The notes under the pieces: generated by a model
The model's input: the letters and a program-made list of their open reading frames with translations, nothing else
Told to the model about the DNA's origin: nothing
The model's database searches: none
Assembly: GCF_003584125.1 (NCBI RefSeq)
Contig: NZ_QXFL01000004.1
Location: 372,001 to 436,000 of the forward strand
Length of the DNA: 64,000 nt
Source of the DNA: Aurantiacibacter zhengii
GTDB taxonomy: Bacteria > Pseudomonadota > Alphaproteobacteria > Sphingomonadales > Sphingomonadaceae
Reading direction: 5' to 3'
Program-made: the position numbers and the translations under genes
Shown: positions 1-64,000 of the stretch, one piece after another
Position numbering within the stretch: the stretch's first letter is position 1
Layout of the letters: each line of letters opens with the position of its first letter

Positions 1-1397
1 ATCGTCCGCTTTTCGTAGTTGATGCGCGCGCCCACCGTCAGGTTGAGGCGGTCGGTCAGGCCGACGGTGCTTTGCGCGAAGGCTGCCAGCGTATCGGTCT
101 TCTGCGTGTAAGCCTGGTCGAAGGCCTCTATCCCGCCTAGCGCGAAGGAAATGTCCGCCAGGTTGTAGAAGTTGTCGACCTCACCGGTCTCGTGGAAACC
201 GAACACGCCGACCAGCCAGTTGAAGTTGCCATCGTTCTGCGAGGCAAGGCGGAATTCCTGCGAGATGGATTCGAACTCCGATGGCCCCCAGTTGATCGTG
301 AAGATCGTGCTGGGCGCACCATTGCCGTCCTGAAGGACGCTGCGCTTGGAATTCTCGTACCCGGTCACCGAAGTAAGCAGGGTGTTGCCGATCTCGAAAT
401 CACCGACCAGCGATATGCCGAACAGCTCGATATCGCCGAACGTATCATTTCCATAGGTGTTCACATAGGGATCGGGATTGTCATCGCGGTAGCCGAGCGC
501 ATCGACACCTTCGCGCGCGATGATTTCCTCGGCAGACAGGCGAACGAGATTCCCCATCGCCAGTTGGGCCGGATCGAAGATACCCCGGTGAACCGAATTG
601 TTGTTGGTCGCATCGGAGGCCCCGCCGTGGAAGTTGAGCGCGATGTCGACGCCTGCATTGGGTTGCCAGCGAAGGATCCCGCGCGCGGCCCACTGGTCGG
701 CATCGTTCACATAGTCGCCGGTTGCCAGATCGAGCACATATCCGTCGCGCTTTGTCCACGTGCCCGCCACGCGGGCCGATAGCGTTTCGGACATCGGTAT
801 CGTCACCGCGGCTTCCAGGTCGATGGCGTCATAGTTGCCGTATCCGGCGCGTGCGTATCCCTCGAACTCGTCGTCCGGCAGCTGCGAATAGACCGAGATC
901 GCACCGCCTGTGGCATTCTTCCCGTACAGCGTGCCCTGCGGCCCGCGAAGAACCTCGATCCGGTCGAGATCGAACATCTGGAACAGCTGTCCGGAAGGTG
1001 CGGAAAGATAGACCTGGTCGAGGTAGACCGCGACCTTGCTTTCGGCTGTCTGGTTGAAGTTGTTGTTGCCGATACCGCGCATGAAGATCTTGGGGTTGGA
1101 CGTACCCCACAGGGCCGATACGCTGAGGTTGGGAACGGTCGAAGTCAGGTCCTCGACATCGCTGAAACCGGCTTCGCGGATGCGCTCGGCATTCAGGGCC
1201 GATACCGCGATCGGCACTTCCTGCAGGGCTTCGGACCGGCGCTGCGCTGTCACCACGATCGTGTCGAGAAGTCCGTCGTCGGCATCAGTTTGCCCGTCCC
1301 GCGTCTGCCCGGTGTCCTCCTGCGCGCATACCGCCTGCGGAAGGAGTGCAGCCAGCAGGGCGGCAGTCGGCAATGTCTTGTGAAACTTGCGTATCAT
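1..1397 (-). CDS. TonB-dependent outer-membrane receptor, C-terminus cut by window edge
   Basis: The gene starts at an ATG at 1397 behind GGGAGAG and runs leftwards off the window, so about 465 N-terminal residues are visible. A signal peptide of about 26 residues ends at Ala-Gln. A TonB box-like segment (DTIVVTAQRR) follows at about residue 45, then a plug domain with the usual 'VPIAVSAL', 'MRGIGNNN' and 'LRGPQGTLYGKNATGGAIS' patterns, and the first beta-barrel strands. In the family such proteins import iron chelates, cobalamin, sugars or aromatic compounds across the outer membrane using TonB/ExbBD energy. It lies 112 bp downstream of, and in line with, a Rieske oxygenase, and a divergent AraC regulator is nearby. 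I infer that it imports the oxygenase substrate or a related compound; the ligand cannot be read from the sequence. Confidence 0.93.
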   Translation of the reverse strand, partial: MIRKFHKTLPTAALLAALLPQAVCAQEDTGQTRDGQTDADDGLLDTIVVTAQRRSEALQEVPIAVSALNAERIREAGFSDVEDLTSTVPNLSVSALWGTSNPKIFMRGIGNNNFNQTAESKVAVYLDQVYLSAPSGQLFQMFDLDRIEVLRGPQGTLYGKNATGGAISVYSQLPDDEFEGYARAGYGNYDAIDLEAAVTIPMSETLSARVAGTWTKRDGYVLDLATGDYVNDADQWAARGILRWQPNAGVDIALNFHGGASDATNNNSVHRGIFDPAQLAMGNLVRLSAEEIIAREGVDALGYRDDNPDPYVNTYGNDTFGDIELFGISLVGDFEIGNTLLTSVTGYENSKRSVLQDGNGAPSTIFTINWGPSEFESISQEFRLASQNDGNFNWLVGVFGFHETGEVDNFYNLADISFALGGIEAFDQAYTQKTDTLAAFAQSTVGLTDRLNLTVGARINYEKRT

Positions 1398-1509
1398 CGG
1401 GTTCTCTCCCTTGGCATTCTGCAGTCCTTCCCCCGGTCCGGCGGACCACGGCGGCTGCTTGTCGTTGGCAAATCTTCAGGTGTGGCTGCGGGCCGGGCAG
1501 CGGCGGACC

Positions 1510-2901
1510 TCAGCTTTCACCGACATCGTCCACGTAGGTGGCAAGCGTGCGGTGAAAGTGGCGCAGACGCACTTCGTTGTAGCTGGCGAAGTTCACCGTG
1601 CCCGTAGCCGAAGCTTCCAGCCCCTTCTGGATCCGCTCCATGTTCGCCATGTCCTCGTCGAGGATGCGTCCTATCGCGCCGATTATCGGTTCGGTAGGCT
1701 CATCGGGCCCCACCACCACGCGCTCTGCCGAAGGCGGTCTTTCGCCTTCGAAGGGCAGCAGCAGGATTACGTCCATCGTGCAGTTGGAAGGGCCGCCGTC
1801 GGGCCGGAACCAGTATCCGAGTGGATAGCCCAGCGTCGGCCATGGCATGAAGTTCGGGAAGACATTGTACCAGACGTAGTCGATCATATCGAAGCGGTTG
1901 AGGTCGGACAGGTCGACGCCGTAGTCCTGCCGGAACTTCTGGATCGTGATCTCCGCGATCTTTTCCCGCGCGGTCTCACCAGGCGCGACATCGAAAGCGT
2001 GGCTGTCGGCAAGCTCGGGCGCATAATAGGCAATGAAATGATCGACGGCCTTCTGTTCGCGCGCCTGTACCGTATCGCCCTCGCCTGTCAGCACACCGGC
2101 AATACCCACGCCGCGGGCGAAGTGCGGCTCTCCGACGAAAACGTCCTGCCGCATGGCCTCGGCAGGTGCGGCGGGCACTATCGAGTTGGTATGCACGAAA
2201 TTGCCGTGCAGGAACTCCAGGAAAGCCTCCTGGGCCACCTTCCAGTTGGCGCGGATCTGCTTGGTGACGTGGACCGCCTTGAACCGGGTGGTGAGATCCC
2301 AGCCGGCATCCTGCCACTGCGCAGGCAGCGTGCCGAGATAGTCCGCCAGTGGCGGCGCGGCAGGATCGGGGTTCACCATGACGTAGCCCTGCCATTCGCC
2401 CACCTGCAGTTGCGGCAGCGCAAGTTCTGCCTCGTCGAGCTGCGGAAAATCCCACTTCTCGGGCAAGGTCTTCATCTGTCCGCCAAGGCCCCAGGTGAAC
2501 CCGTGGAACGGGCAACGCAGGGACTTGAGGCCGCGCGCGCCATCGCAAATACGCATGCCGCGATGCAGGCAGCTGTTGTGATAGGCTTTCAGCGACAGGT
2601 CGGGTTGGCGAACGATCAGCGCGGCGACGTCGCCCACGTCATAGGTCATCGCATCGCCGGGTTCCGGAATATCTGCAGCCCATCCAGCCACCTGCCAGAC
2701 CTTGCGCCATAAGTTGGCTACTTCCCGCTCGTGATACTCCTGCGAAGTGTACCGGGAAGTCGGCACGGACGCGCAATCGATATCTTCGAACCCCGGCTCC
2801 AGCACGCCGGCCGGCGGAACAGTGCCGTCGTGCCGGAACATGGCCTGTAGATTGTCATAGTGCTTCTGACGCGAAAGCCGCGTCGTCTTGGCCTGCGCCA
2901 T
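1510..2901 (-). CDS. Rieske [2Fe-2S] ring-hydroxylating oxygenase, alpha subunit
   Basis: A 463-residue protein with the two-domain layout of Rieske non-haem iron oxygenase large subunits. The Rieske cluster motif is complete: C111-x-H113, then C130-x2-H133 (CLHRG ... CPFHG) with a 16-residue spacer. The catalytic domain carries the mononuclear iron site around residues 225-237 (EAFLEFLHGNFVH; H232 and H237 as ligands). Length is normal for the family, which hydroxylates or demethylates aromatic and other hydrophobic substrates using O2 and electrons from a separate reductase. No beta subunit, ferredoxin or reductase gene is adjacent, so it is probably an alpha-only oxygenase served by an electron donor encoded elsewhere. 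It is divergent from an AraC-type regulator and upstream of a TonB receptor. The substrate is unknown. Confidence 0.93.
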   Translation of the reverse strand: MAQAKTTRLSRQKHYDNLQAMFRHDGTVPPAGVLEPGFEDIDCASVPTSRYTSQEYHEREVANLWRKVWQVAGWAADIPEPGDAMTYDVGDVAALIVRQPDLSLKAYHNSCLHRGMRICDGARGLKSLRCPFHGFTWGLGGQMKTLPEKWDFPQLDEAELALPQLQVGEWQGYVMVNPDPAAPPLADYLGTLPAQWQDAGWDLTTRFKAVHVTKQIRANWKVAQEAFLEFLHGNFVHTNSIVPAAPAEAMRQDVFVGEPHFARGVGIAGVLTGEGDTVQAREQKAVDHFIAYYAPELADSHAFDVAPGETAREKIAEITIQKFRQDYGVDLSDLNRFDMIDYVWYNVFPNFMPWPTLGYPLGYWFRPDGGPSNCTMDVILLLPFEGERPPSAERVVVGPDEPTEPIIGAIGRILDEDMANMERIQKGLEASATGTVNFASYNEVRLRHFHRTLATYVDDVGES

Positions 2902-3157
2902 TCCTGCCCCTCCCTTGGGCTATCTTCGGGGGATCGATGCCGGCACCCTGGTGCGCGGCTGTCTCCTCCTCGTGTCGTACCGGGTGTTGATAGGCGGGAA
3001 TCGGGTGCGAGACTTGCTTCTGCGCGCATTTCGATTGTCGCTGCGCGCACGAGCTCCGGCGTGTCGCTTGGCGCGGCCCGCAATTCGCAGTATACATCCG
3101 AACACTAAACCCCTCCGTCAGTCCCGCCGGGCCGGACAGAGAGGGGAGGGGAGAGAC

Positions 3158-4123
3158 ATGGCAGCAACGCTTCAGTCATGTGAATGGACTGTGCGCTCCT
3201 TGCAGGGGCGCAGGCCGCATTCGGAAGTCGAGGCCTTCCTGAGCGGCTTTAACGGATCATGGAAACTCGGCGGGGAACCGGACACCACGGGCGAAATCGT
3301 GGTGGGCAGCCGCAGCTTCAACACCATGCTGCTGACCCGCATGCATTTCGCGTCTGTCCACGGCATGCGCGATCGCAGCCAGCCCACGCGCGAGGGAGCA
3401 GCCTTCTACAGCCTGACCTTCAACCCCTCGAGCGCCTTCGACCTTGTCTGCAACAACACCGCCTTCCACCTCCGTCCTTCGGAGATGTTCTTCTGGTCTT
3501 CCACGGATGACGTGTCCTTCCGGATTCAGCAGGGCGCGGAATTCGCCAACCTTCTGTTTCCACGCCATCTGATCGACGCGCACTTGCCGCGTTTCCGTGG
3601 GCGGTTCTGCGTATTCGACCAAGTAAATCCAGCGCGCGAATTTGCAGGAACCTACTTCAGATCACTGGCGGACAATGCCCGTACATTCGGCAAGATCAAC
3701 AGCAGCCAGATCGAGAGTGCATCGATCGCCATGCTGCTGAACCTGCTGCACGCAAACGACTGCATAGTGGCAGACGGCGATCGCGACGAGCAGATCCTGA
3801 GAGACGCGCATGCCGTGATCGAAAAGAATTTGAAGTCTGCCTTTCTCAATCCGCAGATGGTGGCATCCGAAGTCGGCGTGTCGCTGCGCAAGTTGCACTA
3901 TCTTTTCCGCCGCACGGACGAGACCGTGATGGGCCGGATACGCGCCCGACGGCTTGAGTGTGCCAGAACCGAACTAGCTGATACGGAATTCGGCGGCCGC
4001 CGGTCGATCACGGAGATCGCTTACCGTTGGGCCTTTGCAGATCCTGCCCAATTCTGTCGTGCTTTCAAGCAAGCGTACGGTGTGAGCCCTGGATCGTTGC
4101 GAATGCGCCAGCGCAATAGTTGA
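3158..4123 (+). CDS. AraC-family transcriptional regulator
   Basis: A 321-residue protein. The start at ATG 3158 is chosen because the purine-rich GAGGGGAGGGGAGAG lies directly upstream; the open frame extends further 5' without a better site. Residues 1 to about 200 resemble the AraC-binding-like N-terminal domain found in regulators of aromatic catabolism. The last ~108 residues form the double helix-turn-helix: the first helix pair around 'MVASEVGVSLRKLHYLFR', the second ending 'DPAQFCRAFKQAYGVSPGSLR', the family signature. It is transcribed divergently from the Rieske oxygenase, with 256 bp between the two starts, so it is the obvious candidate regulator of the oxygenase and perhaps the receptor. 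The effector is unknown; it is probably a substrate or intermediate of that pathway. Confidence 0.93.
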   Translation: MAATLQSCEWTVRSLQGRRPHSEVEAFLSGFNGSWKLGGEPDTTGEIVVGSRSFNTMLLTRMHFASVHGMRDRSQPTREGAAFYSLTFNPSSAFDLVCNNTAFHLRPSEMFFWSSTDDVSFRIQQGAEFANLLFPRHLIDAHLPRFRGRFCVFDQVNPAREFAGTYFRSLADNARTFGKINSSQIESASIAMLLNLLHANDCIVADGDRDEQILRDAHAVIEKNLKSAFLNPQMVASEVGVSLRKLHYLFRRTDETVMGRIRARRLECARTELADTEFGGRRSITEIAYRWAFADPAQFCRAFKQAYGVSPGSLRMRQRNS

Positions 4124-4307
4124 GCCGATTTGAATTAATAACCGGCGTCACGAAGCGGCGGGGTGCGGGTCGAGCAGACGGCAGCTTTCGGGAACGTGGA
4201 AAACGGTTCTCATCGCCGAATTCATTGCTCAGAACATGGCTGCCAATTGAGAACGCTTTTGATGTCAGGGGCCAATCTCGCACTCTAACGGTTTGAACTG
4301 ACCGGTA

Positions 4308-5447
4308 TCACATTATCGAGATATCGAGGATCTCACCGGAAATCGCGTCGCCACCATTAGGCGCGCGGGCCGCAATTCCCAGCCACGCGTATTTACAGTC
4401 AAGTTCCCGATCCAGCCGCATCATGGTGGGCGACGGTCCCAGTGTATCGGACCAGCGCTGCTCGGTGCCGGGACACTCCAGCGTAAGGCGCACCCGCCCC
4501 GACGCGCCGGGATCGAGGGTATGTTCGACCTGGAATACCATCGTGGTATTTCCCAGCCGGATAAGCCGCCTTGCCAGCACCCCGCCATACCCGCCGCGGG
4601 TGGAGATCATGATCGAATCGCCATCCGTGCTTTTGCGCGCAAAGCGGTTGTCCTGATCATAGAACTGCCAGTGGAAGGGCGTGTATTCGTCTTCCCAGCC
4701 CAGAGAGCCGCGCGCCACCGGGACACTGTCCAGGCTGCGTATTCTGGCAAATAGCTGCGCCGCCTCGTCGATTTTCTGGGTGCGCGCAAGCAGGCGCAGG
4801 ATGGCGCGGTCCGCCTCGTAGTCGACTGCCGTATCGGGAGAGAGGCCAAGGCGGACACGGGCGATGTTGTCCGCCAGTTCAGGCTGCAGGACAGCTTCCC
4901 GGAAAAACTGCGCACCCCACAGGGGTTCGGTTTCGAGGATGTCCACGAATGCCGGGACCAACCGCTCGTTCGCCAGTTGCTGAACCATCAGCGGGACAGT
5001 GGTGTCCTGCTGCGAGGGATAAAGCAGCAGCGTGCGGTTGAGCGTCGCCAGCAGGAGAGTGTTATCTTCTGCCTCCAGCGCCGCGATCAGTGCTGCGGAG
5101 TTGAGCACCCGGCCTCTGCGCGAGGCAGCCTGAGCGGCATCCAGGATTGCCGTGCGGGTCTGCTGATCCTCACCCTGCATTGCAAGGATGGCGAGCGCTT
5201 CTGTCGACAGGAGACCGGCGTCGACTGCCCGGCGCGCCGCAGGTTCCGACGCAGTGAAGTCTACGCTGTTGGTTTCCGGATCGGCAGTGACCAGTGCGAC
5301 CGCGCTCTTCTCAAGCGCGGGCGCAGCATAGGGCGACAGCGACGCTGCAAGGGCCGGATTGTCATCTGCCAGAGCATTGGAAAGCGCCTGACCCGCGGAG
5401 GCGACGGCTAGCAGCGCGCTTGTGGCAATGATCGCGAACTTGCGCAT
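4308..5447 (-). CDS. Exported protein of unknown function in exopolysaccharide arm
   Basis: I do not recognise the family. The start at ATG 5447 follows AGAGGA and gives 379 residues beginning with a clear Sec signal peptide (RKFAIIATSALLAVASAG, cleavage near residues 19-27). The mature N-terminal two thirds (about residues 30-240) are rich in Ala, Leu and Glu and look like helical TPR/HEAT-type repeats. The last ~120 residues are rich in Gly, aromatic and beta-prone stretches (from 'GWEDEYTPFHWQFYDQDNRF' to the end) and could be a carbohydrate-binding-like beta sandwich. It is the last gene of the minus-strand polysaccharide arm, 42 bp after the Wzc-type kinase, so a role in polymer export, retention or assembly in the periplasm is an inference from position only. 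Confidence 0.8.
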   Translation of the reverse strand: MRKFAIIATSALLAVASAGQALSNALADDNPALAASLSPYAAPALEKSAVALVTADPETNSVDFTASEPAARRAVDAGLLSTEALAILAMQGEDQQTRTAILDAAQAASRRGRVLNSAALIAALEAEDNTLLLATLNRTLLLYPSQQDTTVPLMVQQLANERLVPAFVDILETEPLWGAQFFREAVLQPELADNIARVRLGLSPDTAVDYEADRAILRLLARTQKIDEAAQLFARIRSLDSVPVARGSLGWEDEYTPFHWQFYDQDNRFARKSTDGDSIMISTRGGYGGVLARRLIRLGNTTMVFQVEHTLDPGASGRVRLTLECPGTEQRWSDTLGPSPTMMRLDRELDCKYAWLGIAARAPNGGDAISGEILDISIM

Positions 5448-5489
5448 CGCGGTTCCTCTCAACACCCCCGGCCGGCGACGATCCTACGG

Positions 5490-7619
5490 TCAGGCCTCAC
5501 TGGATTCGTACGAATAGCCGTAACCATACTCAGTGCCGTAGCCGTACTCGTCGTTCCGATGATCGACCCGGGTCACCAGAGCGCCGATGATGTCGACGCC
5601 AGGCTGACGCAGACGCGCGAGCGCATTGCGAATGGCGTAGACCGAAGTCTCGTTGGCCTGCATCACGTAGATGACCCCGCCAGCGAGGTGACCGATTTCG
5701 ACAGCGTCCGCGAGACCGAGGACCGGGGGACTGTCGATGATAACGAAATCGTATTGCTGCTCGAGCTCGGCGACCAGGCTCTTCAGTCCGCCGCGCGCGA
5801 TCAGATCGCCGGAGTCACTCGGCATCGAGCCACTGGGAATGAAATCAATCCCATGCGCCTCCAGGTGCATAATGTTCGGCTGGGTTACCGAGCCCCCCAG
5901 CAGGTCGCTCAGGCCCTTCACTTTCGCCGTGACGCCCAGCAGGCGGGAAAGTCCGGCACGGCGCATGTCGAGGTCGAGAAGAACGACGCGCTTGCCCACG
6001 CGCTGCAGGCTGCGAGCCAGTGCGAGCGAGGAAATCGTCTTGCCTTCTGCCGGCCTTGTGGAGGTCAGCATGATGATCTTGCGCGCATCGCTCGGCATCA
6101 CCGAGAGCATGCTGGTACGCGTAGAGCCGTAGGCCTCGGTCAGCTGGGACTTGGGGTCCATGAGTTCCTCGACCATATCGTCGGTCTGGGCCCGCGGGAT
6201 CGCCCCCAGTACCTGAAGGCCCAGCTGCTGGCGGATTTGCGAGATGTGGCGCAGGCTACGGTCGAAGAAATCGGCAAGATAGACGATCGCCAGCGACAGC
6301 AGCGTAGCCAGAATGATGGCGATGAGGAGGTTGCGCGTAAGCGACGGGCCGGACGGGGATCCCGGAGGAGCGGCCCGCTCGATCAGGGTCATATTGTTGC
6401 TGCCCGCCTCGCCGACACCCAGTTGGGTGTAGCGCTGCAGGAGCGCGTCATAGAGCTCCCGGTTCGTATCGACCTCGCGGCGAAGAATGCCGTATTCCGT
6501 GCCAAGGTTCTGTTCGGCCAGATAGCGGCCCCGTGCCGCATTAAAGCGTTCACGCAGTTCCGACTCTTCGCGAAGCGCACTTTCGTAAGCTGCCTGCCGC
6601 GCGGAATTCATCACCCCGCCTTCGCTGCTGATGGAGCGTTCGAGCGATTCGATTTCTGCTTCAAGCGCCTGGACACGGGGGTTGGCCGGACCGAGCGAGG
6701 TGCGAAGGTTCGCCAGTTGCGCTTGCGCTTCCGCCCGACGGGAACGCAGGGAAGCGGCGCTATCGGCTTCGGCAGTGCTGCGCTCTGCATCAAGCGCGCT
6801 GCGCGTTTCGATCCGGCGCAGAGATGCCGCGATCAGCGCCTGGTTGAGAGCCGAGAGCTGCGACGTCGAGAGCGTTTCCTGCCCGGCCTGCTGGCCACCC
6901 GTTTCGGTAGCAGAGGAGTTGAGGACGACGATCTCGTTCTCGGCGGCATAGGCAGCAAGCTCGGCTTCCGATTCTTCCAGCGCGACCCGCAATTCGGCAA
7001 GCTGGTTTTCCAGCCTGTCCCGCGCGAGCTGGGTATCACCGAAGCGTTTTTCGTAGTTTGCCTCGAGGAACTGTTCTGCCCAGGCATTGGCTATCCGCGC
7101 GGAAATCTCCGGAGAGGGCGTAACGGATACAATATCGACAAGCTGCGAATTCTCCACCGGAGCCACGGTGATTGTGGAACTCACACGACCGGCGAGCGCC
7201 CGCGGCGAGAGATTGCTCTCCTCAATATCGAAAGCTTCGCGGAAAACCGGGTCCTGCGCGAAATTCTCCGCCTCTACGACACGTTCGGCGAGGAAGCGGG
7301 ACTGCAATAACTGGTACTGCGTTTCATAATACTGTCTGTCGCGCATCTGCATGTCGAGGCGCAAGTCGTCCTCTCCGGTGGAACCGGCGTCGAGCCGGCT
7401 GATCTCGATCCGCGAGCTGGCCTGATATTCCGGAGTCTGCAGCAGGGTGAACGCGACGCCCAGAAGGATCGTGGCGGCTACCACGAACAGCAGTACGTAC
7501 TTCAATTCCTTCGCGCGCTGCCACAGTCGCTGAAGCAGCAGCTCCAGCGCATCGTCCATTTGCTGCACGCCACCAGTGGCCCCGGCGGGGGCCACACTCA
7601 TGTCATTCGGGGATCGCAT
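5490..7619 (-). CDS. Wzc-type polysaccharide copolymerase / tyrosine autokinase
   Basis: A 709-residue fusion of a Wzz chain-length domain with a BY-kinase. Transmembrane segments lie at residues 41-60 and about 431-452. Between them are the periplasmic Wzz region and a long coiled-coil stretch (about 195-405) ending in a Pro-rich 'AAPPGSPSGPS' motif before TM2. The cytoplasmic kinase has a Walker A loop ending EGKT (520-528), Walker A' (LLDLDMR, 547-553) and Walker B (FVIIDS, 625-630). The tail carries six tyrosines at 692, 694, 698, 700, 702 and 704, the expected autophosphorylation cluster. In the family this protein sets polymer length and works with a Wza-type channel, whose gene ends 12 bp upstream. 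The ATG at 7619 is preceded by TAGGA. This is the complete single-chain form typical of Gram-negatives. Confidence 0.96.
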   Translation of the reverse strand: MRSPNDMSVAPAGATGGVQQMDDALELLLQRLWQRAKELKYVLLFVVAATILLGVAFTLLQTPEYQASSRIEISRLDAGSTGEDDLRLDMQMRDRQYYETQYQLLQSRFLAERVVEAENFAQDPVFREAFDIEESNLSPRALAGRVSSTITVAPVENSQLVDIVSVTPSPEISARIANAWAEQFLEANYEKRFGDTQLARDRLENQLAELRVALEESEAELAAYAAENEIVVLNSSATETGGQQAGQETLSTSQLSALNQALIAASLRRIETRSALDAERSTAEADSAASLRSRRAEAQAQLANLRTSLGPANPRVQALEAEIESLERSISSEGGVMNSARQAAYESALREESELRERFNAARGRYLAEQNLGTEYGILRREVDTNRELYDALLQRYTQLGVGEAGSNNMTLIERAAPPGSPSGPSLTRNLLIAIILATLLSLAIVYLADFFDRSLRHISQIRQQLGLQVLGAIPRAQTDDMVEELMDPKSQLTEAYGSTRTSMLSVMPSDARKIIMLTSTRPAEGKTISSLALARSLQRVGKRVVLLDLDMRRAGLSRLLGVTAKVKGLSDLLGGSVTQPNIMHLEAHGIDFIPSGSMPSDSGDLIARGGLKSLVAELEQQYDFVIIDSPPVLGLADAVEIGHLAGGVIYVMQANETSVYAIRNALARLRQPGVDIIGALVTRVDHRNDEYGYGTEYGYGYSYESSEA

Positions 7620-7631
7620 CAGAGTCCTAGA

Positions 7632-8375
7632 TTAGTTGCTCGAGGCTACACGCTCTATCAGCACCAGGCTGGAAGTAACGGCAGGCAGGATTTGCAAGAT
7701 TCGTTCAAGGCGACGTTCGCCGGGATTGTCCCCGACCATCACGATGTCACCTTCATAAAGGGCTGGATCGGGCAGGTTGCCCCGCATGATCGCTTCCATG
7801 TTGTAAAGGCCGATGTAGCGCTCACCGGAAACTTCCCGGAAAACCAAAACATCGTCGGCCTTCGCAAATTCACCCAGGCCGCCAGCACTGTTGATGGCGC
7901 GCATCAGCGTTGTCGCGTTGGCCATCGGATAATTCCCCGGAGCCTTTACCTGACCGCCAATGGAAATGGTTGGCGGAACGGCGTTGATAGGATTTACCGT
8001 AACGCTGGGATCGATCACGTATTCGCCGGAAAGGCGGCTGGAGATAACGGCCGCCAGCTGCGTAGGAGACAGGCCGAGTGCGGCAACCTCGCCGATCAGC
8101 GGGAAGTTGAGCATCCCGTTTTCATCGATCGCATAAGTGCCGCTGAGCGTTTCGTCCTGCGCCACCGTCACTTCGATGATGCCCATCGGCGAAAAGCGTG
8201 AAGACGTGGATGCCGGCGCCGGAATCTGCGTGAGCGCAGTCACTTCATATGCGTCGGAACCGCCATAGCTGCGGTCCACCGAAGCGCAGGATGCCAGCAC
8301 CAGGGATGCGAAAAGGAGAACGGTGCCCCTTACGATGTTCTTTCCGGTCAAGACTTCCACACTCCTTATCCTCAT
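7632..8375 (-). CDS. Wza-type outer-membrane polysaccharide export lipoprotein
   Basis: A 247-residue protein with a lipoprotein signal peptide: basic start, hydrophobic core 'VLLFASLVLAS' and lipobox cysteine at residue 30. The body has the Poly_export domain ('GIIEVTVAQDETLSGTYAIDENGMLNFPLIGEV') followed by SLBB-like segments ('INAVPPTISIGGQVKAPGNYPM') that build the periplasmic vestibule of the export channel. It lies between the polymerase-like gene (82 bp upstream) and the Wzc gene (12 bp downstream). It is shorter than E. coli Wza, about 380 residues, as is common for alphaproteobacterial export proteins with fewer SLBB repeats. A TTG at 8351 with AAGGAG upstream is an alternative start and would also leave a complete signal peptide. 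Confidence 0.92.
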   Translation of the reverse strand: MRIRSVEVLTGKNIVRGTVLLFASLVLASCASVDRSYGGSDAYEVTALTQIPAPASTSSRFSPMGIIEVTVAQDETLSGTYAIDENGMLNFPLIGEVAALGLSPTQLAAVISSRLSGEYVIDPSVTVNPINAVPPTISIGGQVKAPGNYPMANATTLMRAINSAGGLGEFAKADDVLVFREVSGERYIGLYNMEAIMRGNLPDPALYEGDIVMVGDNPGERRLERILQILPAVTSSLVLIERVASSN

Positions 8376-8457
8376 ACCGTCCTAGCCGCGCTCGGGCGGC
8401 TGAGGAACCCCCAACTCTTCGATTGCCATGGCCTTGGTGGGAATACCACCCCCTTGT

Positions 8458-9972
8458 CTACGCCGTGACAACCTCCGGGTCCTGATTAGTTTCCCTGCCT
8501 TCTGCGCGCGCCAGCAGAGCGAGCGCACATACAAACCAGACACCCGCGACCTGGAACAGCGGCGTTCGCAGAGGATAGTCGAAATAGCTGGCCAGTGCGA
8601 GAATAGCGAATCCGGCAAGTCCCAGCGTCATGTAGTCGCGCCCACGGGACTTCAATCGCAGTAACTGGTAACCCAGCCAACCAAGGAAGGCGACGAGCAG
8701 GATCGCACCTGGCAGCCCCGTTTCGAGAAACCACTGGAGCCAGTCGTTATGCGCCATGTTGAGGTAGCGCGGCCCCAGCAATTCCGGCGTTTCGTGAATG
8801 CGGAATACGTCTTCGAACGCGCCCAGCCCCGTACCGAGCGGAAAATAGGTACCGATCATGTCCAGCAGGATCGGTACGATACGGAAACGCAAGTCCTCCA
8901 GCGGGTTGGCTTCGACGATCCGCTGGAATGCAGTAAGCCGGTCTGCCAGCAGGAACAGCGCAATCATCCCTACGGCGAAGAAGAGTATCACTGCGCCCGG
9001 AAGGTAGCGAGCGAGATTGCTTCGCTTGCTGCCAGATGAGCGCCGCCCGGCGGGTCGCGAAGGAACGGAGGGCTTCCCGCTGACGACCAGCAGTGCCGCT
9101 GCCGCCAGGGCAATGCCCGCCGTCAGCAATCCGGCGCGCGAACCGTTGACGAGGATAACCAGGAAAATCGCCCCGAACGCGGACCAGAGGAGGACATCGG
9201 AACCCGGGAAAGCCTTGCGGTTCGAACGCGTCACGAGAAAACCGATTACCAGCATAGCCAGTGAACCGAACACCGCGGAATGGTTGCGATTGGCAAAGAT
9301 GCCGACGGGGGTTCCCTCGTTAGTCAGCGAGTACAGATAGCCAGCCTCGGCATAGCCACTGCCAATCTGCAGTATCGCGAGCAGGGCGTTTGCCGCTGCA
9401 AGCAAGACTATCGCCGCCAGGACAATGTATGCGCCGCGTGTTCCCAAACCCGCCAGCAACAGCAGGGCCGCCAGGGGGATGCCCAATGCGGACAGCGCGT
9501 TGAGCGTACGCGAAGGAACCATGGACAGCGGCCGGGCGATGTCGCTACCCACTGAGGTGGCAATTTCTGCCAGCGGCTCGCGCCCGGGCAACGACGTCCA
9601 GAGCGCATATGGCAGCGGAATGACCTGCAATATGGTAATGACAAGCAGGGCCAGGAGCATCAACAACGGCCAGCGAAGGTTGCGGTAAGTGGCCTTGCCG
9701 GCTCCGCCCATCGCCAGCGCCAAGCCCGCAACCAGCCAGGCGACAGGCTGGATCAGCGCATTCTGCATCATGTCGTAGCGGGAACTGCCGCCGAACAGGC
9801 CGACTGCGATCAGCAAGGTGGCAAAAAGGACCAGGTAAGGTCTTTCGATGCCGGACAAGCTGCTTTTCCAACCCAGATCTACACGTCGATCGCGCACGCA
9901 CCTGCCCTGATTCCAAATTCGCAGAAAGGTCACGTGCTTAGAGGATGTGCGCGGTGCCGCAACCCCCGGCAT
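8458..9972 (-). CDS. O-antigen ligase/polymerase-like (Wzy_C) membrane protein
   Basis: A protein of up to 504 residues with about ten to twelve hydrophobic segments and the Wzy_C signature region: a large periplasmic loop followed by 'GTGLGAFEDVFRIHETPELLGPRYLNMAHNDWLQWFLETGLPG', where the H-N-D-x-L-Q pattern is characteristic of the O-antigen ligase/polymerase family. Such proteins join lipid-linked repeat units in the periplasm. The start is uncertain: the first ~33 residues are polar and arginine-rich, unlike a natural N-terminus, and GTG or TTG codons near 9900-9850 just before 'GIERPYLVLFATLLIAVG' are plausible. It heads the minus-strand arm, and its 5' side faces the plus-strand glycosyltransferase operon. 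A second Wzy-like gene lies at 20326. Confidence 0.88.
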   Translation of the reverse strand: MPGVAAPRTSSKHVTFLRIWNQGRCVRDRRVDLGWKSSLSGIERPYLVLFATLLIAVGLFGGSSRYDMMQNALIQPVAWLVAGLALAMGGAGKATYRNLRWPLLMLLALLVITILQVIPLPYALWTSLPGREPLAEIATSVGSDIARPLSMVPSRTLNALSALGIPLAALLLLAGLGTRGAYIVLAAIVLLAAANALLAILQIGSGYAEAGYLYSLTNEGTPVGIFANRNHSAVFGSLAMLVIGFLVTRSNRKAFPGSDVLLWSAFGAIFLVILVNGSRAGLLTAGIALAAAALLVVSGKPSVPSRPAGRRSSGSKRSNLARYLPGAVILFFAVGMIALFLLADRLTAFQRIVEANPLEDLRFRIVPILLDMIGTYFPLGTGLGAFEDVFRIHETPELLGPRYLNMAHNDWLQWFLETGLPGAILLVAFLGWLGYQLLRLKSRGRDYMTLGLAGFAILALASYFDYPLRTPLFQVAGVWFVCALALLARAEGRETNQDPEVVTA

Positions 9973-10200
9973 TGTAGCGCGGTCTGGGTGAGCAGATCGC
10001 GCGCCGGTGACATGGATCGGCGCAAGGCGCCCGAGCGGCGGAGCCGGATACCATGACTAACCGGTTTACGCCGCCATATTGCTGCATTCGGTCCCGCAGC
10101 AAATCCTTGCAATTGCGTACAACCACGACGTCATGGCCGGACCTTGCGCACACCCGGTTTCGGGTCTACCGGACCGCTGCGTAGCCCAGCCAGAGGACAC

Positions 10201-11163
10201 ATGCGTCGCACTTCCGCAATCATACCGGCCTATAACAGCGAGACGAGCATTGGCGCGGCCATTGACTCGGCTCTGGGCCAGACGAGTGCGCCGCACGAAG
10301 TGATCGTGATCGACGACGGATCCACCGACGGCACGGCACAGATCATCGCCAGCTACGGCGACAAGGTGATCCACCTGACGCAGGAGAATGCAGGCCAGGG
10401 CGCAGCGCGCAACGCCGGCCTCGCCATCGCCACCGGTGAATTCATCGCTTTCCTCGATGCCGACGATTACTGGAAGCCCGCATTCCTCGAGCGAACCGAG
10501 CAGTTCCTCGACGCGCATCCGGATGCCGCTGCTGTGAGCTGCGCATTCAAAGGCGAGCGAAAGAAGGGCGATTACTATGGCCCGACCCATCACGCCGCAC
10601 TCCACGAACAGCATCCCGACGGGTTCATGCTGGACAATTTCTTCGATTTCTGGGGCGAACACGATCACGTGCGGACCGGCACCGTACTGGTGCGTCGCGA
10701 AATCACGGAGCAGATCGGGCCGCAGAATGCGGATCTTCGCATCAGCCAGGATCTGGAATACTGGGCGCTGATCGCCACTGCAGGGCGCTGGGGTCTGCTG
10801 CCAGAGGTACTGTGGATCGGCACGTCGGACGCGGTTGCCCGGAAAACGGGGTGGCGCAAGAAATATGCCGCGAGGCGCAAGAAGGCCCCCTCCATTCCGG
10901 CCTGGGAACGCCGCATCACCGCGCGCATAGCACCGGAACACGAGATGGGCCTAGCCCGCGTTCGGGGCCGCGTGGCTGCCGGGCTGATGAGCGCCCATGC
11001 CCTTGGCGGCAGCCGCAAGCATGCGCAGGAACTGCTGGAAACATACGGCGACGATATGCCCCATGGCATCAGCTACCATATCCTCAACGGGGCGAACCGC
11101 TTCGGCGCGCCCGGCTGGGCCTTGGCCACAGCCGCCCTGCGCCTTATCGACCGCTTGAAATAA
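10201..11163 (+). CDS. Glycosyltransferase family 2
   Basis: A 320-residue GT-A glycosyltransferase. ATG 10201 is preferred because AGAGGA sits just upstream and the protein then starts directly with the first beta strand (MRRTSAIIPAYNSETSI). The nucleotide-sugar site is visible: 'VIVIDDGSTDGT' at about residues 34-45 and the metal-binding DxD region 'FIAFLDADDYW' at about 80-90. A helical C-terminal tail of about 100 residues follows. It should transfer a sugar from a nucleotide donor to a lipid-linked acceptor on the cytoplasmic face. It is the first gene of the plus-strand polysaccharide arm, 18 bp before the dehydrogenase. Donor and acceptor sugars cannot be inferred. Confidence 0.93.
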   Translation: MRRTSAIIPAYNSETSIGAAIDSALGQTSAPHEVIVIDDGSTDGTAQIIASYGDKVIHLTQENAGQGAARNAGLAIATGEFIAFLDADDYWKPAFLERTEQFLDAHPDAAAVSCAFKGERKKGDYYGPTHHAALHEQHPDGFMLDNFFDFWGEHDHVRTGTVLVRREITEQIGPQNADLRISQDLEYWALIATAGRWGLLPEVLWIGTSDAVARKTGWRKKYAARRKKAPSIPAWERRITARIAPEHEMGLARVRGRVAAGLMSAHALGGSRKHAQELLETYGDDMPHGISYHILNGANRFGAPGWALATAALRLIDRLK

Positions 11164-11181
11164 CCTGAAAGACAAAGCCCG

Positions 11182-12519
11182 ATGACAGTTGAACATGGCA
11201 CCGGCCTGCTGGCCAGGCTGGAAGATCGCAGCGCCACGGTGGGCGTGATCGGCATGGGTTACGTCGGCCTGCCGCTCGCGCTTGCCATTGTCGATGCGGG
11301 GTTCACCGTGATCGGTTTCGACGTCGACGAGGCGAAGCCGCGGCGACTGGCGGCCGGGCAGAGCTATTTCAAGCACATCGGCAGCGATGCCATCGCTGCG
11401 GCCAATGCCACGGGCCGCTTCTCAGCGACCACCGATTTCTCGCGCCTGGCAGAGGCCGACGTCATCGCGATCTGCGTGCCCACCCCGCTCGATCAGCACC
11501 TCGAGCCCGATCTCTCCTTCGTCGAGCAGACGACCGAAACGATTGCAGCCAACCTGCGGGCCGGACAACTGGTGGTTCTCGAATCCACCACTTATCCCGG
11601 CACGACCGACGAAGTGCTCAAGCCCATTCTGGAGCGCGGCGGCCTGACCTGCGGCGAAGACTTCTTCCTCGCCTTCTCGCCCGAACGCGAGGATCCGGGC
11701 AATCCCTCCTTCGGCACCACGTCCATCCCCAAGGTAGTGGGCGCGGACGACGACGTGGCCCGCGAAGCCGCCACGAAGTTCTACGGCACATTCATCGGGC
11801 AGGTCGTACCGGTATCCAATACCCGGGCCGCCGAAGCCACGAAACTGACGGAAAACATCTTCCGCTCGGTCAACATCGCGCTGGTGAACGAACTGAAAGT
11901 GATCTTCGAGCCGATGGGCGTCGATGTATGGGAAGTGATCGAAGCGGCGAAGACGAAGCCCTTCGGCTTCATGCCCTTCTATCCCGGCCCCGGCCTGGGC
12001 GGGCACTGCATCCCTATCGACCCCTTCTACCTCACCTGGAAAGCGCGCGAATACGCGGTGCCGACCCGCTTCATCGAACTGGCGGGCGAGATCAATTCGT
12101 CCATGCCGAACCGCGTGATCGAAAAGCTGGCGCTGGCGGTGGACCAGCGGCTGAGAAAGGGGCTGAACGGCACGCGCGTGCTGGTGCTGGGCGCGGCCTA
12201 CAAGAAGAATGTCGATGACATGCGCGAAAGCCCCGCGCTGCAAATCATGGAACTGCTGCAGGATCGCGGAGCGCAGGTCGCCTATTACGATCCCTTCGTG
12301 CCCGAACTGCCCCCCACGCGCGAACATCCCTCGCTTACCGGGATGCGCAGTGTCGACTGGAAGGACGATCTTGCCGCCGATTACGATGCGGTGCTGCTGG
12401 TCACCGACCATGACGATGTCGATTACCACGCCCTGCTGAAGCACGCCGCACTGGTTGTGGACACACGCAATGCTTTTCGCAAGGCGGGGGCCGAGGGCGA
12501 TAACCTCGTGCTGGCCTGA
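11182..12519 (+). CDS. UDP-N-acetyl-D-hexosamine 6-dehydrogenase (WbpA/WecC type)
   Basis: A 445-residue nucleotide-sugar dehydrogenase. The N-terminal Rossmann fold has GVIGMGYVGLPLA at residues 21-33. The catalytic lysine/asparagine segment 'AEATKLTENIFRSVNIA' has K221 and N225, and the active-site cysteine is C276 in 'GGHCIPIDPFYL'. The HCIPIDP form is that of enzymes acting on UDP-N-acetylglucosamine or -mannosamine rather than UDP-glucose. It oxidises C6 twice with NAD+ to give a UDP-N-acetylhexosaminuronic acid, an acidic sugar for the polymer. The reading as WbpA (GlcNAc) versus WecC (ManNAc) is not decided here; no 2-epimerase gene lies in the window. It is 18 bp after the family 2 glycosyltransferase. 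Confidence 0.95.
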   Translation: MTVEHGTGLLARLEDRSATVGVIGMGYVGLPLALAIVDAGFTVIGFDVDEAKPRRLAAGQSYFKHIGSDAIAAANATGRFSATTDFSRLAEADVIAICVPTPLDQHLEPDLSFVEQTTETIAANLRAGQLVVLESTTYPGTTDEVLKPILERGGLTCGEDFFLAFSPEREDPGNPSFGTTSIPKVVGADDDVAREAATKFYGTFIGQVVPVSNTRAAEATKLTENIFRSVNIALVNELKVIFEPMGVDVWEVIEAAKTKPFGFMPFYPGPGLGGHCIPIDPFYLTWKAREYAVPTRFIELAGEINSSMPNRVIEKLALAVDQRLRKGLNGTRVLVLGAAYKKNVDDMRESPALQIMELLQDRGAQVAYYDPFVPELPPTREHPSLTGMRSVDWKDDLAADYDAVLLVTDHDDVDYHALLKHAALVVDTRNAFRKAGAEGDNLVLA

Positions 12520-12536
12520 CGGGCGGTAGGAACCGA

Positions 12537-14042
12537 ATGACGGATCCAGTTCCCAAACCTGCGAGGACTATCGCTCAGCGACTGGCAAGCGGCTTTGCCT
12601 GGAGCGCGCTGGGCTCGTTCGGCTGGCGCGCGTTGACCGCAGTAAGCTCGGTCCTCGTGGCGCGCATCCTTGGCCCCACTGCCTTTGGCGAACTTGGTAT
12701 CGTCCGCTCAACTGCAAACCTGTTTACTGTCTATGCAGGTTTCCGCCTGGGAACGACAGCCAGCAAGCACTTGGCGGAGTACCGAGAAAAGGATCCGCCT
12801 AAAGCGGGGCGCATCCTGAAGATGACCTTACGGCTGTCGGCGATCTTTTGCGCCACTGTCGCCCTGATCCTTATCGCAAGCAGCGGCTACATCGCGCGCA
12901 CAACCCTGAACAACGCCGATCTTGCTTGGCCCTTGCGCATCGCGGGTGTTTTCCTTTTCTTTCAGGCCTACATGACCGTCAGGGAATCGGTCCTTGTCGG
13001 CACCGAGCATTTTCGCGAATTTGCCCAGGTCAATGTGGCCAAGGGCGTGCTGACAGCGGCCCTCATCGTGCCGGGCGCATACTTTTACGGCGTGACCGGA
13101 GCGGTAGCCGCTCTCGCGCTGGCGTCGTTCCTCAGCTACCTGCTGCTGCAGTATTACATTCGCCGCGCTCTCGGCGAGTTCGGGGTCGAACAGAACGTTC
13201 CATTCAGGGAATGGAAGGCGGAGCTTCCTCTGTTATGGAACTTCGCCTTGCCCGGCCTGCTGGCAGGCGCAGTTGGCGCGCTCATGCCATGGTATGGCCG
13301 TACGGTTATTGCCGGCATCGAGAACGGCTATGTCGAACTGGGCTTGTTCGAGGCCGCCAACCAATGGCGCACGATGATACTGTTCATGCCGGCTATTCTC
13401 ACGCGCGTTGCAATGCCGGTCCTCGCAGAGACTTTCGGAAGATCTGCCGACGATGAATTTCGCGAGGCCGTCGTGCTGCAATTCCAGGCGATTCTACTTC
13501 TGACCCTACCCCTGACTGTCGCCGCGATTGCCGCTTCCGATATGCTGATGCTGGTTTTCGGAGGGGCGTACAGCGAGGCAAGCTCCCTCCTGCCGATACT
13601 GATGCTCAGCGTGTTCCTGTTCGCCCTCAACCAAGCGCTGCGCCGCGTCCATGACGGTTCCGGCTATCGATGGCAGTACCTGGTCGTTCAAGTGCTCTGG
13701 GCGTTCGCTTTCCTTGCGGTCCTGTGGCTGACCGTTGCCGATTACGGCGCGCTGAGCCTAGCTCTGGCTATTCTCGCAGCTGAATTCGCCATGTTCCTGA
13801 TCCAGATCGGTTATGTCGAATTCCGCATCGCGCCCGGATCAATAAGGCAGGTCGCGAGTAATGCCATCATCGCTGTGACGGCTCTTGCATTGGTCATTTG
13901 CGGCCAGGCACATGTATTCAAGCTTCCGGAAGCCAATTGGGCGATAGTCGGAATTTCAGTGCTGATCTCGGTCGTGCCCGCCATGCGGTTTGTTCCAGCG
14001 TTGCTGAGACTAAGAAAAAAGAAGACCGGGAGGGCCAATTGA
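12537..14042 (+). CDS. Wzx-like polysaccharide flippase (MOP superfamily)
   Basis: A 501-residue integral membrane protein with about 12-14 hydrophobic segments, a basic N-terminus and the opening 'RLASGFAWSALGSFGWRALTAVSSVLVARILGPTAFGELGIV', which is the polysaccharide biosynthesis protein/MATE-like signature. Family members move undecaprenyl-diphosphate-linked repeat units across the inner membrane to the polymerase. ATG 12537 is 17 bp after the dehydrogenase stop. Its stop codon overlaps the probable TTG start of the next gene. Together with the Wzy-like proteins it marks this locus as Wzx/Wzy-dependent rather than ABC-transporter-dependent. Confidence 0.93.
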   Translation: MTDPVPKPARTIAQRLASGFAWSALGSFGWRALTAVSSVLVARILGPTAFGELGIVRSTANLFTVYAGFRLGTTASKHLAEYREKDPPKAGRILKMTLRLSAIFCATVALILIASSGYIARTTLNNADLAWPLRIAGVFLFFQAYMTVRESVLVGTEHFREFAQVNVAKGVLTAALIVPGAYFYGVTGAVAALALASFLSYLLLQYYIRRALGEFGVEQNVPFREWKAELPLLWNFALPGLLAGAVGALMPWYGRTVIAGIENGYVELGLFEAANQWRTMILFMPAILTRVAMPVLAETFGRSADDEFREAVVLQFQAILLLTLPLTVAAIAASDMLMLVFGGAYSEASSLLPILMLSVFLFALNQALRRVHDGSGYRWQYLVVQVLWAFAFLAVLWLTVADYGALSLALAILAAEFAMFLIQIGYVEFRIAPGSIRQVASNAIIAVTALALVICGQAHVFKLPEANWAIVGISVLISVVPAMRFVPALLRLRKKKTGRAN

Positions 14043-15505
14043 ATTCCGCAAAGCCACGCACGTTGATCCTTGGTTTCGATGGGGGCGATGCCGCCATCTT
14101 CGACGCGTTCGACATGCCGTTCTACAGGGAACTGGCCGTCAAGGGACACGAGTTCGACCTGAATGAAGACCTTCTCAGTCGAGGATGGTCCGAAATCGTC
14201 ACAGGTCGGCAGGCAGAGTATACGGGGGGCCTGTACTTCAGACCCTTGCCGCCCGCAGAAAAGCGGCCGGTTCTGTCTGAAAAGTTCTCGCTCAAGGAGA
14301 TGCTCGCCGATCCGGGTACGGAACCAATCTGGGACATGGCCAACCGTCTGGGCGCCACATTCGGCATGATCGGGGTTCCGACAACGAGTCCCGCACCGAA
14401 GGTCGATGGCTTCACCGTATCCGGTGGTGGCGGCGGCGTAGGCAAGATCGAAGGTGTTCCCGACGGCTTCTGCCAGCCGCCGGAACTGGCCGCGTTGCTT
14501 GAAGAGATGGATTACCAGTTCGACGTCCGCATGAGCACGATGCCGGAGAAGACTTTTCCCGCCTTCATCGAACGTGTCGAAACGGTGATTGCATCCAACG
14601 TCGATGCGCTCATCAAGCTGGACCGGGAGATACGCGCCGATCTGAACTTCATCTGTCTTCGCCCCACGACCGGGCTGCAGTACCTGGCCCGCTTCGACAT
14701 CGAAGATGCGATTGCCTCCAGGGGCGAACAATCCCACGCGAACCCGAACGTCGAACTGCTGCGGCGTCACTATGCTTTTCTCGACAATGAAATCCGGCGA
14801 CTGTTCGAAGCACTGAAGCCCGACCGTTTCATGCTGACTGCGGATCACGGCACCGCGAACTACCTGAAACGCGTGAATATCAATGCGCTGCTGGTGCGAC
14901 ACTCCCTGCAATCGCCGCGGGCAAAGACAGCCAGCTCGGCCAAGAGCGTGCTGCGCAAGCTGAAGGCATTGCTTCCACGGCCCGTTTCTTCGCGGCTGGG
15001 CAAGACCGTGCGCAAGTCCCTTTCCGGACTCGAGATGAATTTCGACGCCGCGAATTCGCAGGCGTTTGGCAGCTATCACATGCGTGGCATCTATATTCTG
15101 GACGCCCATCGGTTCGGCGGACCGGTGAACGCAGAAGATGTCGATGCGCTGACCGATAGAATCTGCCAGCTGTGCAACGATGATCCCGTTCTGCAAGCAG
15201 AGGGCATAACCGCCCGCCCGAAGCGTCGCGATTTCAGCGAAGCTAGCCAATCCTGGCAATTGCCCGATGTTGAGCTTGTGGCGCCCGATACGGTCTTCTT
15301 TGTAAGCAGCGGCCCACTGATTGAGGATAACCCCAACTACCGGGCCACCCCGCATGACCTTACCTATGTTCACAACCCCCATAGCGGAACGAAGGGCTCC
15401 CGCCCGCTGATGCTGACCGACACCGAAACCGCAGCCTTGGCGAAAGGCGATGACCCGGACGACTTGCGACTGGTTTATCGACTGGTGGAGCGCATTTACG
15501 CCTGA
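14039..15505 (+). CDS. Alkaline phosphatase superfamily protein (type I phosphodiesterase-like)
   Basis: I place the start at TTG 14039, which overlaps the flippase stop by four bases and follows GGGAGGG; no ATG near the start of the fold fits. The product is 488 residues. It begins 'LILGFDGGDAAIF', the metal-binding beta strand of nucleotide-pyrophosphatase-like enzymes (usually G-x-D-G), and contains 'LTADHGT' at about residue 265, with the D-H metal ligands, and a late 'GSYHMRGIYIL' histidine region at about 345. No signal peptide or membrane anchor is evident, so it is probably cytoplasmic. Related proteins in surface-glycan loci hydrolyse or transfer phosphodiesters, but its substrate here is unknown. 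Its position inside the operon suggests action on a nucleotide sugar or a phosphorylated repeat unit. Confidence 0.82.
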   Translation: MNSAKPRTLILGFDGGDAAIFDAFDMPFYRELAVKGHEFDLNEDLLSRGWSEIVTGRQAEYTGGLYFRPLPPAEKRPVLSEKFSLKEMLADPGTEPIWDMANRLGATFGMIGVPTTSPAPKVDGFTVSGGGGGVGKIEGVPDGFCQPPELAALLEEMDYQFDVRMSTMPEKTFPAFIERVETVIASNVDALIKLDREIRADLNFICLRPTTGLQYLARFDIEDAIASRGEQSHANPNVELLRRHYAFLDNEIRRLFEALKPDRFMLTADHGTANYLKRVNINALLVRHSLQSPRAKTASSAKSVLRKLKALLPRPVSSRLGKTVRKSLSGLEMNFDAANSQAFGSYHMRGIYILDAHRFGGPVNAEDVDALTDRICQLCNDDPVLQAEGITARPKRRDFSEASQSWQLPDVELVAPDTVFFVSSGPLIEDNPNYRATPHDLTYVHNPHSGTKGSRPLMLTDTETAALAKGDDPDDLRLVYRLVERIYA

Positions 15506-15613
15506 CATGCGTCGCGGTATCGCGCGACCTAACCTATCACAGGCGTTTTCGACTCCCGTCGTGTCCGCCAAGTCGTTGCGACGGCGTGAATTTAATTAAT
15601 TGAAAGCACCCGA

Positions 15614-16909
15614 GTGAAAAAGACCATAAAATCCTTTGCCAAACGCACCTTGCGGCCTTTCCCGAATATTCGCCGGGCCTTGAGAGAGGGCGCGAGGAAG
15701 GCAAAGGTTACCTCCTACAATCTTCGTTCGCGGTTCGCTGGTCGCAGCGGCTTTACCGACGCGCCACACAGGATAGTTGTGGAGCTGGATAGGTTGGAAT
15801 TATGCAACCAACGTGCGGGCGTGGTCGGTTCGACGCCGTCGCTCCAGACAATCGCGGGGACCAGTATCGTCGCCGACGGCGACTGGGATCAGGTTCGCCT
15901 GAAGCTGGAGGACATGGAACTGTTCCAGTCGCTCCGCATGCACTTGGTCGAAGGCAAGGATTTGCGCGACACGCCGATCTACAAAGGCGAGGCCGGACCG
16001 GATGACACGGTCACCAGCGGCAGCTGGCATGCCATCTACGAACAGAATGTAGAGGAACATTCACGTCGGGCACAGGAGCTTTACGCTTCGATCCGGGAGC
16101 AGGGCTATCTCGATCAGCAGGCGCTCGACAGCGGCCTGCCGCATGACGAAATTACCATCCGGATCGGACGCGACGGAGCGATCCTGCTGGAAAATTCGAT
16201 CCACCGCGCGATGATTGCCAAGATTGCCGGGGTGCGCAGCGTTCCGGCCATCGTCAGTGCACGTCATTCCGGCTGGATGGAAAGGCGCCAGCGCTTCGTC
16301 GATTTTGCGGCCACGCGCGAAAGTGGCAAGCTTTACGGCAGGCTTTCGCACCCCGACCTTCGCGATATCCCGCATCACCACGCGCTGGATGACAGGGTCG
16401 GCCTGTTCGCCGATCATATTCGCGCAGAGGGCGGCAATGCGCTCGATCTTGGGTGCGATACCGGGCTATTCAGCCAATACCTGGACGGACGCGGCTTTGC
16501 TGTGCGCGCAGTGGAGCGCGATCCGGATCTTGCCGCGATTGCCCGGTTGTTGAGCCAGATCGAAGGGCACGACGTGGAATTCATCGTTGGCGATCTTGCC
16601 GACGATGCCACAGTGGCGAGCTATGCCGACCGGCCCTATAAACTCGTTCTGTGCCTCAATATCCTGCATCACCTGCTGAAGCGAAAGGATACCACGCACA
16701 AGCTGGCCGCCATCCTCGGCACCTTTGAAATCGATCAGATGATCCTGCAATGCCACCGCCAGGACGAACCGCAGATGCAGACAGCTTACCGCAATTTCTC
16801 ACCTGCGGAATTCGCACAGTTCATCATCGATAACTCTACCCTGACCCGGTACGAGGAAATCGGCGTCGGCTCCGATGGTCGCACCATGATTTCGCTTTTG
16901 AGGGACTGA
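15614..16909 (+). CDS. SAM-dependent methyltransferase with N-terminal ParB-like domain
   Basis: A 431-residue protein with a GTG start at 15614. The C-terminal half is a class I methyltransferase: 'ALDLGCDTGLFSQYLDGRGF' around residue 277-296 is motif I (with D replacing the usual second Gly), and 'YKLVLCLNILHHLL' is the motif IV region. The segment around residues 178-217 (from 'ITIRIGRDGAILLENSIHR' to 'VPAIV') resembles the ParB/sulfiredoxin-like fold (x-D-G-x-x-R...A...G...V-P). That is an unusual partner for a methyltransferase but fits glycan loci, where such domains may bind nucleotides or serve as kinase-like modules. The first ~30 residues are strongly basic. It is separated from the gene before it by 108 bp and lies 8 bp from the pyruvyltransferase after it. 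Likely role: methylation of a sugar residue. Confidence 0.85.
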   Translation: MKKTIKSFAKRTLRPFPNIRRALREGARKAKVTSYNLRSRFAGRSGFTDAPHRIVVELDRLELCNQRAGVVGSTPSLQTIAGTSIVADGDWDQVRLKLEDMELFQSLRMHLVEGKDLRDTPIYKGEAGPDDTVTSGSWHAIYEQNVEEHSRRAQELYASIREQGYLDQQALDSGLPHDEITIRIGRDGAILLENSIHRAMIAKIAGVRSVPAIVSARHSGWMERRQRFVDFAATRESGKLYGRLSHPDLRDIPHHHALDDRVGLFADHIRAEGGNALDLGCDTGLFSQYLDGRGFAVRAVERDPDLAAIARLLSQIEGHDVEFIVGDLADDATVASYADRPYKLVLCLNILHHLLKRKDTTHKLAAILGTFEIDQMILQCHRQDEPQMQTAYRNFSPAEFAQFIIDNSTLTRYEEIGVGSDGRTMISLLRD

Positions 16910-16917
16910 AGGAATCC

Positions 16918-18105
16918 ATGCGCATCGGCATTCTCACCTTCCACAACAGCGCCAATTTCGGGGCCAACCTTCAGACATTGGCAACGCAGGAAATGCTGCG
17001 CAAGCTGGGCTACGAACCGGTCGTTGTCGACTATCTCGACAAGGCCAAGCTGGATGCGCTTGCCGCGATGCGCAGCGCAGAACAGTTTGCCGAGCACGAA
17101 CAGTTCGGAAACACTTATTACACAAAGTCTCCCCCGTTGGAGACAACCGCCGAGGTGGCTGAATACTGCCGGACCGAGCTGGATGGTGTAGTCTCCGGCT
17201 CTGACGCGGTCTTCCGCCTTGGCACGCCTTACGAGCCCACTCGCGTGGCCAAGCGGCTGCTTGGCCGCAAGAACCCGTTCGAGGCCTTTAGCTGGAACGA
17301 CCGTCTGCCGCCATTCTTCATGCCTTTCGATGCGCCGAATCTGCTAAAGGGGTCGATCGCAGCCTCTTCGCGCGGCACGTCGTTCTATTACATGAAGCCG
17401 CACATGATGCGGAAAACCGGACGCGCGCTGGCGGACTTCGACTTTGTGACCGTGCGCGATGACTGGACCGGCAAACTGGTCAGCTGGCTGTCGCGCGGCA
17501 AGGCAGAACCGATCTACAGCCCCGATCCGGTATTCGGCCTCAACACGGCATTCGAAGTCCCGGAGCACGAGAAGCCGGATAGCGACCTGTCCGATGTCAT
17601 CCTGCTGAACGGAGAGTTCGACAAAGCATGGCTGCGCCGCATGGTCGATGCGATCCATGCGCGCGGTTATCGGGCGATGACACTGGCCAATCCGGCCGAG
17701 AAGGACAGTTTCGATTTCACCGATGGTGCGCTGGAATTGCCGATGTCTCCCCTGCGCTGGTATTCCTGCCTCGCTCATTGCGCCGGGTTCATCGGAATGC
17801 GTTTTCACGCCTTCGTGACATGCATGGCGAACAAGACGCCGGTGATCACGATGGACGTAACGCGCAAGCGCTGGGGCAAGCCCGACCCGCGGAATCCCAA
17901 TCATGATCTTGCGCGCCGTGCCGGCATAGCCGATCGCTATTTCCACAGCCACGACCTCATGGCGACAGAGCCGGGCGTGGTGCTTGAAAGGCTGTTCGAT
18001 CCGGTTACGCAGGCGAAGGCAGACAGCTTCGCCGATGCCGCACCCGATATCCTGCTTGGTCACCTGCGACGCTTCGGCACGCTGGCCGATACGAAGGGAA
18101 ACTGA
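16918..18105 (+). CDS. Polysaccharide pyruvyl transferase family protein
   Basis: A 395-residue protein of the PS_pyruv_trans family (CsaB/WcaK/GumL relatives). The N-terminus 'MRIGILTFHNSANFGANLQTLATQEMLRKLGY' is diagnostic: a GT-B-like first strand, then the N-F-G-A-x-L-Q motif. The C-terminal half contains 'CAGFIGMRFHAFVTCMANKTPVI', the conserved G-x-R-x-H-A segment that binds the donor. Family members add a pyruvyl ketal from phosphoenolpyruvate to a sugar; some related proteins act as glycosyltransferases, so the exact reaction is inferred. It sits 8 bp after one methyltransferase gene and 2 bp before another, clearly one transcript. Confidence 0.9.
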   Translation: MRIGILTFHNSANFGANLQTLATQEMLRKLGYEPVVVDYLDKAKLDALAAMRSAEQFAEHEQFGNTYYTKSPPLETTAEVAEYCRTELDGVVSGSDAVFRLGTPYEPTRVAKRLLGRKNPFEAFSWNDRLPPFFMPFDAPNLLKGSIAASSRGTSFYYMKPHMMRKTGRALADFDFVTVRDDWTGKLVSWLSRGKAEPIYSPDPVFGLNTAFEVPEHEKPDSDLSDVILLNGEFDKAWLRRMVDAIHARGYRAMTLANPAEKDSFDFTDGALELPMSPLRWYSCLAHCAGFIGMRFHAFVTCMANKTPVITMDVTRKRWGKPDPRNPNHDLARRAGIADRYFHSHDLMATEPGVVLERLFDPVTQAKADSFADAAPDILLGHLRRFGTLADTKGN

Positions 18106-18107
18106 CG

Positions 18108-18797
18108 ATGGCAGAACACGTGGTTGCCTCCACCTACAAGGGTGACGAGGGCGATGCCTATTTCGAAGGGCGCGGGCAGGACAAGTTGCTGCACCTCGGG
18201 TATCATCTGCAAGCAGCCTACTACCTGCCGCACCTCTCCAGGGATATGGACGTGCTCGATTTCGGCTGTGGCAATGGCTCTATGGCGGCCGTGATCCGCG
18301 ATCATGTTGCGTCGATCGAAGGCCTGGAAGTCAATGACAAGCCGCGCGAACTGGCGCGCGAGACTTTCGGCCTGACCGTACACGACAAGCTGGATTCCAT
18401 CCCCGATGACAGGAAATACGATGCCATCGTATCGAACCACGTGATCGAGCATGTGCCCTATCCAATCGAAATGCTGCGGATGCTGGCCAACCGCCTGAAA
18501 CCGGGCGGAAAGCTGGTGATCATGGTACCGGTGGAAGACTTCCGGGCGAAGCGGAACATCGACTGGAAAGCGCACGACATCAATCGGCACCTGCATACCT
18601 GGGCACCGCTGCAATTCGCCAACACCCTGCGCGAAGCCGGGCTCGAGCCGCAAGTTGTGAATCTGGTCAGCAGTGCGTGGTCGCACAAGCTGTTCTTCCT
18701 TGGCAGAGGGCTGTTGCAGTCGCTGGCGGGTCGCCTGCTCGCCAGCGTGACGAAGCGCCGCCAGATTCTGGCGGTGGCGGTCAGAACCAAGGAGTGA
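18108..18797 (+). CDS. SAM-dependent methyltransferase (Methyltransf_11/23 type)
   Basis: A compact 229-residue class I methyltransferase. Motif I 'VLDFGCGNGSMAAVI' is at residues 45-59, an acidic residue follows at the end of strand 2 ('GLEVND'), motif IV is 'YDAIVSNHVIEHVPYP' at about 104-119, and 'LKPGGKLVIMVPVED' at about 130-144 is the post-motif strand. The region 'RNIDWKAHDINRHLHTWAPLQFANTLREAGLEP' is typical of methyltransferases found in polysaccharide loci. It probably methylates a sugar hydroxyl or carboxyl on the repeat unit. It starts 2 bp after the pyruvyltransferase and is followed by a 359 bp gap with hairpins, probably the end of this transcript. Confidence 0.91.
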   Translation: MAEHVVASTYKGDEGDAYFEGRGQDKLLHLGYHLQAAYYLPHLSRDMDVLDFGCGNGSMAAVIRDHVASIEGLEVNDKPRELARETFGLTVHDKLDSIPDDRKYDAIVSNHVIEHVPYPIEMLRMLANRLKPGGKLVIMVPVEDFRAKRNIDWKAHDINRHLHTWAPLQFANTLREAGLEPQVVNLVSSAWSHKLFFLGRGLLQSLAGRLLASVTKRRQILAVAVRTKE

Positions 18798-19156
18798 TTG
18801 TCACCGCCCCGAACGCTGCCCTCGCGATCGCATGCAAAAACCACCGGCAATTTGCCGGGGCAGGGCTGCCCTCGATCATTTAAAGGACTTCAATTTCCTG
18901 CTGAATTTTCCCGGACACGGCTTGTCGCACACCTCCTGACAGCGCCACCGCATCGTCAGGTCCTGCTGCCTCCTTCCCACCGGTCTAAACCAGCCCCCGA
19001 ACCTGCTCGCGTCGCAGGTAAGTGCAGTTCGATCATTGACATATGCGGACGGGGAACGCAGTCGCGGGCAGGCAGTTCCGCTTGAACCCTGTCCGATGTC
19101 GAACCGGGCCCCGTTGGGATTTCGGGCGGACAGCAAATACAAGAGACTGATTTTTC
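18798..19156. other. Intergenic region inside the exopolysaccharide locus
   Basis: This 359-base gap separates two blocks of plus-strand polysaccharide genes. No open frame with a convincing ribosome binding site or family match was found on either strand. The first part contains two adjacent hairpins (18844-18871). The remaining ~280 bases probably hold the promoter of the second block, but I cannot assign -35 and -10 boxes with confidence. Confidence 0.6.
18844..18871 (+). terminator. Tandem hairpins, possible transcription terminator
   Basis: CCGGCAATTTGCCGG (18844-18858) is a 7-bp stem around a single central T, followed directly by GGGCAGGGCTGCCC (18858-18871), a 6-bp stem. They lie 46 bp after the methyltransferase stop, where a terminator would be expected, but no clear T-run follows; only TCGATCATTT is seen. 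Function is therefore uncertain. Confidence 0.35.
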
Positions 19157-20326
19157 GTGCGCATTGCCTGGGTCACCCGCTCCTTCCTCGACTACCGCAT
19201 CCCCGTCTTCCGCGAAGTGGACGCGCTGACGGACGGGGGCCTGCACCTCACGTTCTCCGGCAGCTATGTGCCGGAAAGCGTTACGGCGAAGGCGGTGGAA
19301 GCGCTGGGCGAGCGGGCCTATCCGCTGACCGGCGAGATGCAGATCGGCGGGGAGGACCAGCACCACCTTGCCAATCGCAACCTGTCGATCCGCTGGCAGC
19401 CGGGCCTGGTGAAGCATATTTCCGCCCTTAAGCCCGATGTGATCGTGGCCGATGGCTTCTTCAAATGGACTCTGCCGGCTCTGCTCCATCGCATGCGCTT
19501 CGGCACGCCGCTGGTGATCGCTTACGAGCGCACGCGCCATACGGAGAGAAACGCGCAGGGCATACGAACCACGTACCGGCGCCAGGTGGTGAAGCGGGCC
19601 GACGCGATGGATTGCAGCGGGCTCCTTTGCAAGGAATACACGGTCGACGATCTCGGCATGGATCCCGCGCGCATCACCATGGGCCACATGAGCGCCGATA
19701 CCGAGGGGCTTGAAGCAGCGGTCGATGCAGTTTCGCACGAAGAGCGCGAGGCCCTGCGCGGCAAGCTGGGATTGAAAGGGATCGCTTTCCTCTACGTGGG
19801 GCGATTGGACGAACGCAAGGGCATCCGGGAAATGCTCGACGGGTGGGAAGCGGCGGGTTTCGCACCGGGCGAAGCGACCTTGCTGCTGGTGGGCGATGGC
19901 CCCCTGCGCGAGGAATTGCAGGAACGCGCCGCTGGGCTCACCAATGTCATTTTCGCGGGCCGCCTACCCTATGACGGATTGCCCCCGTACTACGCCGCGG
20001 CAGACGCGTTCCTGATCGCCACGCTGGAGGACAACTGGTCGCTTGTGGTCCCCGAAGCGATGGCCTGCGCACTGCCCGTGCTCAGTTCGGTGCACAACGG
20101 CTGCTGGCCCGAGCTGGTGCGACCGGAAAACGGCTGGACATTTACGCCTGAAAACACGAACGATCTCGCCGAGAGGTTGCAGCAGGCGAAAGCGAAAGGC
20201 AGGGACGGTTTGGCCGATATGGGCCTCAGATCGCGCGAGATCGTGCATGGCTACGGCCCGAAGAACGCCGCTCGATCAATTGTCGAGGCATGCGAGATTG
20301 CCATCGGCCACCGGAGGGCCCGCTGA
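19157..20326 (+). CDS. Glycosyltransferase family 4 (GT-B)
   Basis: A 389-residue GT-B glycosyltransferase with a GTG start (first residues MRIAWVTRSFLDYRIP). The N-terminal acceptor domain ends near residue 205. The C-terminal donor domain shows 'IAFLYVGRLDERKGIREML' and 'LLLVGDGPLREELQERA', then the catalytic E-x7-E region 'LEDNWSLVVPEAMACALPV' at about residues 292-310. That pattern is characteristic of retaining GT4 enzymes using nucleotide sugars. Its stop overlaps the start of the next polymerase gene (TGATG), showing translational coupling in the second plus-strand block. Sugar specificity is not visible. Confidence 0.93.
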   Translation: MRIAWVTRSFLDYRIPVFREVDALTDGGLHLTFSGSYVPESVTAKAVEALGERAYPLTGEMQIGGEDQHHLANRNLSIRWQPGLVKHISALKPDVIVADGFFKWTLPALLHRMRFGTPLVIAYERTRHTERNAQGIRTTYRRQVVKRADAMDCSGLLCKEYTVDDLGMDPARITMGHMSADTEGLEAAVDAVSHEEREALRGKLGLKGIAFLYVGRLDERKGIREMLDGWEAAGFAPGEATLLLVGDGPLREELQERAAGLTNVIFAGRLPYDGLPPYYAAADAFLIATLEDNWSLVVPEAMACALPVLSSVHNGCWPELVRPENGWTFTPENTNDLAERLQQAKAKGRDGLADMGLRSREIVHGYGPKNAARSIVEACEIAIGHRRAR

Positions 20327-21579
20327 TGCGGCTGACGAAGATCGTCGATTATGCTCTGTGGGCCCTCGTAATGCTAACACTGGCGCGCACCACCGTGCTC
20401 GTGCGCCAACGCGATACCAGCGATTTCGACACGGTCGATTTCTCCGCGACCTTCGCCATCGTGGTGATCGCCAGCATCCTTGTTGCGCTAGTGCTGCATC
20501 CCCGCGGGCGCAACACCTTGATGCAGTTGCGCGAATCTTCTGCGCTTATCCTGCTGATATTCCTCATCTATGGTGCCGCCAGCGCCATGTGGTCGGATTT
20601 TTCCACATTCGTCCTGTTCCGTGCGGGTGAGGTGCTGGCAGTGATGGGGGCGCTGTTCGTCCTTATGGAGGGATACAAGAACTGGCAGAACGCCGAACGC
20701 GCCATGCTGGTAGTGCTGATGGTGGCTACCCTGATGGGCGTGGCCCAGCGCGTGATCCTTGCAGGCATCAGTGTCGAGGGGCTGCACACCAATATCTATA
20801 CCGTAACCGCAGGCATGGGCTTCCTCTATGCCCTGGGGGAAAGTCTGCGCGCAGACCCGCAACGCAGGAGAAGGCTGCGCCGCTGGGCCGCCGCCTTTGC
20901 CTTTTTCGTGGTTATCGGGACGAGCGCGGGTTCGAACATCGCCGTGGCCGCGGGGATGCTAATTTTGCTGCCGTTCCTGTCTCGCAGCAAGTTGGTCATC
21001 ATCCCTGCGGCTCTGGCCTGCATGGCCGTGATCGTCATCATGGGCACCAGCGAGGATGTCGTGTCGGTCACCCTGCTGTCGGGCCGCTCGCTTGAAGATG
21101 TGCAGACCATGACCGGCCGCACCAATCTGTGGACGGCCTACTGGAATGCCTTCCTGGAAAAGCCGATCCTTGGCCACGGGTTTGCCATCGTCGCGCGACT
21201 GGGCGACCAGTTCGGCACTGTGGCGACGACCAATGCCCATAACGGCTTCATCGATGCCCTGGCAGGGCTGGGTGTCCTGGGTTTCCTGACCATGCTTATC
21301 TATTCGATAAAGCTGGTTACCGAAGCCCTGCGCGCCAGCAGGGCGCAGATCGCCGGCGGCCTAGGCTGCCTGGCGGCATTCGTCATGATGCTGGTCAACA
21401 ACAATTCCAAATCGATCCTGGGCGGCTCGTACGATCCGGTGGTGGTGGGCGTATTCGCCATGCTGGCTTTTTTCCATATCTTCACCCTGCGCGCGATGCA
21501 GGCACAGGAACGGGACAACCGGAACGCGCCGCCCGCCGTGCCGGAGCCTGCCGGCGGAGCGACAGCCGCACATCCATGA
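20326..21579 (+). CDS. Wzy-like O-antigen polymerase/ligase family membrane protein
   Basis: The start is ATG 20326, sharing one base with the preceding stop; the product is 417 residues with about ten transmembrane segments. The family hallmark is the region 'GRTNLWTAYWNAFLEKPILGHGFAIVARLG ... NAHNGFIDALAGLGVLGF' near residues 265-320, the Wzy_C loop with N-A-H-N-G. It would polymerise flipped repeat units in the periplasm. It is a second member of this family in the locus beside the one at 8458. The two are not close copies by eye, so one may be the polymerase and the other a ligase or the polymerase of a second glycan. The C-terminus is Pro/Ala-rich and overlaps the next gene by ATGA. Confidence 0.87.
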   Translation: MRLTKIVDYALWALVMLTLARTTVLVRQRDTSDFDTVDFSATFAIVVIASILVALVLHPRGRNTLMQLRESSALILLIFLIYGAASAMWSDFSTFVLFRAGEVLAVMGALFVLMEGYKNWQNAERAMLVVLMVATLMGVAQRVILAGISVEGLHTNIYTVTAGMGFLYALGESLRADPQRRRRLRRWAAAFAFFVVIGTSAGSNIAVAAGMLILLPFLSRSKLVIIPAALACMAVIVIMGTSEDVVSVTLLSGRSLEDVQTMTGRTNLWTAYWNAFLEKPILGHGFAIVARLGDQFGTVATTNAHNGFIDALAGLGVLGFLTMLIYSIKLVTEALRASRAQIAGGLGCLAAFVMMLVNNNSKSILGGSYDPVVVGVFAMLAFFHIFTLRAMQAQERDNRNAPPAVPEPAGGATAAHP

Positions 21580-22739
21580 AACTGCTGTTCGTCCACAACA
21601 AGTACGGCAAGCGCAGCGGAGAGGAGATAATGCTCGAGCGCATCGTCTCCCTTCTTAGGGAGCGCGGGCACGAGGTGGACACCTGGTTCGCAGACAGCGC
21701 GGAGATATCGGGCATTTCGGGCAAGCTCGGCGCAGCGGCATCCGGCATCCACTCACCATCGTCGCGTCGTGCGATCGCGCGCCGGATCGCTGAGGACCGG
21801 CCCGACATCGTCCAGGTGCAGAACCTCTATCCGCTGATCTCGCCCGCCGTGCTGCCGGTGATTGCCGATGCGGGCGTACCCATCGTGATGCGGCTGTCCA
21901 ACTATCGGCTGGTTTGTCCCAACGGCCTGCTCCTTTCGCATGGCAAGGTGTGTGAGGCGTGTTGCGGGGGCCGCGAGTGGAATTGCGTTACCCGAAACTG
22001 CGAGAATGACCTGTTCAAGTCGGCAGCCTATGCCGCGCGCAATGCGGTGGCCCGCAAGCGCGGCTATTACCGCGACAATGTCACCCGCTACTACGCGCAG
22101 ACAAGCTTCCAGCGCAGCGTCCTCGTTCGCGAAGGCTACCCGGCGGAAAGAATCGACGTCATTCCCAACATGATCGAAGTGCCGGAAGAGGCGCCGGCCT
22201 GGTCACCGGGCAGTTTCGTCGGCTTCGTCGGTCGTCTCAGCCCCGAAAAGGGGATCGACACCCTGTTCGCCGCCGCCGCGCGTACGCCTGAATTGACCTA
22301 CCGGCTGGCCGGCAGCCTCGGCGTGTACGAAGGGCGTACGGATATCCCGCCAAACGTCGAATTGCTCGGCAACCTGGGAGAGGAAGACCTCGCCCGCTTC
22401 TATCGCGAGGCGGCAATGATCGTCACGCCCAGCATCTGGTACGAAGGTTTTCCCGGCGTGGTGATCGAGGCGATGCGCCATAGCCGCCCGGTGATAGTAT
22501 CCGACATCGGCGGCCTGCCCGAACTGGTAGCGAGTGGTCAGGCAGGCATGCTGGCCCCGCCCGGAGACGATGCCGCACTTGCGCAGGCCATCACCGGCCT
22601 GCTGGCGGATAACGATGCCCGCCGCGCACTGGGCGAGGCCGGCTTTGCCCATGTGAAAAGCCAGTATACCTACGACCTGTATTACGAGCGCCTGATGGCG
22701 ACGTACCGGCAGGCGGTGGCGTCCCGGGTCGCGGCCTGA
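21576..22739 (+). CDS. Glycosyltransferase family 4 (GT-B)
   Basis: A 387-residue GT-B enzyme, starting at ATG 21576 with a four-base overlap with the polymerase. The acceptor domain contains a cysteine-rich segment at about residues 110-140 ('GKVCEACCGG', 'NCVTRNCEND'), a pattern seen in a subgroup of GT4 proteins that may bind a metal. The donor domain has 'FVGFVGRLSPEKGIDTLF' and the E-x7-E region 'SIWYEGFPGVVIEAMRHSRPVIV' at about 286-308, then 'GGLPELV'. It is expected to add one sugar of the repeat unit on the cytoplasmic side. Its stop overlaps the O-acyltransferase start by one base. Confidence 0.93.
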   Translation: MKLLFVHNKYGKRSGEEIMLERIVSLLRERGHEVDTWFADSAEISGISGKLGAAASGIHSPSSRRAIARRIAEDRPDIVQVQNLYPLISPAVLPVIADAGVPIVMRLSNYRLVCPNGLLLSHGKVCEACCGGREWNCVTRNCENDLFKSAAYAARNAVARKRGYYRDNVTRYYAQTSFQRSVLVREGYPAERIDVIPNMIEVPEEAPAWSPGSFVGFVGRLSPEKGIDTLFAAAARTPELTYRLAGSLGVYEGRTDIPPNVELLGNLGEEDLARFYREAAMIVTPSIWYEGFPGVVIEAMRHSRPVIVSDIGGLPELVASGQAGMLAPPGDDAALAQAITGLLADNDARRALGEAGFAHVKSQYTYDLYYERLMATYRQAVASRVAA

Positions 22740-24160
22740 TGCTGTTCAACTCGTGGGAATACATCGTCTTTCTGGTCGTGGTGACGGTTGCGTTCTTCGC
22801 CATGCCCATGCGCTGGCGCGTTCCGTTCCTGCTGGTCGCCAGTTACTACTTCTACATGCAGTGGGACTGGAAGTTCGCCTTCCTGATCGGCTCTGTCACG
22901 TGGGCGAACTGGGAGGCCGGCCGCCGCATTGCCGAGACTGATAGGCCGCGCGCGCGCAAGGCATGGCTCTGGATGGCGCTGGTGGTCTCGCTGGGCGTAC
23001 TGTTCTTCTTCAAGTACTTCAATTTCTTCAACGAGAGTTTCCGCGCAGCGTTCGAGGCTGGCGGGATGACCTACATGGTCCCGTACCTGCCGATTATCCT
23101 GCCTGTGGGGGTAAGCTTCTTCACCTTCCAGGCGCTGAGCTACCCGATCGACGTCTATCGCGGTGACCACGGCCCCGAACGCAGCCTGACGCGCTTTGCC
23201 ACCTATGTGGTGTTCTTCCCCCAGCTGATCGCTGGCCCGATCGAGCGGGCCAGCACGCTGCTCGACCAGTTCAAGGAAAAGCACCGCTTCGACATCGACC
23301 GCTTCGGCAGCGGGGTGCAACTGATAATCTGGGGCCTGTTCAAGAAGGTCGTGATTGCAGACCGGCTGGGTATCTACGTTGACGAGATTTATGCCGCTCC
23401 CGAGCTGTACGACGGCTCCACGCTGCTGCTTGCCACTTATTTCTTCGCTTTCCAGATCTACTGCGATTTCAGCGCCTACTCCGACATTGCCATCGGCAGC
23501 GCGCGGATATTGGGCTTCAACCTGTCGAAGAACTTCGCCCTGCCCTATCTCGCCACGTCTATCGCAGATTTCTGGCGCCGCTGGCATATCTCGCTGACGA
23601 GCTGGTTCCGCAGCTATGTCTATTACCCGCTGGGTGGCAACCGCGTGTCGACGCTGGTCTGGATGCGCAACATCTGGATCGTGTTCGTGGTGTCCGGCGT
23701 GTGGCACGGTGCGGCCTGGACCTTCGTTGTCTGGGGTGCGCTGCACGCCGCCTATTACGTGGTCCAGTGGGTCTGGAACAAGCTGGTACCGACGCCAACG
23801 AACCCGTCGTGGTGGGCGGTGCTGCTCGGCATGCTGATTACCTTCCACGCCGTGGTGCTGGCCTGGGTGTTCTTCCGCGCCGAAAGCATCGGCGATGCCT
23901 GGCTGGTAGTCACCACCATCCTCACCGATACGGGCGCCATGCCCGATCTCGGACCGTCGCGTTTTACTGCAGCGATCAATATCGCGCTGATCGTGTTCCT
24001 CATGGGAATACAGGTGCTGCAGTCGCGCGGTTGGATTTCGCTCTACTTCTCGCCCAGCCGGTTTCCACCCGCGATGCGCGCGGCGGGGGCCGCCATGCTG
24101 GTGTGCGGCATCGCGTTGCTCGGCGTGAGTTCGTCCGCCTTCATCTACTTCCAGTTCTAG
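22739..24160 (+). CDS. MBOAT-family O-acyltransferase (AlgI-like)
   Basis: A 473-residue polytopic membrane protein with the MBOAT signature of alginate O-acetylation protein AlgI: 'NFFNESFRAAF', 'LPVGVSFFTFQALSYPIDVYRG', 'FFPQLIAGPIERAS', 'CDFSAYSDIAIGSARILGF', 'RRWHISLTSWFRSYVYYPLGGNR' and the catalytic-histidine segment 'VVSGVWHGAAWTFVVWGALHA'. AlgI-type proteins pass acetyl groups from a cytoplasmic donor across the inner membrane for transfer to a periplasmic polysaccharide. The next gene, 10 bp downstream, encodes an AlgJ-like SGNH protein, the usual partner. This supports O-acetylation of the exopolysaccharide made by this locus. Confidence 0.95.
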   Translation: MLFNSWEYIVFLVVVTVAFFAMPMRWRVPFLLVASYYFYMQWDWKFAFLIGSVTWANWEAGRRIAETDRPRARKAWLWMALVVSLGVLFFFKYFNFFNESFRAAFEAGGMTYMVPYLPIILPVGVSFFTFQALSYPIDVYRGDHGPERSLTRFATYVVFFPQLIAGPIERASTLLDQFKEKHRFDIDRFGSGVQLIIWGLFKKVVIADRLGIYVDEIYAAPELYDGSTLLLATYFFAFQIYCDFSAYSDIAIGSARILGFNLSKNFALPYLATSIADFWRRWHISLTSWFRSYVYYPLGGNRVSTLVWMRNIWIVFVVSGVWHGAAWTFVVWGALHAAYYVVQWVWNKLVPTPTNPSWWAVLLGMLITFHAVVLAWVFFRAESIGDAWLVVTTILTDTGAMPDLGPSRFTAAINIALIVFLMGIQVLQSRGWISLYFSPSRFPPAMRAAGAAMLVCGIALLGVSSSAFIYFQF

Positions 24161-24170
24161 GACGGGCGCG

Positions 24171-25112
24171 ATGGCCAGCAACCCGATCATTACCCGCCTG
24201 AAGCAACCCGCTCTCCTGCTGCTGGTGGCCATCCTCGCCTTCTTTGCAGTGGACCGCGCCGTGGGCGCAGTGCTGCGCGAAGGGCTGGACCGGTATTTCG
24301 GGCTGGATCAGCCAGAAGCCGTGCTACTGGTCGGTCACAGTCACGTGGTGCTCGGCGTCGACAAGACCTTGCTGGAGCGCGAGCTGGGCCAGCCGGTGGC
24401 AAACTATGCCCGCGCCGGCGCACAGCTGGACGACCGCATCCTGATGGCGCGCCACTATGCCCGGCTGCATCCCCACGGCGTGCGCGCCATTGTGTTCGGC
24501 GTGGACAACCACCTGTTCACCGCCAAGGGGCTGAGCGCCAATTCGTACAGCCAGTTCTACCCTCACATGGGCGATCCGCTGGTCGGCTCCATGCTTCGCG
24601 AATCCGCGCCCGAGTGGGACTATCGCCAGCGGCAGATCAGCCATCTGGCCCGCTATGACGATGTGCTGCTCAACGCCGCCATCCGGGGGTGGATGGGCAA
24701 CTGGAACAACGCCGTTGGCGGCCAGTTCAAGCCCGAGGTTCTGGCCGCCGAGGTGGCTTCTGGCGATTTCCGCCGCATCTCGATCGACGATGCGCAGGTC
24801 GCGCACATGGAAGCCTTCCTTGACGAAAGCGAGCAGAAGGGCTGGCCCGTTTTCCTCGCGTTCATTCCCACGACGGCGCAGTGGCAGGCCGTGGAGCCGG
24901 AGACGGCCGCGCAGGTCGAAGCCCTGCTGCGAAGGCTGGCCGATGCCCATGCCAACGTCACTTTCATCGACCTTCGCGAGCCGTGGCAGCACCGCGAGGA
25001 ATTTTTCATCGATCCGCTCCATCTCAACGCAGAGGGCAGCCGCGAAGTGACAGCCGATCTATCTCGCAAGATCGCGCCGCTTATTCCCGGCGCGCAGGAC
25101 AGTACGCAGTGA
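24171..25112 (+). CDS. AlgJ/AlgX-like SGNH-type O-acetyltransferase partner
   Basis: A 313-residue protein with one N-terminal membrane segment (about residues 12-30) and a periplasmic SGNH-hydrolase-like domain. Catalytic features are visible: G-H-S ('LLVGHSHVVLGVDK', Ser at about residue 55) and the late D-x-x-H block 'FIDPLHLNAEGSREV' (D and H at about 281-284). AlgJ and AlgX relatives use this triad to place acetyl groups on the polymer. It follows the AlgI-like gene by 10 bp and overlaps the next gene by GTGA. Family assignment is by motif and context; overall sequence is divergent from classical AlgJ. Confidence 0.83.
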   Translation: MASNPIITRLKQPALLLLVAILAFFAVDRAVGAVLREGLDRYFGLDQPEAVLLVGHSHVVLGVDKTLLERELGQPVANYARAGAQLDDRILMARHYARLHPHGVRAIVFGVDNHLFTAKGLSANSYSQFYPHMGDPLVGSMLRESAPEWDYRQRQISHLARYDDVLLNAAIRGWMGNWNNAVGGQFKPEVLAAEVASGDFRRISIDDAQVAHMEAFLDESEQKGWPVFLAFIPTTAQWQAVEPETAAQVEALLRRLADAHANVTFIDLREPWQHREEFFIDPLHLNAEGSREVTADLSRKIAPLIPGAQDSTQ

Positions 25113-25876
25113 ACACCACCACCTTCCCCACCGAACGCATCCTCGATTACAGCGTCTGCACCCTGAAACCGGCCGCGCTCGCGCCGCCCGTGTCGCAGTG
25201 GCTCGATGCCGAGGATGGCAGGGCGCGCCACATTGCCTGCGTCAATCCGCATTCCGTGGAAGTTGCCCGCGGCGATGCGGCTTTCAAACAGGCGCTGCAA
25301 CGCGCGGACATGCTGATCCCCGATGGCGTGGGTATCGTCTACGCGTCCAGGTTCAACGACGGCGACATTACGGAGCGGGTGACCGGCTTCGACCTGTTCC
25401 AGTTGGCGAGCGAACTCCTCGAAGCGCGCAAGGGCCGGATGATGTTTCTCGGTTCGTCCGAGGACGTGCTGGCCACAATTCGCAAGAACATGGCGCGCGA
25501 CTATCCAGGTATTACCGTCGAGACCCATTCGCCGCCGTACAAGCCGGTCTTCTCCGATGAAGACAACGCCGCCATGCACGGCGCCGTGAACGCGTTCGGT
25601 CCCGATGTGCTGTGGGTCGGCATGACTGCGCCGAAGCAGGAGAAATGGGTCGAGGCCAACCGCGCTCACCTGAATACCAGGGTTATCGGTTCCATTGGGG
25701 CGGTGTTCGATTTCTACGCCGGTCGCATCCAGCGGCCCGGCAAGGTGTGGCGCGACCTGGGCCTGGAATGGCTACCCCGCCTGGTGGGGGAACCACGGCG
25801 CCTGTGGCGGCGCATGGGTATATCGGCCCCGCTGTTCGTCGGCGCGGTGCTGGCAGACCGCTTCCGCCGCAAATAG
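25109..25876 (+). CDS. WecG/TagA/CpsF-family glycosyltransferase (GT26)
   Basis: A 255-residue protein starting at GTG 25109, overlapping the upstream stop by four bases. It shows the GT26 core: 'HIACVNPHSVEVARGDAAFKQALQRADMLIPDGVGIVYASR' (N-P-H and P-D-G-x-G), 'RMMFLGSSEDV', and 'DVLWVGMTAPKQEKWVEANR' followed by 'VIGSIGAVFDFYAGRIQRPG'. The family transfers N-acetylmannosamine or N-acetylmannosaminuronic acid to undecaprenyl-diphospho-GlcNAc, an early repeat-unit step. It fits well with the UDP-N-acetylhexosamine dehydrogenase at 11182. It is the last gene of the polysaccharide locus. Confidence 0.94.
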   Translation: MNTTTFPTERILDYSVCTLKPAALAPPVSQWLDAEDGRARHIACVNPHSVEVARGDAAFKQALQRADMLIPDGVGIVYASRFNDGDITERVTGFDLFQLASELLEARKGRMMFLGSSEDVLATIRKNMARDYPGITVETHSPPYKPVFSDEDNAAMHGAVNAFGPDVLWVGMTAPKQEKWVEANRAHLNTRVIGSIGAVFDFYAGRIQRPGKVWRDLGLEWLPRLVGEPRRLWRRMGISAPLFVGAVLADRFRRK

Positions 25877-25975
25877 AGGTATTTTCACCGTCAGTCGCGG
25901 CGTTGCCGATTGACCACTACACCGCATTGCAGCATGAGTGGTCTGCCTGTCGATTCGCCCGTGCGAATTCGGCTG
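25877..25975 (+). promoter_or_regulatory. Leader region before the gcv riboswitch, possible promoter
   Basis: Together with the riboswitch and its tail this makes a 358-base stretch without a gene. TTGACC at 25910-25915 could be a -35 box, with a weak -10 candidate (CATGAG) about 17 bases later; such a start point would place the transcript just ahead of the riboswitch. A 6-bp hairpin (ATTCGC/GCGAAT, 25953-25968) lies before the aptamer. The promoter call is tentative. Confidence 0.3.
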
Positions 25976-26179
25976 GGTGCGCGGGAGACATCCCCGGTTT
26001 CATCCGGGGAGGCCGAAGGAGCAACCGCCTCGGAAACTCTCAGGCAAAACGGACCGCGCATCCGGTTCAGGCACTCTGGAAAGCGTCGCGGAGCCAATCC
26101 GTGGCCACCGAAGGGGTAAGCGCACGCTTCCGATCGGGAAGCCCGCGTCAAGTCTCTCAGGTTCCAAGGACAGAGGGGG
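25976..26179 (+). ncRNA. Tandem glycine riboswitch controlling gcvTHP
   Basis: Two glycine aptamers in series can be recognised by their conserved strings. The first has GCGGGAGACATCC, then GCCGAAGGAGCAA, AACTCTCAGGCAAAA, GGACCG and CACTCTGGAAAGC. The second has CACCGAAGGGGTAAGC, AAGTCTCTCAGGTTCC and the closing GGACAGAGGGG. Order, spacing and the short linker match the classic tandem architecture found ahead of glycine cleavage operons. Glycine binding switches the operon on. No terminator hairpin with a T-run lies between aptamer 2 and gcvT, so control is probably at translation initiation rather than attenuation; this last point is inference. Confidence 0.95.
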
Positions 26180-26234
26180 CATGGTGAAAGGGCTCGGTTT
26201 CCGGGCGCTGCCACGCTGCGCCAGGGACCTGTCT

Positions 26235-27365
26235 ATGACCGACAACGACGACTTCGAAGAACAGCCGCCCGAGAAGCTGCCGCTCGACAGCTGGCATCGC
26301 GGCCATGGCGCGCGCATGGTGCCGTTCGCCGGTTATGAAATGCCGATCCAGTACGAAGGCATCAAGGCGGAGCATGACTGGACGCGCAACCACGCCAGCC
26401 TGTTCGATGTCAGCCACATGGGGCAGCTCGCCGTTTCAGGCGAAAATGCCGCGCACGAGCTGGAAAAGCTGCTGCCTGCCAGTATCGCAAATCTTCCCGA
26501 AGGTCAGATGCGCTATTCGCTGCTGCTCACCGAAGCGGGCGGCATCATCGACGACCTGATTGTCACCAACACCGGCGCCCATCTTGCGCTGGTGGTGAAC
26601 GGCGCGTGTAAGTGGGACGATATCGCCCACCTGCGCGAACATCTCGACGACGATGTAACCCTTACCCATTTCGACGATTTCGCCCTGCTCGCGCTTCAGG
26701 GGCCGGAAGCCGCCGCCGTTCTGGAGGGCATCGTGCCGGGCGTGGGCGAGCTTTCCTTCATGCGTGCCGGATTGTTCAAATGGAATGGCCATCACCTGTG
26801 GGTAAGCCGCGCAGGCTATACCGGTGAGGACGGTTTCGAGATCTCTATCCACCAGGGCCACGCCGCTGCCCTGGCCGACGCGCTGGTGGCAGATGATCGG
26901 GTGAAGCTAGCCGGGCTCGGTGCGCGCGACAGCTTGCGGCTGGAAGCCGGCCTGCCGCTCTACGGCCACGATCTTACACTCGACACCGATCCCGTCAGCG
27001 CCGGGCTTTCCTTCGCCCTTGCCAAGTCACGCCGGGCCACCGGTGGATATTTCGGGCATGCCCCCTCGATGGCGCGACTGGAAGATGGCGGCGTTGCGCA
27101 AAAGCGCGTCGGCCTGGCGCTGGAAGGGCGCCTTCCCGCGCGCGAAGGCGCGAAGGTCTATTCTGGCGATGCGCTGGTAGGCACGGTAACGAGCGGCGGC
27201 TTTTCGCCTACGCTGGGTCATCCGGTCGCCATGGCTTTTGTCGAGACGGAACATGCCGAAAGCGGCACCGAGCTGCACCTCGAAGTGCGCGACAAGCGGC
27301 TGCCCGCCCGCGTCGTGCCCCTGCCCTTCGTACCCCATCGCTACCACCGCAAAGGAGCCTTGTGA
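26235..27365 (+). CDS. gcvT: Aminomethyltransferase, glycine cleavage T-protein
   Basis: The T-protein (376 residues) releases ammonia from the aminomethyl-lipoyl group on H-protein and passes the C1 unit to tetrahydrofolate. The N-terminus after a short acidic leader reads '[27 protein letters not shown]' and '[18 protein letters not shown]', the strongly conserved T-protein opening; '[18 protein letters not shown]' later is the folate-domain signature. I chose ATG 26235 because AGGGA stands 7 bases upstream and the length fits the family (~365). An in-frame ATG at 26181, touching the end of the riboswitch, would add 18 residues that resemble no part of the family. It overlaps gcvH at the stop. 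Confidence 0.95.
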
Positions 27366-27736
27366 TGCCCCGTTACTTTACCGAAGAACACGAATGGATC
27401 GACGTCGAAGGCGACAGCGCCACCATCGGCATTACCGACTACGCGCAGGAGCAACTGGGCGACATCGTGTTCGTCGAAACCCCGCAGGCAGGCACCGAAC
27501 TGGCCAAGGGTGCAGAAGCCGCGGTCGTTGAAAGCGTGAAGGCGGCGAGCGACGTTTATTCGCCCATTTCCGGCACCGTCACCGAAGGCAACAGCGCGCT
27601 GGACGACGACCCCGAATTGGTCAACTCCAGTCCCGAGGAAGAAGGGTGGTTCTTCCGTCTCACCGTCTCCGACGCTTCCGAACTCGAAAGCCTGATGAAC
27701 GAGGCCGCCTACAAGGCATTCTGCGACGGGCTTTGA
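27365..27736 (+). CDS. gcvH: Glycine cleavage system H-protein
   Basis: A 123-residue lipoyl carrier starting '[38 protein letters not shown]', the classic H-protein N-terminus. The lipoylated lysine is K59 in '[17 protein letters not shown]'. It shuttles the aminomethyl group between P-, T- and L-proteins. The ATG at 27365 shares a base with the gcvT stop; a GTG one codon earlier is also in frame but less likely. A G/C-rich palindrome and a 43-base gap separate it from gcvPA. Confidence 0.97.
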
Positions 27737-27743
27737 TCCGCGC

Positions 27744-27764
27744 CCCCTCCCCCTGGGGGAGGGG
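27744..27764. repeat. Perfect G/C palindrome between gcvH and gcvPA
   Basis: CCCC-T-CCCCC-T-GGGGG-A-GGGG is a near-perfect 10-bp inverted repeat with a one-base centre. It lies just after the gcvH stop and 15 bases before the gcvPA start. It has no T-run and sits inside an operon, so it is more likely an mRNA-stability or processing hairpin, or a small dispersed palindromic element, than a terminator. Confidence 0.6.
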
Positions 27765-27779
27765 ATGACAGGAGTACAT

Positions 27780-29141
27780 ATGCGCTACCTTCCCCTTACC
27801 GATCCCGATCGCGCGGCGATGCTGGAAAAGATCGGCGCAGACAGCGTCGATGTCCTGTTCGCCGACGTGCCTGCCGAGCATTACCTCGATGGTCCCGTCG
27901 CCGGTTTGCCGCTGGCGGCCAGCGAGATGGCGGTCGAAAAGCACATGCGGCGGCTGTCGAAGAAGAACCTGGCCGCAGCCGATGCGGCCTTCTTCTGCGG
28001 CGCGGGTGCCTATCGCCATCACGTGCCCGCCACGGTCGATCACATCATCCAGCGCGGCGAGTTCCTGACCGCCTACACGCCCTATCAGCCGGAAATCGCC
28101 CAGGGCACGCTGCAGATGCTGTTCGAGTTCCAGACACAGGTTGCACGCCTGTACGGTTGCGCGGTGGCCAATGCCTCGATGTACGATGGATCCACCGCCT
28201 GCTGGGAAGCGATCGTGATGGCCGCTCGCCTTACGAAGCGGCGCGGCGTGCTGATCAGCGGCGGGCTGCATCCGCATTACGTCTCCGTCGCGCAGACGAT
28301 GGCGCGCTTTACAGACGAGGCTATCGCTTACCAGCTGCCGACGCTGGAGGCAGATCCGGGCGACGACGCGCTGATCGCGCGCATCAGCGACGATACCAGC
28401 TGCGTTGTCGTGCAGTACCCGGACATCATGGGCCGCATCCCCGACCTGCAGCGTATCGCAGATGCCGCGCACGAGAAGGGCGCGCTGCTGATCGTGGCGA
28501 ACACCGAACCCGTCGCGCTGGGTGCGCTCGAGGCTCCCGGAAACCTGGGTGCCGACATCGTGGTTGGCGAAGGCCAGGCAATCGGCGTCGGCCTGCAATT
28601 CGGCGGGCCGTACCTGGGCCTGTTCGCCATCACCAATCCCAAGCACGTGCGCCAGATGCCCGGACGACTGTGCGGGGAGACGGTGGATGCAGACGGCAAG
28701 CGCGGCTTCGTGCTCACGCTCTCCACCCGCGAGCAGCACATCCGCCGTGAGAAGGCGACCAGCAACATCTGCACCAATTCGGGCCTGTGCGCGCTGGCCT
28801 TCTCCGTGCACATGACCTTGCTGGGCGAGAAGGGCCTTACCGCGCTCGCCGCAGAGAATCACCGCCTCGCCTGCCTCGCCGCAGACCGGCTGGACAAGGT
28901 TCCCGGCGTGCGCGTGCTCAACGATACTTTCTTCAACGAATTCACGCTGGTGCTAGACAAGGAAGCCCGGCCCTTGGTGCGCAAGCTGGCCGAGCACGGC
29001 GTTCTGGCAGGCGTCGCCCTGGGACGCCTGTTCCCGCATGGCGAAGGGCTGGACGACGGCCTGCTCGTCACCGTCACCGAAACCGTGACCGAGGACGATA
29101 TCGAAACCCTTGCCAAGTCTCTCGAGGAGGCACTGTCGTGA
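27780..29141 (+). CDS. gcvPA: Glycine dehydrogenase (decarboxylating) subunit 1, P-protein alpha
   Basis: A 453-residue subunit of the two-gene P-protein. ATG 27780 is chosen because ACAGGAG lies 5 bases upstream; an earlier in-frame ATG at 27765 lies within the palindrome and has no site. Signature segments include 'RYLPLTDPDRAAMLEKIG', 'FCGAGAYRHHVPATVDHIIQRGEFLTAYTPYQPEIAQGTLQMLFEFQT' and 'NASMYDGSTACWEA', all highly conserved in subunit 1. With gcvPB it forms the PLP enzyme that decarboxylates glycine and loads the aminomethyl group onto lipoyl-GcvH. It overlaps gcvPB by GTGA. Confidence 0.97.
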   Translation: MRYLPLTDPDRAAMLEKIGADSVDVLFADVPAEHYLDGPVAGLPLAASEMAVEKHMRRLSKKNLAAADAAFFCGAGAYRHHVPATVDHIIQRGEFLTAYTPYQPEIAQGTLQMLFEFQTQVARLYGCAVANASMYDGSTACWEAIVMAARLTKRRGVLISGGLHPHYVSVAQTMARFTDEAIAYQLPTLEADPGDDALIARISDDTSCVVVQYPDIMGRIPDLQRIADAAHEKGALLIVANTEPVALGALEAPGNLGADIVVGEGQAIGVGLQFGGPYLGLFAITNPKHVRQMPGRLCGETVDADGKRGFVLTLSTREQHIRREKATSNICTNSGLCALAFSVHMTLLGEKGLTALAAENHRLACLAADRLDKVPGVRVLNDTFFNEFTLVLDKEARPLVRKLAEHGVLAGVALGRLFPHGEGLDDGLLVTVTETVTEDDIETLAKSLEEALS

Positions 29142-30709
29142 ACAAGATGAATGCAGGCGGCTGGAAGCCGGGCACCCCCGTTTCGTCCAATAACGAAGGC
29201 GAATACCCCACCGTCACGGGCAACAGGGCCCTGAAGCTGGAAGAACGGCTGATTTTCGAGCTGGGCACGCGCGAGACCTGCGGTGTCGACCTGCCCGAAC
29301 CGAAGGCGGATGCGCCCAATCGCCTCGGCAAGTTTGCCCGCCAGCAGCTGATCGACCTGCCCGGCCTGTCGGAGCCCGAAACGGTTCGTCACTACACCCG
29401 CTTGTCGCGCCAGAACTATGCCATCGACCTTGGCCTGTTCCCGCTCGGCAGCTGCACCATGAAGCACAACCCGCGCCTGAACGAGAAGGTGGCGCGCATG
29501 CCCGGCTTTGCCGATGTGCATCCGCTACAGCCGGTCGATACGATCAAGGGCGCGCTGGGCGTGATCGACGAGTTGTCGCACTGGCTTATCGAACTGACCG
29601 GCATGAGTGCCGTGGCCATGAGCCCCAAGGCAGGCGCGCACGGCGAACTGTGCGGTATCCTGTGCATCCGCGCCGCGCTGGAAGCGCGCGGCGATGCGCG
29701 CAAGGTGGTGCTGGTTCCCGAAAGCGCGCACGGCACCAACCCTGCCACCGCCGCCTTTGCCGGTTACGAGGTTGAGGATATTCCCGCCGACAAGGATGGC
29801 CGCGTCGATCTGGAAGCGCTGAAGGCGCGGCTTGGCCCCGATGTGGCGGGCGTGATGATCACCAACCCCAACACCTGCGGCCTGTTCGAACGCGACATGA
29901 AGGCGATTTCGGACGCGGTACATGCAGCCGGCGGGCTGGTCTATTGCGACGGTGCCAACTTCAACGCCATCATGGGCCGCGTGCGTCCCGGTGATCTTGG
30001 CGTGGATGCCATGCACATCAACCTGCACAAAACCTTCTCCACCCCGCACGGCGGCGGCGGGCCAGGCTCCGGTCCGGTGGTCCTTTCCGAAGCGCTTGCT
30101 CCCTATGCTCCCCTGCCCTTCATCGTGAAGGACGGCGAGACCGGTGAGATCCACCTGGTGGAAGAGGAGAACGTCGGCGACGAGTTTCCCGGCAGCTTTG
30201 GCCGGATGACCGCCTTCCACGGCCAGATGGGCATGTTCACCCGCGCGCTCACCTACATCCTCAGCCATGGTGCGGATGGCTTGCGGCAGGCATCGGGCGA
30301 TGCGGTGCTGAACGCCAACTACATCCTGCGCAGTCTCGACGATGTGCTGGACGCGCCATTTGGCGAGGCTGGCCATTGCATGCACGAGGCACTGTTCAGC
30401 GATAATGGATTTGCAGACGGCATGTCCACGCTGGACGTTGCCAAGGGGCTGATCGACGAGGGTTTCCACCCGATGACCATGTACTTCCCGCTGGTGGTGC
30501 ACGGCGCGATGCTGGTGGAGCCGACCGAGACCGAGAGCAAGGCAACGCTCGACCAGTTCGTAATGGCCATGCGTTCGCTGGCGGAACGGGCGAAGGCCGG
30601 GGACGAGACGCTCAAGACCGCGCCCCACCATGCCCCGCGCGCACGGCTGGACGAGGCGCAGGCCGCGCGCAAGCCCGTGCTGGCCTGGCAGGGCTCCGTC
30701 GAAGGCTAG
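29138..30709 (+). CDS. gcvPB: Glycine dehydrogenase (decarboxylating) subunit 2, P-protein beta
   Basis: A 523-residue subunit that carries the pyridoxal phosphate lysine: K298 in 'NLHKTFSTPHGGGGPGSGPV'. Other conserved blocks are 'PLGSCTMKHNPRLNEKVARMPGF', 'AHGTNPATAAFAGY' and 'ITNPNTCGLFE'. The start is GTG 29138, with GAGGAGG 7 bases upstream and a four-base overlap with gcvPA. The split P-protein, rather than the ~950-residue single chain of enterobacteria, is usual in several alphaproteobacterial lineages. The last ~40 residues are basic and Ala-rich. The dihydrolipoamide dehydrogenase (L-protein) is not in the window and is probably shared with other complexes. Confidence 0.97.
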   Translation: MNKMNAGGWKPGTPVSSNNEGEYPTVTGNRALKLEERLIFELGTRETCGVDLPEPKADAPNRLGKFARQQLIDLPGLSEPETVRHYTRLSRQNYAIDLGLFPLGSCTMKHNPRLNEKVARMPGFADVHPLQPVDTIKGALGVIDELSHWLIELTGMSAVAMSPKAGAHGELCGILCIRAALEARGDARKVVLVPESAHGTNPATAAFAGYEVEDIPADKDGRVDLEALKARLGPDVAGVMITNPNTCGLFERDMKAISDAVHAAGGLVYCDGANFNAIMGRVRPGDLGVDAMHINLHKTFSTPHGGGGPGSGPVVLSEALAPYAPLPFIVKDGETGEIHLVEEENVGDEFPGSFGRMTAFHGQMGMFTRALTYILSHGADGLRQASGDAVLNANYILRSLDDVLDAPFGEAGHCMHEALFSDNGFADGMSTLDVAKGLIDEGFHPMTMYFPLVVHGAMLVEPTETESKATLDQFVMAMRSLAERAKAGDETLKTAPHHAPRARLDEAQAARKPVLAWQGSVEG

Positions 30710-30738
30710 GCTTGCCTTTGCGAGCAATTTTGGCTCCA

Positions 30739-30784
30739 TTCATCATCGCTCGCGCATTTATTGAAGGGCGTGAGCGATGATGAA
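30739..30784 (+). promoter_or_regulatory. Long 17-bp inverted repeat upstream of caspase-like gene
   Basis: The arm 30739-30755 (TTCATCATCGCTCGCGC) pairs with 30768-30784, with one G-T wobble and a 12-base loop. It lies between gcvPB and the exported protease gene, and its right arm ends at the purine-rich ribosome binding site (AAGGGGG). It could be a terminator of the gcv operon without a T-run, or a leader hairpin that hides the start region of the next gene. Confidence 0.55.
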
Positions 30785-30794
30785 GGGGGCACAC

Positions 30795-32426
30795 ATGGTG
30801 AAGCGGTTTTTCCTTGGCAGCGTTGCCGTTGCGGCGATGGCGATAGCGGCGACGGGCGTTGCCGCTGGCGAGGCCCGCGTGCCCGCCCCTGGCGCTTCGC
30901 AAGAAGCAGCGACGACCACCGTCACCGCCAAGCAGAACCGCAAGCCCGGCCTTTCCCGTGGTGGCCCCATCGCGCCGGGCGACGTACGCTTTGGCCGCCT
31001 GCAAGGCGGGCCAGACAGCTACGTGCTCGAAGGGCGGCGTGGCCAGCGTCTGCAGATCGCGCTCTCTTCCGACCAGTTCGACCCCGTGCTGACAATCACC
31101 GGTCCCGATGGGTTTGCGACGGAGAACGATGACGGGCCGGACGGTTCGCTCAACAGCCACATCGACACCCGCCTGCCCGCTGATGGCACCTATCGCATCA
31201 ATGTCGCCAGCTACCAGAATAGCGGGAGCGGCAGCTACCGTCTCGCCACGCTCGACCCGTCCAACCCGGTGCCTGCAGGTATAGAGCCAAGGGTGCTCTC
31301 GCCAAACGAGACGGTGAGCGGCCTGCTGGTGCGCAGTGATCCCGTGCGCCTGTCGGGTGAAAGCGTCGATTACTATACCTTCCCCGGCCGCGAAGGGCAG
31401 CGACTGACGCTGGAGCTTGCCTCGGACGAGATAGATACCTTCCTTACCCTGTACCTGCCCGATGGCCGTACCGAGACGAACGACGACCGGCGCGGGTTCG
31501 AGGATACCAATTCCAGCCTCTCAATTACCCTGCCGGCTGATGGTACCTATGTGCTGGGTGCCAGCAGTTTCAGCGCCGGGGAGAACGGTGGCTATACCGT
31601 CCGCATGGCCGAAGCCGCGCCCGATGTGCGCACGGTGCTGCCTGCGGGCGGGCAGGCGCAGGTCTTTGCCCTCAGCGTGGGCGTTGCCGACTATGACCGG
31701 ATCGGCCCGCTCAACCGTACCGACGAGGATGCCGAGCGTGTGTCCCACGCACTGCGGCAGGCGGGCGTGCTTGCACCGGCCAGCGCTACCCTGACAAACA
31801 AGCAGGCCACCCGCGCCAACTTCGAAGCCGCGCTGGCGGATCTTGCCGCGCAGGCCGGACCCGACGACACCTTGCTGATCTTTTTCTCCGGCCACGGCGA
31901 GAAGGTGGAGAACATGACCACGGAGCGCGACGGCAGCGCCGAGACCATCGAACTCTACGATGCCGCGCTGTTCGATTACGAACTGGCCGAGATGATGCAG
32001 GGCGTTTCCGCCCGCACCCTGCTGGTGATCGACGCGTGTTTTGCCGGTGGGTTCGACCAGGTGATCGATCAGGCGGACAACCGGATGGGAATCTTCAGTT
32101 CGGACGCCGATACACTGAGCCTGGTGGCGCAGGGCAACAAGTCGGGCGGCTATATCAGCCACATCTTCCGCCGCGCGCTGGAAGGGGAGGGCGACATGAA
32201 TGGCGACGGCGCGATGGAGGCGGGCGAGCTGTCCGAATTCATGCGCCGCGAGTTCTACCGCGCGGTGCTGACAGAGCCGCTGGAAACCGATGCGGAGGAC
32301 TTCCGCGACCACAAGGTGCCCGGCTTCCAGCACATCATCATCGACCGCGGCGGTGACGGCATGCCGTTCCAGCAGGTGCTGATGGATTTCGGCAGCGCAG
32401 ACCCCGCGGCGCTGGCGCGGCGCTAG
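30795..32426 (+). CDS. Exported caspase-like (C14) protease with two PPC domains
   Basis: The start at ATG 30795, after AAGGGGGC, gives 543 residues with a signal peptide (KRFFLGSVAVAAMAIAATGVAAG). Two repeated beta-sandwich PPC domains follow, at about residues 50-155 and 165-275; each has 'GDVR', 'F..QGQRL.I.L.SD..D..LT...P.G' and 'L.ADGTYRI/VL..SF' patterns. The C-terminal caspase-like domain starts 'FALSVGVADYDRIGPLNRTDEDAERVSHAL' and carries the catalytic dyad H367 (FFSGHGE) and C415 (VIDACFAGGF). PPC domains usually sit in secreted proteases and help export or targeting. The protein is probably periplasmic or secreted and cleaves an unknown substrate. It is preceded by a strong hairpin and stands alone. 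Confidence 0.93.
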   Translation: MVKRFFLGSVAVAAMAIAATGVAAGEARVPAPGASQEAATTTVTAKQNRKPGLSRGGPIAPGDVRFGRLQGGPDSYVLEGRRGQRLQIALSSDQFDPVLTITGPDGFATENDDGPDGSLNSHIDTRLPADGTYRINVASYQNSGSGSYRLATLDPSNPVPAGIEPRVLSPNETVSGLLVRSDPVRLSGESVDYYTFPGREGQRLTLELASDEIDTFLTLYLPDGRTETNDDRRGFEDTNSSLSITLPADGTYVLGASSFSAGENGGYTVRMAEAAPDVRTVLPAGGQAQVFALSVGVADYDRIGPLNRTDEDAERVSHALRQAGVLAPASATLTNKQATRANFEAALADLAAQAGPDDTLLIFFSGHGEKVENMTTERDGSAETIELYDAALFDYELAEMMQGVSARTLLVIDACFAGGFDQVIDQADNRMGIFSSDADTLSLVAQGNKSGGYISHIFRRALEGEGDMNGDGAMEAGELSEFMRREFYRAVLTEPLETDAEDFRDHKVPGFQHIIIDRGGDGMPFQQVLMDFGSADPAALARR

Positions 32427-32512
32427 CCGACCCCTTCACCGAGCATTTGCTCACGGCTGGCTAGCCACCGGATTTTGATTGATTTGCCGACCAGGCCGGC
32501 CATGGTACCTCA

Positions 32513-33268
32513 ATGAAGTCAACGATCCACAGGATGCTCGGCAAGAGCGGTTACGAACTGCACCGCAAGGACCGGCTGGGTTACAATTCGGCCGAGCAGG
32601 CGCTGGCCGCAATCCCGCAGGTCCGTCATGCGACGATGATTGCCGACGCGGCGCTGATTTCGCTGTGGGACATGGTGCGCCATTGCGAGCAGACCGGCCT
32701 GCAAGGCGCCTACGTGGAATGCGGCGTCTGGAAGGGCGGAGCGGCAGGCATGATCGCGCTTGCCAACCAGGCCTATGCAAAGGAACAGCGCCCGTTGCAT
32801 CTGTTCGATGTGTTCGACGATATTTGCGAGCCGGATCCGGCAGTCGATGGCGAGAAAGCTATCGCCGAAGTGGCTGAATTCACCCAGGCTTCGGGCGAAC
32901 TGAAGCCGGTGAAAGGCATTTACGATCGCTTTGGCGGCGCTGGCAATGCAGACGAGGTTACCGGTCTGCTATCCCGGCTTGGCTATCACGAGGCGCGGCT
33001 GCATATCGGCTGGTTCCAGGACACGCTGCCGCAGAACGAAATCGAGAAAATCGCTATCCTGCGCCTCGACGGCGACTGGTACGCCTCCACCAAGATCTGC
33101 CTCGATCACCTGTACGACAAGGTTGTTCCCGGTGGGTTCGTGGTGATCGACGATTACGGAACCTACGAAGGGTGCCGCAAGGCGGTGGACGAGTTTCTCG
33201 CCACCCAACCCCGGCCCCCTTACATCAATGCCGTGAACCAGGACGTGCGATACCTGGTCAAGCCATGA
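32513..33268 (+). CDS. TylF/MycF-like O-methyltransferase
   Basis: A 251-residue protein of the macrocin-O-methyltransferase (TylF) family. SAM-binding segment 'GLQGAYVECGVWKGGAAGMIALAN' (E-C-G-V-x-x-G-G) is at about residues 63-86. The metal-binding acidic motifs 'AILRLDGDWYASTKICLDHLYDKVVPGGFVVIDDYGTYEGCRKAVDEFL' at about 182-230 supply the two aspartate pairs that bind Mg2+ in MycF. Such enzymes methylate hydroxyls on sugars or aglycones. It has no immediate partner here, but the polysaccharide locus is 7 kb away and TylF relatives are often found with glycan genes. The start ATG has a weak ribosome binding site. Confidence 0.9.
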   Translation: MKSTIHRMLGKSGYELHRKDRLGYNSAEQALAAIPQVRHATMIADAALISLWDMVRHCEQTGLQGAYVECGVWKGGAAGMIALANQAYAKEQRPLHLFDVFDDICEPDPAVDGEKAIAEVAEFTQASGELKPVKGIYDRFGGAGNADEVTGLLSRLGYHEARLHIGWFQDTLPQNEIEKIAILRLDGDWYASTKICLDHLYDKVVPGGFVVIDDYGTYEGCRKAVDEFLATQPRPPYINAVNQDVRYLVKP

Positions 33269-33297
33269 CCGCCTTGGCACCTTCAGCACAGGCCTTG

Positions 33298-33319
33298 GGG
33301 GCGGCCACGATGCCGCCCC
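33298..33319. terminator. Hairpin between convergent genes
   Basis: GGGGCGGC (33298-33305) pairs with GCCGCCCC (33312-33319) around a six-base loop, midway between the stops of the TylF-like gene (plus) and the sugar transporter gene (minus). Position suggests a shared terminator, but there is no T-run on either side. Confidence 0.4.
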
Positions 33320-33345
33320 GCTCATGCCTGCAATAGCGCCCTCGG

Positions 33346-34764
33346 CTAAGCCGGTCGGCGGGCGAATATGCCGAAGCCCGCAATGATCGCATAGCAGACG
33401 ATCGGGATCACCATGGCCAGCGCCAGGTTGCCGCCGGTGGCATCGGCCACCACGCCATAAAGCAGCGGCACGACCGCGCCGCCGAAGATGGCGACGTTGA
33501 TGATGCCCGAACCGTCAGCCGCCAGCGGCCCCAGCTTTTCGCATGCGAGCGAGAAGATGGTAGGGAACATGATCGAGTTCATGAGGCCCACGGCCAGCAA
33601 CGAGTAGGCCGCCACTTCGCCGGTGGTCTGCGTCGAGATGAGGATGAGCAGGATCGCGCCGGCGGCGTTGAAGGCCAGGATCTTGCCGGGGCTGAACATG
33701 CGCAGCGCGGCCGAACCGATGAAGCGGCCCACCATCGCCCCGCCCCAATAGAGGCCGATCATCCAGCCGATCACGCTTTCAGGCTCACCCAGCACGCGTT
33801 CGGTGGAAAGGTAGTTGATGATGATCGAACCGATCGAAACCTCGGCACCGACATACAGGAAGATGCACAGCGCGCCGTAGCTGAAGCGCGAGCGCCGAAG
33901 CAGTTCGTTGTCGTACAGCCACAGCACGGGTGCCGCTAGGATGATCAGCACGCCCAGCCAACCGCTGACCTGCAAGGCGACGAAGACGCCGACGGCGGCG
34001 AGCGCCAGCCCGATCAGATAGCGGCCCGAGGAAACGAGCTCCCCCTCGCCCATGGACTTCGCATCGTGCGGCAGGCGGTTGCGGAACATCCACACGGCTG
34101 CTGCCACCACTGCGATCAGCGCGGCAACGCCGAGATAGCCTTGCCAGATCGCCTCGCTTTCCGCCGCGCGATAGGCTTGTAAGGCCGCGCCTTCCAGCTG
34201 GTCTGCTGAAACGTCAGCCAGGCTGCCAAGGATCACGGCTGCACCCACGATGGGGAAGACCGTGGTGCCCAGCGAGTTGAACGCCTGCGCAAAGGTCAGG
34301 CGACTATGCGAGGTGCTGGGCGGTCCGAGCAGGCTGATGAGCGGGTTCGCCACAACCTGCACGATCACCACGCCGCTGGCGAGAATGAACAGGGCGCCAA
34401 GGAAGATGGCATAGGTCGCAGTCTGGCTGGCGGGAATGAAGAGCAGGCAGCCCACGATCATCGTGCACAGGCCAGCCACCGCCCCGCGCATGTAACCGAT
34501 GCGCTTCACCAGCTTCGCGCCGGGAATGCCGATCAGCAGGTAGGCCGCGAAAAAGCAGAACTGGATCAGCATCGCCTCCGTATAGGAAAGCGTGAACAGC
34601 TCGCGCAGCTTCGGGATCAGAACATCGTTCAGCGAGGTGATGCCGCCGAAGATGAAGAACAGGCCGAATACGAAATATTGCAGTCCGGGAGCGTTCACCG
34701 GCGCGGTATCGTCGGTGATCGGTTTCGGATCTGTGCTGCTGGAAACATCGGGCGCAAGGGCCAT
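33346..34764 (-). CDS. Sugar/H+ symporter, FucP/GluP-like MFS transporter
   Basis: A 472-residue, 12-segment transporter of the FHS (fucose-galactose-glucose) group. ATG 34764 is chosen because GGGGAG stands 6 bases upstream. The first helix region 'YFVFGLFFIFGGITSLNDVLIPKLRELFTLSYTEAMLIQFCFFAAYLLIGIPGAKLVKRIGY' is diagnostic: N-D-x-L-x-P and G-x-x-x-x-R-x-G-Y. Substrates in the family are hexoses, so glucose released by the neighbouring glucosidases is the natural guess. It is the last gene of the minus-strand glucan block, 114 bp after the GH3 gene with an inverted repeat between. It may be coregulated through the operator before GH3. Confidence 0.93.
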   Translation of the reverse strand: MALAPDVSSSTDPKPITDDTAPVNAPGLQYFVFGLFFIFGGITSLNDVLIPKLRELFTLSYTEAMLIQFCFFAAYLLIGIPGAKLVKRIGYMRGAVAGLCTMIVGCLLFIPASQTATYAIFLGALFILASGVVIVQVVANPLISLLGPPSTSHSRLTFAQAFNSLGTTVFPIVGAAVILGSLADVSADQLEGAALQAYRAAESEAIWQGYLGVAALIAVVAAAVWMFRNRLPHDAKSMGEGELVSSGRYLIGLALAAVGVFVALQVSGWLGVLIILAAPVLWLYDNELLRRSRFSYGALCIFLYVGAEVSIGSIIINYLSTERVLGEPESVIGWMIGLYWGGAMVGRFIGSAALRMFSPGKILAFNAAGAILLILISTQTTGEVAAYSLLAVGLMNSIMFPTIFSLACEKLGPLAADGSGIINVAIFGGAVVPLLYGVVADATGGNLALAMVIPIVCYAIIAGFGIFARRPA

Positions 34765-34826
34765 GTCATTCTCCCCAAGAGCGGCCTGCATTCTCTATGA
34801 CAAGTCCGCTGAATATGGTGGCTTAT

Positions 34827-34862
34827 GGTCTTTCGCGATAACCGCGGCAATCGCGAAAGACC
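34827..34862 (-). repeat. 13-bp inverted repeat between GH3 and sugar transporter genes
   Basis: GGTCTTTCGCGAT (34827-34839) and its exact complement (34850-34862) flank a ten-base loop, AACCGCGGCA. It lies 16 bases after the GH3 stop and 62 before the transporter start. No T-run follows on the minus strand, so it may protect the upstream message or cause partial termination rather than full termination. Confidence 0.65.
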
Positions 34863-34878
34863 GTGACGGAATACGAAT

Positions 34879-37275
34879 TCAGAAGGAGCACCCGGTCCCT
34901 TCCGGCAGGTCGGTCCGCGCCACTTCTGCGATGCGGAACGAAATGTTTCCTTCAGTCGCGAAGGTGATGCTTTCTCCCAGCGTTCCGGCGCATTCCTCGG
35001 TAATCACCATTTCGCGCCATCCCTTTTCGACTGCGTGGGCGAAATGCGGCGTCAGGTCGACCGTGGTGCCACCCGTGGAGAGCGTGACCGGAGCAGACGG
35101 CCTGCCGAGCACTTCGTAGGTAATGCGGTAGGCACCGCCGCTGTCCTCGTCCTGCGACAGGGTAAGCTGCGAACCTGCGGCCATCGTGATCTGGCGCGAG
35201 TCTTCCTGCGCGTTGCGGTCAAACCCGCGCGCGGTCACACCGCCTTCGCTGCCCAACAGGTTCGGCAGGGCACCGGCTCCGACAGCGGCAGTTACGCCTT
35301 CGCCAAGACGACCCGAGCCGAACATCTCGCGCGAGGGGCCGACCATCAGGGCAGCGCAGTCTTCCGACAAGTCGCCCAGCGAGGTGGTTTCGGAAAGCGA
35401 GCGGCCATAGCCCAAGGGGAACAGCGCGCCATCCGCACTGTTCAGGGGCTCTCCCTCGCAGGTCGCAGGCCAGGTGAACGACAGCCGCCCGGTCGCCTCG
35501 CGAGCGCCGGTAAGGATGTCGGCAACGCCTGCCCCTTCGCTGCCGGGCAGCCACGATGCCACGAAGGCATCGGCGGCGTTGAGTTCCCGGTTCATCCACA
35601 TGGGACGACCGGAAAGGAAAACCGCAACGGTGGGAATGTCCTGCGCCTGAAAGCTGCGCAGCAGTTCGAGGCCTTCCTCGTCGCGGAACACCAGATCGGG
35701 GCGGTCGCCTGCGAATTCGGCATAGGGCCGCTCGCCAAACACCACCACGGCAACGTCGGGCCGCTGCGTGAAGCTGCCATCCTCAGATAGCGTGGCGCTG
35801 CCGCCGCTCCCTTCGATGGCGCTTTCAAGCCCTTCCCAGATGGATGTGGCGTTGGGGAACAGGTCGCGTTCCAGTTCGCGACCGCCCTGCCAGGTCAACG
35901 TCCAGCCACCGGCAGCCTGGCCGATGTTGTCCGCCGCGGCGCCCGCTACCAGCACATTCGCGCCGGAAGCCAGCGGCAGGACGCCGTCGTTCTTGAGGAT
36001 CACCTGCGAGCGGGCCACGGCTTCGCGCGCGATGGCGCGGTGTTCCGGCGATGCGAGCAGGTCGTACCGGCCGCCGACGCCGCGTTCCGACGGGCGCTGC
36101 GCAGCGTCGCCCAGCAGTCCGGCGCGGTACTTCACGCGCAGCACGCGGGTGACGGCCTCGTCCACGCGGGACATAGGGATGGTGCCGTCCTGAACCTGCG
36201 CGACCAATGTTTCCATCAGCGCTTTCCAGTCGTCGGGCACCATGTAGATGTCGAGACCGGCCAGCAGCGACTGGGCACAATCGGTAACCGTACAGCCGGC
36301 CACCTGGCCGTGGCCGTTCCAGTCACCCACGACCAGACCGTCGAAGCCCATCTGATCGCGCAGCACGCCGGTCAGCAGGTCTTCGTTGCCGTGCATCTTG
36401 CGGCCGTTGATGGAGTTGAAGCTGGCCATCACCGCTTCCACGCCCGCCTCTATGGTGGCGGGGTAGGGATAGGCATGGATTTCCATCAGTTCGGCAAGGT
36501 CGCCGGTCACTTCGCCCTGGTCGACGCCGTTGTCGGTGCCGCCGTCGCCGAAGAAGTGCTTGGCCGTTGCGATTACCCGGCCCGTGCCGAGGAAATCGGC
36601 ATTGGCGGGATTGCCCTGCAACCCCTCTACAAGGGCTGCGCCGAGCGTGGCGACCAGTTCGGGATTTTCCGAATAGCTTTCGTATGTGCGACCCCAACGA
36701 TCATCCTGCGCCACCGCGACGGTGGGCGAGAAGTTCCAGTCGATGCCGGTCACCTCGATCTCGACCGCGGTGGCCTGCCCGATGCGCCGCACCAGGTCTG
36801 CATCCCCCGCCGCGCCCAGCGCGATGTTGTGCGGGAAGATGGTGGCGCCCACCACATTGGTGTGGCCGTGCACCGCGTCGGTGCCCCACATGGTCGGGAC
36901 GACAGGCTCGCCGCCGGGCAGCGGCTGCACCGAGGCATCGTACATCTCGTCGGCGTAGCGCAGCCATTCGCTGGCAGGCGCATATTCGTCGCCATAGGGG
37001 CCGCCATTGCCGCCATTGAGGTAGCTGCCGAAGCGATACCGCTGCATATCCTCGGGCGTGAAGGAGTTGATCTGCGGCTGGATCAGCTGGGCGATCTTGC
37101 GCTCCAGCGACATCCGCGAAACGAAATCCGCGACCACGGCTTCTTCCGTATCCGCAACCGGTGCCGAAGCGACCCCGGTATCCGTCGTATCGGCTGGCAC
37201 GGTGGCACACGCCCCCAGTCCCAGCCCCATCGCCGCAATCGCGACGCCTGCACGCAATCCTATCCCGAAACGCAT
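34879..37275 (-). CDS. Glycoside hydrolase family 3 beta-glucosidase, lipoprotein
   Basis: A 798-residue GH3 enzyme with a lipoprotein-type signal (VAIAAMGLGLGAC, Cys at about 23), so probably anchored in the periplasm or outer membrane. The (beta/alpha)8 domain contains 'TMWGTDAVHGHTNVVGATIFPHNIALGAA' and 'ATAKHFFGDGGTDNGVDQG'. The catalytic nucleophile is D318 in 'LVVGDWNGHG'. The second alpha/beta domain runs through 'LKNDGVLPLASGANVLVAG', and an extra ~170-residue C-terminal beta region follows, as in ExoP-type exo-1,3/1,4-beta-glucosidases. It would cut glucose from beta-glucan oligosaccharides. TAAGAGG precedes ATG 37275. A LacI-type palindrome is centred 24 bases upstream of the start. 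Confidence 0.96.
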   Translation of the reverse strand: MRFGIGLRAGVAIAAMGLGLGACATVPADTTDTGVASAPVADTEEAVVADFVSRMSLERKIAQLIQPQINSFTPEDMQRYRFGSYLNGGNGGPYGDEYAPASEWLRYADEMYDASVQPLPGGEPVVPTMWGTDAVHGHTNVVGATIFPHNIALGAAGDADLVRRIGQATAVEIEVTGIDWNFSPTVAVAQDDRWGRTYESYSENPELVATLGAALVEGLQGNPANADFLGTGRVIATAKHFFGDGGTDNGVDQGEVTGDLAELMEIHAYPYPATIEAGVEAVMASFNSINGRKMHGNEDLLTGVLRDQMGFDGLVVGDWNGHGQVAGCTVTDCAQSLLAGLDIYMVPDDWKALMETLVAQVQDGTIPMSRVDEAVTRVLRVKYRAGLLGDAAQRPSERGVGGRYDLLASPEHRAIAREAVARSQVILKNDGVLPLASGANVLVAGAAADNIGQAAGGWTLTWQGGRELERDLFPNATSIWEGLESAIEGSGGSATLSEDGSFTQRPDVAVVVFGERPYAEFAGDRPDLVFRDEEGLELLRSFQAQDIPTVAVFLSGRPMWMNRELNAADAFVASWLPGSEGAGVADILTGAREATGRLSFTWPATCEGEPLNSADGALFPLGYGRSLSETTSLGDLSEDCAALMVGPSREMFGSGRLGEGVTAAVGAGALPNLLGSEGGVTARGFDRNAQEDSRQITMAAGSQLTLSQDEDSGGAYRITYEVLGRPSAPVTLSTGGTTVDLTPHFAHAVEKGWREMVITEECAGTLGESITFATEGNISFRIAEVARTDLPEGTGCSF

Positions 37276-37289
37276 CGTTATCCTCTTAT

Positions 37290-37307
37290 ATTGGGAACGT
37301 TCACAAT
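37290..37307. promoter_or_regulatory. Putative LacI-family operator before the GH3 gene
   Basis: ATTGGGAACGTTCACAAT is an 18-base imperfect palindrome with the central C-G typical of LacI/GalR operators. It nearly repeats the site at 44193 (16 of 18 positions equal) and lies 15 bases upstream of the GH3 start codon, where a repressor would block transcription. The gene for a LacI-family protein lies 1.3 kb away. Confidence 0.75.
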
Positions 37308-37340
37308 ATTCCTACACGCATTGCCTGCTTTGGCAAGCGC

Positions 37341-38546
37341 CTAATCCGGGCGGGGCATGGTGAACAGCAGCAGCGATGCCAAGCCCACCAGCACGGCGAG
37401 CACGACGAACAATCCCGCGAACCCGAACACCGGCACCATCGCCAGCGTGAGACCCGGCATCACCAGCGAGGGCACGGTGTTGGTGAGGTTGAACAGCCCC
37501 AGGTCGCGCCCGCGATGCTGCGGGCGGGGCAATACGCGCAGGGTCTGGGCGGTGTGCAGCGCCAGGAAGATGGAAGAAGCAAGGCCGAACAGGCCATAGG
37601 CCAGCAGCGCCAGGCGCAGGTCGGGCGCGCTCGCCATCCCCAGCAGCGCAAGTCCGGTCACGCTGGCGCAGATGGCAAGCGGCAGGATCGGGCGGTTGGC
37701 ACGGTCCGCCCAGCGGCCCACCACCAGCGTTGCCGGTACGGCCAGGAACAGCACCACCCCGAATACCAGCGCGGCATGGTTGTCGCCGATCGCACCGGAG
37801 ATGCTGCGCAGCCAGATGTATAGATAGGCGAACAGCGCGGCCTCGGCGATCTGCACCAGCAGCCGGGCCAGCCACATGCGCACTACGATTCGGCGCGGAC
37901 GGGGGTCCTCGGCCACTTCCTGCCGGGCAACAGGCTGCATCAGTTCGGGAAAGGGTCGCGGGCGCCCGAACAGCAGCACCGGCAGAACGCACAGCGCCAC
38001 CAGCGCCGCCACCACGACCAGCCGCACATCGGCAGAGGCAAGGCCCGGCAGCGTCACAAGCGCGCCCGATGCCGCACCCAGCGCCGGGGCAAACGACAGG
38101 AATCCGCCCAGCGTGCCTTTCTGCCGGTCCGGCACGAAATCGCCTGCCATTGCCGCCAGCGGGGCCAGCATCATGTTGAGCGAAACCTGCCACGCCACCA
38201 GCAGCGCCATCAGCGCGGTCAGCCCCGTCGCCATCGGCATGGACACCAGCAGCGTACAGCTGAGCAGCAGCCCCGCCGCGATCCAGCCACCCCGGTTCTG
38301 CGTCCGGTCCGACAGCCAGCCGAAGCCAATGTTGGCGAGGCTAGCGGCGATCGCTCCGACAAAGGCGCAATAGGCCAGCCAGCTGACATGCGCGCCATCG
38401 GCCATGGCTTCGACGCGCACCGGCAAAAGGATGGTGAGGAAGGGGACATAGGCCATCGCCCCGCCCGCGACGGCAAGCGCATAGAGCAGCATGAAACGCA
38501 GGGGTTGCCGGTCGCCAGCGGCGTTTGCTGCGACCGGATCGATCAC
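37341..38546 (-). CDS. MFS transporter, probable sugar/oligosaccharide carrier
   Basis: A 401-residue transporter with 12 hydrophobic segments. Its N-terminal half has 'AGGAMAYVPFLTILLPVRVEAM', 'FVGAIAASLANIGFGWLSDRTQNRGGWIAAGLLLS' (the MFS loop G-x-x-S-D-R) and 'KGTLGGFLSFAPALGAASGALVTLPG'. It resembles carriers found beside LacI regulators in sphingomonad and Xanthomonas glycan loci, but the substrate is not visible. The start overlaps the LacI stop by ATGA, so the two are translationally coupled, and the likely role is inner-membrane uptake of glucan breakdown products. Confidence 0.87.
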   Translation of the reverse strand: MIDPVAANAAGDRQPLRFMLLYALAVAGGAMAYVPFLTILLPVRVEAMADGAHVSWLAYCAFVGAIAASLANIGFGWLSDRTQNRGGWIAAGLLLSCTLLVSMPMATGLTALMALLVAWQVSLNMMLAPLAAMAGDFVPDRQKGTLGGFLSFAPALGAASGALVTLPGLASADVRLVVVAALVALCVLPVLLFGRPRPFPELMQPVARQEVAEDPRPRRIVVRMWLARLLVQIAEAALFAYLYIWLRSISGAIGDNHAALVFGVVLFLAVPATLVVGRWADRANRPILPLAICASVTGLALLGMASAPDLRLALLAYGLFGLASSIFLALHTAQTLRVLPRPQHRGRDLGLFNLTNTVPSLVMPGLTLAMVPVFGFAGLFVVLAVLVGLASLLLFTMPRPD

Positions 38547-39598
38547 GGCAATTTCGGCGGTCCCGCGACCGATGCGCGCTCCACCAGACTGCCATCGACC
38601 ACCACCGGCATGGGTGGCAGTTCCTCGCCCCGCTGCGCCTTGATCAGCAGCTCGACCGCGCGCGAAACGGTCTCCGCAACGGGCTGGTCTATCGCTGTGA
38701 GCGGCGGCTGGATGAAGCGCACGACAGGCGTGTTGTCGAAGCTGATGATCGACAGGTCGCCGGGCACCTTGAGCCCCAGTTCATGCGCCACCTTGTTGAC
38801 GGCCATCGCCATCTGGTCGTTGCCAGCGATGATGGCCGTGGGACGACCTCGGCGCGAGAGCAGCCTGCGCGCTGCCGCATCGCCCGAGGCGAAGCTGAAA
38901 TCGCCGCGCTCGCACAGGTTGTCGGTCGACAGACCGTGATCCTTCATCGCGGCCCGCCAGCCTTCCTGGCGCCACTCACTGATGACGTATTCATCCGATC
39001 CGGCGATGAAAGCGATCCGCTGGTGGCCTTTGCCGACCAGGTACTCGGTCGCCATGCGCGCCAGCCTGTCGTCGCCCATGGTGATCGCCAGCCCGCCGTT
39101 CAGGCGCGCGCCGATCTTCACAAAGGGTATCTTGTGCTTGTCGAGCAGGGCGGTGATCAGCTTGTTCTCGCCGTGCGGCGGGGTGAGGATCACGCCATCG
39201 GGCTGGAGCGAGGCAATGATGCTCTTTAGCTCGCGCTCCACATGGTCCGAATGGGTATCGAGCAGTTCGAAGATCAGGCGATAGCCGTACTCGGCGCATT
39301 TCAGCATCCCGCCCAGCAGCATCTGGTCGATCCAGTCGCTGCCCTCGCGCGCGCGCCAGTCCTCTATCGTGCGATCGCGGTCGTTGAGAGCGAGGATCAG
39401 ATAGGATCGCGATCCACTCATCCGTTGCGCGGCGATGGAGGGGACGTAGCCAAGCTTGTCGATGGACGCCTGCACCCGCTTCTTCATCTCGGGGCGGACA
39501 TTGGCTTCCTTGTTGATGACGCGGCTGACCGTCTGCAGCGACACGCCCGCATCGGCGGCTACATGCTTGATAGTTACGGATTGTCGGCGGCGTGCCAT
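38543..39598 (-). CDS. LacI-family transcriptional regulator
   Basis: A 351-residue LacI/GalR protein. The N-terminal helix-turn-helix and hinge read 'TIKHVAADAGVSLQTVSRVINKEANVRPEMKKRVQASIDKLGYVPS' (residues 9-54), where V-S-x-x-T-V-S-R-V-x-N is diagnostic. The rest is the periplasmic-binding-protein-like sugar domain, including 'RPTAIIAGNDQMAMAVNKVAHELGLKVPGDLSIISFDN'. It lies 6 bp after the GH16 gene and overlaps the MFS transporter. The palindromes before GH3 and in the receptor/halogenase region fit its expected operators, so it probably represses the glucan locus until a glucose-type oligosaccharide binds. Confidence 0.95.
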   Translation of the reverse strand: MARRRQSVTIKHVAADAGVSLQTVSRVINKEANVRPEMKKRVQASIDKLGYVPSIAAQRMSGSRSYLILALNDRDRTIEDWRAREGSDWIDQMLLGGMLKCAEYGYRLIFELLDTHSDHVERELKSIIASLQPDGVILTPPHGENKLITALLDKHKIPFVKIGARLNGGLAITMGDDRLARMATEYLVGKGHQRIAFIAGSDEYVISEWRQEGWRAAMKDHGLSTDNLCERGDFSFASGDAAARRLLSRRGRPTAIIAGNDQMAMAVNKVAHELGLKVPGDLSIISFDNTPVVRFIQPPLTAIDQPVAETVSRAVELLIKAQRGEELPPMPVVVDGSLVERASVAGPPKLP

Positions 39599-39604
39599 TT
39601 GTCG

Positions 39605-40606
39605 TCAGTTCCCGCTACAGCCTTGTCCGGTAGCGGCATCGGCATCGCATTTCCAGACACGCACCCAGTCTATCTCCATCCGCTTGGGGAAACCTTCGCT
39701 GGCAACCCCGCCCAACGCCCTATCTTCGGGCAAGCGGCCACCGATTGCGAGGTTCATGATGAGGTGGAACGGCCTGTCGAATGGGGCATTGGGATCGCTG
39801 GTGGCGGTGGTAAACCAGTCGCTTGCCTGTGCCGTGGCGAAGGCCTGGCCGTCGAACGTCCATGTGAATCGGCCCTGTTCCCAGATCACCCCGTAGGTAT
39901 GGAATTCATCGTCCAGCACCTGCGGCATCGAAACCTCTGTGCTGTGATACTTGTTGTCCGGCCACTGGCCGCCGAAATGCAGCGTGCCGAGGATTGAGTT
40001 CTCGCCGCCCGGCTCGCAGGTCCCGCATTCGACGCCGAGGTTCACGGCTTCGAGGATGTCGATCTCACCCGATGCCGCCCACGAGCCATAGGCGCTGTCT
40101 TCGGGCAGCATCCAGAAGGCCGGCCACACGCCCTGCCCCTGCGGAAGGCGCGCACGCATTTCGAACCGGCCATAGGTCCAGCTGGCAATCCCTTGCGTGG
40201 TGAGCTTGCCGGAGGTGAAGGGCTTGGTCGCCCGTTCGCTGGTGTCGACACCCGCCGGGCCGAAACTGGCGGGCCACGCGGGTCCGGTAAAATCTTCCTC
40301 GCGCGCGGTAATTACCAGCAGGCCGTTCTCGATGCCGATGTTTTCGGGCCGCGCGGTGTAGCACTGGCGCTCTTCGTTGCCGCCACCCCAGCAATCCTCC
40401 AGCGCGTTCCATCGCGCCGTATCCAGCGTCGCTGCGTCGAATTCGTCCGACCATGCCGGTTGCCAGCTGCCCTGCTGCACCGCAGGAGGCGCCGGCGGTG
40501 GGGGCGGAAGTGCGGTGGATGTGCTCTCCGACCCGCACGCCGACAAGGCAGCGATGGCGAGGGTGCACGCGGCGATGGCGCGCATGGGATAGGCGGTTGG
40601 GTGCAT
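39605..40606 (-). CDS. Glycoside hydrolase family 16 beta-glucanase (laminarinase-like), lipoprotein
   Basis: A 333-residue lipoprotein: signal 'AIAACTLAIAALSAC' with lipobox cysteine C24, then a Pro-rich linker, then a GH16 jelly-roll. The catalytic motif is complete: E181-I-D-I-L-E186 ('ASGEIDILEAVNLG'), nucleophile and acid/base. The surrounding 'YGRFEMRARLPQGQGVWPAFWMLPED' and 'HTYGVIWEQGRFTWTFDG' are typical of beta-1,3-glucan-cleaving (laminarinase) members. It should cleave long beta-glucan outside or in the periplasm and feed the receptor and GH3 enzyme. The start at ATG 40606 has AAGGAAA upstream; an in-frame ATG at 40585 is possible. It is preceded by the receptor terminator and starts its own transcript. 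Confidence 0.94.
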   Translation of the reverse strand: MHPTAYPMRAIAACTLAIAALSACGSESTSTALPPPPPAPPAVQQGSWQPAWSDEFDAATLDTARWNALEDCWGGGNEERQCYTARPENIGIENGLLVITAREEDFTGPAWPASFGPAGVDTSERATKPFTSGKLTTQGIASWTYGRFEMRARLPQGQGVWPAFWMLPEDSAYGSWAASGEIDILEAVNLGVECGTCEPGGENSILGTLHFGGQWPDNKYHSTEVSMPQVLDDEFHTYGVIWEQGRFTWTFDGQAFATAQASDWFTTATSDPNAPFDRPFHLIMNLAIGGRLPEDRALGGVASEGFPKRMEIDWVRVWKCDADAATGQGCSGN

Positions 40607-40666
40607 CGGCTTTTCCTTGCTCTAAGTCTCTACGGCTACAGCTTGCCCACCCGCCGCGAGAGGTAG

Positions 40667-40705
40667 AAAAAATGGGCCCCTGCGCAAGAGCACGCAGGAG
40701 CCCAT
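40667..40705 (-). terminator. Rho-independent terminator of the TonB receptor gene
   Basis: On the minus strand a 13-bp stem (ATGGGCTCCTGCG ... CGCAGGGGCCCAT with one mismatch, 40672-40684 with 40693-40705) is followed by a run of T. It ends the receptor transcript 31 bases after its stop codon. Confidence 0.85.
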
Positions 40706-40735
40706 CTGGTCATCTCATCCGGAGGAGCTCCGACT

Positions 40736-43700
40736 TCAGAAGTCGAAACGGACGAGGAAGGTAAAGCGGCGGTCGTTACGGAAGGCAGAGCGGGTAACCC
40801 GCGTGCCGTCGTAATCGATCACCTGGGAGGTCTGGGTTACTTCATCGAGCAGGTTCACGCCCTGCACACCGATCTTGATGGAGTCGGTGAGCTCGTAGAA
40901 GATCGACGCATCCAGTTGGCCCGTGGCTTCCTGCCAGATCGGCGAGAACGGGAAGATGTCGTCGCGCGGCGTGATCAGGAACTCGGACCGCCAGTTGTAC
41001 GCCGTGCGCAGGGCCAGCGGCCCACGCTCGTAGAACAGCGTGGCGTTGAGGGTGTGCTCCGAGATACCCTGCAGCGGCTGGCCACCCACGAACGGGCTGC
41101 CGTTCAGCGGCGCGCCTGCGCCTGCCACCGAAGGCGAACCGATGCCGGAAATCAGCGGGTTCGGGAAGTCGTCACCGTTCACATAGGTGTAGGTCAACTG
41201 GCTTCCCAGGCCGCCGAGCAGGCCCGGCAGGAAGTCGTAGGTCTGCTGGTGGGCGATTTCGACGCCGTAGAGCGTGCCGCTGATATCGTTGGCCGGACCT
41301 TCGATGATCACGTCCTGCGAAATGCCGCTGGGCGAGGTGTAGTTCACCACGCCGGTACCGCGGCTGACGATCCCGGTGATGTCCTTCACGAAACCGGCAA
41401 CGGTCAGCGAGCCCACGTCGTCGAAGTACCATTCGGCGGAGAGGTCGTAGTTCCACGATTCCACCGGCAGCAGGTTACGGTTGCCGGTCGAGATGCTGAG
41501 CAGCGGACCCGATTCAACGCGGCCGCTGAAGCCCAGCACGCCGCCGGCGTTGAAGAGCTGCAGGTCGGGACGCGAGATACCCTTCGATACCGCCGCACGG
41601 ATCACCCAGCCCGTGCCGCTATCCAGCCGCACGTTAAACGAAGGCAGCCAGTGATCGAAAGTGATGTCACGGTCGTCGGGAATGGCTTCACCGGTGAACA
41701 GCGAGGCGAATTCCGCCAGGCGCGCGCCGGTCAGATTACAATAGAGACGCTCCTGACCCGCCGGGACCGGGGTCTGACACAGGGCCTGGATCTCTTCCAC
41801 CTGCACCACGCCATCGCCGTTGCCGCCGATCGAGGGATCGTCGAACTGGTTGGCCTGCGGGAAGCCGACCAGCGCATCGGAGCTGACCTTTGTCTCGACG
41901 TAGCGAACGCCGATGTTGCCGCCCAGCGACCAGCCGCCGTCGAAATCGTGGCCGAAATCGAGGCGGGCGTAGGCTGCCTTGGTCACTTCGGCGACGCTGG
42001 AGATTTCCGGCGGGCAGAAGGGATCGCAGGCGATGATTTCGCCGCTGACGGGGTTGGTGTACTGACGATCCGCCACGCCCAGGTTAAACCGCTCCGGCGA
42101 CTGCGAGAAGGTGGCGATCTCGTCCCACTGCTCCTGCACGTCACCCGTGAGGTAATCGGCGAGGAAATCGTCGCCGCCGTAAAAATATGCTTGTCCATTG
42201 GGGATAGGCGTTGCCGCCTCACCGCGCTGGAAGCCATTGCCAAACGGGTCACGCAGGTTGGAGTATTCCGGGAACTCGTCCGTGTAGGCGCCGCCCGCGA
42301 TGGCGAATTCCTGATCGGGCAGTCCGGTATAGAAACGGCCCGGGGTAAAACCCGGCGCGCCCCAGTCGTACACGAGCGTGCCCGGAGCGCCCGGCTGGCA
42401 GCCCGGTCCGCCACCACCCGGACCGCAACCGCCACGGCCAGTCCACGGTGCGGACAGGTTGCCCCAGGTGCTGAAGTTGGTGTTGCGCGTGGTGCGCTCG
42501 CGGTCGGCCCAGCGTGCACCAAATGCGGCCTTGCGGAAGAACCCGTCGCTGACGTCATATTCGACATCGCCGGCCAGAGTGTACATCTCGCCATCGTTCT
42601 TCTCACGGCTGTCGAGGCCGAACCAGTAGTAGGTGTAGAAGCCGCTGGAGAAATAATCGTCCGGCGAGCCCACCGGCGCGAGGAACTGGACGTTCGGGGT
42701 TTCGCCGGTGAGGTCAAGGTCGATATCGGCCCAAGTGCTCAATGCGCCAAACACGGAATCACGCGAAAGATCGGACTGGACGACCTGGCCTTCGAAATTG
42801 AAGCGCAGGCGATCGGTCGCCTCGATGAACACGTCGATGGAGTAGTCTTCAGTTACCGTTTCGGTGTCACGCAGGAAGCGCAGCGAATCCACGGGGATGC
42901 CACCTCGGCCGAACGGCGTGGCATACGGATCGCCGACGTTGTCGGTGAGAATTCCGGTCTGGAAAAGGCCGTTCTCGTCGTAGGTAAAGCTTGTGCCGGG
43001 ACGTGCCTCAGGCGAGGCGATGCCGTCGTCCATACGACCGAGAAGGGCATATTCTTCAGTGAAGAACTTTGCTTCGGACCGCAGGTATTCGGCAGTCACC
43101 AGGAAGCGGCCATCGACGCTTTCGTACTGGGCGACCCCCGAAATGGCCTCGCGGTCACGGTCCAGATCGGTGGTGCGCACCCCGGCGTACTGCGGGATGA
43201 TAACCGAGCCTGCGGGCGGGAAGTTGCTCTCGTCGTAGTTCTGCACGTCGCCGAAACCGCCCGAGTTCACGTCGAACACGCGCAGGCAGCCGCCCGACAG
43301 ATCGGGATTACGGTAGCACGGGTCGGCGACCTGCGAGGCGTCGGTACGGCTCTTCAGTTCGGAATGGGAATAGGACAGCTGCAGGCCGAAAGTGCCGATG
43401 GCAGTGTCGAACGTGTTCGAACCCAGGATGTTGAAGGTCGGGGACCATTCCTCGCGAAGGTCACCGTAGTTCGCCTCGATCGAGCCGGCCAGGTTCAAGC
43501 CCGGATTGTCGAGCGGCTTGCGCGTCACGAGGTTCACGAGACCCGCGATCTGGCCTTCGATCATGTCGGCGGTGGTGTTCTTGTAGACTTCGACGCGGCC
43601 AACCAGCTCGGGCGAAACGTCCTCGAAACTGAGGCTGCGGCCACCAGTGGCGGAGAAGATGTCACGACCGTTCAGTTCGGAACGGACATAGGGCAGGCCG

Positions 43701-44098
43701 CGGATGATGACGCCGGTTCCCTCGACCGAGAAACGGTCGGGGTCGGAGGTCTTCTCGAAACGACCGATGTTGACGCCGGGAACGCGCTGCAGCGCTTCGG
43801 TAACGGAGCGGTCGGGAAGCGCGCCGACATCTTCGGCGGTGATCACGTCGACAACGGTGTCGGCGTTTTCCTTGAAATCCTGCGCAGTCTGCAAAGAGGC
43901 GCGGAAGCCGCTGACGACGATAACGTTGTCGGGATCGGGCACTGCTTCGCCCGCTTCCTGCTCCATCTCCTGTTCAACGGTGTCCTGCGCAAGGGCAGCA
44001 TTGCTGGCCAGCATGCACAAGGCGAGACCGGATACACCGGCCAGCGCGCGGGCGCGGCGACCGAAGGCTACATTTCCACTATCGATTCGAGCTGACAC
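40736..44098 (-). CDS. TonB-dependent receptor of the beta-glucan locus
   Basis: The start is taken as GTG 44098 behind GGGGAGA, giving 1120 residues; a longer frame exists but has a Cys/Trp-rich non-signal N-terminus. The signal peptide core is 'ALAGVSGLALCMLASNAALAQ'. A TonB-box-like 'NVIVVSGFRASLQTAQDFKENADTVVDVITAEDVGALPDRSVTEALQRVPGV' follows, which is the plug signature of the large sphingomonad/Caulobacter carbohydrate receptors ('GALPDRSV'). The barrel is long and ends in Phe ('RFTFLVRFDF'). A Gly/Pro-rich surface loop lies at about residues 555-575. Family members import oligosaccharides, and the neighbours (GH16, GH3, LacI) point to beta-glucan fragments. It is divergent from the halogenase-like gene, with two LacI-type palindromes upstream. 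Confidence 0.94.
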   Translation of the reverse strand: MSARIDSGNVAFGRRARALAGVSGLALCMLASNAALAQDTVEQEMEQEAGEAVPDPDNVIVVSGFRASLQTAQDFKENADTVVDVITAEDVGALPDRSVTEALQRVPGVNIGRFEKTSDPDRFSVEGTGVIIRGLPYVRSELNGRDIFSATGGRSLSFEDVSPELVGRVEVYKNTTADMIEGQIAGLVNLVTRKPLDNPGLNLAGSIEANYGDLREEWSPTFNILGSNTFDTAIGTFGLQLSYSHSELKSRTDASQVADPCYRNPDLSGGCLRVFDVNSGGFGDVQNYDESNFPPAGSVIIPQYAGVRTTDLDRDREAISGVAQYESVDGRFLVTAEYLRSEAKFFTEEYALLGRMDDGIASPEARPGTSFTYDENGLFQTGILTDNVGDPYATPFGRGGIPVDSLRFLRDTETVTEDYSIDVFIEATDRLRFNFEGQVVQSDLSRDSVFGALSTWADIDLDLTGETPNVQFLAPVGSPDDYFSSGFYTYYWFGLDSREKNDGEMYTLAGDVEYDVSDGFFRKAAFGARWADRERTTRNTNFSTWGNLSAPWTGRGGCGPGGGGPGCQPGAPGTLVYDWGAPGFTPGRFYTGLPDQEFAIAGGAYTDEFPEYSNLRDPFGNGFQRGEAATPIPNGQAYFYGGDDFLADYLTGDVQEQWDEIATFSQSPERFNLGVADRQYTNPVSGEIIACDPFCPPEISSVAEVTKAAYARLDFGHDFDGGWSLGGNIGVRYVETKVSSDALVGFPQANQFDDPSIGGNGDGVVQVEEIQALCQTPVPAGQERLYCNLTGARLAEFASLFTGEAIPDDRDITFDHWLPSFNVRLDSGTGWVIRAAVSKGISRPDLQLFNAGGVLGFSGRVESGPLLSISTGNRNLLPVESWNYDLSAEWYFDDVGSLTVAGFVKDITGIVSRGTGVVNYTSPSGISQDVIIEGPANDISGTLYGVEIAHQQTYDFLPGLLGGLGSQLTYTYVNGDDFPNPLISGIGSPSVAGAGAPLNGSPFVGGQPLQGISEHTLNATLFYERGPLALRTAYNWRSEFLITPRDDIFPFSPIWQEATGQLDASIFYELTDSIKIGVQGVNLLDEVTQTSQVIDYDGTRVTRSAFRNDRRFTFLVRFDF

Positions 44099-44192
44099 TG
44101 ACTGCTCTCCCCTCTGATTCACCGCTGTTTTCGCGGCGATATCGCACAAAGTCCAAGGCGCCGGACTGGCGCTGCACCATTGGCATACCAAG

Positions 44193-44210
44193 ATTGTGAG
44201 CGTTCACAAT
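44193..44210. promoter_or_regulatory. Putative LacI-family operator 1 in receptor/halogenase intergenic region
   Basis: ATTGTGAGCGTTCACAAT is an almost perfect 18-base palindrome (one mismatched pair). It lies 95 bases upstream of the receptor start and 153 upstream of the divergent flavoenzyme start. It matches the site before GH3 (37290-37307) at 16 of 18 positions. Confidence 0.78.
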
Positions 44211-44215
44211 AGCAA

Positions 44216-44233
44216 AAAATGAACGTTCCCATT
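44216..44233. promoter_or_regulatory. Putative LacI-family operator 2, weaker
   Basis: AAAATGAACGTTCCCATT has the perfect GAACGTTC core and agrees with the reverse complement of the GH3 site at 14 of 18 positions. Its centre is 23 bases (about two helical turns) from operator 1, the spacing expected for two dimers on one DNA face. Confidence 0.55.
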
Positions 44234-44362
44234 TGTCGACCCGTGGTGTAACATTTTTGCATTACTCCCTTCTCGGCCCAAGGCATCACGGCCTTTTGGA
44301 CGGGTTTTGCGAAGGCGGGGGAACAGCGCTAGAGCGGGCGCAACGGGATTGGCGAGAGAGCT

Positions 44363-45877
44363 ATGGCGATAGAGAAGATTGTGATTGTCGGCGGCGGCAC
44401 CGCCGGTTGGATGGCCGCTGCGCCGCTATCGCGCATGTTACAAGGCGACAGGGAACTGTCGGTCACGCTGGTCGAATCCGAAGCCATCGGCACAGTCGGC
44501 GTGGGCGAGGCGACGATCCCGCCGTTCCGCGACTTCAATCAGGCGCTGGAAATCAGCGACCGCGAGATGCTCAGCAACGTGCAGGGCACCTTCAAGCTGG
44601 GCATCCAGTTCGAGAACTGGGGCGCGAAGGACGACAGGTACATCCATCCCTTCGGCAATTACGGCTACACCATCGGCGGCCTCTCCTTCCACCAGGTGTG
44701 GCACCATATGAAGAAGCTGGGCGACAACCGCCCGATCCAGGCGTTCAACGTGGAAACCATGGCCGCCTATTTCGGGCGCTTCATGCGTTCGGAAGACACC
44801 CAGCGCGACGACCTGCCGCCGGTCAACTACGCCTTTCATCTCGATGCCGGGCAGTATGCGAAATTCCTGCGCCGCTATGCCGAGGCACGCGGCGTGGTGC
44901 GCAAGGAGGGAAAGGTCTGCGACGTCTCGCTCGACGGGGAGAGCGGCGACGTTACCTCCATCACTCTGGAAGACGGCTCGGTGATCGAGGGCGACCTGTT
45001 CATCGACTGCTCCGGTTTTCGCGGCCTGCTGATCGAGCAGACGCTGGAAACAGGTTACGAGGACTGGACCCACTGGCTGCCGTGCAACCGCGCCGTCGCC
45101 CTGCCCTGCAACCGCGATGACGGTTCGCCGCCGCCGCCCTTCACCCGTGCCATCGCGCACGACGCGGGCTGGCAGTGGCAGGTGCCGCTGCAGCACCGCA
45201 ACGGCAACGGCCACGTCTATTGCGATGCCTTCATGTCTGCCGACGAGGCGACCGACATCCTCGTGAACAACCTTGCCGGCAAACCCACCGCAGACCCCAA
45301 CCACCTGCGTTTCGTCACCGGCAGGCGCAAGAAGTTCTGGAACAGGAACGTGGTGGCGCTGGGCCTCTCGGCGGGCTTCATGGAGCCGCTGGAGTCCACC
45401 TCAATCCACCTGATAAACACCGGCATCAACAAGCTGATCGCCATGCTCAGCCTGGACGGGATCACCGAGGCGACGCGCAACACCTTCAACCGGCTGACCG
45501 GCAAGGAATACGCCCGCATCCGCGACTTCCTGATCCTGCACTACAACGCCACCAAACGTGACGACACCGAGTTCTGGAACTACTGCCGCACGATGAGCGT
45601 GCCGGACAGCCTGAGCGAGAAGGTGGAGCTGTTCCGGACCAGCGGCCAGATCTTCCGTGAGGAGGACGAGCTGTTCACGGAGACCAGCTGGGCCGCGGTG
45701 ATGATGGGCCAGGGCATTCCGATGCAGGGCAACATCGCCATGACGAACACGCTGGAACGCGGCAAGACGAAGAGCGAACTGGACGAGATCGAGAAATCGA
45801 TCCGCTACTTCGTCCAGCACATGCCCCCGCACGCGGAATATATCGCCAAATACTGCCCCGCACCGCCAATATCGTAA
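44363..45877 (+). CDS. Tryptophan halogenase-like flavin-dependent protein
   Basis: A 504-residue flavoprotein of the tryptophan halogenase family. The FAD-binding G-G-G-T-A-G-W motif is at residues 10-16, the conserved lysine that shapes the hypohalous-acid site in PrnA-type enzymes is K78 (GTFKLGIQFENW), 'GWQWQVP' at about residue 270 corresponds to the W-x-W-x-I-P halogenase motif, and 'GFMEPLESTSIH' at about 340-351 carries the active-site Glu-Ser. The gene is divergent from a carbohydrate TonB receptor under shared operator-like sites. Such genes are frequent beside TonB receptors in sphingomonad-like bacteria, and the true substrate there is unknown. It need not be tryptophan. Halide use is predicted from motifs only. 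Confidence 0.9.
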   Translation: MAIEKIVIVGGGTAGWMAAAPLSRMLQGDRELSVTLVESEAIGTVGVGEATIPPFRDFNQALEISDREMLSNVQGTFKLGIQFENWGAKDDRYIHPFGNYGYTIGGLSFHQVWHHMKKLGDNRPIQAFNVETMAAYFGRFMRSEDTQRDDLPPVNYAFHLDAGQYAKFLRRYAEARGVVRKEGKVCDVSLDGESGDVTSITLEDGSVIEGDLFIDCSGFRGLLIEQTLETGYEDWTHWLPCNRAVALPCNRDDGSPPPPFTRAIAHDAGWQWQVPLQHRNGNGHVYCDAFMSADEATDILVNNLAGKPTADPNHLRFVTGRRKKFWNRNVVALGLSAGFMEPLESTSIHLINTGINKLIAMLSLDGITEATRNTFNRLTGKEYARIRDFLILHYNATKRDDTEFWNYCRTMSVPDSLSEKVELFRTSGQIFREEDELFTETSWAAVMMGQGIPMQGNIAMTNTLERGKTKSELDEIEKSIRYFVQHMPPHAEYIAKYCPAPPIS

Positions 45878-45962
45878 CTGCTGCGAAATAGCCGCGCCGA
45901 TGTCATAGATCGGTCATGCAGCCTTGGCAGTTACCGGTCCGACATTCACCGGGCCGGGGCAT

Positions 45963-46637
45963 ATGGACCGCATCAGCATACTGACTACCAGCCAAGAGGC
46001 ATCGCGCTTTGCGGAATTCGCGCACGGCGAGGCGACGTTCGTCTTCCGCCTGCTGCAGCCCGATGGGCCGCCCGCGCTGGTTGACGGGCGGGCCTGGGTT
46101 TTTGTCGACTGGGTGATGGATACGCTTTCCGGCCTCGAGATGGTTCGCCGCCTGCGGGCCGATCCGCGCACGCAGGACGCGCACGTCACGATGGTGCTGG
46201 AAGAAGACGATGCCGAGGATCGTCGCCGCGCCCTGAAAGCCGGCGCCGACGATTATGCCGTGGGCCCGCTGGACCGGCAGGCAATGTTAGACCGGGTGCT
46301 GGCCCTGTTCGCGCTGCGCCATTCTGCCAGCAAGCTGCAACTGCTCGAAATCGGCGATCTGCAGATCAACGTGGCGGGCGAGCAGGCGCGCTGGCGCGAT
46401 GCCCAGATCGCCCTTCGCCCCAACGAATTTCGCGTGCTGCGGTTCATGGCGGAAAATCCCAACCGCGTGCTGACCCGGCAGGAACTGATTGAGGCGCTGG
46501 GCAAGGAGGGAGACCCCGATTACCTCCGCACGGTCGACGTGTGGATCAAGCGCCTTCGCCAGGGGCTGCGCAATGCCGGTGCGGATCACCTGCTGCGCAC
46601 CGTGCACGGGCGCGGTTACGTGCTCGACCTTATCTGA
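45963..46637 (+). CDS. OmpR/PhoB-family response regulator with atypical receiver
   Basis: The start at ATG 45963 gives 224 residues. The receiver (1-115) has the phospho-acceptor D49 in 'WVFVDWVMDTLSGLEMVRRL'. However, the usual acidic pair after strand 1 is missing ('ISILTTSQE') and the conserved lysine is replaced ('DDYAVGPLDR' instead of x-K-P). Phosphorylation by a classical kinase is therefore doubtful. Residues 125-224 form a complete winged helix with 'IALRPNEFRVLRFMAENPNRVLTRQELIEAL' and 'RTVDVWIKRLRQGLRNAGADHLLRTVHGRGYVL'. No histidine kinase gene is adjacent. It lies 85 bp after the halogenase-like gene and is followed by a terminator. Confidence 0.9.
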   Translation: MDRISILTTSQEASRFAEFAHGEATFVFRLLQPDGPPALVDGRAWVFVDWVMDTLSGLEMVRRLRADPRTQDAHVTMVLEEDDAEDRRRALKAGADDYAVGPLDRQAMLDRVLALFALRHSASKLQLLEIGDLQINVAGEQARWRDAQIALRPNEFRVLRFMAENPNRVLTRQELIEALGKEGDPDYLRTVDVWIKRLRQGLRNAGADHLLRTVHGRGYVLDLI

Positions 46638-46664
46638 TCAGCCACTTTTCCGGACAGCGATCAT

Positions 46665-46700
46665 AAAAAACGGCCCCTCGCGCTGGACGAGAGGCCGTTT
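46665..46700. terminator. Terminator hairpin between convergent regulator and receptor genes
   Basis: AAACGGCCCCTCG (46668-46680) pairs with CGAGAGGCCGTTT (46688-46700) apart from one mismatch. A run of six A (46665-46670) gives the receptor transcript on the minus strand a proper T-tail; the plus side has only TTTCTC, so it is strongest for the minus strand. Confidence 0.85.
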
Positions 46701-46721
46701 CTCGGTCGGTTCGCCTGCGGG

Positions 46722-49430
46722 CTAGAAAGTCAGCGAAACCGAAGCTGCCAGGGTCGTTCCGCGATCGTAGGTGTTGATCTCCGCGCGGTTCACGCCGTCG
46801 GTCTGGAATTCCTCGTTCCGGCGATTGAAGATGTTGCGGGCTTCCAGCTTCACTTCCATGTCGTTGCCCATCAGGTCGAAACCCTGCCGCGCCACGAGGT
46901 CCACCGTCAGGCCGGGATCTTCCACGATATCGGGCAGGCCCGATGTACCGCGGCTGGTCACGCGCTGGCTTGCATAGTTCATCAGCACGGTGAACTGCTG
47001 CAAGCTCTCGGTATCCTCGAAACTCATCTGGAAGTTGACCAGATGATCGGACTGACCGGTCAGCGGAACGCCATCCACAAACAGGTTGCTGGCCGCCGTG
47101 TCGCCGCCGGGGAACAGGCGGGTGATGTCACCCTGCTGCACCGAGATTTCCGAGTTGGTGTAGGTGTAGTTCGCCAGCAGCAGCAACTGCTTTGTCTCGA
47201 AGAAGCCACCCAGGTTGTAGAGATCGAAGGTGTACTGCGTATCGGCCTCGACACCCCACAGCGTGGCGCTGGGCGCGTTGGCGAAGCTGGTGAGCTGGGC
47301 ATTGTCGGAGAAGCTCGAGAAGGCCTCGATCGGGTTCTCGATATCCTTGTAAAAACCTGCCACCGAAACCTTGTCGCCGCCGCCGAAATAATATTCGCCG
47401 CGCACTTCGAAGTTGGTGAGACGGCTGTCCACCAGGAAGGGGTTGCCGTTGAACTGGCGGTTGGTTTCCGGATCGTAATAGGTCTGGAAGATCAACTCGC
47501 GGAACTGCGGGCGGGCCAGCGTCTTGGAGGCGTTGGCGCGCAGTTGCAGGTTCTCGATCGGCTCCACGGTCACGGTGGCCGCAGGCAGCCAGTAAGTGTT
47601 GTTGAGCGCCGTGGAACTCGCCGAGTTGAGCGGGGTGGTGAACACCTCCACCGGGTCAACCGTCTGCTCGGCATCCTCGTAACGGACGCCGACATCGAGC
47701 ATCACGCCCAGCACCGGCTCCCAGTTCACCTTGCCATAGCCTGCATGCACCGTGAGTGCAGAGGTAAAGGCCGGGTCCGACTGGGTGGATTCGATCAGTC
47801 CGATATCGAAGAAGTCGATGATCGCATCGCCCAGCAACAGGTCCGGACGCAGCGAGCCCACGCCATCGGGGAAGCTGGTGGGCGCGTTGAACAGGAACTC
47901 GCGCCGTTCGGAGAAACGCTCGGTGTCGCTGTAGGCATAGCCCACGGTCAGCGCGAAGCTGTCGAACACCGGATAGCTGAGATCGACGCCGCCCGCCCAC
48001 AGTTCTTCCTGCAGGTCGGAAAAGACCACGGAAGCATCGCCGGTCTGGCGGTCCAGCACGTTGATGAACTGGTCGCTCAGCGGGCCGTTGGCGTTGTCGC
48101 GTACATAGGTGAAGGTATATTCATACGGCGCCTCGCGGTCGGTGCGGGCATAGCCGCCGCGCAGGTCTACGCCGAGATCGCCAAATTCCAGTTCCGCCAC
48201 CAGCTGCGTGTCGATCAGCTGGCGTTCGAACCATGCAGTCTGTTGCTGGACGATGGAATCGTCGTCCTGGAAATCCTCGCCAGTGGAAAGGCGGGCCAGC
48301 TTGGAGGTGTCGCGGATGAACAGGTTGGTCCAGCGGAACTGGTGGTCGCCCACTTCGAGGCCGAAGCCCAGCAGCGCGTTCACCAGCACGGAGTTGTCGG
48401 TCACCACGTCGCGGAAATCGCTGTCGAGTGTGAAGTCGGCGAGGATCGACTGCGAGGTGATATCGCGCGTGCGCCACTTGTTGCTGACAGATGCGGTCGC
48501 GACGATACCCAGCAGGCCGTCGCCAAACACGTCGAGCGAGGTACCGGCCGTGATCCCGGCGGACCAGTTGGGCTGCACGTCGCCGATCTGCTGCACCAGG
48601 ATCAGGTTGGGGTTGCCCAGCTGCTTGGCGATATCAAGTTGCGTGAAAGGCGCGTCGTTGACGTTCTGCTCCGGGTCGAGCGGCACGTCGCTCATCCGGA
48701 TGCCGCTGTCGAAGAAGGTCTGCAACGCGGGCGGCACGTCGCGGGTGCCATCGTCGAAGCCGAACCAGTCATAGTCGGAGCCGTAGTAGGAGAGGCCACG
48801 CTGGTAGGTGGTCTCGGTGTTGCCGCTGATCCCCGCGCTGATTTCGAGGAAGCTTTCCTCGGGCACGGCGCGGGTCGTGAGGTTGATCACGCCACCGCCG
48901 AATTCACCGGGGAAGTTGGCCGAATAGGTCTTCTGCACCAGACTGGAGGCGACCACATTGGTGGGGAAGATATCCAGCGGCACCACGCGGCTCAGCGGCT
49001 GCGGCGAAGGCAGCGGCAGGCCGTTCAGCAGCGCCAGCGAGTAGCGGTCGCCAAGACCGCGCACGTAGACGAAGCCCTGACCCTGTACCGACAGACCGGT
49101 AACGCGGCCCAGCGCGCCAGCGATGTCGCCTTCGCCGGTGCGCGCGATCTGCTCCGTCGAGAGCACGTTGACCACCTGCGTGGAATTGCGTTCCGGGTTA
49201 CGGTTGATGCGCCCGGTCACGATGATCGACCCGCCCGGGATCGACACGTCGGTGTCCTGGAAATCATCCTCCTGCCCGTCAGGATCCTGGTCCAGAAGCT
49301 CGTCGCGCTCCACGTCTTCCTGCGTGGGCGACAGAGCGCTGCCGCCTGAATCCTGAGCAAAAGCCGCGCCCGGGAAAGAGAGCGCGGTGGTGAGCAAGAG
49401 CAGCCCCGCCAGCCGCTTGCCAGTGGTCAT
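46722..49430 (-). CDS. TonB-dependent receptor paired with a beta-helix-like lipoprotein
   Basis: The start at ATG 49430 gives 902 residues with a signal peptide (GKRLAGLLLLTTALSFPGAAFAQ); GGGGAG lies about 9 bases upstream. An acidic linker (about 30-60) precedes 'GSIIVTGRINRNPERNSTQVVNVLSTEQIARTGEGDIAGALGRVTGLSVQGQGFVYVRGLGDRYSLALLNGLPLPSP', a plug type distinct from the siderophore and glucan receptors in this window. The barrel closes with 'TLAASVSLTF', ending in Phe. It is transcribed after a beta-helix lipoprotein, with a hairpin between. The ligand is unknown. Confidence 0.93.
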   Translation of the reverse strand: MTTGKRLAGLLLLTTALSFPGAAFAQDSGGSALSPTQEDVERDELLDQDPDGQEDDFQDTDVSIPGGSIIVTGRINRNPERNSTQVVNVLSTEQIARTGEGDIAGALGRVTGLSVQGQGFVYVRGLGDRYSLALLNGLPLPSPQPLSRVVPLDIFPTNVVASSLVQKTYSANFPGEFGGGVINLTTRAVPEESFLEISAGISGNTETTYQRGLSYYGSDYDWFGFDDGTRDVPPALQTFFDSGIRMSDVPLDPEQNVNDAPFTQLDIAKQLGNPNLILVQQIGDVQPNWSAGITAGTSLDVFGDGLLGIVATASVSNKWRTRDITSQSILADFTLDSDFRDVVTDNSVLVNALLGFGLEVGDHQFRWTNLFIRDTSKLARLSTGEDFQDDDSIVQQQTAWFERQLIDTQLVAELEFGDLGVDLRGGYARTDREAPYEYTFTYVRDNANGPLSDQFINVLDRQTGDASVVFSDLQEELWAGGVDLSYPVFDSFALTVGYAYSDTERFSERREFLFNAPTSFPDGVGSLRPDLLLGDAIIDFFDIGLIESTQSDPAFTSALTVHAGYGKVNWEPVLGVMLDVGVRYEDAEQTVDPVEVFTTPLNSASSTALNNTYWLPAATVTVEPIENLQLRANASKTLARPQFRELIFQTYYDPETNRQFNGNPFLVDSRLTNFEVRGEYYFGGGDKVSVAGFYKDIENPIEAFSSFSDNAQLTSFANAPSATLWGVEADTQYTFDLYNLGGFFETKQLLLLANYTYTNSEISVQQGDITRLFPGGDTAASNLFVDGVPLTGQSDHLVNFQMSFEDTESLQQFTVLMNYASQRVTSRGTSGLPDIVEDPGLTVDLVARQGFDLMGNDMEVKLEARNIFNRRNEEFQTDGVNRAEINTYDRGTTLAASVSLTF

Positions 49431-49471
49431 TATCGTGACTCCCCTTTGAGTCGAAAATTGAAATAGAGGCA

Positions 49472-49516
49472 GGAAGGGGAAGCGCGCCCGGCGTGGCCGG
49501 ACATGCTCCCCCTTCC
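49472..49516 (-). repeat. Hairpin between lipoprotein and TonB receptor genes
   Basis: GGAAGGGG (49472-49479) pairs with CCCCTTCC (49509-49516), with a smaller inner stem of CCGG/CCGG. It lies within the 94-base space between the two co-directional genes and lacks a T-run. It may allow uneven expression of the lipoprotein and receptor from one transcript. Confidence 0.45.
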
Positions 49517-49524
49517 CAATAGCA

Positions 49525-51102
49525 TCACAGGACCGGAATTTCGGTGCACTGGCCGGTGTTGTTGCCGAAGCTGACTGCTGCCGAATCGCAGGTCCAGCCC
49601 TGGGTCCAGTCGTCGCTCGGAGATACGGCACCGATGAAATCGACGGTTTCGAAGAAGCTGGACAGCGCGACGATATCGAAGATCGGCGTGTAGTTCTCTT
49701 CGCTGTTACCGTTCAGGTAGCCGTTCACGATAGTGTGCGTGTAGTCCTTGTTGTTACCCGTGCCTGCATCGAAGATGGCTTCGGCCTGGGTGGCACTGGC
49801 GCCGCCGTTGCTGCCGTTGCGGAAGTTGGTGGTGCAATCCAGCGCCACCGAGTTGAACCGCACGGTGCCCACATCGTCGAGGCCGGCATTGGCGGCGCGG
49901 ATGGTTTCCTCGTCGTCGATGCGGATGCACGGGGTGGAAGTCGAAGCGTCGAAGATCACGCCGTTGTAAAGGCCGTAGTCGGCACCGCCACGGATACGCA
50001 CCACCTGGTCACCGGCACGGCGCTGGATGAAGGTGAAGTTGCTGATCGTGGTGTTCTGGCGCGGGGTCTGGTCTTCCAGGCCATTGCTCGAGTCGGCTTC
50101 GATGATCGTGTCACCGATGCCCTGGCGCTGGGCGGCGATGACGAACTGCATGTTCGCCTTCACGCCGGTGTCGGTATCGAGCGAGTCGTCTTCCGCCCCC
50201 GCCACGATCAGGTTCTTGATGTTCACGATGCCGCCGAAGAACTCGACGCCGTCATCCGAGGAATTGACCGACTGGATATGGCTGAGCTCGGTGCCCGAGC
50301 CGATGCCGCCAGTGGTGAGCGACTGCAATTCGTTGTCGCCCGAGAGCACGAAGCCCGAATAGCGGATCTGCACGTAGCTCATCGAACCCGAGCTGTCGTT
50401 CGGGGTCGCGCCGCCGAAGAAGCTGGGAGCCGCAGCACCTTCGACCTGGCGTTCGCAATCCACCGAACCCGGCGCTGCCGCCGGTTCGAAGCAATCCGTT
50501 ACCGGAGCGCGGCCGGAAAGGACGACGCCGCCCCACTGGCCCGACGAGTTGGCGTTGTTGAGGCCGACCACGTTATCACGGCTGGTGAAGATGATCGGAC
50601 GGTCGGCGGTGCCGTTGGCATCGATCGAATTGCCGCGGGTCACATTCAGGAAAGAGGATCCGGAAGCGTAGATGATGACGCCGGGCTCGATGGTCAGCTC
50701 GACATCGGTGTCGGATGCCCCGTCGCTGGCGTCGGGAGCCGGGCCGCCGTCGGTGCCCACGTTGACCTGGCCGGGCAGACGATAGAGCAAGCCGTCGATC
50801 TGGCGCAGCGTCGACGAAACGTCGAAACGCTCCGGCGTGGCGCAGACGCGCCATTCGTCGCCGGCGCTGTTGGAAATCGTGCCTTCGTCGGTCAGGCCCT
50901 GCGGGTCGCTGATCGTCGGACAGCCCGCGGCCGGGGTGATCCGCGGGGCGGATGTCGGCGTGGGCGAAGGGGTAGGTGTCGCAGGCGGGTTGTTGATGAT
51001 GACATTGCCACCGGTGCCGGGCGAAGCAATCTCCTCGGCGCCGCAGGCGGACAGGGCCAGCGCGGAGCAACCAAGGATCAAAGAGCGAGAAAGAATAGTC
51101 AC
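49525..51102 (-). CDS. Lipoprotein with right-handed beta-helix-like repeats, function unknown
   Basis: The start is taken as GTG 51102, nine bases after AGGGGA, giving 525 residues with a lipoprotein signal (ILGCSALALSAC, Cys20). A Pro/Thr/Ser linker follows to about residue 55. The rest is rich in Asn, Gly, Asp and Ser with repeating short beta-strand patterns, for example 'IIFTSRDNVVGLNN', 'SSGQWGGVVLSGRAPV', 'MSYVQIRYSGF', 'LSHIQSVNSSDDGVEFFGG' and 'ISNFTFIQRR', consistent with a parallel beta-helix. Such lipoproteins recur next to TonB receptors in proteobacteria and Bacteroidetes, but the function is not established to my knowledge. It is probably an outer-membrane surface protein that works with the receptor encoded downstream. 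Confidence 0.85.
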   Translation of the reverse strand: MTILSRSLILGCSALALSACGAEEIASPGTGGNVIINNPPATPTPSPTPTSAPRITPAAGCPTISDPQGLTDEGTISNSAGDEWRVCATPERFDVSSTLRQIDGLLYRLPGQVNVGTDGGPAPDASDGASDTDVELTIEPGVIIYASGSSFLNVTRGNSIDANGTADRPIIFTSRDNVVGLNNANSSGQWGGVVLSGRAPVTDCFEPAAAPGSVDCERQVEGAAAPSFFGGATPNDSSGSMSYVQIRYSGFVLSGDNELQSLTTGGIGSGTELSHIQSVNSSDDGVEFFGGIVNIKNLIVAGAEDDSLDTDTGVKANMQFVIAAQRQGIGDTIIEADSSNGLEDQTPRQNTTISNFTFIQRRAGDQVVRIRGGADYGLYNGVIFDASTSTPCIRIDDEETIRAANAGLDDVGTVRFNSVALDCTTNFRNGSNGGASATQAEAIFDAGTGNNKDYTHTIVNGYLNGNSEENYTPIFDIVALSSFFETVDFIGAVSPSDDWTQGWTCDSAAVSFGNNTGQCTEIPVL

Positions 51103-51197
51103 AGCGTACGGTCCCCTCAAAAAACCGAGAATCGAAAAAAGAGCGAATGCGATGTCGCGAGAGGACGGCTAGGCCTGCCAAGTGACACTTTGGCGAC

Positions 51198-51223
51198 CGT
51201 GTTACGGTTTCGTGTTACGGTTT
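51198..51223. repeat. Perfect 13-bp tandem direct repeat in divergent promoter region
   Basis: CGTGTTACGGTTT occurs twice head to tail with no spacer, in the 267-base region between the lipoprotein start (minus) and the small TPR gene (plus). Direct repeats of this kind are typical of sites for OmpR/PhoB-type regulators, although the 13-base period differs from the 11 bases of a classical Pho box. Confidence 0.6.
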
Positions 51224-51369
51224 GTCATAATCGCCGCAAAATGTTGTTTCTCAACGGCAAAAATCTTTCCACAAAGCCTGTTATTGCAGTTTTGTGACAA
51301 TGTGACGCTTTTGTTGCAGTTCACGGATGATGGTCGCACAATGATCCTCAAGAGATTGGGAGAACCATC

Positions 51370-51732
51370 ATGTTTGCATCCGCCACCCTCGCCTTCCTGC
51401 TGATTGCCCAGGCAGGCCCGTCCGCCGCGACCACCCAGCCCGACATCGAAACCCGCGATGTCGCGTACGAGACCATCGCTTCCGGCGAAGCGCGCGAGGC
51501 CATCGTCCGCCTGGAAGAAGCGCGTGCCGAGAACCCCGGCGATCCGGCCCTGCTTATCAACCTAGGCGCTGCCTACGCCGCCGTGGGTGATTATCAGCTT
51601 GCCGAGCAGGCCTATCGCGATGCCATCGCGAGCGACGACCGTTACGAACTGGAACTGGCCAGTGGGGAGTGGATCGATTCGCGTCACGCTGCTCGCCTCG
51701 CCCTGCTGTCCCTGGAAACCGCAGCCGATTAA
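51370..51732 (+). CDS. Small exported TPR-repeat protein
   Basis: A 120-residue protein with a short signal-like N-terminus (FASATLAFLLIAQAGPSAA) and about two TPR units at about residues 28-92, e.g. 'ARAENPGDPALLINLGAAYAAVGDYQLAEQAYRDAIASD'. It is probably periplasmic and would act as a protein-binding adaptor. It is divergent from the beta-helix lipoprotein/receptor pair and followed at once by a strong terminator, so it is monocistronic. A functional link with the lipoprotein and receptor is inferred from the shared control region with tandem repeats. The partner is unknown. Confidence 0.82.
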   Translation: MFASATLAFLLIAQAGPSAATTQPDIETRDVAYETIASGEAREAIVRLEEARAENPGDPALLINLGAAYAAVGDYQLAEQAYRDAIASDDRYELELASGEWIDSRHAARLALLSLETAAD

Positions 51733-51791
51733 TCGGCGCGACAGACCCTGTAATATAGTGCTGAACCGGCAATGATGCCGGGCCAGCATTA

Positions 51792-51829
51792 AAAAAGGCC
51801 CGGAAGGCAATGGCTTTCCGGGCTTTTTC
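51792..51829 (+). terminator. Rho-independent terminator
   Basis: A-rich left flank, stem GGCCCGGAAGGC/GCTTTCCGGGCT with wobble pairs around an AATG loop, and a T-run at 51824-51828. It ends the TPR gene and separates it from the type IV secretion operon. Confidence 0.92.
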
Positions 51830-51915
51830 TATGGCACTATAAGCACCCGCGCACCGGCCGCACTGTCATGCCGTTGTCATTTGTTGTAAGCATTGGGCGG
51901 CTCTGGAGGCTCCGA

Positions 51916-52566
51916 ATGATTCTGCGTACCTGCACATCCACGCTCGCGCTGGCGGCTTCCGCGCTGTGCGCCCTGCCCGCGCAGGCAGATGTGCTGGAAA
52001 TCTCGCCCGAGGGAGAGGTTGCATGGATCGCCGGACCGCTGGTCAATGCGCCAGCCAGCGTGGACATGAATGCCACCACTTCGGCCATGCCGCTGGCGGA
52101 GGTTCCGCTGGAAGCGACGTCCCTCGTTCCCGACAGCGCGGTTGCCAACGCGCTGGAACATTCCGCCGCCGTACCGGAAGCCTACGCCGCGCACATCGCG
52201 CGTCTGGCGGAACGTTTCGATCTTTCTCCCGCCCTGCTGGAAGCGGTGGTGTGGCAGGAGAGCCGCTGGCGCGCCGATGCAGTATCGCCGGCGGGCGCAC
52301 GCGGCCTTGCCCAACTCATGCCGGGTACCGCGCGCGACCTGGGCGTCGATCCCGACAATCCGCTCGCCAACCTGGAGGGCGGCGCACGCTACCTGCGTGA
52401 GCAGCTCGACCGGTTCGATGGCGACCTTGAAAAGGCTCTTGCCGCCTACAACGCCGGCCCCGGACGCGTGATCCGTTCAGGGGGTATTCCGCGTATTCGT
52501 GAAACACAGGTCTATGTATCCTCGATCATGGGCCGCCTTGCCGACCATTCCCGGAGTTCCGACTGA
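51916..52566 (+). CDS. virB1: VirB1-like lytic transglycosylase
   Basis: ATG 51916 follows GGAGG by eight bases, giving 216 residues. A signal peptide (LALAASALCALPAQA) is followed by an ~75-residue spacer without a known fold, then a soluble lytic transglycosylase domain from about residue 95. The catalytic glutamate is E115 in 'LEAVVWQESRWRADAVSPAGARGLAQLMPGTA', and 'LEKALAAYNAGPGRV' is the second SLT motif. The enzyme opens peptidoglycan to let the secretion channel pass. It is the first gene of the operon, 3 bp before virB2. The order 1-2-3-4-6-9-10-11 agrees with VirB1 rather than a housekeeping transglycosylase. Confidence 0.92.
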   Translation: MILRTCTSTLALAASALCALPAQADVLEISPEGEVAWIAGPLVNAPASVDMNATTSAMPLAEVPLEATSLVPDSAVANALEHSAAVPEAYAAHIARLAERFDLSPALLEAVVWQESRWRADAVSPAGARGLAQLMPGTARDLGVDPDNPLANLEGGARYLREQLDRFDGDLEKALAAYNAGPGRVIRSGGIPRIRETQVYVSSIMGRLADHSRSSD

Positions 52567-52568
52567 CA

Positions 52569-52862
52569 ATGCACGCTTTCTACCGCCTCGCCGCTGCTAT
52601 CGCGGTGCTTCTCGCGCCATCTGCCGCCTATGCGCAGGATCCCGCCGGGTCCGGTCCGATCAACAACGCGCTCGGCTGGATGCAGAACACCCTGCTGGGC
52701 AGCGTGGCGACGGCCGTTGCCGTGATGGCCGTGGCAGCCGTGGGCTTCATGATGCTGACGGGCCGGATGAACTGGCGTTTCGGCGCTACCGTGATCCTGG
52801 GCTGCTTCATCATCTTCGGTGCCGCCTCCATCGTGGCCGGCATTCAGGGCGCGGCAGGGTAA
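52569..52862 (+). CDS. virB2: VirB2/TrbC-family major pilin
   Basis: A 97-residue protein with a cleavable signal (AAAIAVLLAPSAAYAQ), followed by two hydrophobic helices ('NTLLGSVATAVAVMAVAAVGFMML' and 'FGATVILGCFIIFGAASIVAGI') joined by the short basic loop 'TGRMNWR'. This hairpin of two membrane helices with a positively charged turn is the VirB2 pilin design. It forms the T-pilus or the secretion-channel filament. It begins 3 bp after virB1. Confidence 0.93.
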   Translation: MHAFYRLAAAIAVLLAPSAAYAQDPAGSGPINNALGWMQNTLLGSVATAVAVMAVAAVGFMMLTGRMNWRFGATVILGCFIIFGAASIVAGIQGAAG

Positions 52863-52875
52863 GGGAGCGCGAACG

Positions 52876-53157
52876 ATGCAGCTTGTCCGCCACCCCGTTC
52901 ATCGCGCGCTTACGCGGCCGCAGATGTTTGCGGGCGTGACGTTCAACTACTTCATCATCAACGCGCTGGTGACGACAGAGGCTTTCCTGATTCTGAAAAG
53001 CCTGTGGATCCTGCCGATCCCCATCATCATGCACGTGATCGGCTATTTCGCCTGCCTTCGCGAACCGCGCATTTTCGACCTGTGGCTGACGAAAGTCAGC
53101 AAGTGTCCGCGGGTCCGCAATTACAGCCGCTGGGGCTGCAACAGTTACGCCGCCTAG
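52876..53157 (+). CDS. virB3: VirB3-family inner-membrane component
   Basis: A 93-residue protein starting at ATG 52876 behind AAGGGAGC. The opening 'VRHPVHRALTRPQMFAGVTFNYFIINALVTTEAF' is the VirB3 signature: H-x-x-H-R-A-L-T-R-P followed by a membrane segment. A second segment, 'LWILPIPIIMHVIGYFACLREPRIFDLWLTK', contains the conserved R-E-P-R. VirB3 sits in the inner membrane next to VirB4. The protein is complete and of normal length for the family. Confidence 0.93.
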   Translation: MQLVRHPVHRALTRPQMFAGVTFNYFIINALVTTEAFLILKSLWILPIPIIMHVIGYFACLREPRIFDLWLTKVSKCPRVRNYSRWGCNSYAA

Positions 53158-53207
53158 ATCGCGGCTCCCGAACCGCCGCCCGGTAGCGGGCGGCATGGAG
53201 TGAGACC

Positions 53208-55655
53208 ATGAAGACCAAGGGGCTCAAGTGGCCCAAATTCCGAATGGGCGCCGCAGCGTGGAGCGCGAAGGAAGCGCAGGCCGGCGAACGCCTGCCCTAT
53301 GCGCGGCTGGTCGATGAAAACGTCGTGCAGTTGCGCGACGGCTCGCTGATGGCTGCCATGCAGGTGCCCGGCCTGCTGTTCGAGACAGAAGATACCGATG
53401 CGCTGAACGCCCACGCGCAAACGCGCGAGGTGATGCTGCGCTCCAACCTCGATGCGCGCTTCGTGCTTTACCACCACGTCATCCGCCGCCGGGTAAGCGT
53501 GGAACTCGACGCCGCTTTCGAGGATCCGCTGTCTGCCCATATCGATGCTCGGTGGCGCGAAAAGCTGTCGAGCGGATCGCTGTTCGTGAACGACCAGTTC
53601 ATCTCGCTGGTGCGCCGCCCGGCACGGGGCAAGGCGGGCCTGGCAGAGAAGGCGGGCAAGATCTTCAAGCGCCGTAACGAGGAAGAGCCGGTCGATCCCA
53701 AGGACCTGCGATCCTTGCGCGGCGCATTGCAGGCGCTGTCCGCCAGCCTGGGCGACTACGGCGCGCAGCCGCTTGGCGACTACGTCGGCCCGTCTGGCAA
53801 TACCAACAACGAAGTGCTGGAATTGCTCTCCGCCCTCTACAACGGCGAGATGCGCCCGGTGCGCCGCCCCGACATCGATACAGACATCGGTCGCATGCTG
53901 CCCTACCGCCGTGCCAGTTTCGGCCTGGACGCAATGGAACTGCGGGGCAGTGGCGGGGCGGACTTCGCCTCGATCCTGAGCCTGAAGGACTATCCCGACG
54001 CCACCAGCCCGGGGCTGCTCGATGGTATCCTGCGCCTTCCCTGCGAAATGGTGGTGACCGAGAGCTTCGCGCCCGAAGAACGGCAGACCGCGCGCGAGAA
54101 GATCGACCTCGCCATCCGCCGCCTGAAAAGCGCGGACGAGGAAGCGCAGAGCGAGCGCGCCGAGATGATGGCCGCGCGTGACGAACTTGGCGCAGGCTCC
54201 GTGGCCTTTGGCGACCACCACCTCACCGTGCTGGTGCGCGAACGCAACCTGGAACGGCTGGACGATGCGACCGCATCCGTTGCCGCCAGCCTGGCCGATA
54301 CCGGCGCAATCGCTGTGCGCGAGGATACCAATCTGGAGCCCGCCTTCTGGGGCCAGTTCCCCGGTAACGAGCAGTACCTCGTGCGCCGTGCGATGATCTC
54401 CACTGCCAACATGGCGAGCTTCGGCAGCTTGCACGGTTTCGCCTTGGGCCAGGCCGATGGTAACCACTGGGGCGAAGCGGTGACGCTTCTGCAGACCACC
54501 AGCTCCACCCCGTTCTTCTTCAACTTCCACAATGGCGATCTGGGCAACTTCTCGGTCATCGGGCCTTCGGGTTCGGGCAAGACCGTGGTCATGAATTTCC
54601 TCGCCGCACAGGCGCAGAAGTTCAATCCGCGCACCATCCTGTTCGACAAGGATCGCGGCGCGGAGCTGTTCATTCGCGGTATCGGCGGCAGCTACGACCG
54701 CATTCGTTCAGGTGAGCCGACCGGCTTCAACCCGCTCGCCTTGCCCGATACGCCTGCCAATCGCGGCTTTCTGCGCGACTGGCTTTCGGTGCTGCTGAAG
54801 GCAGAAGGGCCTGAAGAAAGCGCCACCATCGCCTCCGCCGTCGATGCGGCCTATTCCAACGATCCCTCGCTGCGCCGCCTTCGCTATTTCAAGGAACTGG
54901 TCTCGGGCGCGCGCCGCCCGCAGCCGGGCGACCTCGCAGATCGCCTGTCCGCATGGATCGAGGATGGCGAGAACGGCTGGCTGTTCGACAATGCCGACGA
55001 CAAGCTCGATCTCTCCACCCGCGTCATGGGCTTCGACATGACCGCGCTGCTGGAAAATCCCAAGCTGCGCACGCCGGTCATGATGTACCTGTTCCACCGC
55101 ATCGACGAACGGCTGGACGGCCACCCCACGATGGTGTTGATCGACGAGGGCTGGAAAGCGCTGGACGACGAGGTGTTCGCTGCCCGCATCCGCGACTGGC
55201 TGAAGACGCTGCGTAAACGCAATGCTCTTGTCGGATTTGCGACACAGTCCGCCCGCGACGCGCTGGATAGCCGCATTTCCACCGCATTGGTGGAGCAGAC
55301 GGCCACCATGGTTTTCATGCCCAACGCCCGCGCCCGCGCAGAGGATTACTGCGAAGGTTTTGGCCTGACCGAGCACGAGCTTGCGCTGATCCGGTCGCTG
55401 CCCGCGCACAGCCGCTGTTTCCTTGTCCGCCAGCCCGACGCAAGCGTCGTGGTCCGCCTAGACCTGTCGGGCGCGCCCGAAGTGCTGACGATCCTTTCCG
55501 GCCGCGAAAGCAGCGTCCGCCGCCTCGACCTGCTGCGAGAAGCCGTGGGTGACGATCCCGCGCAGTGGTATCCTGCTCTCACCAACCGGCCCTGGCCTGG
55601 TTCGGGCCAGAAGCAGGATGATGACGACAGCTTCAGCTGGCAAGCCGCGGAATGA
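53208..55655 (+). CDS. virB4: VirB4-family secretion ATPase
   Basis: An 815-residue hexameric ATPase that powers pilus assembly and substrate transfer. The N-terminal CagE/TrbE domain covers about 30-400. The Walker A loop is 'GPSGSGKT' at about 452-459 and Walker B 'TMVLIDEGWKAL' at about 640-651, followed by 'VGFATQSARDAL', the third conserved motif. ATG 53208 lies 50 bp after virB3 with GGAGTGAG upstream. The stop overlaps virB6 by ATGA. The chain is complete; no fusion to VirB3 is present. Confidence 0.97.
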   Translation: MKTKGLKWPKFRMGAAAWSAKEAQAGERLPYARLVDENVVQLRDGSLMAAMQVPGLLFETEDTDALNAHAQTREVMLRSNLDARFVLYHHVIRRRVSVELDAAFEDPLSAHIDARWREKLSSGSLFVNDQFISLVRRPARGKAGLAEKAGKIFKRRNEEEPVDPKDLRSLRGALQALSASLGDYGAQPLGDYVGPSGNTNNEVLELLSALYNGEMRPVRRPDIDTDIGRMLPYRRASFGLDAMELRGSGGADFASILSLKDYPDATSPGLLDGILRLPCEMVVTESFAPEERQTAREKIDLAIRRLKSADEEAQSERAEMMAARDELGAGSVAFGDHHLTVLVRERNLERLDDATASVAASLADTGAIAVREDTNLEPAFWGQFPGNEQYLVRRAMISTANMASFGSLHGFALGQADGNHWGEAVTLLQTTSSTPFFFNFHNGDLGNFSVIGPSGSGKTVVMNFLAAQAQKFNPRTILFDKDRGAELFIRGIGGSYDRIRSGEPTGFNPLALPDTPANRGFLRDWLSVLLKAEGPEESATIASAVDAAYSNDPSLRRLRYFKELVSGARRPQPGDLADRLSAWIEDGENGWLFDNADDKLDLSTRVMGFDMTALLENPKLRTPVMMYLFHRIDERLDGHPTMVLIDEGWKALDDEVFAARIRDWLKTLRKRNALVGFATQSARDALDSRISTALVEQTATMVFMPNARARAEDYCEGFGLTEHELALIRSLPAHSRCFLVRQPDASVVVRLDLSGAPEVLTILSGRESSVRRLDLLREAVGDDPAQWYPALTNRPWPGSGQKQDDDDSFSWQAAE

Positions 55656-56860
55656 GCGTTACCAGCACACCGACCGGCGCAGGCGTCGAATGCATGCGCG
55701 CCATGGAGGGCGTGGGCGCGGGTATCGGCGCCAGCTTGCGCGGCGTGGATTGCGCCGCCAGCGAGATGGCGCAGGCCGCCTTCAACCGCCTGTTCAGCGC
55801 GGAAGGCAGCTTCGGCCCGACCCTCACCATCCTGCTGACGCTGTGGATCGCTTTCCTCGGCTTCGGCCTGATTACCGGGCGTACGCGGCTGGGTCTATCG
55901 TCCCTTACGCCCCGCATGGTCACGCTGGTGCTGGTGATTACCTTTGCCACCAGCTGGGTCGCGTTCCAGAGCGTGTTCTGGAACCTGGCCGTCGGCGCGC
56001 CCGACCAGATCGCTACTGTGCTGATGGGTACGGACGGTTCGGCCACCACCATTTTCGCGGACAAGCTGGACGTGGTCATGCTCTCCCTGATGGAAGCATC
56101 GGGCGGCGATGCCATGGCCAACGACACCTCGATCTTCTCCCCGCCGGGCCTGCTCTGGTCGGGCGGCACCATGTTGCTGCTGGGCACCGTGGGCGTTCTG
56201 GCCACCTGCAAGATCGCGCTCGCCATCCTGATGGGTCTCGGCCCCATTTTCATCGTCATGGCCCTGTTCGATGGCACGCGGGGCCTGTTCGTGGGCTGGC
56301 TGAAAGGCATCACCCTGATGGCCCTCGCCCCGCTGTTCGCGGTGCTGGGCGGTTCGCTGATGCTGGAACTGGCAATCCCTGTCCTGGCCAGCCTGATGGC
56401 GACCCCCGGCGAGATCGACGTGCGCCCCGCCATGGCCTTCTTCATGATCGGCGCGGTGCACCTGGCGCTGATGTTCATGGTGCTGAAGGTCACCACCACG
56501 ATGGTAAGCGGGTGGAGCGCCTTCGGCCTTTCGCGCAGCGCCGGCGTGGACGAGCAGGGCGGTTACAACACCGCCCGTGCCGCATCCGCACCGCCGGTCG
56601 CCCCCGCCGTTACCACTACCACCGCGCGCGACCGTGCCGCGCAGTCCGCACCGCCCGCCACACGCGATATCCGCGTGACGGCCGGCACTCCCGCTGCCGC
56701 GAACGACACCGGGGGCTCCACCACCTTGCGCGAGACGAAGATCGTGCAGGCAGGCGGCGGCGCCGACCAGGGGCGCAGCGGCAGTTCCTCCCCATCTCGT
56801 GCTCGCGGCATCGGCAGCCGTTTCAAGAGCGCGCCCATCCGTTCCTCGGAGAAAATGTAA
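55652..56860 (+). CDS. virB6: VirB6/TrbL-family polytopic channel protein
   Basis: A 402-residue protein with about six transmembrane segments, at about residues 52-70, 85-105, 165-190, 195-225, 235-255 and 265-285, and the VirB6 core 'LAILMGLGPIFIVMALFDGTRGLFVGWLKGITLMALAPLFAVLGGSLM'. The C-terminal ~110 residues are low-complexity, rich in Ala, Thr, Pro and Arg, and probably cytoplasmic. It overlaps virB4 by ATGA and shares one base with virB9 (TAATG). That leaves no room for the virB8 gene that usually lies between virB6 and virB9. Confidence 0.92.
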   Translation: MSVTSTPTGAGVECMRAMEGVGAGIGASLRGVDCAASEMAQAAFNRLFSAEGSFGPTLTILLTLWIAFLGFGLITGRTRLGLSSLTPRMVTLVLVITFATSWVAFQSVFWNLAVGAPDQIATVLMGTDGSATTIFADKLDVVMLSLMEASGGDAMANDTSIFSPPGLLWSGGTMLLLGTVGVLATCKIALAILMGLGPIFIVMALFDGTRGLFVGWLKGITLMALAPLFAVLGGSLMLELAIPVLASLMATPGEIDVRPAMAFFMIGAVHLALMFMVLKVTTTMVSGWSAFGLSRSAGVDEQGGYNTARAASAPPVAPAVTTTTARDRAAQSAPPATRDIRVTAGTPAAANDTGGSTTLRETKIVQAGGGADQGRSGSSSPSRARGIGSRFKSAPIRSSEKM

Positions 56861-57651
56861 TGTTTCGTGAAAGCATCGCCGCGATGCTGCTGGCATCCGC
56901 CCTTTTGGCCGCTCCCGCCGCTGCGCAGGACCCGCGCCTCGTCGAGCGTCTCTACGACCCGACGCAGGTCGTGCGGATCGAGGGGAAGGTGAACGTCCAG
57001 TCGACCATACAGTTCGGCGAAGGCGAAGTGATCGAGAACGTCGCGATCGGCGACAGCCAATCCTGGCAGGTTACGCCAAACCGGCGCGCCAACCTCTTGT
57101 TCGTGAAGCCGCTGGCTCCGCGCGCAAGCACCAACATGACCGTGGTGACCAACCGCCACACATACCTGTTCGATCTGGTTTCCAACCCTGGCATCCGCAC
57201 GCCTCTGTATGTGCTGACATTCAGCTATCCTATTGAGGTGGAGCCGGTGGAGGAGGAGACGCAGGTCGCCTCAGCCAATCCGGGCGTGCAGCCCAACGCG
57301 ATGGAAATGGCTGCGGCGAACGATGACTATGCCGTGCTCGACCCCACGCGGCTGAATTTCGAATGGGCCACCAGCGGCGACCGCGCCCTGCTGCCGGAGC
57401 GCATTTATGACGATGGGACCGCCACGTTCCTCGCCTGGCCAAACGGCACGCCGATGCCTGCCATATTGGTGAAAGATCACGAGGGTACGGAAGGTCCGGT
57501 AAATTTCGCCGTGCGCGGCGATACCATCGTGTTGGACGTGGTGCCGAGCGAGATCATCCTGCGGTCTGGCGACAACGCCGCCATGCTCGTGAATGAAGGA
57601 CCGGTCGGTGCGGCGAATGCCGACGGCACGGCCCAGGAACAGGGTGCCTGA
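56860..57651 (+). CDS. virB9: VirB9-family outer-membrane core component
   Basis: A 263-residue protein starting at ATG 56860, one base inside the virB6 stop. A signal peptide (SIAAMLLASALLAAPAAAQ) precedes the periplasmic VirB9 domain: 'DPTQVVRIEGKVNVQSTIQFGEGEVIENVAIGDSQSWQVTPNRRANLLFVKPLAPRASTNMTVVTNRHTYLFDLV' is the family hallmark. The C-terminal TrbG/CagX domain ends with 'DGTATFLAWPNGTPMPAILVKD' and following beta strands. VirB9 usually pairs with the lipoprotein VirB7, but no small lipoprotein gene exists in the flanking gaps. Confidence 0.95.
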   Translation: MFRESIAAMLLASALLAAPAAAQDPRLVERLYDPTQVVRIEGKVNVQSTIQFGEGEVIENVAIGDSQSWQVTPNRRANLLFVKPLAPRASTNMTVVTNRHTYLFDLVSNPGIRTPLYVLTFSYPIEVEPVEEETQVASANPGVQPNAMEMAAANDDYAVLDPTRLNFEWATSGDRALLPERIYDDGTATFLAWPNGTPMPAILVKDHEGTEGPVNFAVRGDTIVLDVVPSEIILRSGDNAAMLVNEGPVGAANADGTAQEQGA

Positions 57652-57674
57652 GCGGCACCACGGAGAATAGCGAT

Positions 57675-58826
57675 ATGAAACTTGCCATGCGCCTTCCCGA
57701 ACGCAGCGCCGGTCATGCCAACGATGCCGACCCGCGCGACGATGAGACCACGGAGGTCATCGACCTTGCCAGCCGCACCTCCTACCCCGCGGTGGCCAAC
57801 CGCAAGGGCAACAAGGACGCGCTGGGCCTGCTGGCGGGCGTCGGCTTTGTCGCGCTGCTGGGTGCTGCAACGCTGTGGGGCCTGAATGCCGGGCGCGGAG
57901 ATGACGCCGCTGCCTCTGCCGAAGCAGCGCAGCCCGCGCCGCCGCCGCCCGCTCCCGTGGACATGGCAGCAACGCCGACGGACGGCCTGCCCAGCGCCAA
58001 CGCCGGGGTCCTGCCGCAGGCCGATCCCGCTCCCTCCGCCGTGCTGGCCCGCGTACCGGAAGGCAACGCAGCCATGGGACCGGCAACCAACCCCTATTCC
58101 TCGCCCACGCTCGTCTTCGACGGCGGCACCGCGCCCGCATCCGCTGCCGCCAACGCCGCTGCTGCGGAGGCCGCTGCGGCCGGCGCGCCCAACAATGCTG
58201 TTGTCCCGGGTGGCGGTGCAGCGGGTGAATTCGCCGCACGCATCGGCGGCGTGGGTGGCGGCCCGGCCGTGGCCGTGCAGGATGTCAATCCGGCCACCAC
58301 GGTGACCCAAGGCACGATGATCCCGGCAATCCTCGAAACTGCCATCAACACCGACGTGCCGGGGTTCGTACGCGCCGTGGTTAGCCAGGACGTGCGCAGC
58401 TACGATGGCAGCCGCGTGCTGATCCCGCGCTCCAGCCGTCTCGTCGGCCAGTACCAGTCCGGCCTGCAGGCGGGCCAGCGGCGCGCCTATGTGATCTGGC
58501 AACGCGTTATCCGCCCCGATGGTGTTACCGTGTCGCTGCAAAGCCCGGCCACCAGCTTCGATGGCACGGCGGGCCTGCAGGGCGATGTGAACACCCATTT
58601 CTTCAGCAGGTTCGGCAGCGCCATGCTGCTGTCGGTCATCGGCGGCCTCACCACCGTCGCCAGCGGTGGCGCGTCGGTTATCCTCGGCGGCGGGGAATCT
58701 GCCGCGAGCACGGCCTTGCAGCAGGACGGACAGCGTCCGCCCACCATTCGTGTTCGCATGGGTGAACCGATCCGCGTCTACACCGCGCGCGATCTGGACT
58801 TCACCCGCGCGCCGCAGGTCAACTGA
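57675..58826 (+). CDS. virB10: VirB10/TrbI-family core scaffold protein
   Basis: A 383-residue protein with a short cytoplasmic N-terminus, one membrane helix at about 49-70 ('ALGLLAGVGFVALLGAATLWGL'), a long Ala/Pro-rich periplasmic linker (about 75-185) and the C-terminal beta-barrel domain from about 200. Conserved parts are 'GTMIPAILETAINTDVPGFVRAVVSQDVRSYDGSRVLIPRSSRLVGQYQSGLQ' and 'GEPIRVYTARDLDF' near the end. VirB10 spans both membranes and transmits energy from the ATPases. It lies 23 bp after virB9 and 7 bp before virB11. Confidence 0.96.
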   Translation: MKLAMRLPERSAGHANDADPRDDETTEVIDLASRTSYPAVANRKGNKDALGLLAGVGFVALLGAATLWGLNAGRGDDAAASAEAAQPAPPPPAPVDMAATPTDGLPSANAGVLPQADPAPSAVLARVPEGNAAMGPATNPYSSPTLVFDGGTAPASAAANAAAAEAAAAGAPNNAVVPGGGAAGEFAARIGGVGGGPAVAVQDVNPATTVTQGTMIPAILETAINTDVPGFVRAVVSQDVRSYDGSRVLIPRSSRLVGQYQSGLQAGQRRAYVIWQRVIRPDGVTVSLQSPATSFDGTAGLQGDVNTHFFSRFGSAMLLSVIGGLTTVASGGASVILGGGESAASTALQQDGQRPPTIRVRMGEPIRVYTARDLDFTRAPQVN

Positions 58827-58833
58827 GGCCACC

Positions 58834-59892
58834 GTGTCGGCGGAAATCCATCATCTGGGTGATAAGCCGGAGCGCGGAGGGGATGCGCCCACGCCCATGG
58901 CCGGACCGCCCGAAGACGCGCCGCAGGTGCCCAGTGGTTCGGTCTATCTCGATGCCTACCTGGCGCCTTTCCGCGACTGGCTGGAGCGTGACACGGTAAC
59001 CGAAATTCTCGTGAATAAGCCAGGAGAGATGTGGGTGGAGGATGCCGCCACCCCGGGCATGCAGCGTGTCGAGAACGAGGCGATCGACGACAAGCTGATC
59101 CAGCGCCTAGCCGAACAGGTCGCGCGCATCAGCCACCAGGGTATCAACCGCGAACATCCGCTGCTGGGTGCGACCCTCCCGGACGGCGCGCGCATCCAGT
59201 TCTGCGGCCCGCCCGCCACGCGCAAGCACTGGGCGATGGCCGTACGCCGCCACCGCCGCCTTGATCTGCCGCTGGACGCCTACGATTCCGGGCCGCTGTC
59301 GCAGCCGAGCGAAGCGGACATGCCCGATCCGCAAGACCATCCGATCGCTTTCCTGCGTGCCGCGATCAGGGCCAAGAAGACGATCCTGATTTCGGGTGGT
59401 ACCAGCACCGGCAAGACAACCTTCCTCAACGCGATGCTGGGCGAAATCCCGCGCGACGAACGCGTCGTGCTGGTGGAGGATACGCCCGAACTCAAGTTCC
59501 CCGGCGCAAACGCCGTGGGCCTCGTCGCCGTGAAGGGCGAACTGGGAGAGGCCAAGGTTACCGCCAACGAACTTCTGCAATCGGCGCTGCGCCTGCGGCC
59601 CGACCGCATCGTGCTGGGCGAACTGCGCGGCGCGGAAAGCGTATCCTTCCTGCGCGCGATCAACACCGGTCACCCCGGCAGTTTTTCCACCATCCATGCC
59701 AATTCCCTGCGCGGCGCGCTGGAACAGCTTTCGCTGATGGTGATGCAGACCGGCATCGGCCTGACCCGCAGCGACACCATTGCCTATGCCGCCAGCGTGA
59801 TCGACGTGATCGTTCAGCTGAAGCGGTCGGACGGCAAGCGCGGCATCGCCGCCATTGCCCGCGCCAGCGATCTGGTGGAAACGTGGGCGTGA
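58834..59892 (+). CDS. virB11: VirB11-family secretion ATPase
   Basis: A 352-residue traffic ATPase with a GTG start at 58834, the first initiation codon after the virB10 stop. The N-terminal domain begins 'YLAPFRDWLERDTVTEILVNKPGEMWVE', the family signature. Walker A is 'SGGTSTGKT' at about 187-195, followed by the Asp box 'VVLVEDTPEL', 'LRLRPDRIVLGELRGAES' (Walker B region) and the His box 'NTGHPGSFSTIHANS'. It forms a hexamer at the base of the channel. It is the last gene of the operon; the next gene, ppk, starts 49 bp later. No VirD4-type coupling ATPase gene follows. Confidence 0.96.
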   Translation: MSAEIHHLGDKPERGGDAPTPMAGPPEDAPQVPSGSVYLDAYLAPFRDWLERDTVTEILVNKPGEMWVEDAATPGMQRVENEAIDDKLIQRLAEQVARISHQGINREHPLLGATLPDGARIQFCGPPATRKHWAMAVRRHRRLDLPLDAYDSGPLSQPSEADMPDPQDHPIAFLRAAIRAKKTILISGGTSTGKTTFLNAMLGEIPRDERVVLVEDTPELKFPGANAVGLVAVKGELGEAKVTANELLQSALRLRPDRIVLGELRGAESVSFLRAINTGHPGSFSTIHANSLRGALEQLSLMVMQTGIGLTRSDTIAYAASVIDVIVQLKRSDGKRGIAAIARASDLVETWA

Positions 59893-59941
59893 AGGGCATT
59901 TGCTGATCTAGCCTGCCCATTTCCGACATGACCGAGGATCG

Positions 59942-62137
59942 ATGAGCACCGCCCCCGATATGCCCCATCCCGAAGGCACCGCCGTCAAGGACTTCGAAGA
60001 GCTTCCGGCCGAGGAACGCTATTTCAACCGCGAGATGTCGTGGCTGTCGTTCAACCAACGCGTGCTGGCCGAAGCACGCCGCAGTTCCTATCCGCTGCTG
60101 GAGCGGGTGCGTTTCCTCTCGATATCGGGCAGCAATCTCGACGAATTCATGATGATCCGCGTCGCCGGTCTTGCCGGGCAGGTGCGTAGCGGCGTTGCCG
60201 AAATGTCGCTGGATGCACGCACGCCCAAGCAACAGCTTTCGACAATCACGGAAAGGTTTCGGCAGCTGGAAGAGGGGCAGCAGGCCGCCCTCAGCGAACT
60301 GCTGCCGCTGCTGGCCGAGCAGGGTATCCACATCAAGGGCGAGGATCGCCTGGACTCCCGGTCGGACGAATGGCTGCGGCAGTATTTTCTCGATCACATC
60401 ATGCCGGTGATCACGCCGCAGGCGATCGATCCGGGGCATCCCTTCCCCTTCGTCGCCAATCTGGGCATCGGCGCACTGTTCAACCTGACCCGGCGCGAGG
60501 ACAGCAGCCAGCTGGTGGAAATGGTGCTGATCCCCAGCGCCCTGCCGCGCTTCGTTCGGATTCCTTCCGAGGTATCGGGTGACGAGGCGATCTACGTTGC
60601 CATCGAACGGCTGGTGGTGCGCTTTGCCGACTTGCTGTTTCCCGGGTTCGAGGTGACCGGTGACGGGGTGTTCCGCGTGCTGCGGGACAGCGATATCGAG
60701 GTTGAAGAGGAAGCCGAAGACCTCGTGCGCTATTTCCGCAGCGCCATCCAGCGCCGCCGCCGCGGTCAGGTCATCATGCTGGAAATCGACGAGGGCTTCG
60801 ATCCCGAAGCGGAAGAGCTGCTACGCGACAAGCTGGGGCTGGAGCAGGCCTTCGTCACCAAGACCGGCGGCATGCTGGGCATCGTCAGGCTGGCCGAGGT
60901 GGTGGAGGAAGACCGGCCCGACCTGAAGTTTCCGCCCTTCTCCCCCCGCTATCCCGAACGTGTGATGGAGCATGACGGCGATGTCTTCGCCGCTATCTCC
61001 GAAAAGGACATGGTGATCCACCATCCCTACGAGAGCTTCGAGGTGGTGGTGGATTTCCTGCGGCAGGCGGCGAACGATCCCAATGTCGTCTCGATCAAGC
61101 AGTCGCTGTACCGCGCCGGCCAGCAATCCTCGGTTATCAACGCACTGTGCGAAGCTGCCGAGAACGGCAAGTCGGTTACTGCCGTGGTGGAGCTAAAGGC
61201 TCGCTTCGACGAGGAGCAGAACCTGAAGTGGGCAGGCGAACTGGAGCGCGCCGGCGTGCAGGTGATCTACGGTTTCATCGACTGGAAGACCCACGCCAAG
61301 ATCAGCATGGTCGTACGGCAGGAGGAAGGCGGCTATCGCACCTACTGCCATTTCGGCACCGGCAATTATCATCCGGTCACCACCAAGATCTATACCGACC
61401 TCAGCTATTTCACCGCCGACCCCGCGCTGGGCCGCGATGCCGCCAAGCTGTTCAATTTCATTACCGGCTATGTCGAGCCCGACCAGCTTGAGCGCATTGC
61501 CATCTCGCCCCTGAATCTGCGCGATACCTTACTGGCCAATATCGACGCCGAAATCGCCTTCGCGCGTCAGGGCAAACCGGCCACGATCTGGTGGAAACTG
61601 AACCAGATCACCGAGAAGACCGTCATCGACAAGCTGTACGAGGCCAGCCAGGCCGGGGTGCAGGTCGTGATCGTGTGCCGTGGCATCTGCGGCCTTCGCC
61701 CCGGCGTGCCGGGTCTTTCCGACAACATCACAGTCAAGTCGATCATCGGCCGTTTCCTGGAGCACGGGCGGATCTATGCCTTCGGCAACGGCGATGCGCT
61801 GCCGAGCGACAAGGCCAAGGTCTATATCGCCAGCGCCGACGTGATGGACCGTAACCTCTACCGCCGGGTGGAAGCCATGGTGCCGATCATCAACGACACC
61901 GTTCATGACCAGGTGCTGGAACAGGTGCTGCTCGCCAACCTGCTGGATACCGAGCAAAGCTGGCTGCTGGACGGCGAAACCGGGGAGTACGAACGCGTCG
62001 AAAGCGAGCCGGGGCTTGAGGAAGACGGTTTCAACTGCCACGATTACTTCATGACCAATCCCTCCCTTTCCGGCCGCGGGGACGCGCTGAAGGAAGATCG
62101 CGTGCCGAAACTGTCGCTGCGCAAAGGAGCCGTATGA
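59942..62137 (+). CDS. ppk: Polyphosphate kinase 1
   Basis: A 731-residue PPK1 that makes polyphosphate from ATP reversibly. The N-terminal domain starts 'RYFNREMSWLSFNQRVLAEA', which is diagnostic. Two phospholipase-D-like halves carry the catalytic histidines: H451 in 'DWKTHAKISMVVRQEEG' (the autophosphorylated residue) and H608 in 'GRFLEHGRIYAFGNGD'. Other conserved blocks are 'YESFEVVVDFLRQAANDPNVVSIKQSLYR' and 'YIASADVMDRNLYRRVEAMVPI'. Length is normal. The stop overlaps the ppx start by ATGA, so synthesis and breakdown enzymes are co-translated. Confidence 0.97.
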   Translation: MSTAPDMPHPEGTAVKDFEELPAEERYFNREMSWLSFNQRVLAEARRSSYPLLERVRFLSISGSNLDEFMMIRVAGLAGQVRSGVAEMSLDARTPKQQLSTITERFRQLEEGQQAALSELLPLLAEQGIHIKGEDRLDSRSDEWLRQYFLDHIMPVITPQAIDPGHPFPFVANLGIGALFNLTRREDSSQLVEMVLIPSALPRFVRIPSEVSGDEAIYVAIERLVVRFADLLFPGFEVTGDGVFRVLRDSDIEVEEEAEDLVRYFRSAIQRRRRGQVIMLEIDEGFDPEAEELLRDKLGLEQAFVTKTGGMLGIVRLAEVVEEDRPDLKFPPFSPRYPERVMEHDGDVFAAISEKDMVIHHPYESFEVVVDFLRQAANDPNVVSIKQSLYRAGQQSSVINALCEAAENGKSVTAVVELKARFDEEQNLKWAGELERAGVQVIYGFIDWKTHAKISMVVRQEEGGYRTYCHFGTGNYHPVTTKIYTDLSYFTADPALGRDAAKLFNFITGYVEPDQLERIAISPLNLRDTLLANIDAEIAFARQGKPATIWWKLNQITEKTVIDKLYEASQAGVQVVIVCRGICGLRPGVPGLSDNITVKSIIGRFLEHGRIYAFGNGDALPSDKAKVYIASADVMDRNLYRRVEAMVPIINDTVHDQVLEQVLLANLLDTEQSWLLDGETGEYERVESEPGLEEDGFNCHDYFMTNPSLSGRGDALKEDRVPKLSLRKGAV

Positions 62138-63621
62138 CAGCGACGTTCGCCAGCCAGAGGGCGAAAAACGCCATCCGGCCGCAGCGCGCTGTCATCGATA
62201 TAGGTTCAAACACTGTCCGCCTGGTTGTCTATTCGGGCCCGCAGCGTGCGCCCGATGTCTGGCTGAACGAAAAAGTCACCGCCCGCCTGGGCCGCGATCT
62301 CGCCAGTTCGGGGAAGATGCCGGAAGAGGCGATCGCACTGGCCATGCGCGGCCTTGCCCGCTTTGCGACGATCCTGAAGGACATCGAAGTAACCGACGTG
62401 CGCACAGTGGCCACGGCGGCGGTGCGCGATGCGAAGAACGGGCCGCAATTCGTGCAAATAGTGGAAGCCCTGGGCCTGAAGGTCGAAGTCCTTTCCGGGG
62501 AAGAGGAAGCGCGCATATCCGCCTGCGGGGTCATCGGCGCGTTTCCCGGTGCCGAAGGCGTCGTGGCAGACCTTGGCGGTGGCAGTCTGGAACTGGTGGC
62601 CATCGGCAATGGCGAGGCGACGCACGGCGTGAGCCTGCCCTTGGGCACACTGCGCCTGCCCGCCCTTCGCGAGAACGGTACCAAGGGGTTCAACAAGGCG
62701 ATCAAGGCGGAACTCGCAAAGGCGGACTGGGCAAAAGTGCATCCCGGCCCGCTATTCATGGTGGGTGGCACCTGGCGGGCACTGGCAGCCTTTGCGATGC
62801 ACAAGGCCAAGTACCCGCTTACCGATCCCCAGGCGTTCACCCTCTCGGTCGCCGAGGCGGACAAGGCTGCCCGGAAGATAGCGCGTATGGATCCGGAGAA
62901 GCTAACGGGGATTCCCGGCATTTCCTCCTCCCGGGCGGAAGGGCTGCCATGTGCTGCCGCCATGCTTCGCCCGCTGCTGCAATCGCTTAAACCCGAGGGG
63001 CTTGTATTCTCGTCGTGGGGTCTACGCGAGGGGGTGCTTTATAGCGGCTTGGCCGATGGAGCACAGAAACTCGATCCGCTGCTGGCCGCCGTTTCTCATT
63101 TTACCGAACCGCGCGGCGCGTCGCAGACAATGGCGACGCTGATCGCAGCCTGGACATCGGATGCGGCACGCTCGCGCGGCAACGGCAGCGAGCGATTGCG
63201 CCTGGCCGCTATCATGCTCAGCCTGGCGCAGTGGCGGCTCGAGCCGAACATGCGGCTGAAACATTCCACTGACTGGGCGCTGGACAAGCGCTGGCTGGGG
63301 TTGACACACAAGGGCCGGGCCATGCTTGCAGCGGCTCTGCGCGGCGCGAACGGGCAGCTGGCCCCTATGCCGGAACTGGAAGCGCTCGCCAGCGAGGAAG
63401 CTTTGCACGAGGCAACCGCATGGGGACTGGCCTTCCGCCTTTGCCGCAGGCTAGGCGCCGGATCGCGCATTTCGCTAATGTCGAGCAAGCTTACCCGTGA
63501 AGGCGACGAGCTGCGTCTGTGGCTGGAGCCGGGGCGCGCGCAACTGGTATCCGAACAGGTGGAAACGGAACTCGCCCGCCTCGCCGCGTGGCTGGGGTGC
63601 GAAGGTATCGTCGAGGCCTGA
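62134..63621 (+). CDS. ppx: Exopolyphosphatase, Ppx/GppA family
   Basis: A 495-residue exopolyphosphatase with the actin-like ATPase fold of the family. Phosphate 1 loop is 'AVIDIGSNTVRLVVY' at about residues 20-34; phosphate 2 is 'VVADLGGGSLELVAIG' at about 146-161, with catalytic glutamate in 'SGEEEARIS' at about 121-129. The C-terminal ~180 residues form the HD-like helical extension of long Ppx enzymes. It removes terminal phosphates from polyphosphate (or from pppGpp in GppA relatives). It overlaps ppk by four bases. Confidence 0.95.
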   Translation: MTATFASQRAKNAIRPQRAVIDIGSNTVRLVVYSGPQRAPDVWLNEKVTARLGRDLASSGKMPEEAIALAMRGLARFATILKDIEVTDVRTVATAAVRDAKNGPQFVQIVEALGLKVEVLSGEEEARISACGVIGAFPGAEGVVADLGGGSLELVAIGNGEATHGVSLPLGTLRLPALRENGTKGFNKAIKAELAKADWAKVHPGPLFMVGGTWRALAAFAMHKAKYPLTDPQAFTLSVAEADKAARKIARMDPEKLTGIPGISSSRAEGLPCAAAMLRPLLQSLKPEGLVFSSWGLREGVLYSGLADGAQKLDPLLAAVSHFTEPRGASQTMATLIAAWTSDAARSRGNGSERLRLAAIMLSLAQWRLEPNMRLKHSTDWALDKRWLGLTHKGRAMLAAALRGANGQLAPMPELEALASEEALHEATAWGLAFRLCRRLGAGSRISLMSSKLTREGDELRLWLEPGRAQLVSEQVETELARLAAWLGCEGIVEA

Positions 63622-63623
63622 GG

Positions 63624-63651
63624 CCGGACAGGGCAATCCTATTGCTCCCGG
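63624..63651 (+). terminator. Possible terminator after ppx
   Basis: CCGG...GCAAT-CCT-ATTGC...CCGG forms an interrupted hairpin just after the ppx stop, followed by TCAATTT. The T-run is poor, so this is a weak call. Confidence 0.3.
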
Positions 63652-63718
63652 TCAATTTAGTCAGCGCCAATCACTGCTAGGTTTCGCCCAGATCATTCCT
63701 TTGACTGGAGCAAAACGC

Positions 63719-64000
63719 ATGACCGACACCGGAAAAGCCCGTCTCGAAACCCAGCTTGCGGAACTCGAAAGCCGCCTCTCCCGCATCGAACGCGACCTGG
63801 ACGAGCCGCACGACCCCGATTCAAGCGAACGTGCGGTTCAGATGGAAGACGACGAAAGCCTTGAAGCACAAGCCCGTCTCGTCACGAGGGAAATTGCATC
63901 GACCAGGCGCGCGCTCGACCGGATCGACAGCGGCGAGTATGGTATTTGCGTTGAATGCGGGGAGGAAATATCGGCAGAGCGGCTGGAAGCCCGGCCCGAA
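63719..64000 (+). CDS. DksA/TraR-family C4-type zinc-finger protein, truncated by window end
   Basis: An ATG at 63719 behind TGGAG opens a frame that runs off the window; 94 residues are visible. The N-terminal part is a charged coiled coil ('ARLETQLAELESRLSRIERDLDE'), then 'ALDRIDSGEYGICVECGEEISAERLEARPE', the start of the TraR/DksA zinc finger with its first C-x2-C pair (about residues 79 and 82). The second cysteine pair should lie beyond the edge. Full-length relatives of about 110 residues bind RNA polymerase through the secondary channel and help respond to ppGpp. The visible part lacks the D-x-A-D-A tip of classical DksA, so it belongs to the shorter DksA-like group. Confidence 0.9.
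   Translation, partial: MTDTGKARLETQLAELESRLSRIERDLDEPHDPDSSERAVQMEDDESLEAQARLVTREIASTRRALDRIDSGEYGICVECGEEISAERLEARPE

Follow-up and report, generated by a model that had tools for sequence, protein, structure and literature searches.

A conserved type IV secretion operon without VirB8 and VirD4 in Aurantiacibacter zhengii and its relatives, a putative phosphate-controlled stand-in for the type II secretion system

VirB8 is regarded as essential to the assembly of type IV secretion systems (T4SS), and the locus described here raises the question of what a VirB machine that lacks it, together with the coupling protein VirD4, may be used for. The window, a stretch of 64,000 nucleotides of Aurantiacibacter zhengii DNA, contains an operon that, by Pfam and spacing analysis, consists of virB1-2-3-4-6-9-10-11, without virB5, virB7, virB8 and virD4; the absence of VirB5 and VirB7 is judged from gene content. 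The operon and its surroundings comprise the following features (window positions, strand, description).

45900..45917, +, PhoB-type box, 16/18, before the PhoB-like regulator gene (motif match)
45963..46637, +, PhoB-like response regulator (TIGR02154, 128.7 bits, below the cut-off of 296; Trans_reg_C, 72 bits)
46722..49463, -, TonB-dependent receptor, start codon uncertain (PF00593, 100 bits; PF07715, 49 bits)
49525..51093, -, lipoprotein LP531 with lipobox LSAC, start codon uncertain, ORF opening at 51120 (AF2 model beta-helix-like)
51182..51199, -, PhoB-type box, 16/18, upstream of LP531 (motif match)
51283..51300, -, PhoB-type box, 16/18, upstream of LP531 (motif match)
51370..51732, +, small TPR protein with a signal-peptide-like start, preceding virB1 (PF14559, 31 bits)
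51791..51829, +, inverted repeat resembling a terminator, in the gap from the TPR gene to virB1 (visual reading)
51863..51880, +, PhoB-type box CTGTCATGCCGTTGTCAT, 18/18, about 52 bp before virB1, the sole strict match in the genome
51916..52566, +, virB1, lytic transglycosylase (SLT, PF01464, 87 bits)
52569..52862, +, virB2, pilin (TrbC/VirB2, PF04956, 74 bits)
52876..53157, +, virB3 (VirB3, PF05101, 99 bits)
53208..55655, +, virB4, ATPase (CagE_TrbE_VirB, PF03135, 149 bits; Walker-type motifs present)
55652..56860, +, virB6 (TrbL/VirB6, PF04610, 104 bits)
56860..57651, +, virB9 (CagX/VirB9, PF03524, 166 bits; TIGR02781, 179 bits, below the cut-off of 218)
57675..58826, +, virB10 (TrbI/VirB10, PF03743, 173 bits)
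58834..59892, +, virB11, ATPase (T2SSE, PF00437, 131 bits; motifs present)

The successive spacings are 2 bp (B1-B2), 13 (B2-B3), 50 (B3-B4, the largest gap), -4 (B4-B6), -1 (B6-B9), 23 (B9-B10) and 7 (B10-B11), which confirms the gene set and the gaps of at most 50 bp given in a preliminary description of this DNA. The same description held that no further gene is hidden in the operon; among the loci of 59 relatives no additional ORF of at least 45 aa, common to at least six loci and centred in the operon, was found (ORFs mostly overlapping known genes were left out, and the size floor applies also to VirB7), and the statement is therefore valid at that size. The VirB4 ATPase with VirB3 and VirB6 for the inner-membrane complex, and a VirB9-VirB10 outer-membrane core, are those of a VirB/VirD4-type (minimized, type IVA) T4SS, while neither virB8 nor virD4 lies inside the operon. 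VirB9 and VirB10 score above the Pfam cut-offs; the NCBIfam VirB9 and VirB10 models are also matched, yet below their cut-offs.

The main information on the operon is carried by its promoter, its divergent neighbours and its relatives. Operons of the window type, delimited at 143 bits, are present in 75 of 199 sampled genomes of the family; 79 operon places were found, 59 of which were fetched at length, and four distant relatives with 37-42% VirB9 identity were excluded from the set of 75, two with VirB8 inside the operon (G106, G072) and two without it (G025, G123). In genome G165 the VirB9 match crosses a TAG shortly before it ends, but 256 aa were read there as an open frame. The Walker-type motifs of VirB4 are intact in 56/56 sequences and those of VirB11 in 55/55, the window among them in both cases, and VirB2 is strongly kept, with 60% of its residues conserved in at least 90% of the sequences. 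VirB8 is absent genome-wide from 45 of the 75 genomes, as detected with PF04335, which a strongly diverged VirB8 could escape. The operon is not a decayed remnant, since it occurs in 75/199 genomes, in 45 of them without any VirB8, and in the loci read both ATPases are open and carry their motifs and a single gene order is kept. Origin from a plasmid or another mobile element is likewise ruled out: VirB distances track those of ppk (Mantel r 0.57-0.82, 36 loci), and of the plasmid records whose VirB4 match is at E 1e-100, 1091 in all, none reaches 60% identity. Thus, the view of the preliminary description that this is a resident chromosomal system is borne out.

A first indication of the role of the operon comes from its promoter. 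The promoters of phosphate-selective porins, whose gene is part of the pst locus in the window genome, served as control for the PhoB-type box: in a search of 36 genomes, 32 with a match, the box precedes the porin orthologue in 22/30 loci (1.8% in shuffles). It is found in 94 of 102 distinct virB1 promoters (1.2% in shuffles), from 120 of 136 loci, the rest being left out for want of a usable start or of sufficient upstream DNA; it is missing in the other eight, and in G140, one of the 75 genomes, the tested region is without it. Other operon genes are practically free of it (virB4 0/91, virB9 0/116, virB10 1/117, virB11 0/112), while 50/63 distinct regions upstream of LP531 and 11/18 upstream of the PhoB-like regulator score at least 16. 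With such a box at its promoter the virB operon resembles a member of the Pho regulon, and the box looks like a putative phosphate-starvation switch. In the PhoB-like regulator of the window the receiver Asp is retained, and the acidic pair and the Lys are missing, as read by eye against the PhoB of the genome.

Patterns for CtrA, LexA and plain sigma-70 occur in 0 to 3 of the 120 promoters and do not explain the box; CcrM sites occur in 49/120, a raw count. The Caulobacter ChvI motif, TTGC-N3-GCAA, does not resemble it. A ChvI-type regulator may still act on the box, because TGTCA repeats occur in one of the three BvrR boxes of Brucella, although with a spacing different from that of the PhoB-type box; the porin control favours PhoB as the type of regulator.

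The divergent neighbours are a TonB-dependent receptor and LP531, which adjoins the operon and has the same box, as a predicted cargo might. LP531 has no sequence match in Pfam, NCBIfam or PDB; its AF2 model (pLDDT 88.4) is beta-helix-like, and a PDB fold search gave no match at E ≤0.001, weak beta-helix matches alone being found. The simple idea that the LP531-receptor pair is an obligate partner of the T4SS is ruled out: the pair is also present in T4SS-less genomes, and therefore a comparison with the type II secretion system (T2SS) was made. Among the 199 genomes, one has both the T4SS and the T2SS (scored by GspD), 74 the T4SS only, 90 the T2SS only and 34 neither, three of the latter (G025, G072, G123) having the distant operon relative; the Fisher value of 1e-26 overstates independence, because the exclusion is strongly clade-structured. 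Indeed, 31 genera are all T4SS, 40 all T2SS, and 82 of 96 are uniform in state.

LP531 follows the presence of either machine. It is found in 138 of 165 genomes with one of them (lacking in 9/75 T4SS and 18/90 T2SS-only genomes) and in 0/34 with neither; its distance from virB9 is at most 15 kb in 52/66 genomes and that from gspD at most 15 kb in 41/73 genomes that have LP531 and gspD, and it is never near both. In locus L269, gspC-D-E-F directly follow the lipoprotein and the receptor (ORFs and Pfam), this lipoprotein being 51% identical to LP531; L302 has the same ORF order, Pfam having been run on its gspI and gspJ. The near exclusion of the two machines and the tie of LP531 to either are new in this analysis, as is the occurrence of the box before virB1, the divergent LP531-receptor pair and the porin gene.

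The exclusion could be a coincidence of ancestry, one clade having lost the T2SS and kept the T4SS with no functional link. The uniformity of most genera agrees with this, and in a VirB4 tree of 39 chosen rows the VirB8-less sequences form one clade. The more independent support for the exclusion is provided by genus contrasts and machine switches. In 7/7 genera that hold LP531 and vary in exporter, all eight exporter-less members are without LP531 (one, G138, has a match at E 5e-4 alone and is counted so), linking the lipoprotein to the exporter. The LP531 gene tree, of 82 chosen rows, requires at least five machine switches, every one of them imposed by starred branches; one depends on a long branch that carries L040 and L079, and the genome of L040 (G079) is the one with both machines. 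In G119 and G178, moreover, the T4SS is gone from between the TPR gene and ppk, and a T2SS is present. Mere coincidence is thus unlikely. In the GspD tree three sequences (L305, L296, L300) lie on very long branches, perhaps from wrong frames, and no conclusion rests on it.

The explanation that we favour, giving it about as much credence as doubt, is that, in phosphate-starved cells, a T4SS without VirD4 and VirB8 took over from the T2SS the export across the outer membrane of proteins delivered by Sec. A VirB-type channel would have lost VirD4 (coupling), VirB5 (pilus tip) and VirB8 (assembly). At phosphate starvation a PhoB-type regulator, acting on the boxes, would turn on the operon and the divergent lipoprotein and receptor genes; cargo proteins would pass the inner membrane first, by Sec, and VirB9/B10, VirB6 and a VirB2 pseudopilus, driven by VirB4 and VirB11, would carry out the outer-membrane step, in the manner of Ptl and its toxin. 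The T4SS would have taken the place that elsewhere belongs to the T2SS, often found beside the same lipoprotein-receptor pair, and the operon may be a putative stand-in exporter for phosphate scavenging. The wider claim, that the whole lineage swapped its T2SS for a conjugation-derived T4SS working, without VirD4 and VirB8, as a phosphate-controlled general second-step exporter for phosphate scavenging, is put forward more tentatively. Protein release without a coupling protein had been among the suggestions of the preliminary description, whose picture of a resident, VirB8-free machine also stands; the record in print, the box and the T2SS exclusion had escaped it.

In neither VirD4 nor VirB5 (by gene content) does the locus differ from a Ptl-like two-step exporter; Ptl has VirB8, of which the operon contains no homologue. 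As far as the review text at hand describes it, Bordetella pertussis Ptl lacks VirD4 and VirB5, keeps VirB7, for which the window operon has no candidate of 45 aa or more, and works by a two-step route on Sec-exported cargo (PMC12857230), a route proposed here by analogy; its setting is virulence and its cargo a toxin. The nearest parallel for the neighbours is the Caulobacter locus of ElpS, the CC0171 receptor and the T2SS (Le Blastier 2010, PMC2996285), where, in the part of that paper at hand, the order lipoprotein, receptor, gsp is that of L269, and phosphate starvation leads to production of ElpS and its T2SS-dependent release, without its being carried to the surface by the T2SS. Here too a lipoprotein and a TonB receptor lie beside an exporter with a putative phosphate-starvation control, a reduced T4SS in place of the T2SS, and on the grounds of gene order and regulation LP531 can be called ElpS-like. 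Most probably the cargo is this lipoprotein or else an enzyme involved in its processing or acting together with it; LP531 itself is perhaps not the cargo, since ElpS is released, not carried, by the Caulobacter T2SS.

The 2025 nomenclature review (PMC12857230), in the portion available, describes as VirB8-less the elements of mycoplasmas, where there is no outer membrane. Four VirD4-less systems are treated in it. With a T4SS that is VirB8-less and vertically inherited in many environmental species, the question of what VirB8 is for would become testable through a natural deletion. If the T2SS was replaced, second-step export has been solved twice, by machines that are unrelated, and a harmless marine bacterium starved of phosphate could serve as bench model for Ptl-like two-step secretion; if the exchange is lineage-wide, it gives the T4SS a job outside virulence and conjugation, in a Gram-negative machine assembling without VirB8.

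The reduced operon is already partly in print. According to the available parts of the papers, the T4SS of two Erythrobacter genomes "lacks VirB8" (Persson 2009, PMC2702493), virB2-3-4-6-9-10-11 occur in Citromicrobium (Zheng 2012, PMC3338782), the same VirB8-less set as here, and each of 14 Erythrobacter genomes has a first T4SS copy, which co-evolves with the rest of the genome (Zheng 2016, PMC4919336); those parts report no phosphate box, ElpS-like lipoprotein link or T2SS exclusion, and give DNA import or transfer as the role. Import was proposed by Zheng 2012, and a ComB-like importer could bring DNA into the periplasm as phosphorus source under starvation, ComEC performing the inner-membrane step. 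The box makes such a use plausible, and Helicobacter pylori ComB is likewise without VirD4 and VirB5, although, in the review text at hand, it has ComB8 (PMC12857230), the VirB8 homologue that the operon lacks; it imports DNA and has its VirB11 encoded elsewhere. No competence gene was identified among the conserved neighbours at the operon loci, and import leaves unexplained both the T2SS exclusion and the lipoprotein neighbour common to the two machines. We regard it as rather improbable.

An ordinary T4SS completed in trans, with VirB8 and VirD4 supplied by a second virB operon, by mobile elements or by diverged genes escaping the profiles, is quite improbable. In the window genome (G000; 29 contigs totalling 3.8 Mb) the genome search suggested in the preliminary description found a single VirB8, which belongs to a second, paralogous virB operon on the contig of the window, at a distance of about 339 kb. 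PF02534 (VirD4-type) is matched at two places, both times by a protein that PF10412 marks as TrwB-type, and a TrwC relaxase lies next to one of the two. VirB8 is present somewhere in 33/79 operon-bearing genomes, and ComB11 of H. pylori is a precedent for a distantly encoded part. Conversely, the VirB8-bearing operon of the window genome falls in a separate VirB4 clade and so does not match the reduced operon in phylogeny, 37/79 genomes have no PF02534 match at E 0.001, and 27/75, including the one-contig congener G103, have neither this match nor VirB8. With the 45/75 genomes free of VirB8, these counts speak against a detectable VirB8 as general rule, and the suggestion that the machine operates without one encoded elsewhere is upheld. 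As for a substitute nearer by, the TPR protein is an unlikely one: in several loci, e.g. L051, L054, L057 and L063, it is not beside the operon.

Very improbable is a pilus or adhesion device, in which the operon would serve at low phosphate to build a VirB2 pilus or another surface structure without transporting anything, as proposed for the VirD4-less, presumably pilus-forming Trw of Bartonella: the pilin, strongly conserved, is retained with VirB3, VirB4, VirB6 and VirB11, but VirB5, the tip protein, is missing from the operon, and the T2SS exclusion suggests export.

The second virB operon of the window genome (C24:80099-88525) is, like the window operon, chromosomal, with no VirD4 in the 35 kb around it and about 52% VirB4 identity; unlike it, it has VirB8 between VirB6 and VirB9 and a virB3 whose 800 bp of upstream DNA show no PhoB-type box. 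It is followed by two phage-tail-collar proteins, one of them tested with Pfam.

The type IV secretion (T4SS) operon at window positions 51916-59892 contains virB1, virB2, virB3, virB4, virB6, virB9, virB10 and virB11 in the place and order given in the preliminary description, with no spacing above 50 bp, and virB5, virB7, virB8 and virD4 are missing among these eight genes. The claim that no gene is hidden there holds for ORFs of at least 45 aa: in the loci of 59 relatives no extra one of this size common to at least 6 loci is centred inside the operon. A TPR gene (51370..51732, +) and then a terminator-like repeat, recognized by eye, lie 5' of virB1, and ppk and ppx are found downstream of the operon. 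Divergent and upstream are a lipoprotein gene, here named LP531 (49525..51093, -), a TonB-dependent receptor gene (46722..49463, -) and, beyond the receptor, a gene for a PhoB-like regulator (45963-46637).

VirB8 and VirD4 were searched for throughout the genome (G000; 3.8 Mb in 29 contigs, 99.99% complete) with one Pfam model each. The absence of VirB8 proposed for the operon does not extend to the whole genome, where a single VirB8 is encoded, within a second virB operon that lies on this contig at a distance of about 339 kb. VirD4-type matches (PF02534) occur at two places; as both are TrwB-type and one adjoins a TrwC relaxase, these proteins look like parts of mobile elements. The regions concerned are:

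G000:C24:80099-88525 (locus L005, 10099-18525): second virB operon, chromosomal, with virB2, virB3, virB4, virB6, virB8, virB9, virB10 and virB11
G000:C22:440001-460000 (locus L038): TrwC relaxase, TrwB-type coupling protein, SLT transglycosylase and reverse transcriptase

The second operon includes a weak YbjN match, just below the Pfam cut-off, and is followed by two signal-peptide-like phage-tail-collar proteins (L005 18.7-19.9 kb), one of the two Pfam-tested; no VirD4 was seen near it. Asparagine-synthase-like and HPr-kinase-like genes, identified by eye, are located upstream. L038, which also carries methylase- and integrase-like ORFs (by eye), is likely an integrated mobile element.

In a sample of 199 genomes of the family, 78 genomes other than G000 hold orthologues of the window VirB9 (at least 143 bits), at 79 places in all; these genomes, minus four distant ones and plus G000, form a set of 75 T4SS genomes. 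Among the best 80 of 404 matches, close relatives belong to Aurantiacibacter, then Erythrobacter, Qipengyuania, Citromicrobium, Tsuneonella, Croceibacterium and others. The 59 loci examined at length share a stable gene order within the operon; some of them lack ppk and ppx, or the receptor pair, in the neighbourhood. VirB8 was found in 33 of the 79 genomes searched and not found in 46; within the T4SS set, 45/75 genomes have no VirB8 anywhere and 27/75 lack both VirB8 and PF02534 matches, including G103, a complete congener on one contig. A quick VirB4 tree built from 39 selected rows, with support between 86 and 100 at the relevant nodes, places the VirB8-less operons in one clade and the VirB8-bearing ones outside it. 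Next to this clade sit G025 and G123, with no virB8 between virB6 and virB9; G123 encodes a VirB8 on the opposite strand, at a distance of about 10 kb. In G106 and G072 the virB6-virB9 interval is about 760 bp, and their VirB8 occupies that place.

Some of these features have precedents. Two Erythrobacter genomes were marked as lacking VirB8 (Persson 2009, PMC2702493), a review (PMC12857230) mentions mycoplasma elements without VirB8 and counts Ptl, Brucella, Bartonella Trw and ComB among systems without VirD4, and in Citromicrobium the reduced operon was already reported, with DNA import proposed as its role (Zheng 2012, PMC3338782). A first T4SS copy was described in 14/14 Erythrobacter, co-evolving with the genome (Zheng 2016, PMC4919336). 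In our sample VirB distances track ppk distances (Mantel r from 0.57 to 0.82 over 36 loci, 0/1000 shuffles), and among 1091 plasmid records whose VirB4 match reaches E 1e-100, identity stays below 60% throughout. ATPase motifs are intact in all VirB4 (56/56) and VirB11 (55/55) sequences, those of the window included.

About 52 bp before virB1, the sequence CTGTCATGCCGTTGTCAT contains two TGTCA half-sites 11 bp apart, which is the layout of a PhoB box. Its strict form is present in 85/120 virB1 upstream regions (shuffles, mean 0.005) and occurs once in the whole of G000, before virB1. Using a tolerant score (at least 16 of 18), counted over distinct promoters because the locus sets overlap, the box was found for virB1 in 94/102, LP531 in 50/63 and the PhoB-like gene in 11/18; elsewhere the counts are 5/74 for the TPR gene, 2/63 for ppk, 0/91 for virB4, 0/116 for virB9, 1/117 for virB10 and 0/112 for virB11. 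Shuffles gave 0.1 to 1.4% across these genes, and 1.2% for virB1 in a separate test. The phosphate-selective porin gene, which in G000 lies within the pst locus, served as positive control: its orthologues carry the box in 22/30 loci (shuffles 1.8%). Best scores are 13 to 15 for 14 second-type operons, scored over the 800 bp before virB3, which may sometimes miss the promoter, and for virB1 of G106, G072, G123 and G140; between 9 and 50 of every 50 shuffles score as high. The PhoB-like gene has its own TGTCA box, encodes a degenerate receiver, and in T4SS genomes and some type II secretion (T2SS) genomes is a conserved neighbour of the lipoprotein-receptor pair. Either PhoB itself or the PhoB-like product may act on the box, and a related OmpR-family regulator is conceivable.

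In Caulobacter, the phosphate-starvation lipoprotein ElpS, of about 50 kDa, is encoded with a TonB receptor immediately upstream of type II genes, and its release is T2SS-dependent (Le Blastier 2010, PMC2996285). A comparable arrangement is present in the T4SS-negative locus L269, where an LP531 homologue (51% identity to that of the window) and a receptor precede gspC-D-E-F (ORFs, Pfam); L302 is alike by ORF order, with Pfam tested on its gspI and gspJ. LP531 of T2SS genomes has the box in 20/35 cases (shuffles 0.9%). LP531-type genes also adjoin the phosphate-selective porin gene at four loci (L289, L290, L292 and L293, from G059, G131, G088 and G008), which is a second tie of this lipoprotein to phosphate.

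T2SS presence, judged from one GspD model, was over the cut-off in 91/199 genomes. The two machines exclude each other: 74 genomes have T4SS only, 90 T2SS only, 34 neither and one, G079, both (Fisher 1e-26, a value too generous because clades are uniform in machine). The GspD of G079 is unusual (379 bits vs a cut-off of 351; L300, G079:C4:782000-801500) and perhaps represents a different T2SS type. LP531 accompanies one of the two exporters, being present in 66/75 T4SS genomes, 72/90 T2SS-only genomes and 0/34 with neither; it is found no more than 15 kb from virB9 in 52/66 and from gspD in 41/73, never from both. In all seven LP531-holding genera whose members differ in whether they have an exporter (g50, g60, g68, g69, g80, g91, g96), the exporter-less members are without LP531 (8/8, counting G138, with an E 5e-4 match alone, as lacking it). 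An LP531 tree of 82 selected rows (47 T4SS, 35 T2SS) requires at least five machine switches, all forced by starred branches, one of them depending on a long-branched pair. Lipoprotein, receptor, regulator, TPR gene and ppk keep the window order in G119 and G178, with no T4SS operon between TPR and ppk, ppk following at about 400 bp or less. In these two genomes and G080 (L278, L295 and L294, respectively) the otherwise conserved lipoprotein-receptor-TPR locus has no T4SS gene, and T2SS is elsewhere in the genome.

From this evidence we infer phosphate induction, two-step export and the nature of the cargo: the operon product would most likely be an outer-membrane exporter of Sec-delivered phosphate-response proteins. 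By analogy with Ptl, for which a VirB2 filament driven through VirB9/B10 was proposed earlier (review PMC12857230), VirB4 and VirB11 would power a short VirB2 filament through VirB9/B10, and VirB3, VirB4, VirB6 and VirB10 would hold together without VirB8, the need for which may have gone once the coupling protein and the pilus tip were missing. In open-licence PMC literature, at the level of titles and abstract beginnings, neither a phosphate link nor a T2SS exchange was found for the reduced operon.

An adjoining cluster (window 37341-45877) contains genes for a TonB receptor, a GH16-type glycosidase, a LacI regulator and a member of the tryptophan-halogenase family, and is perhaps polysaccharide-related.
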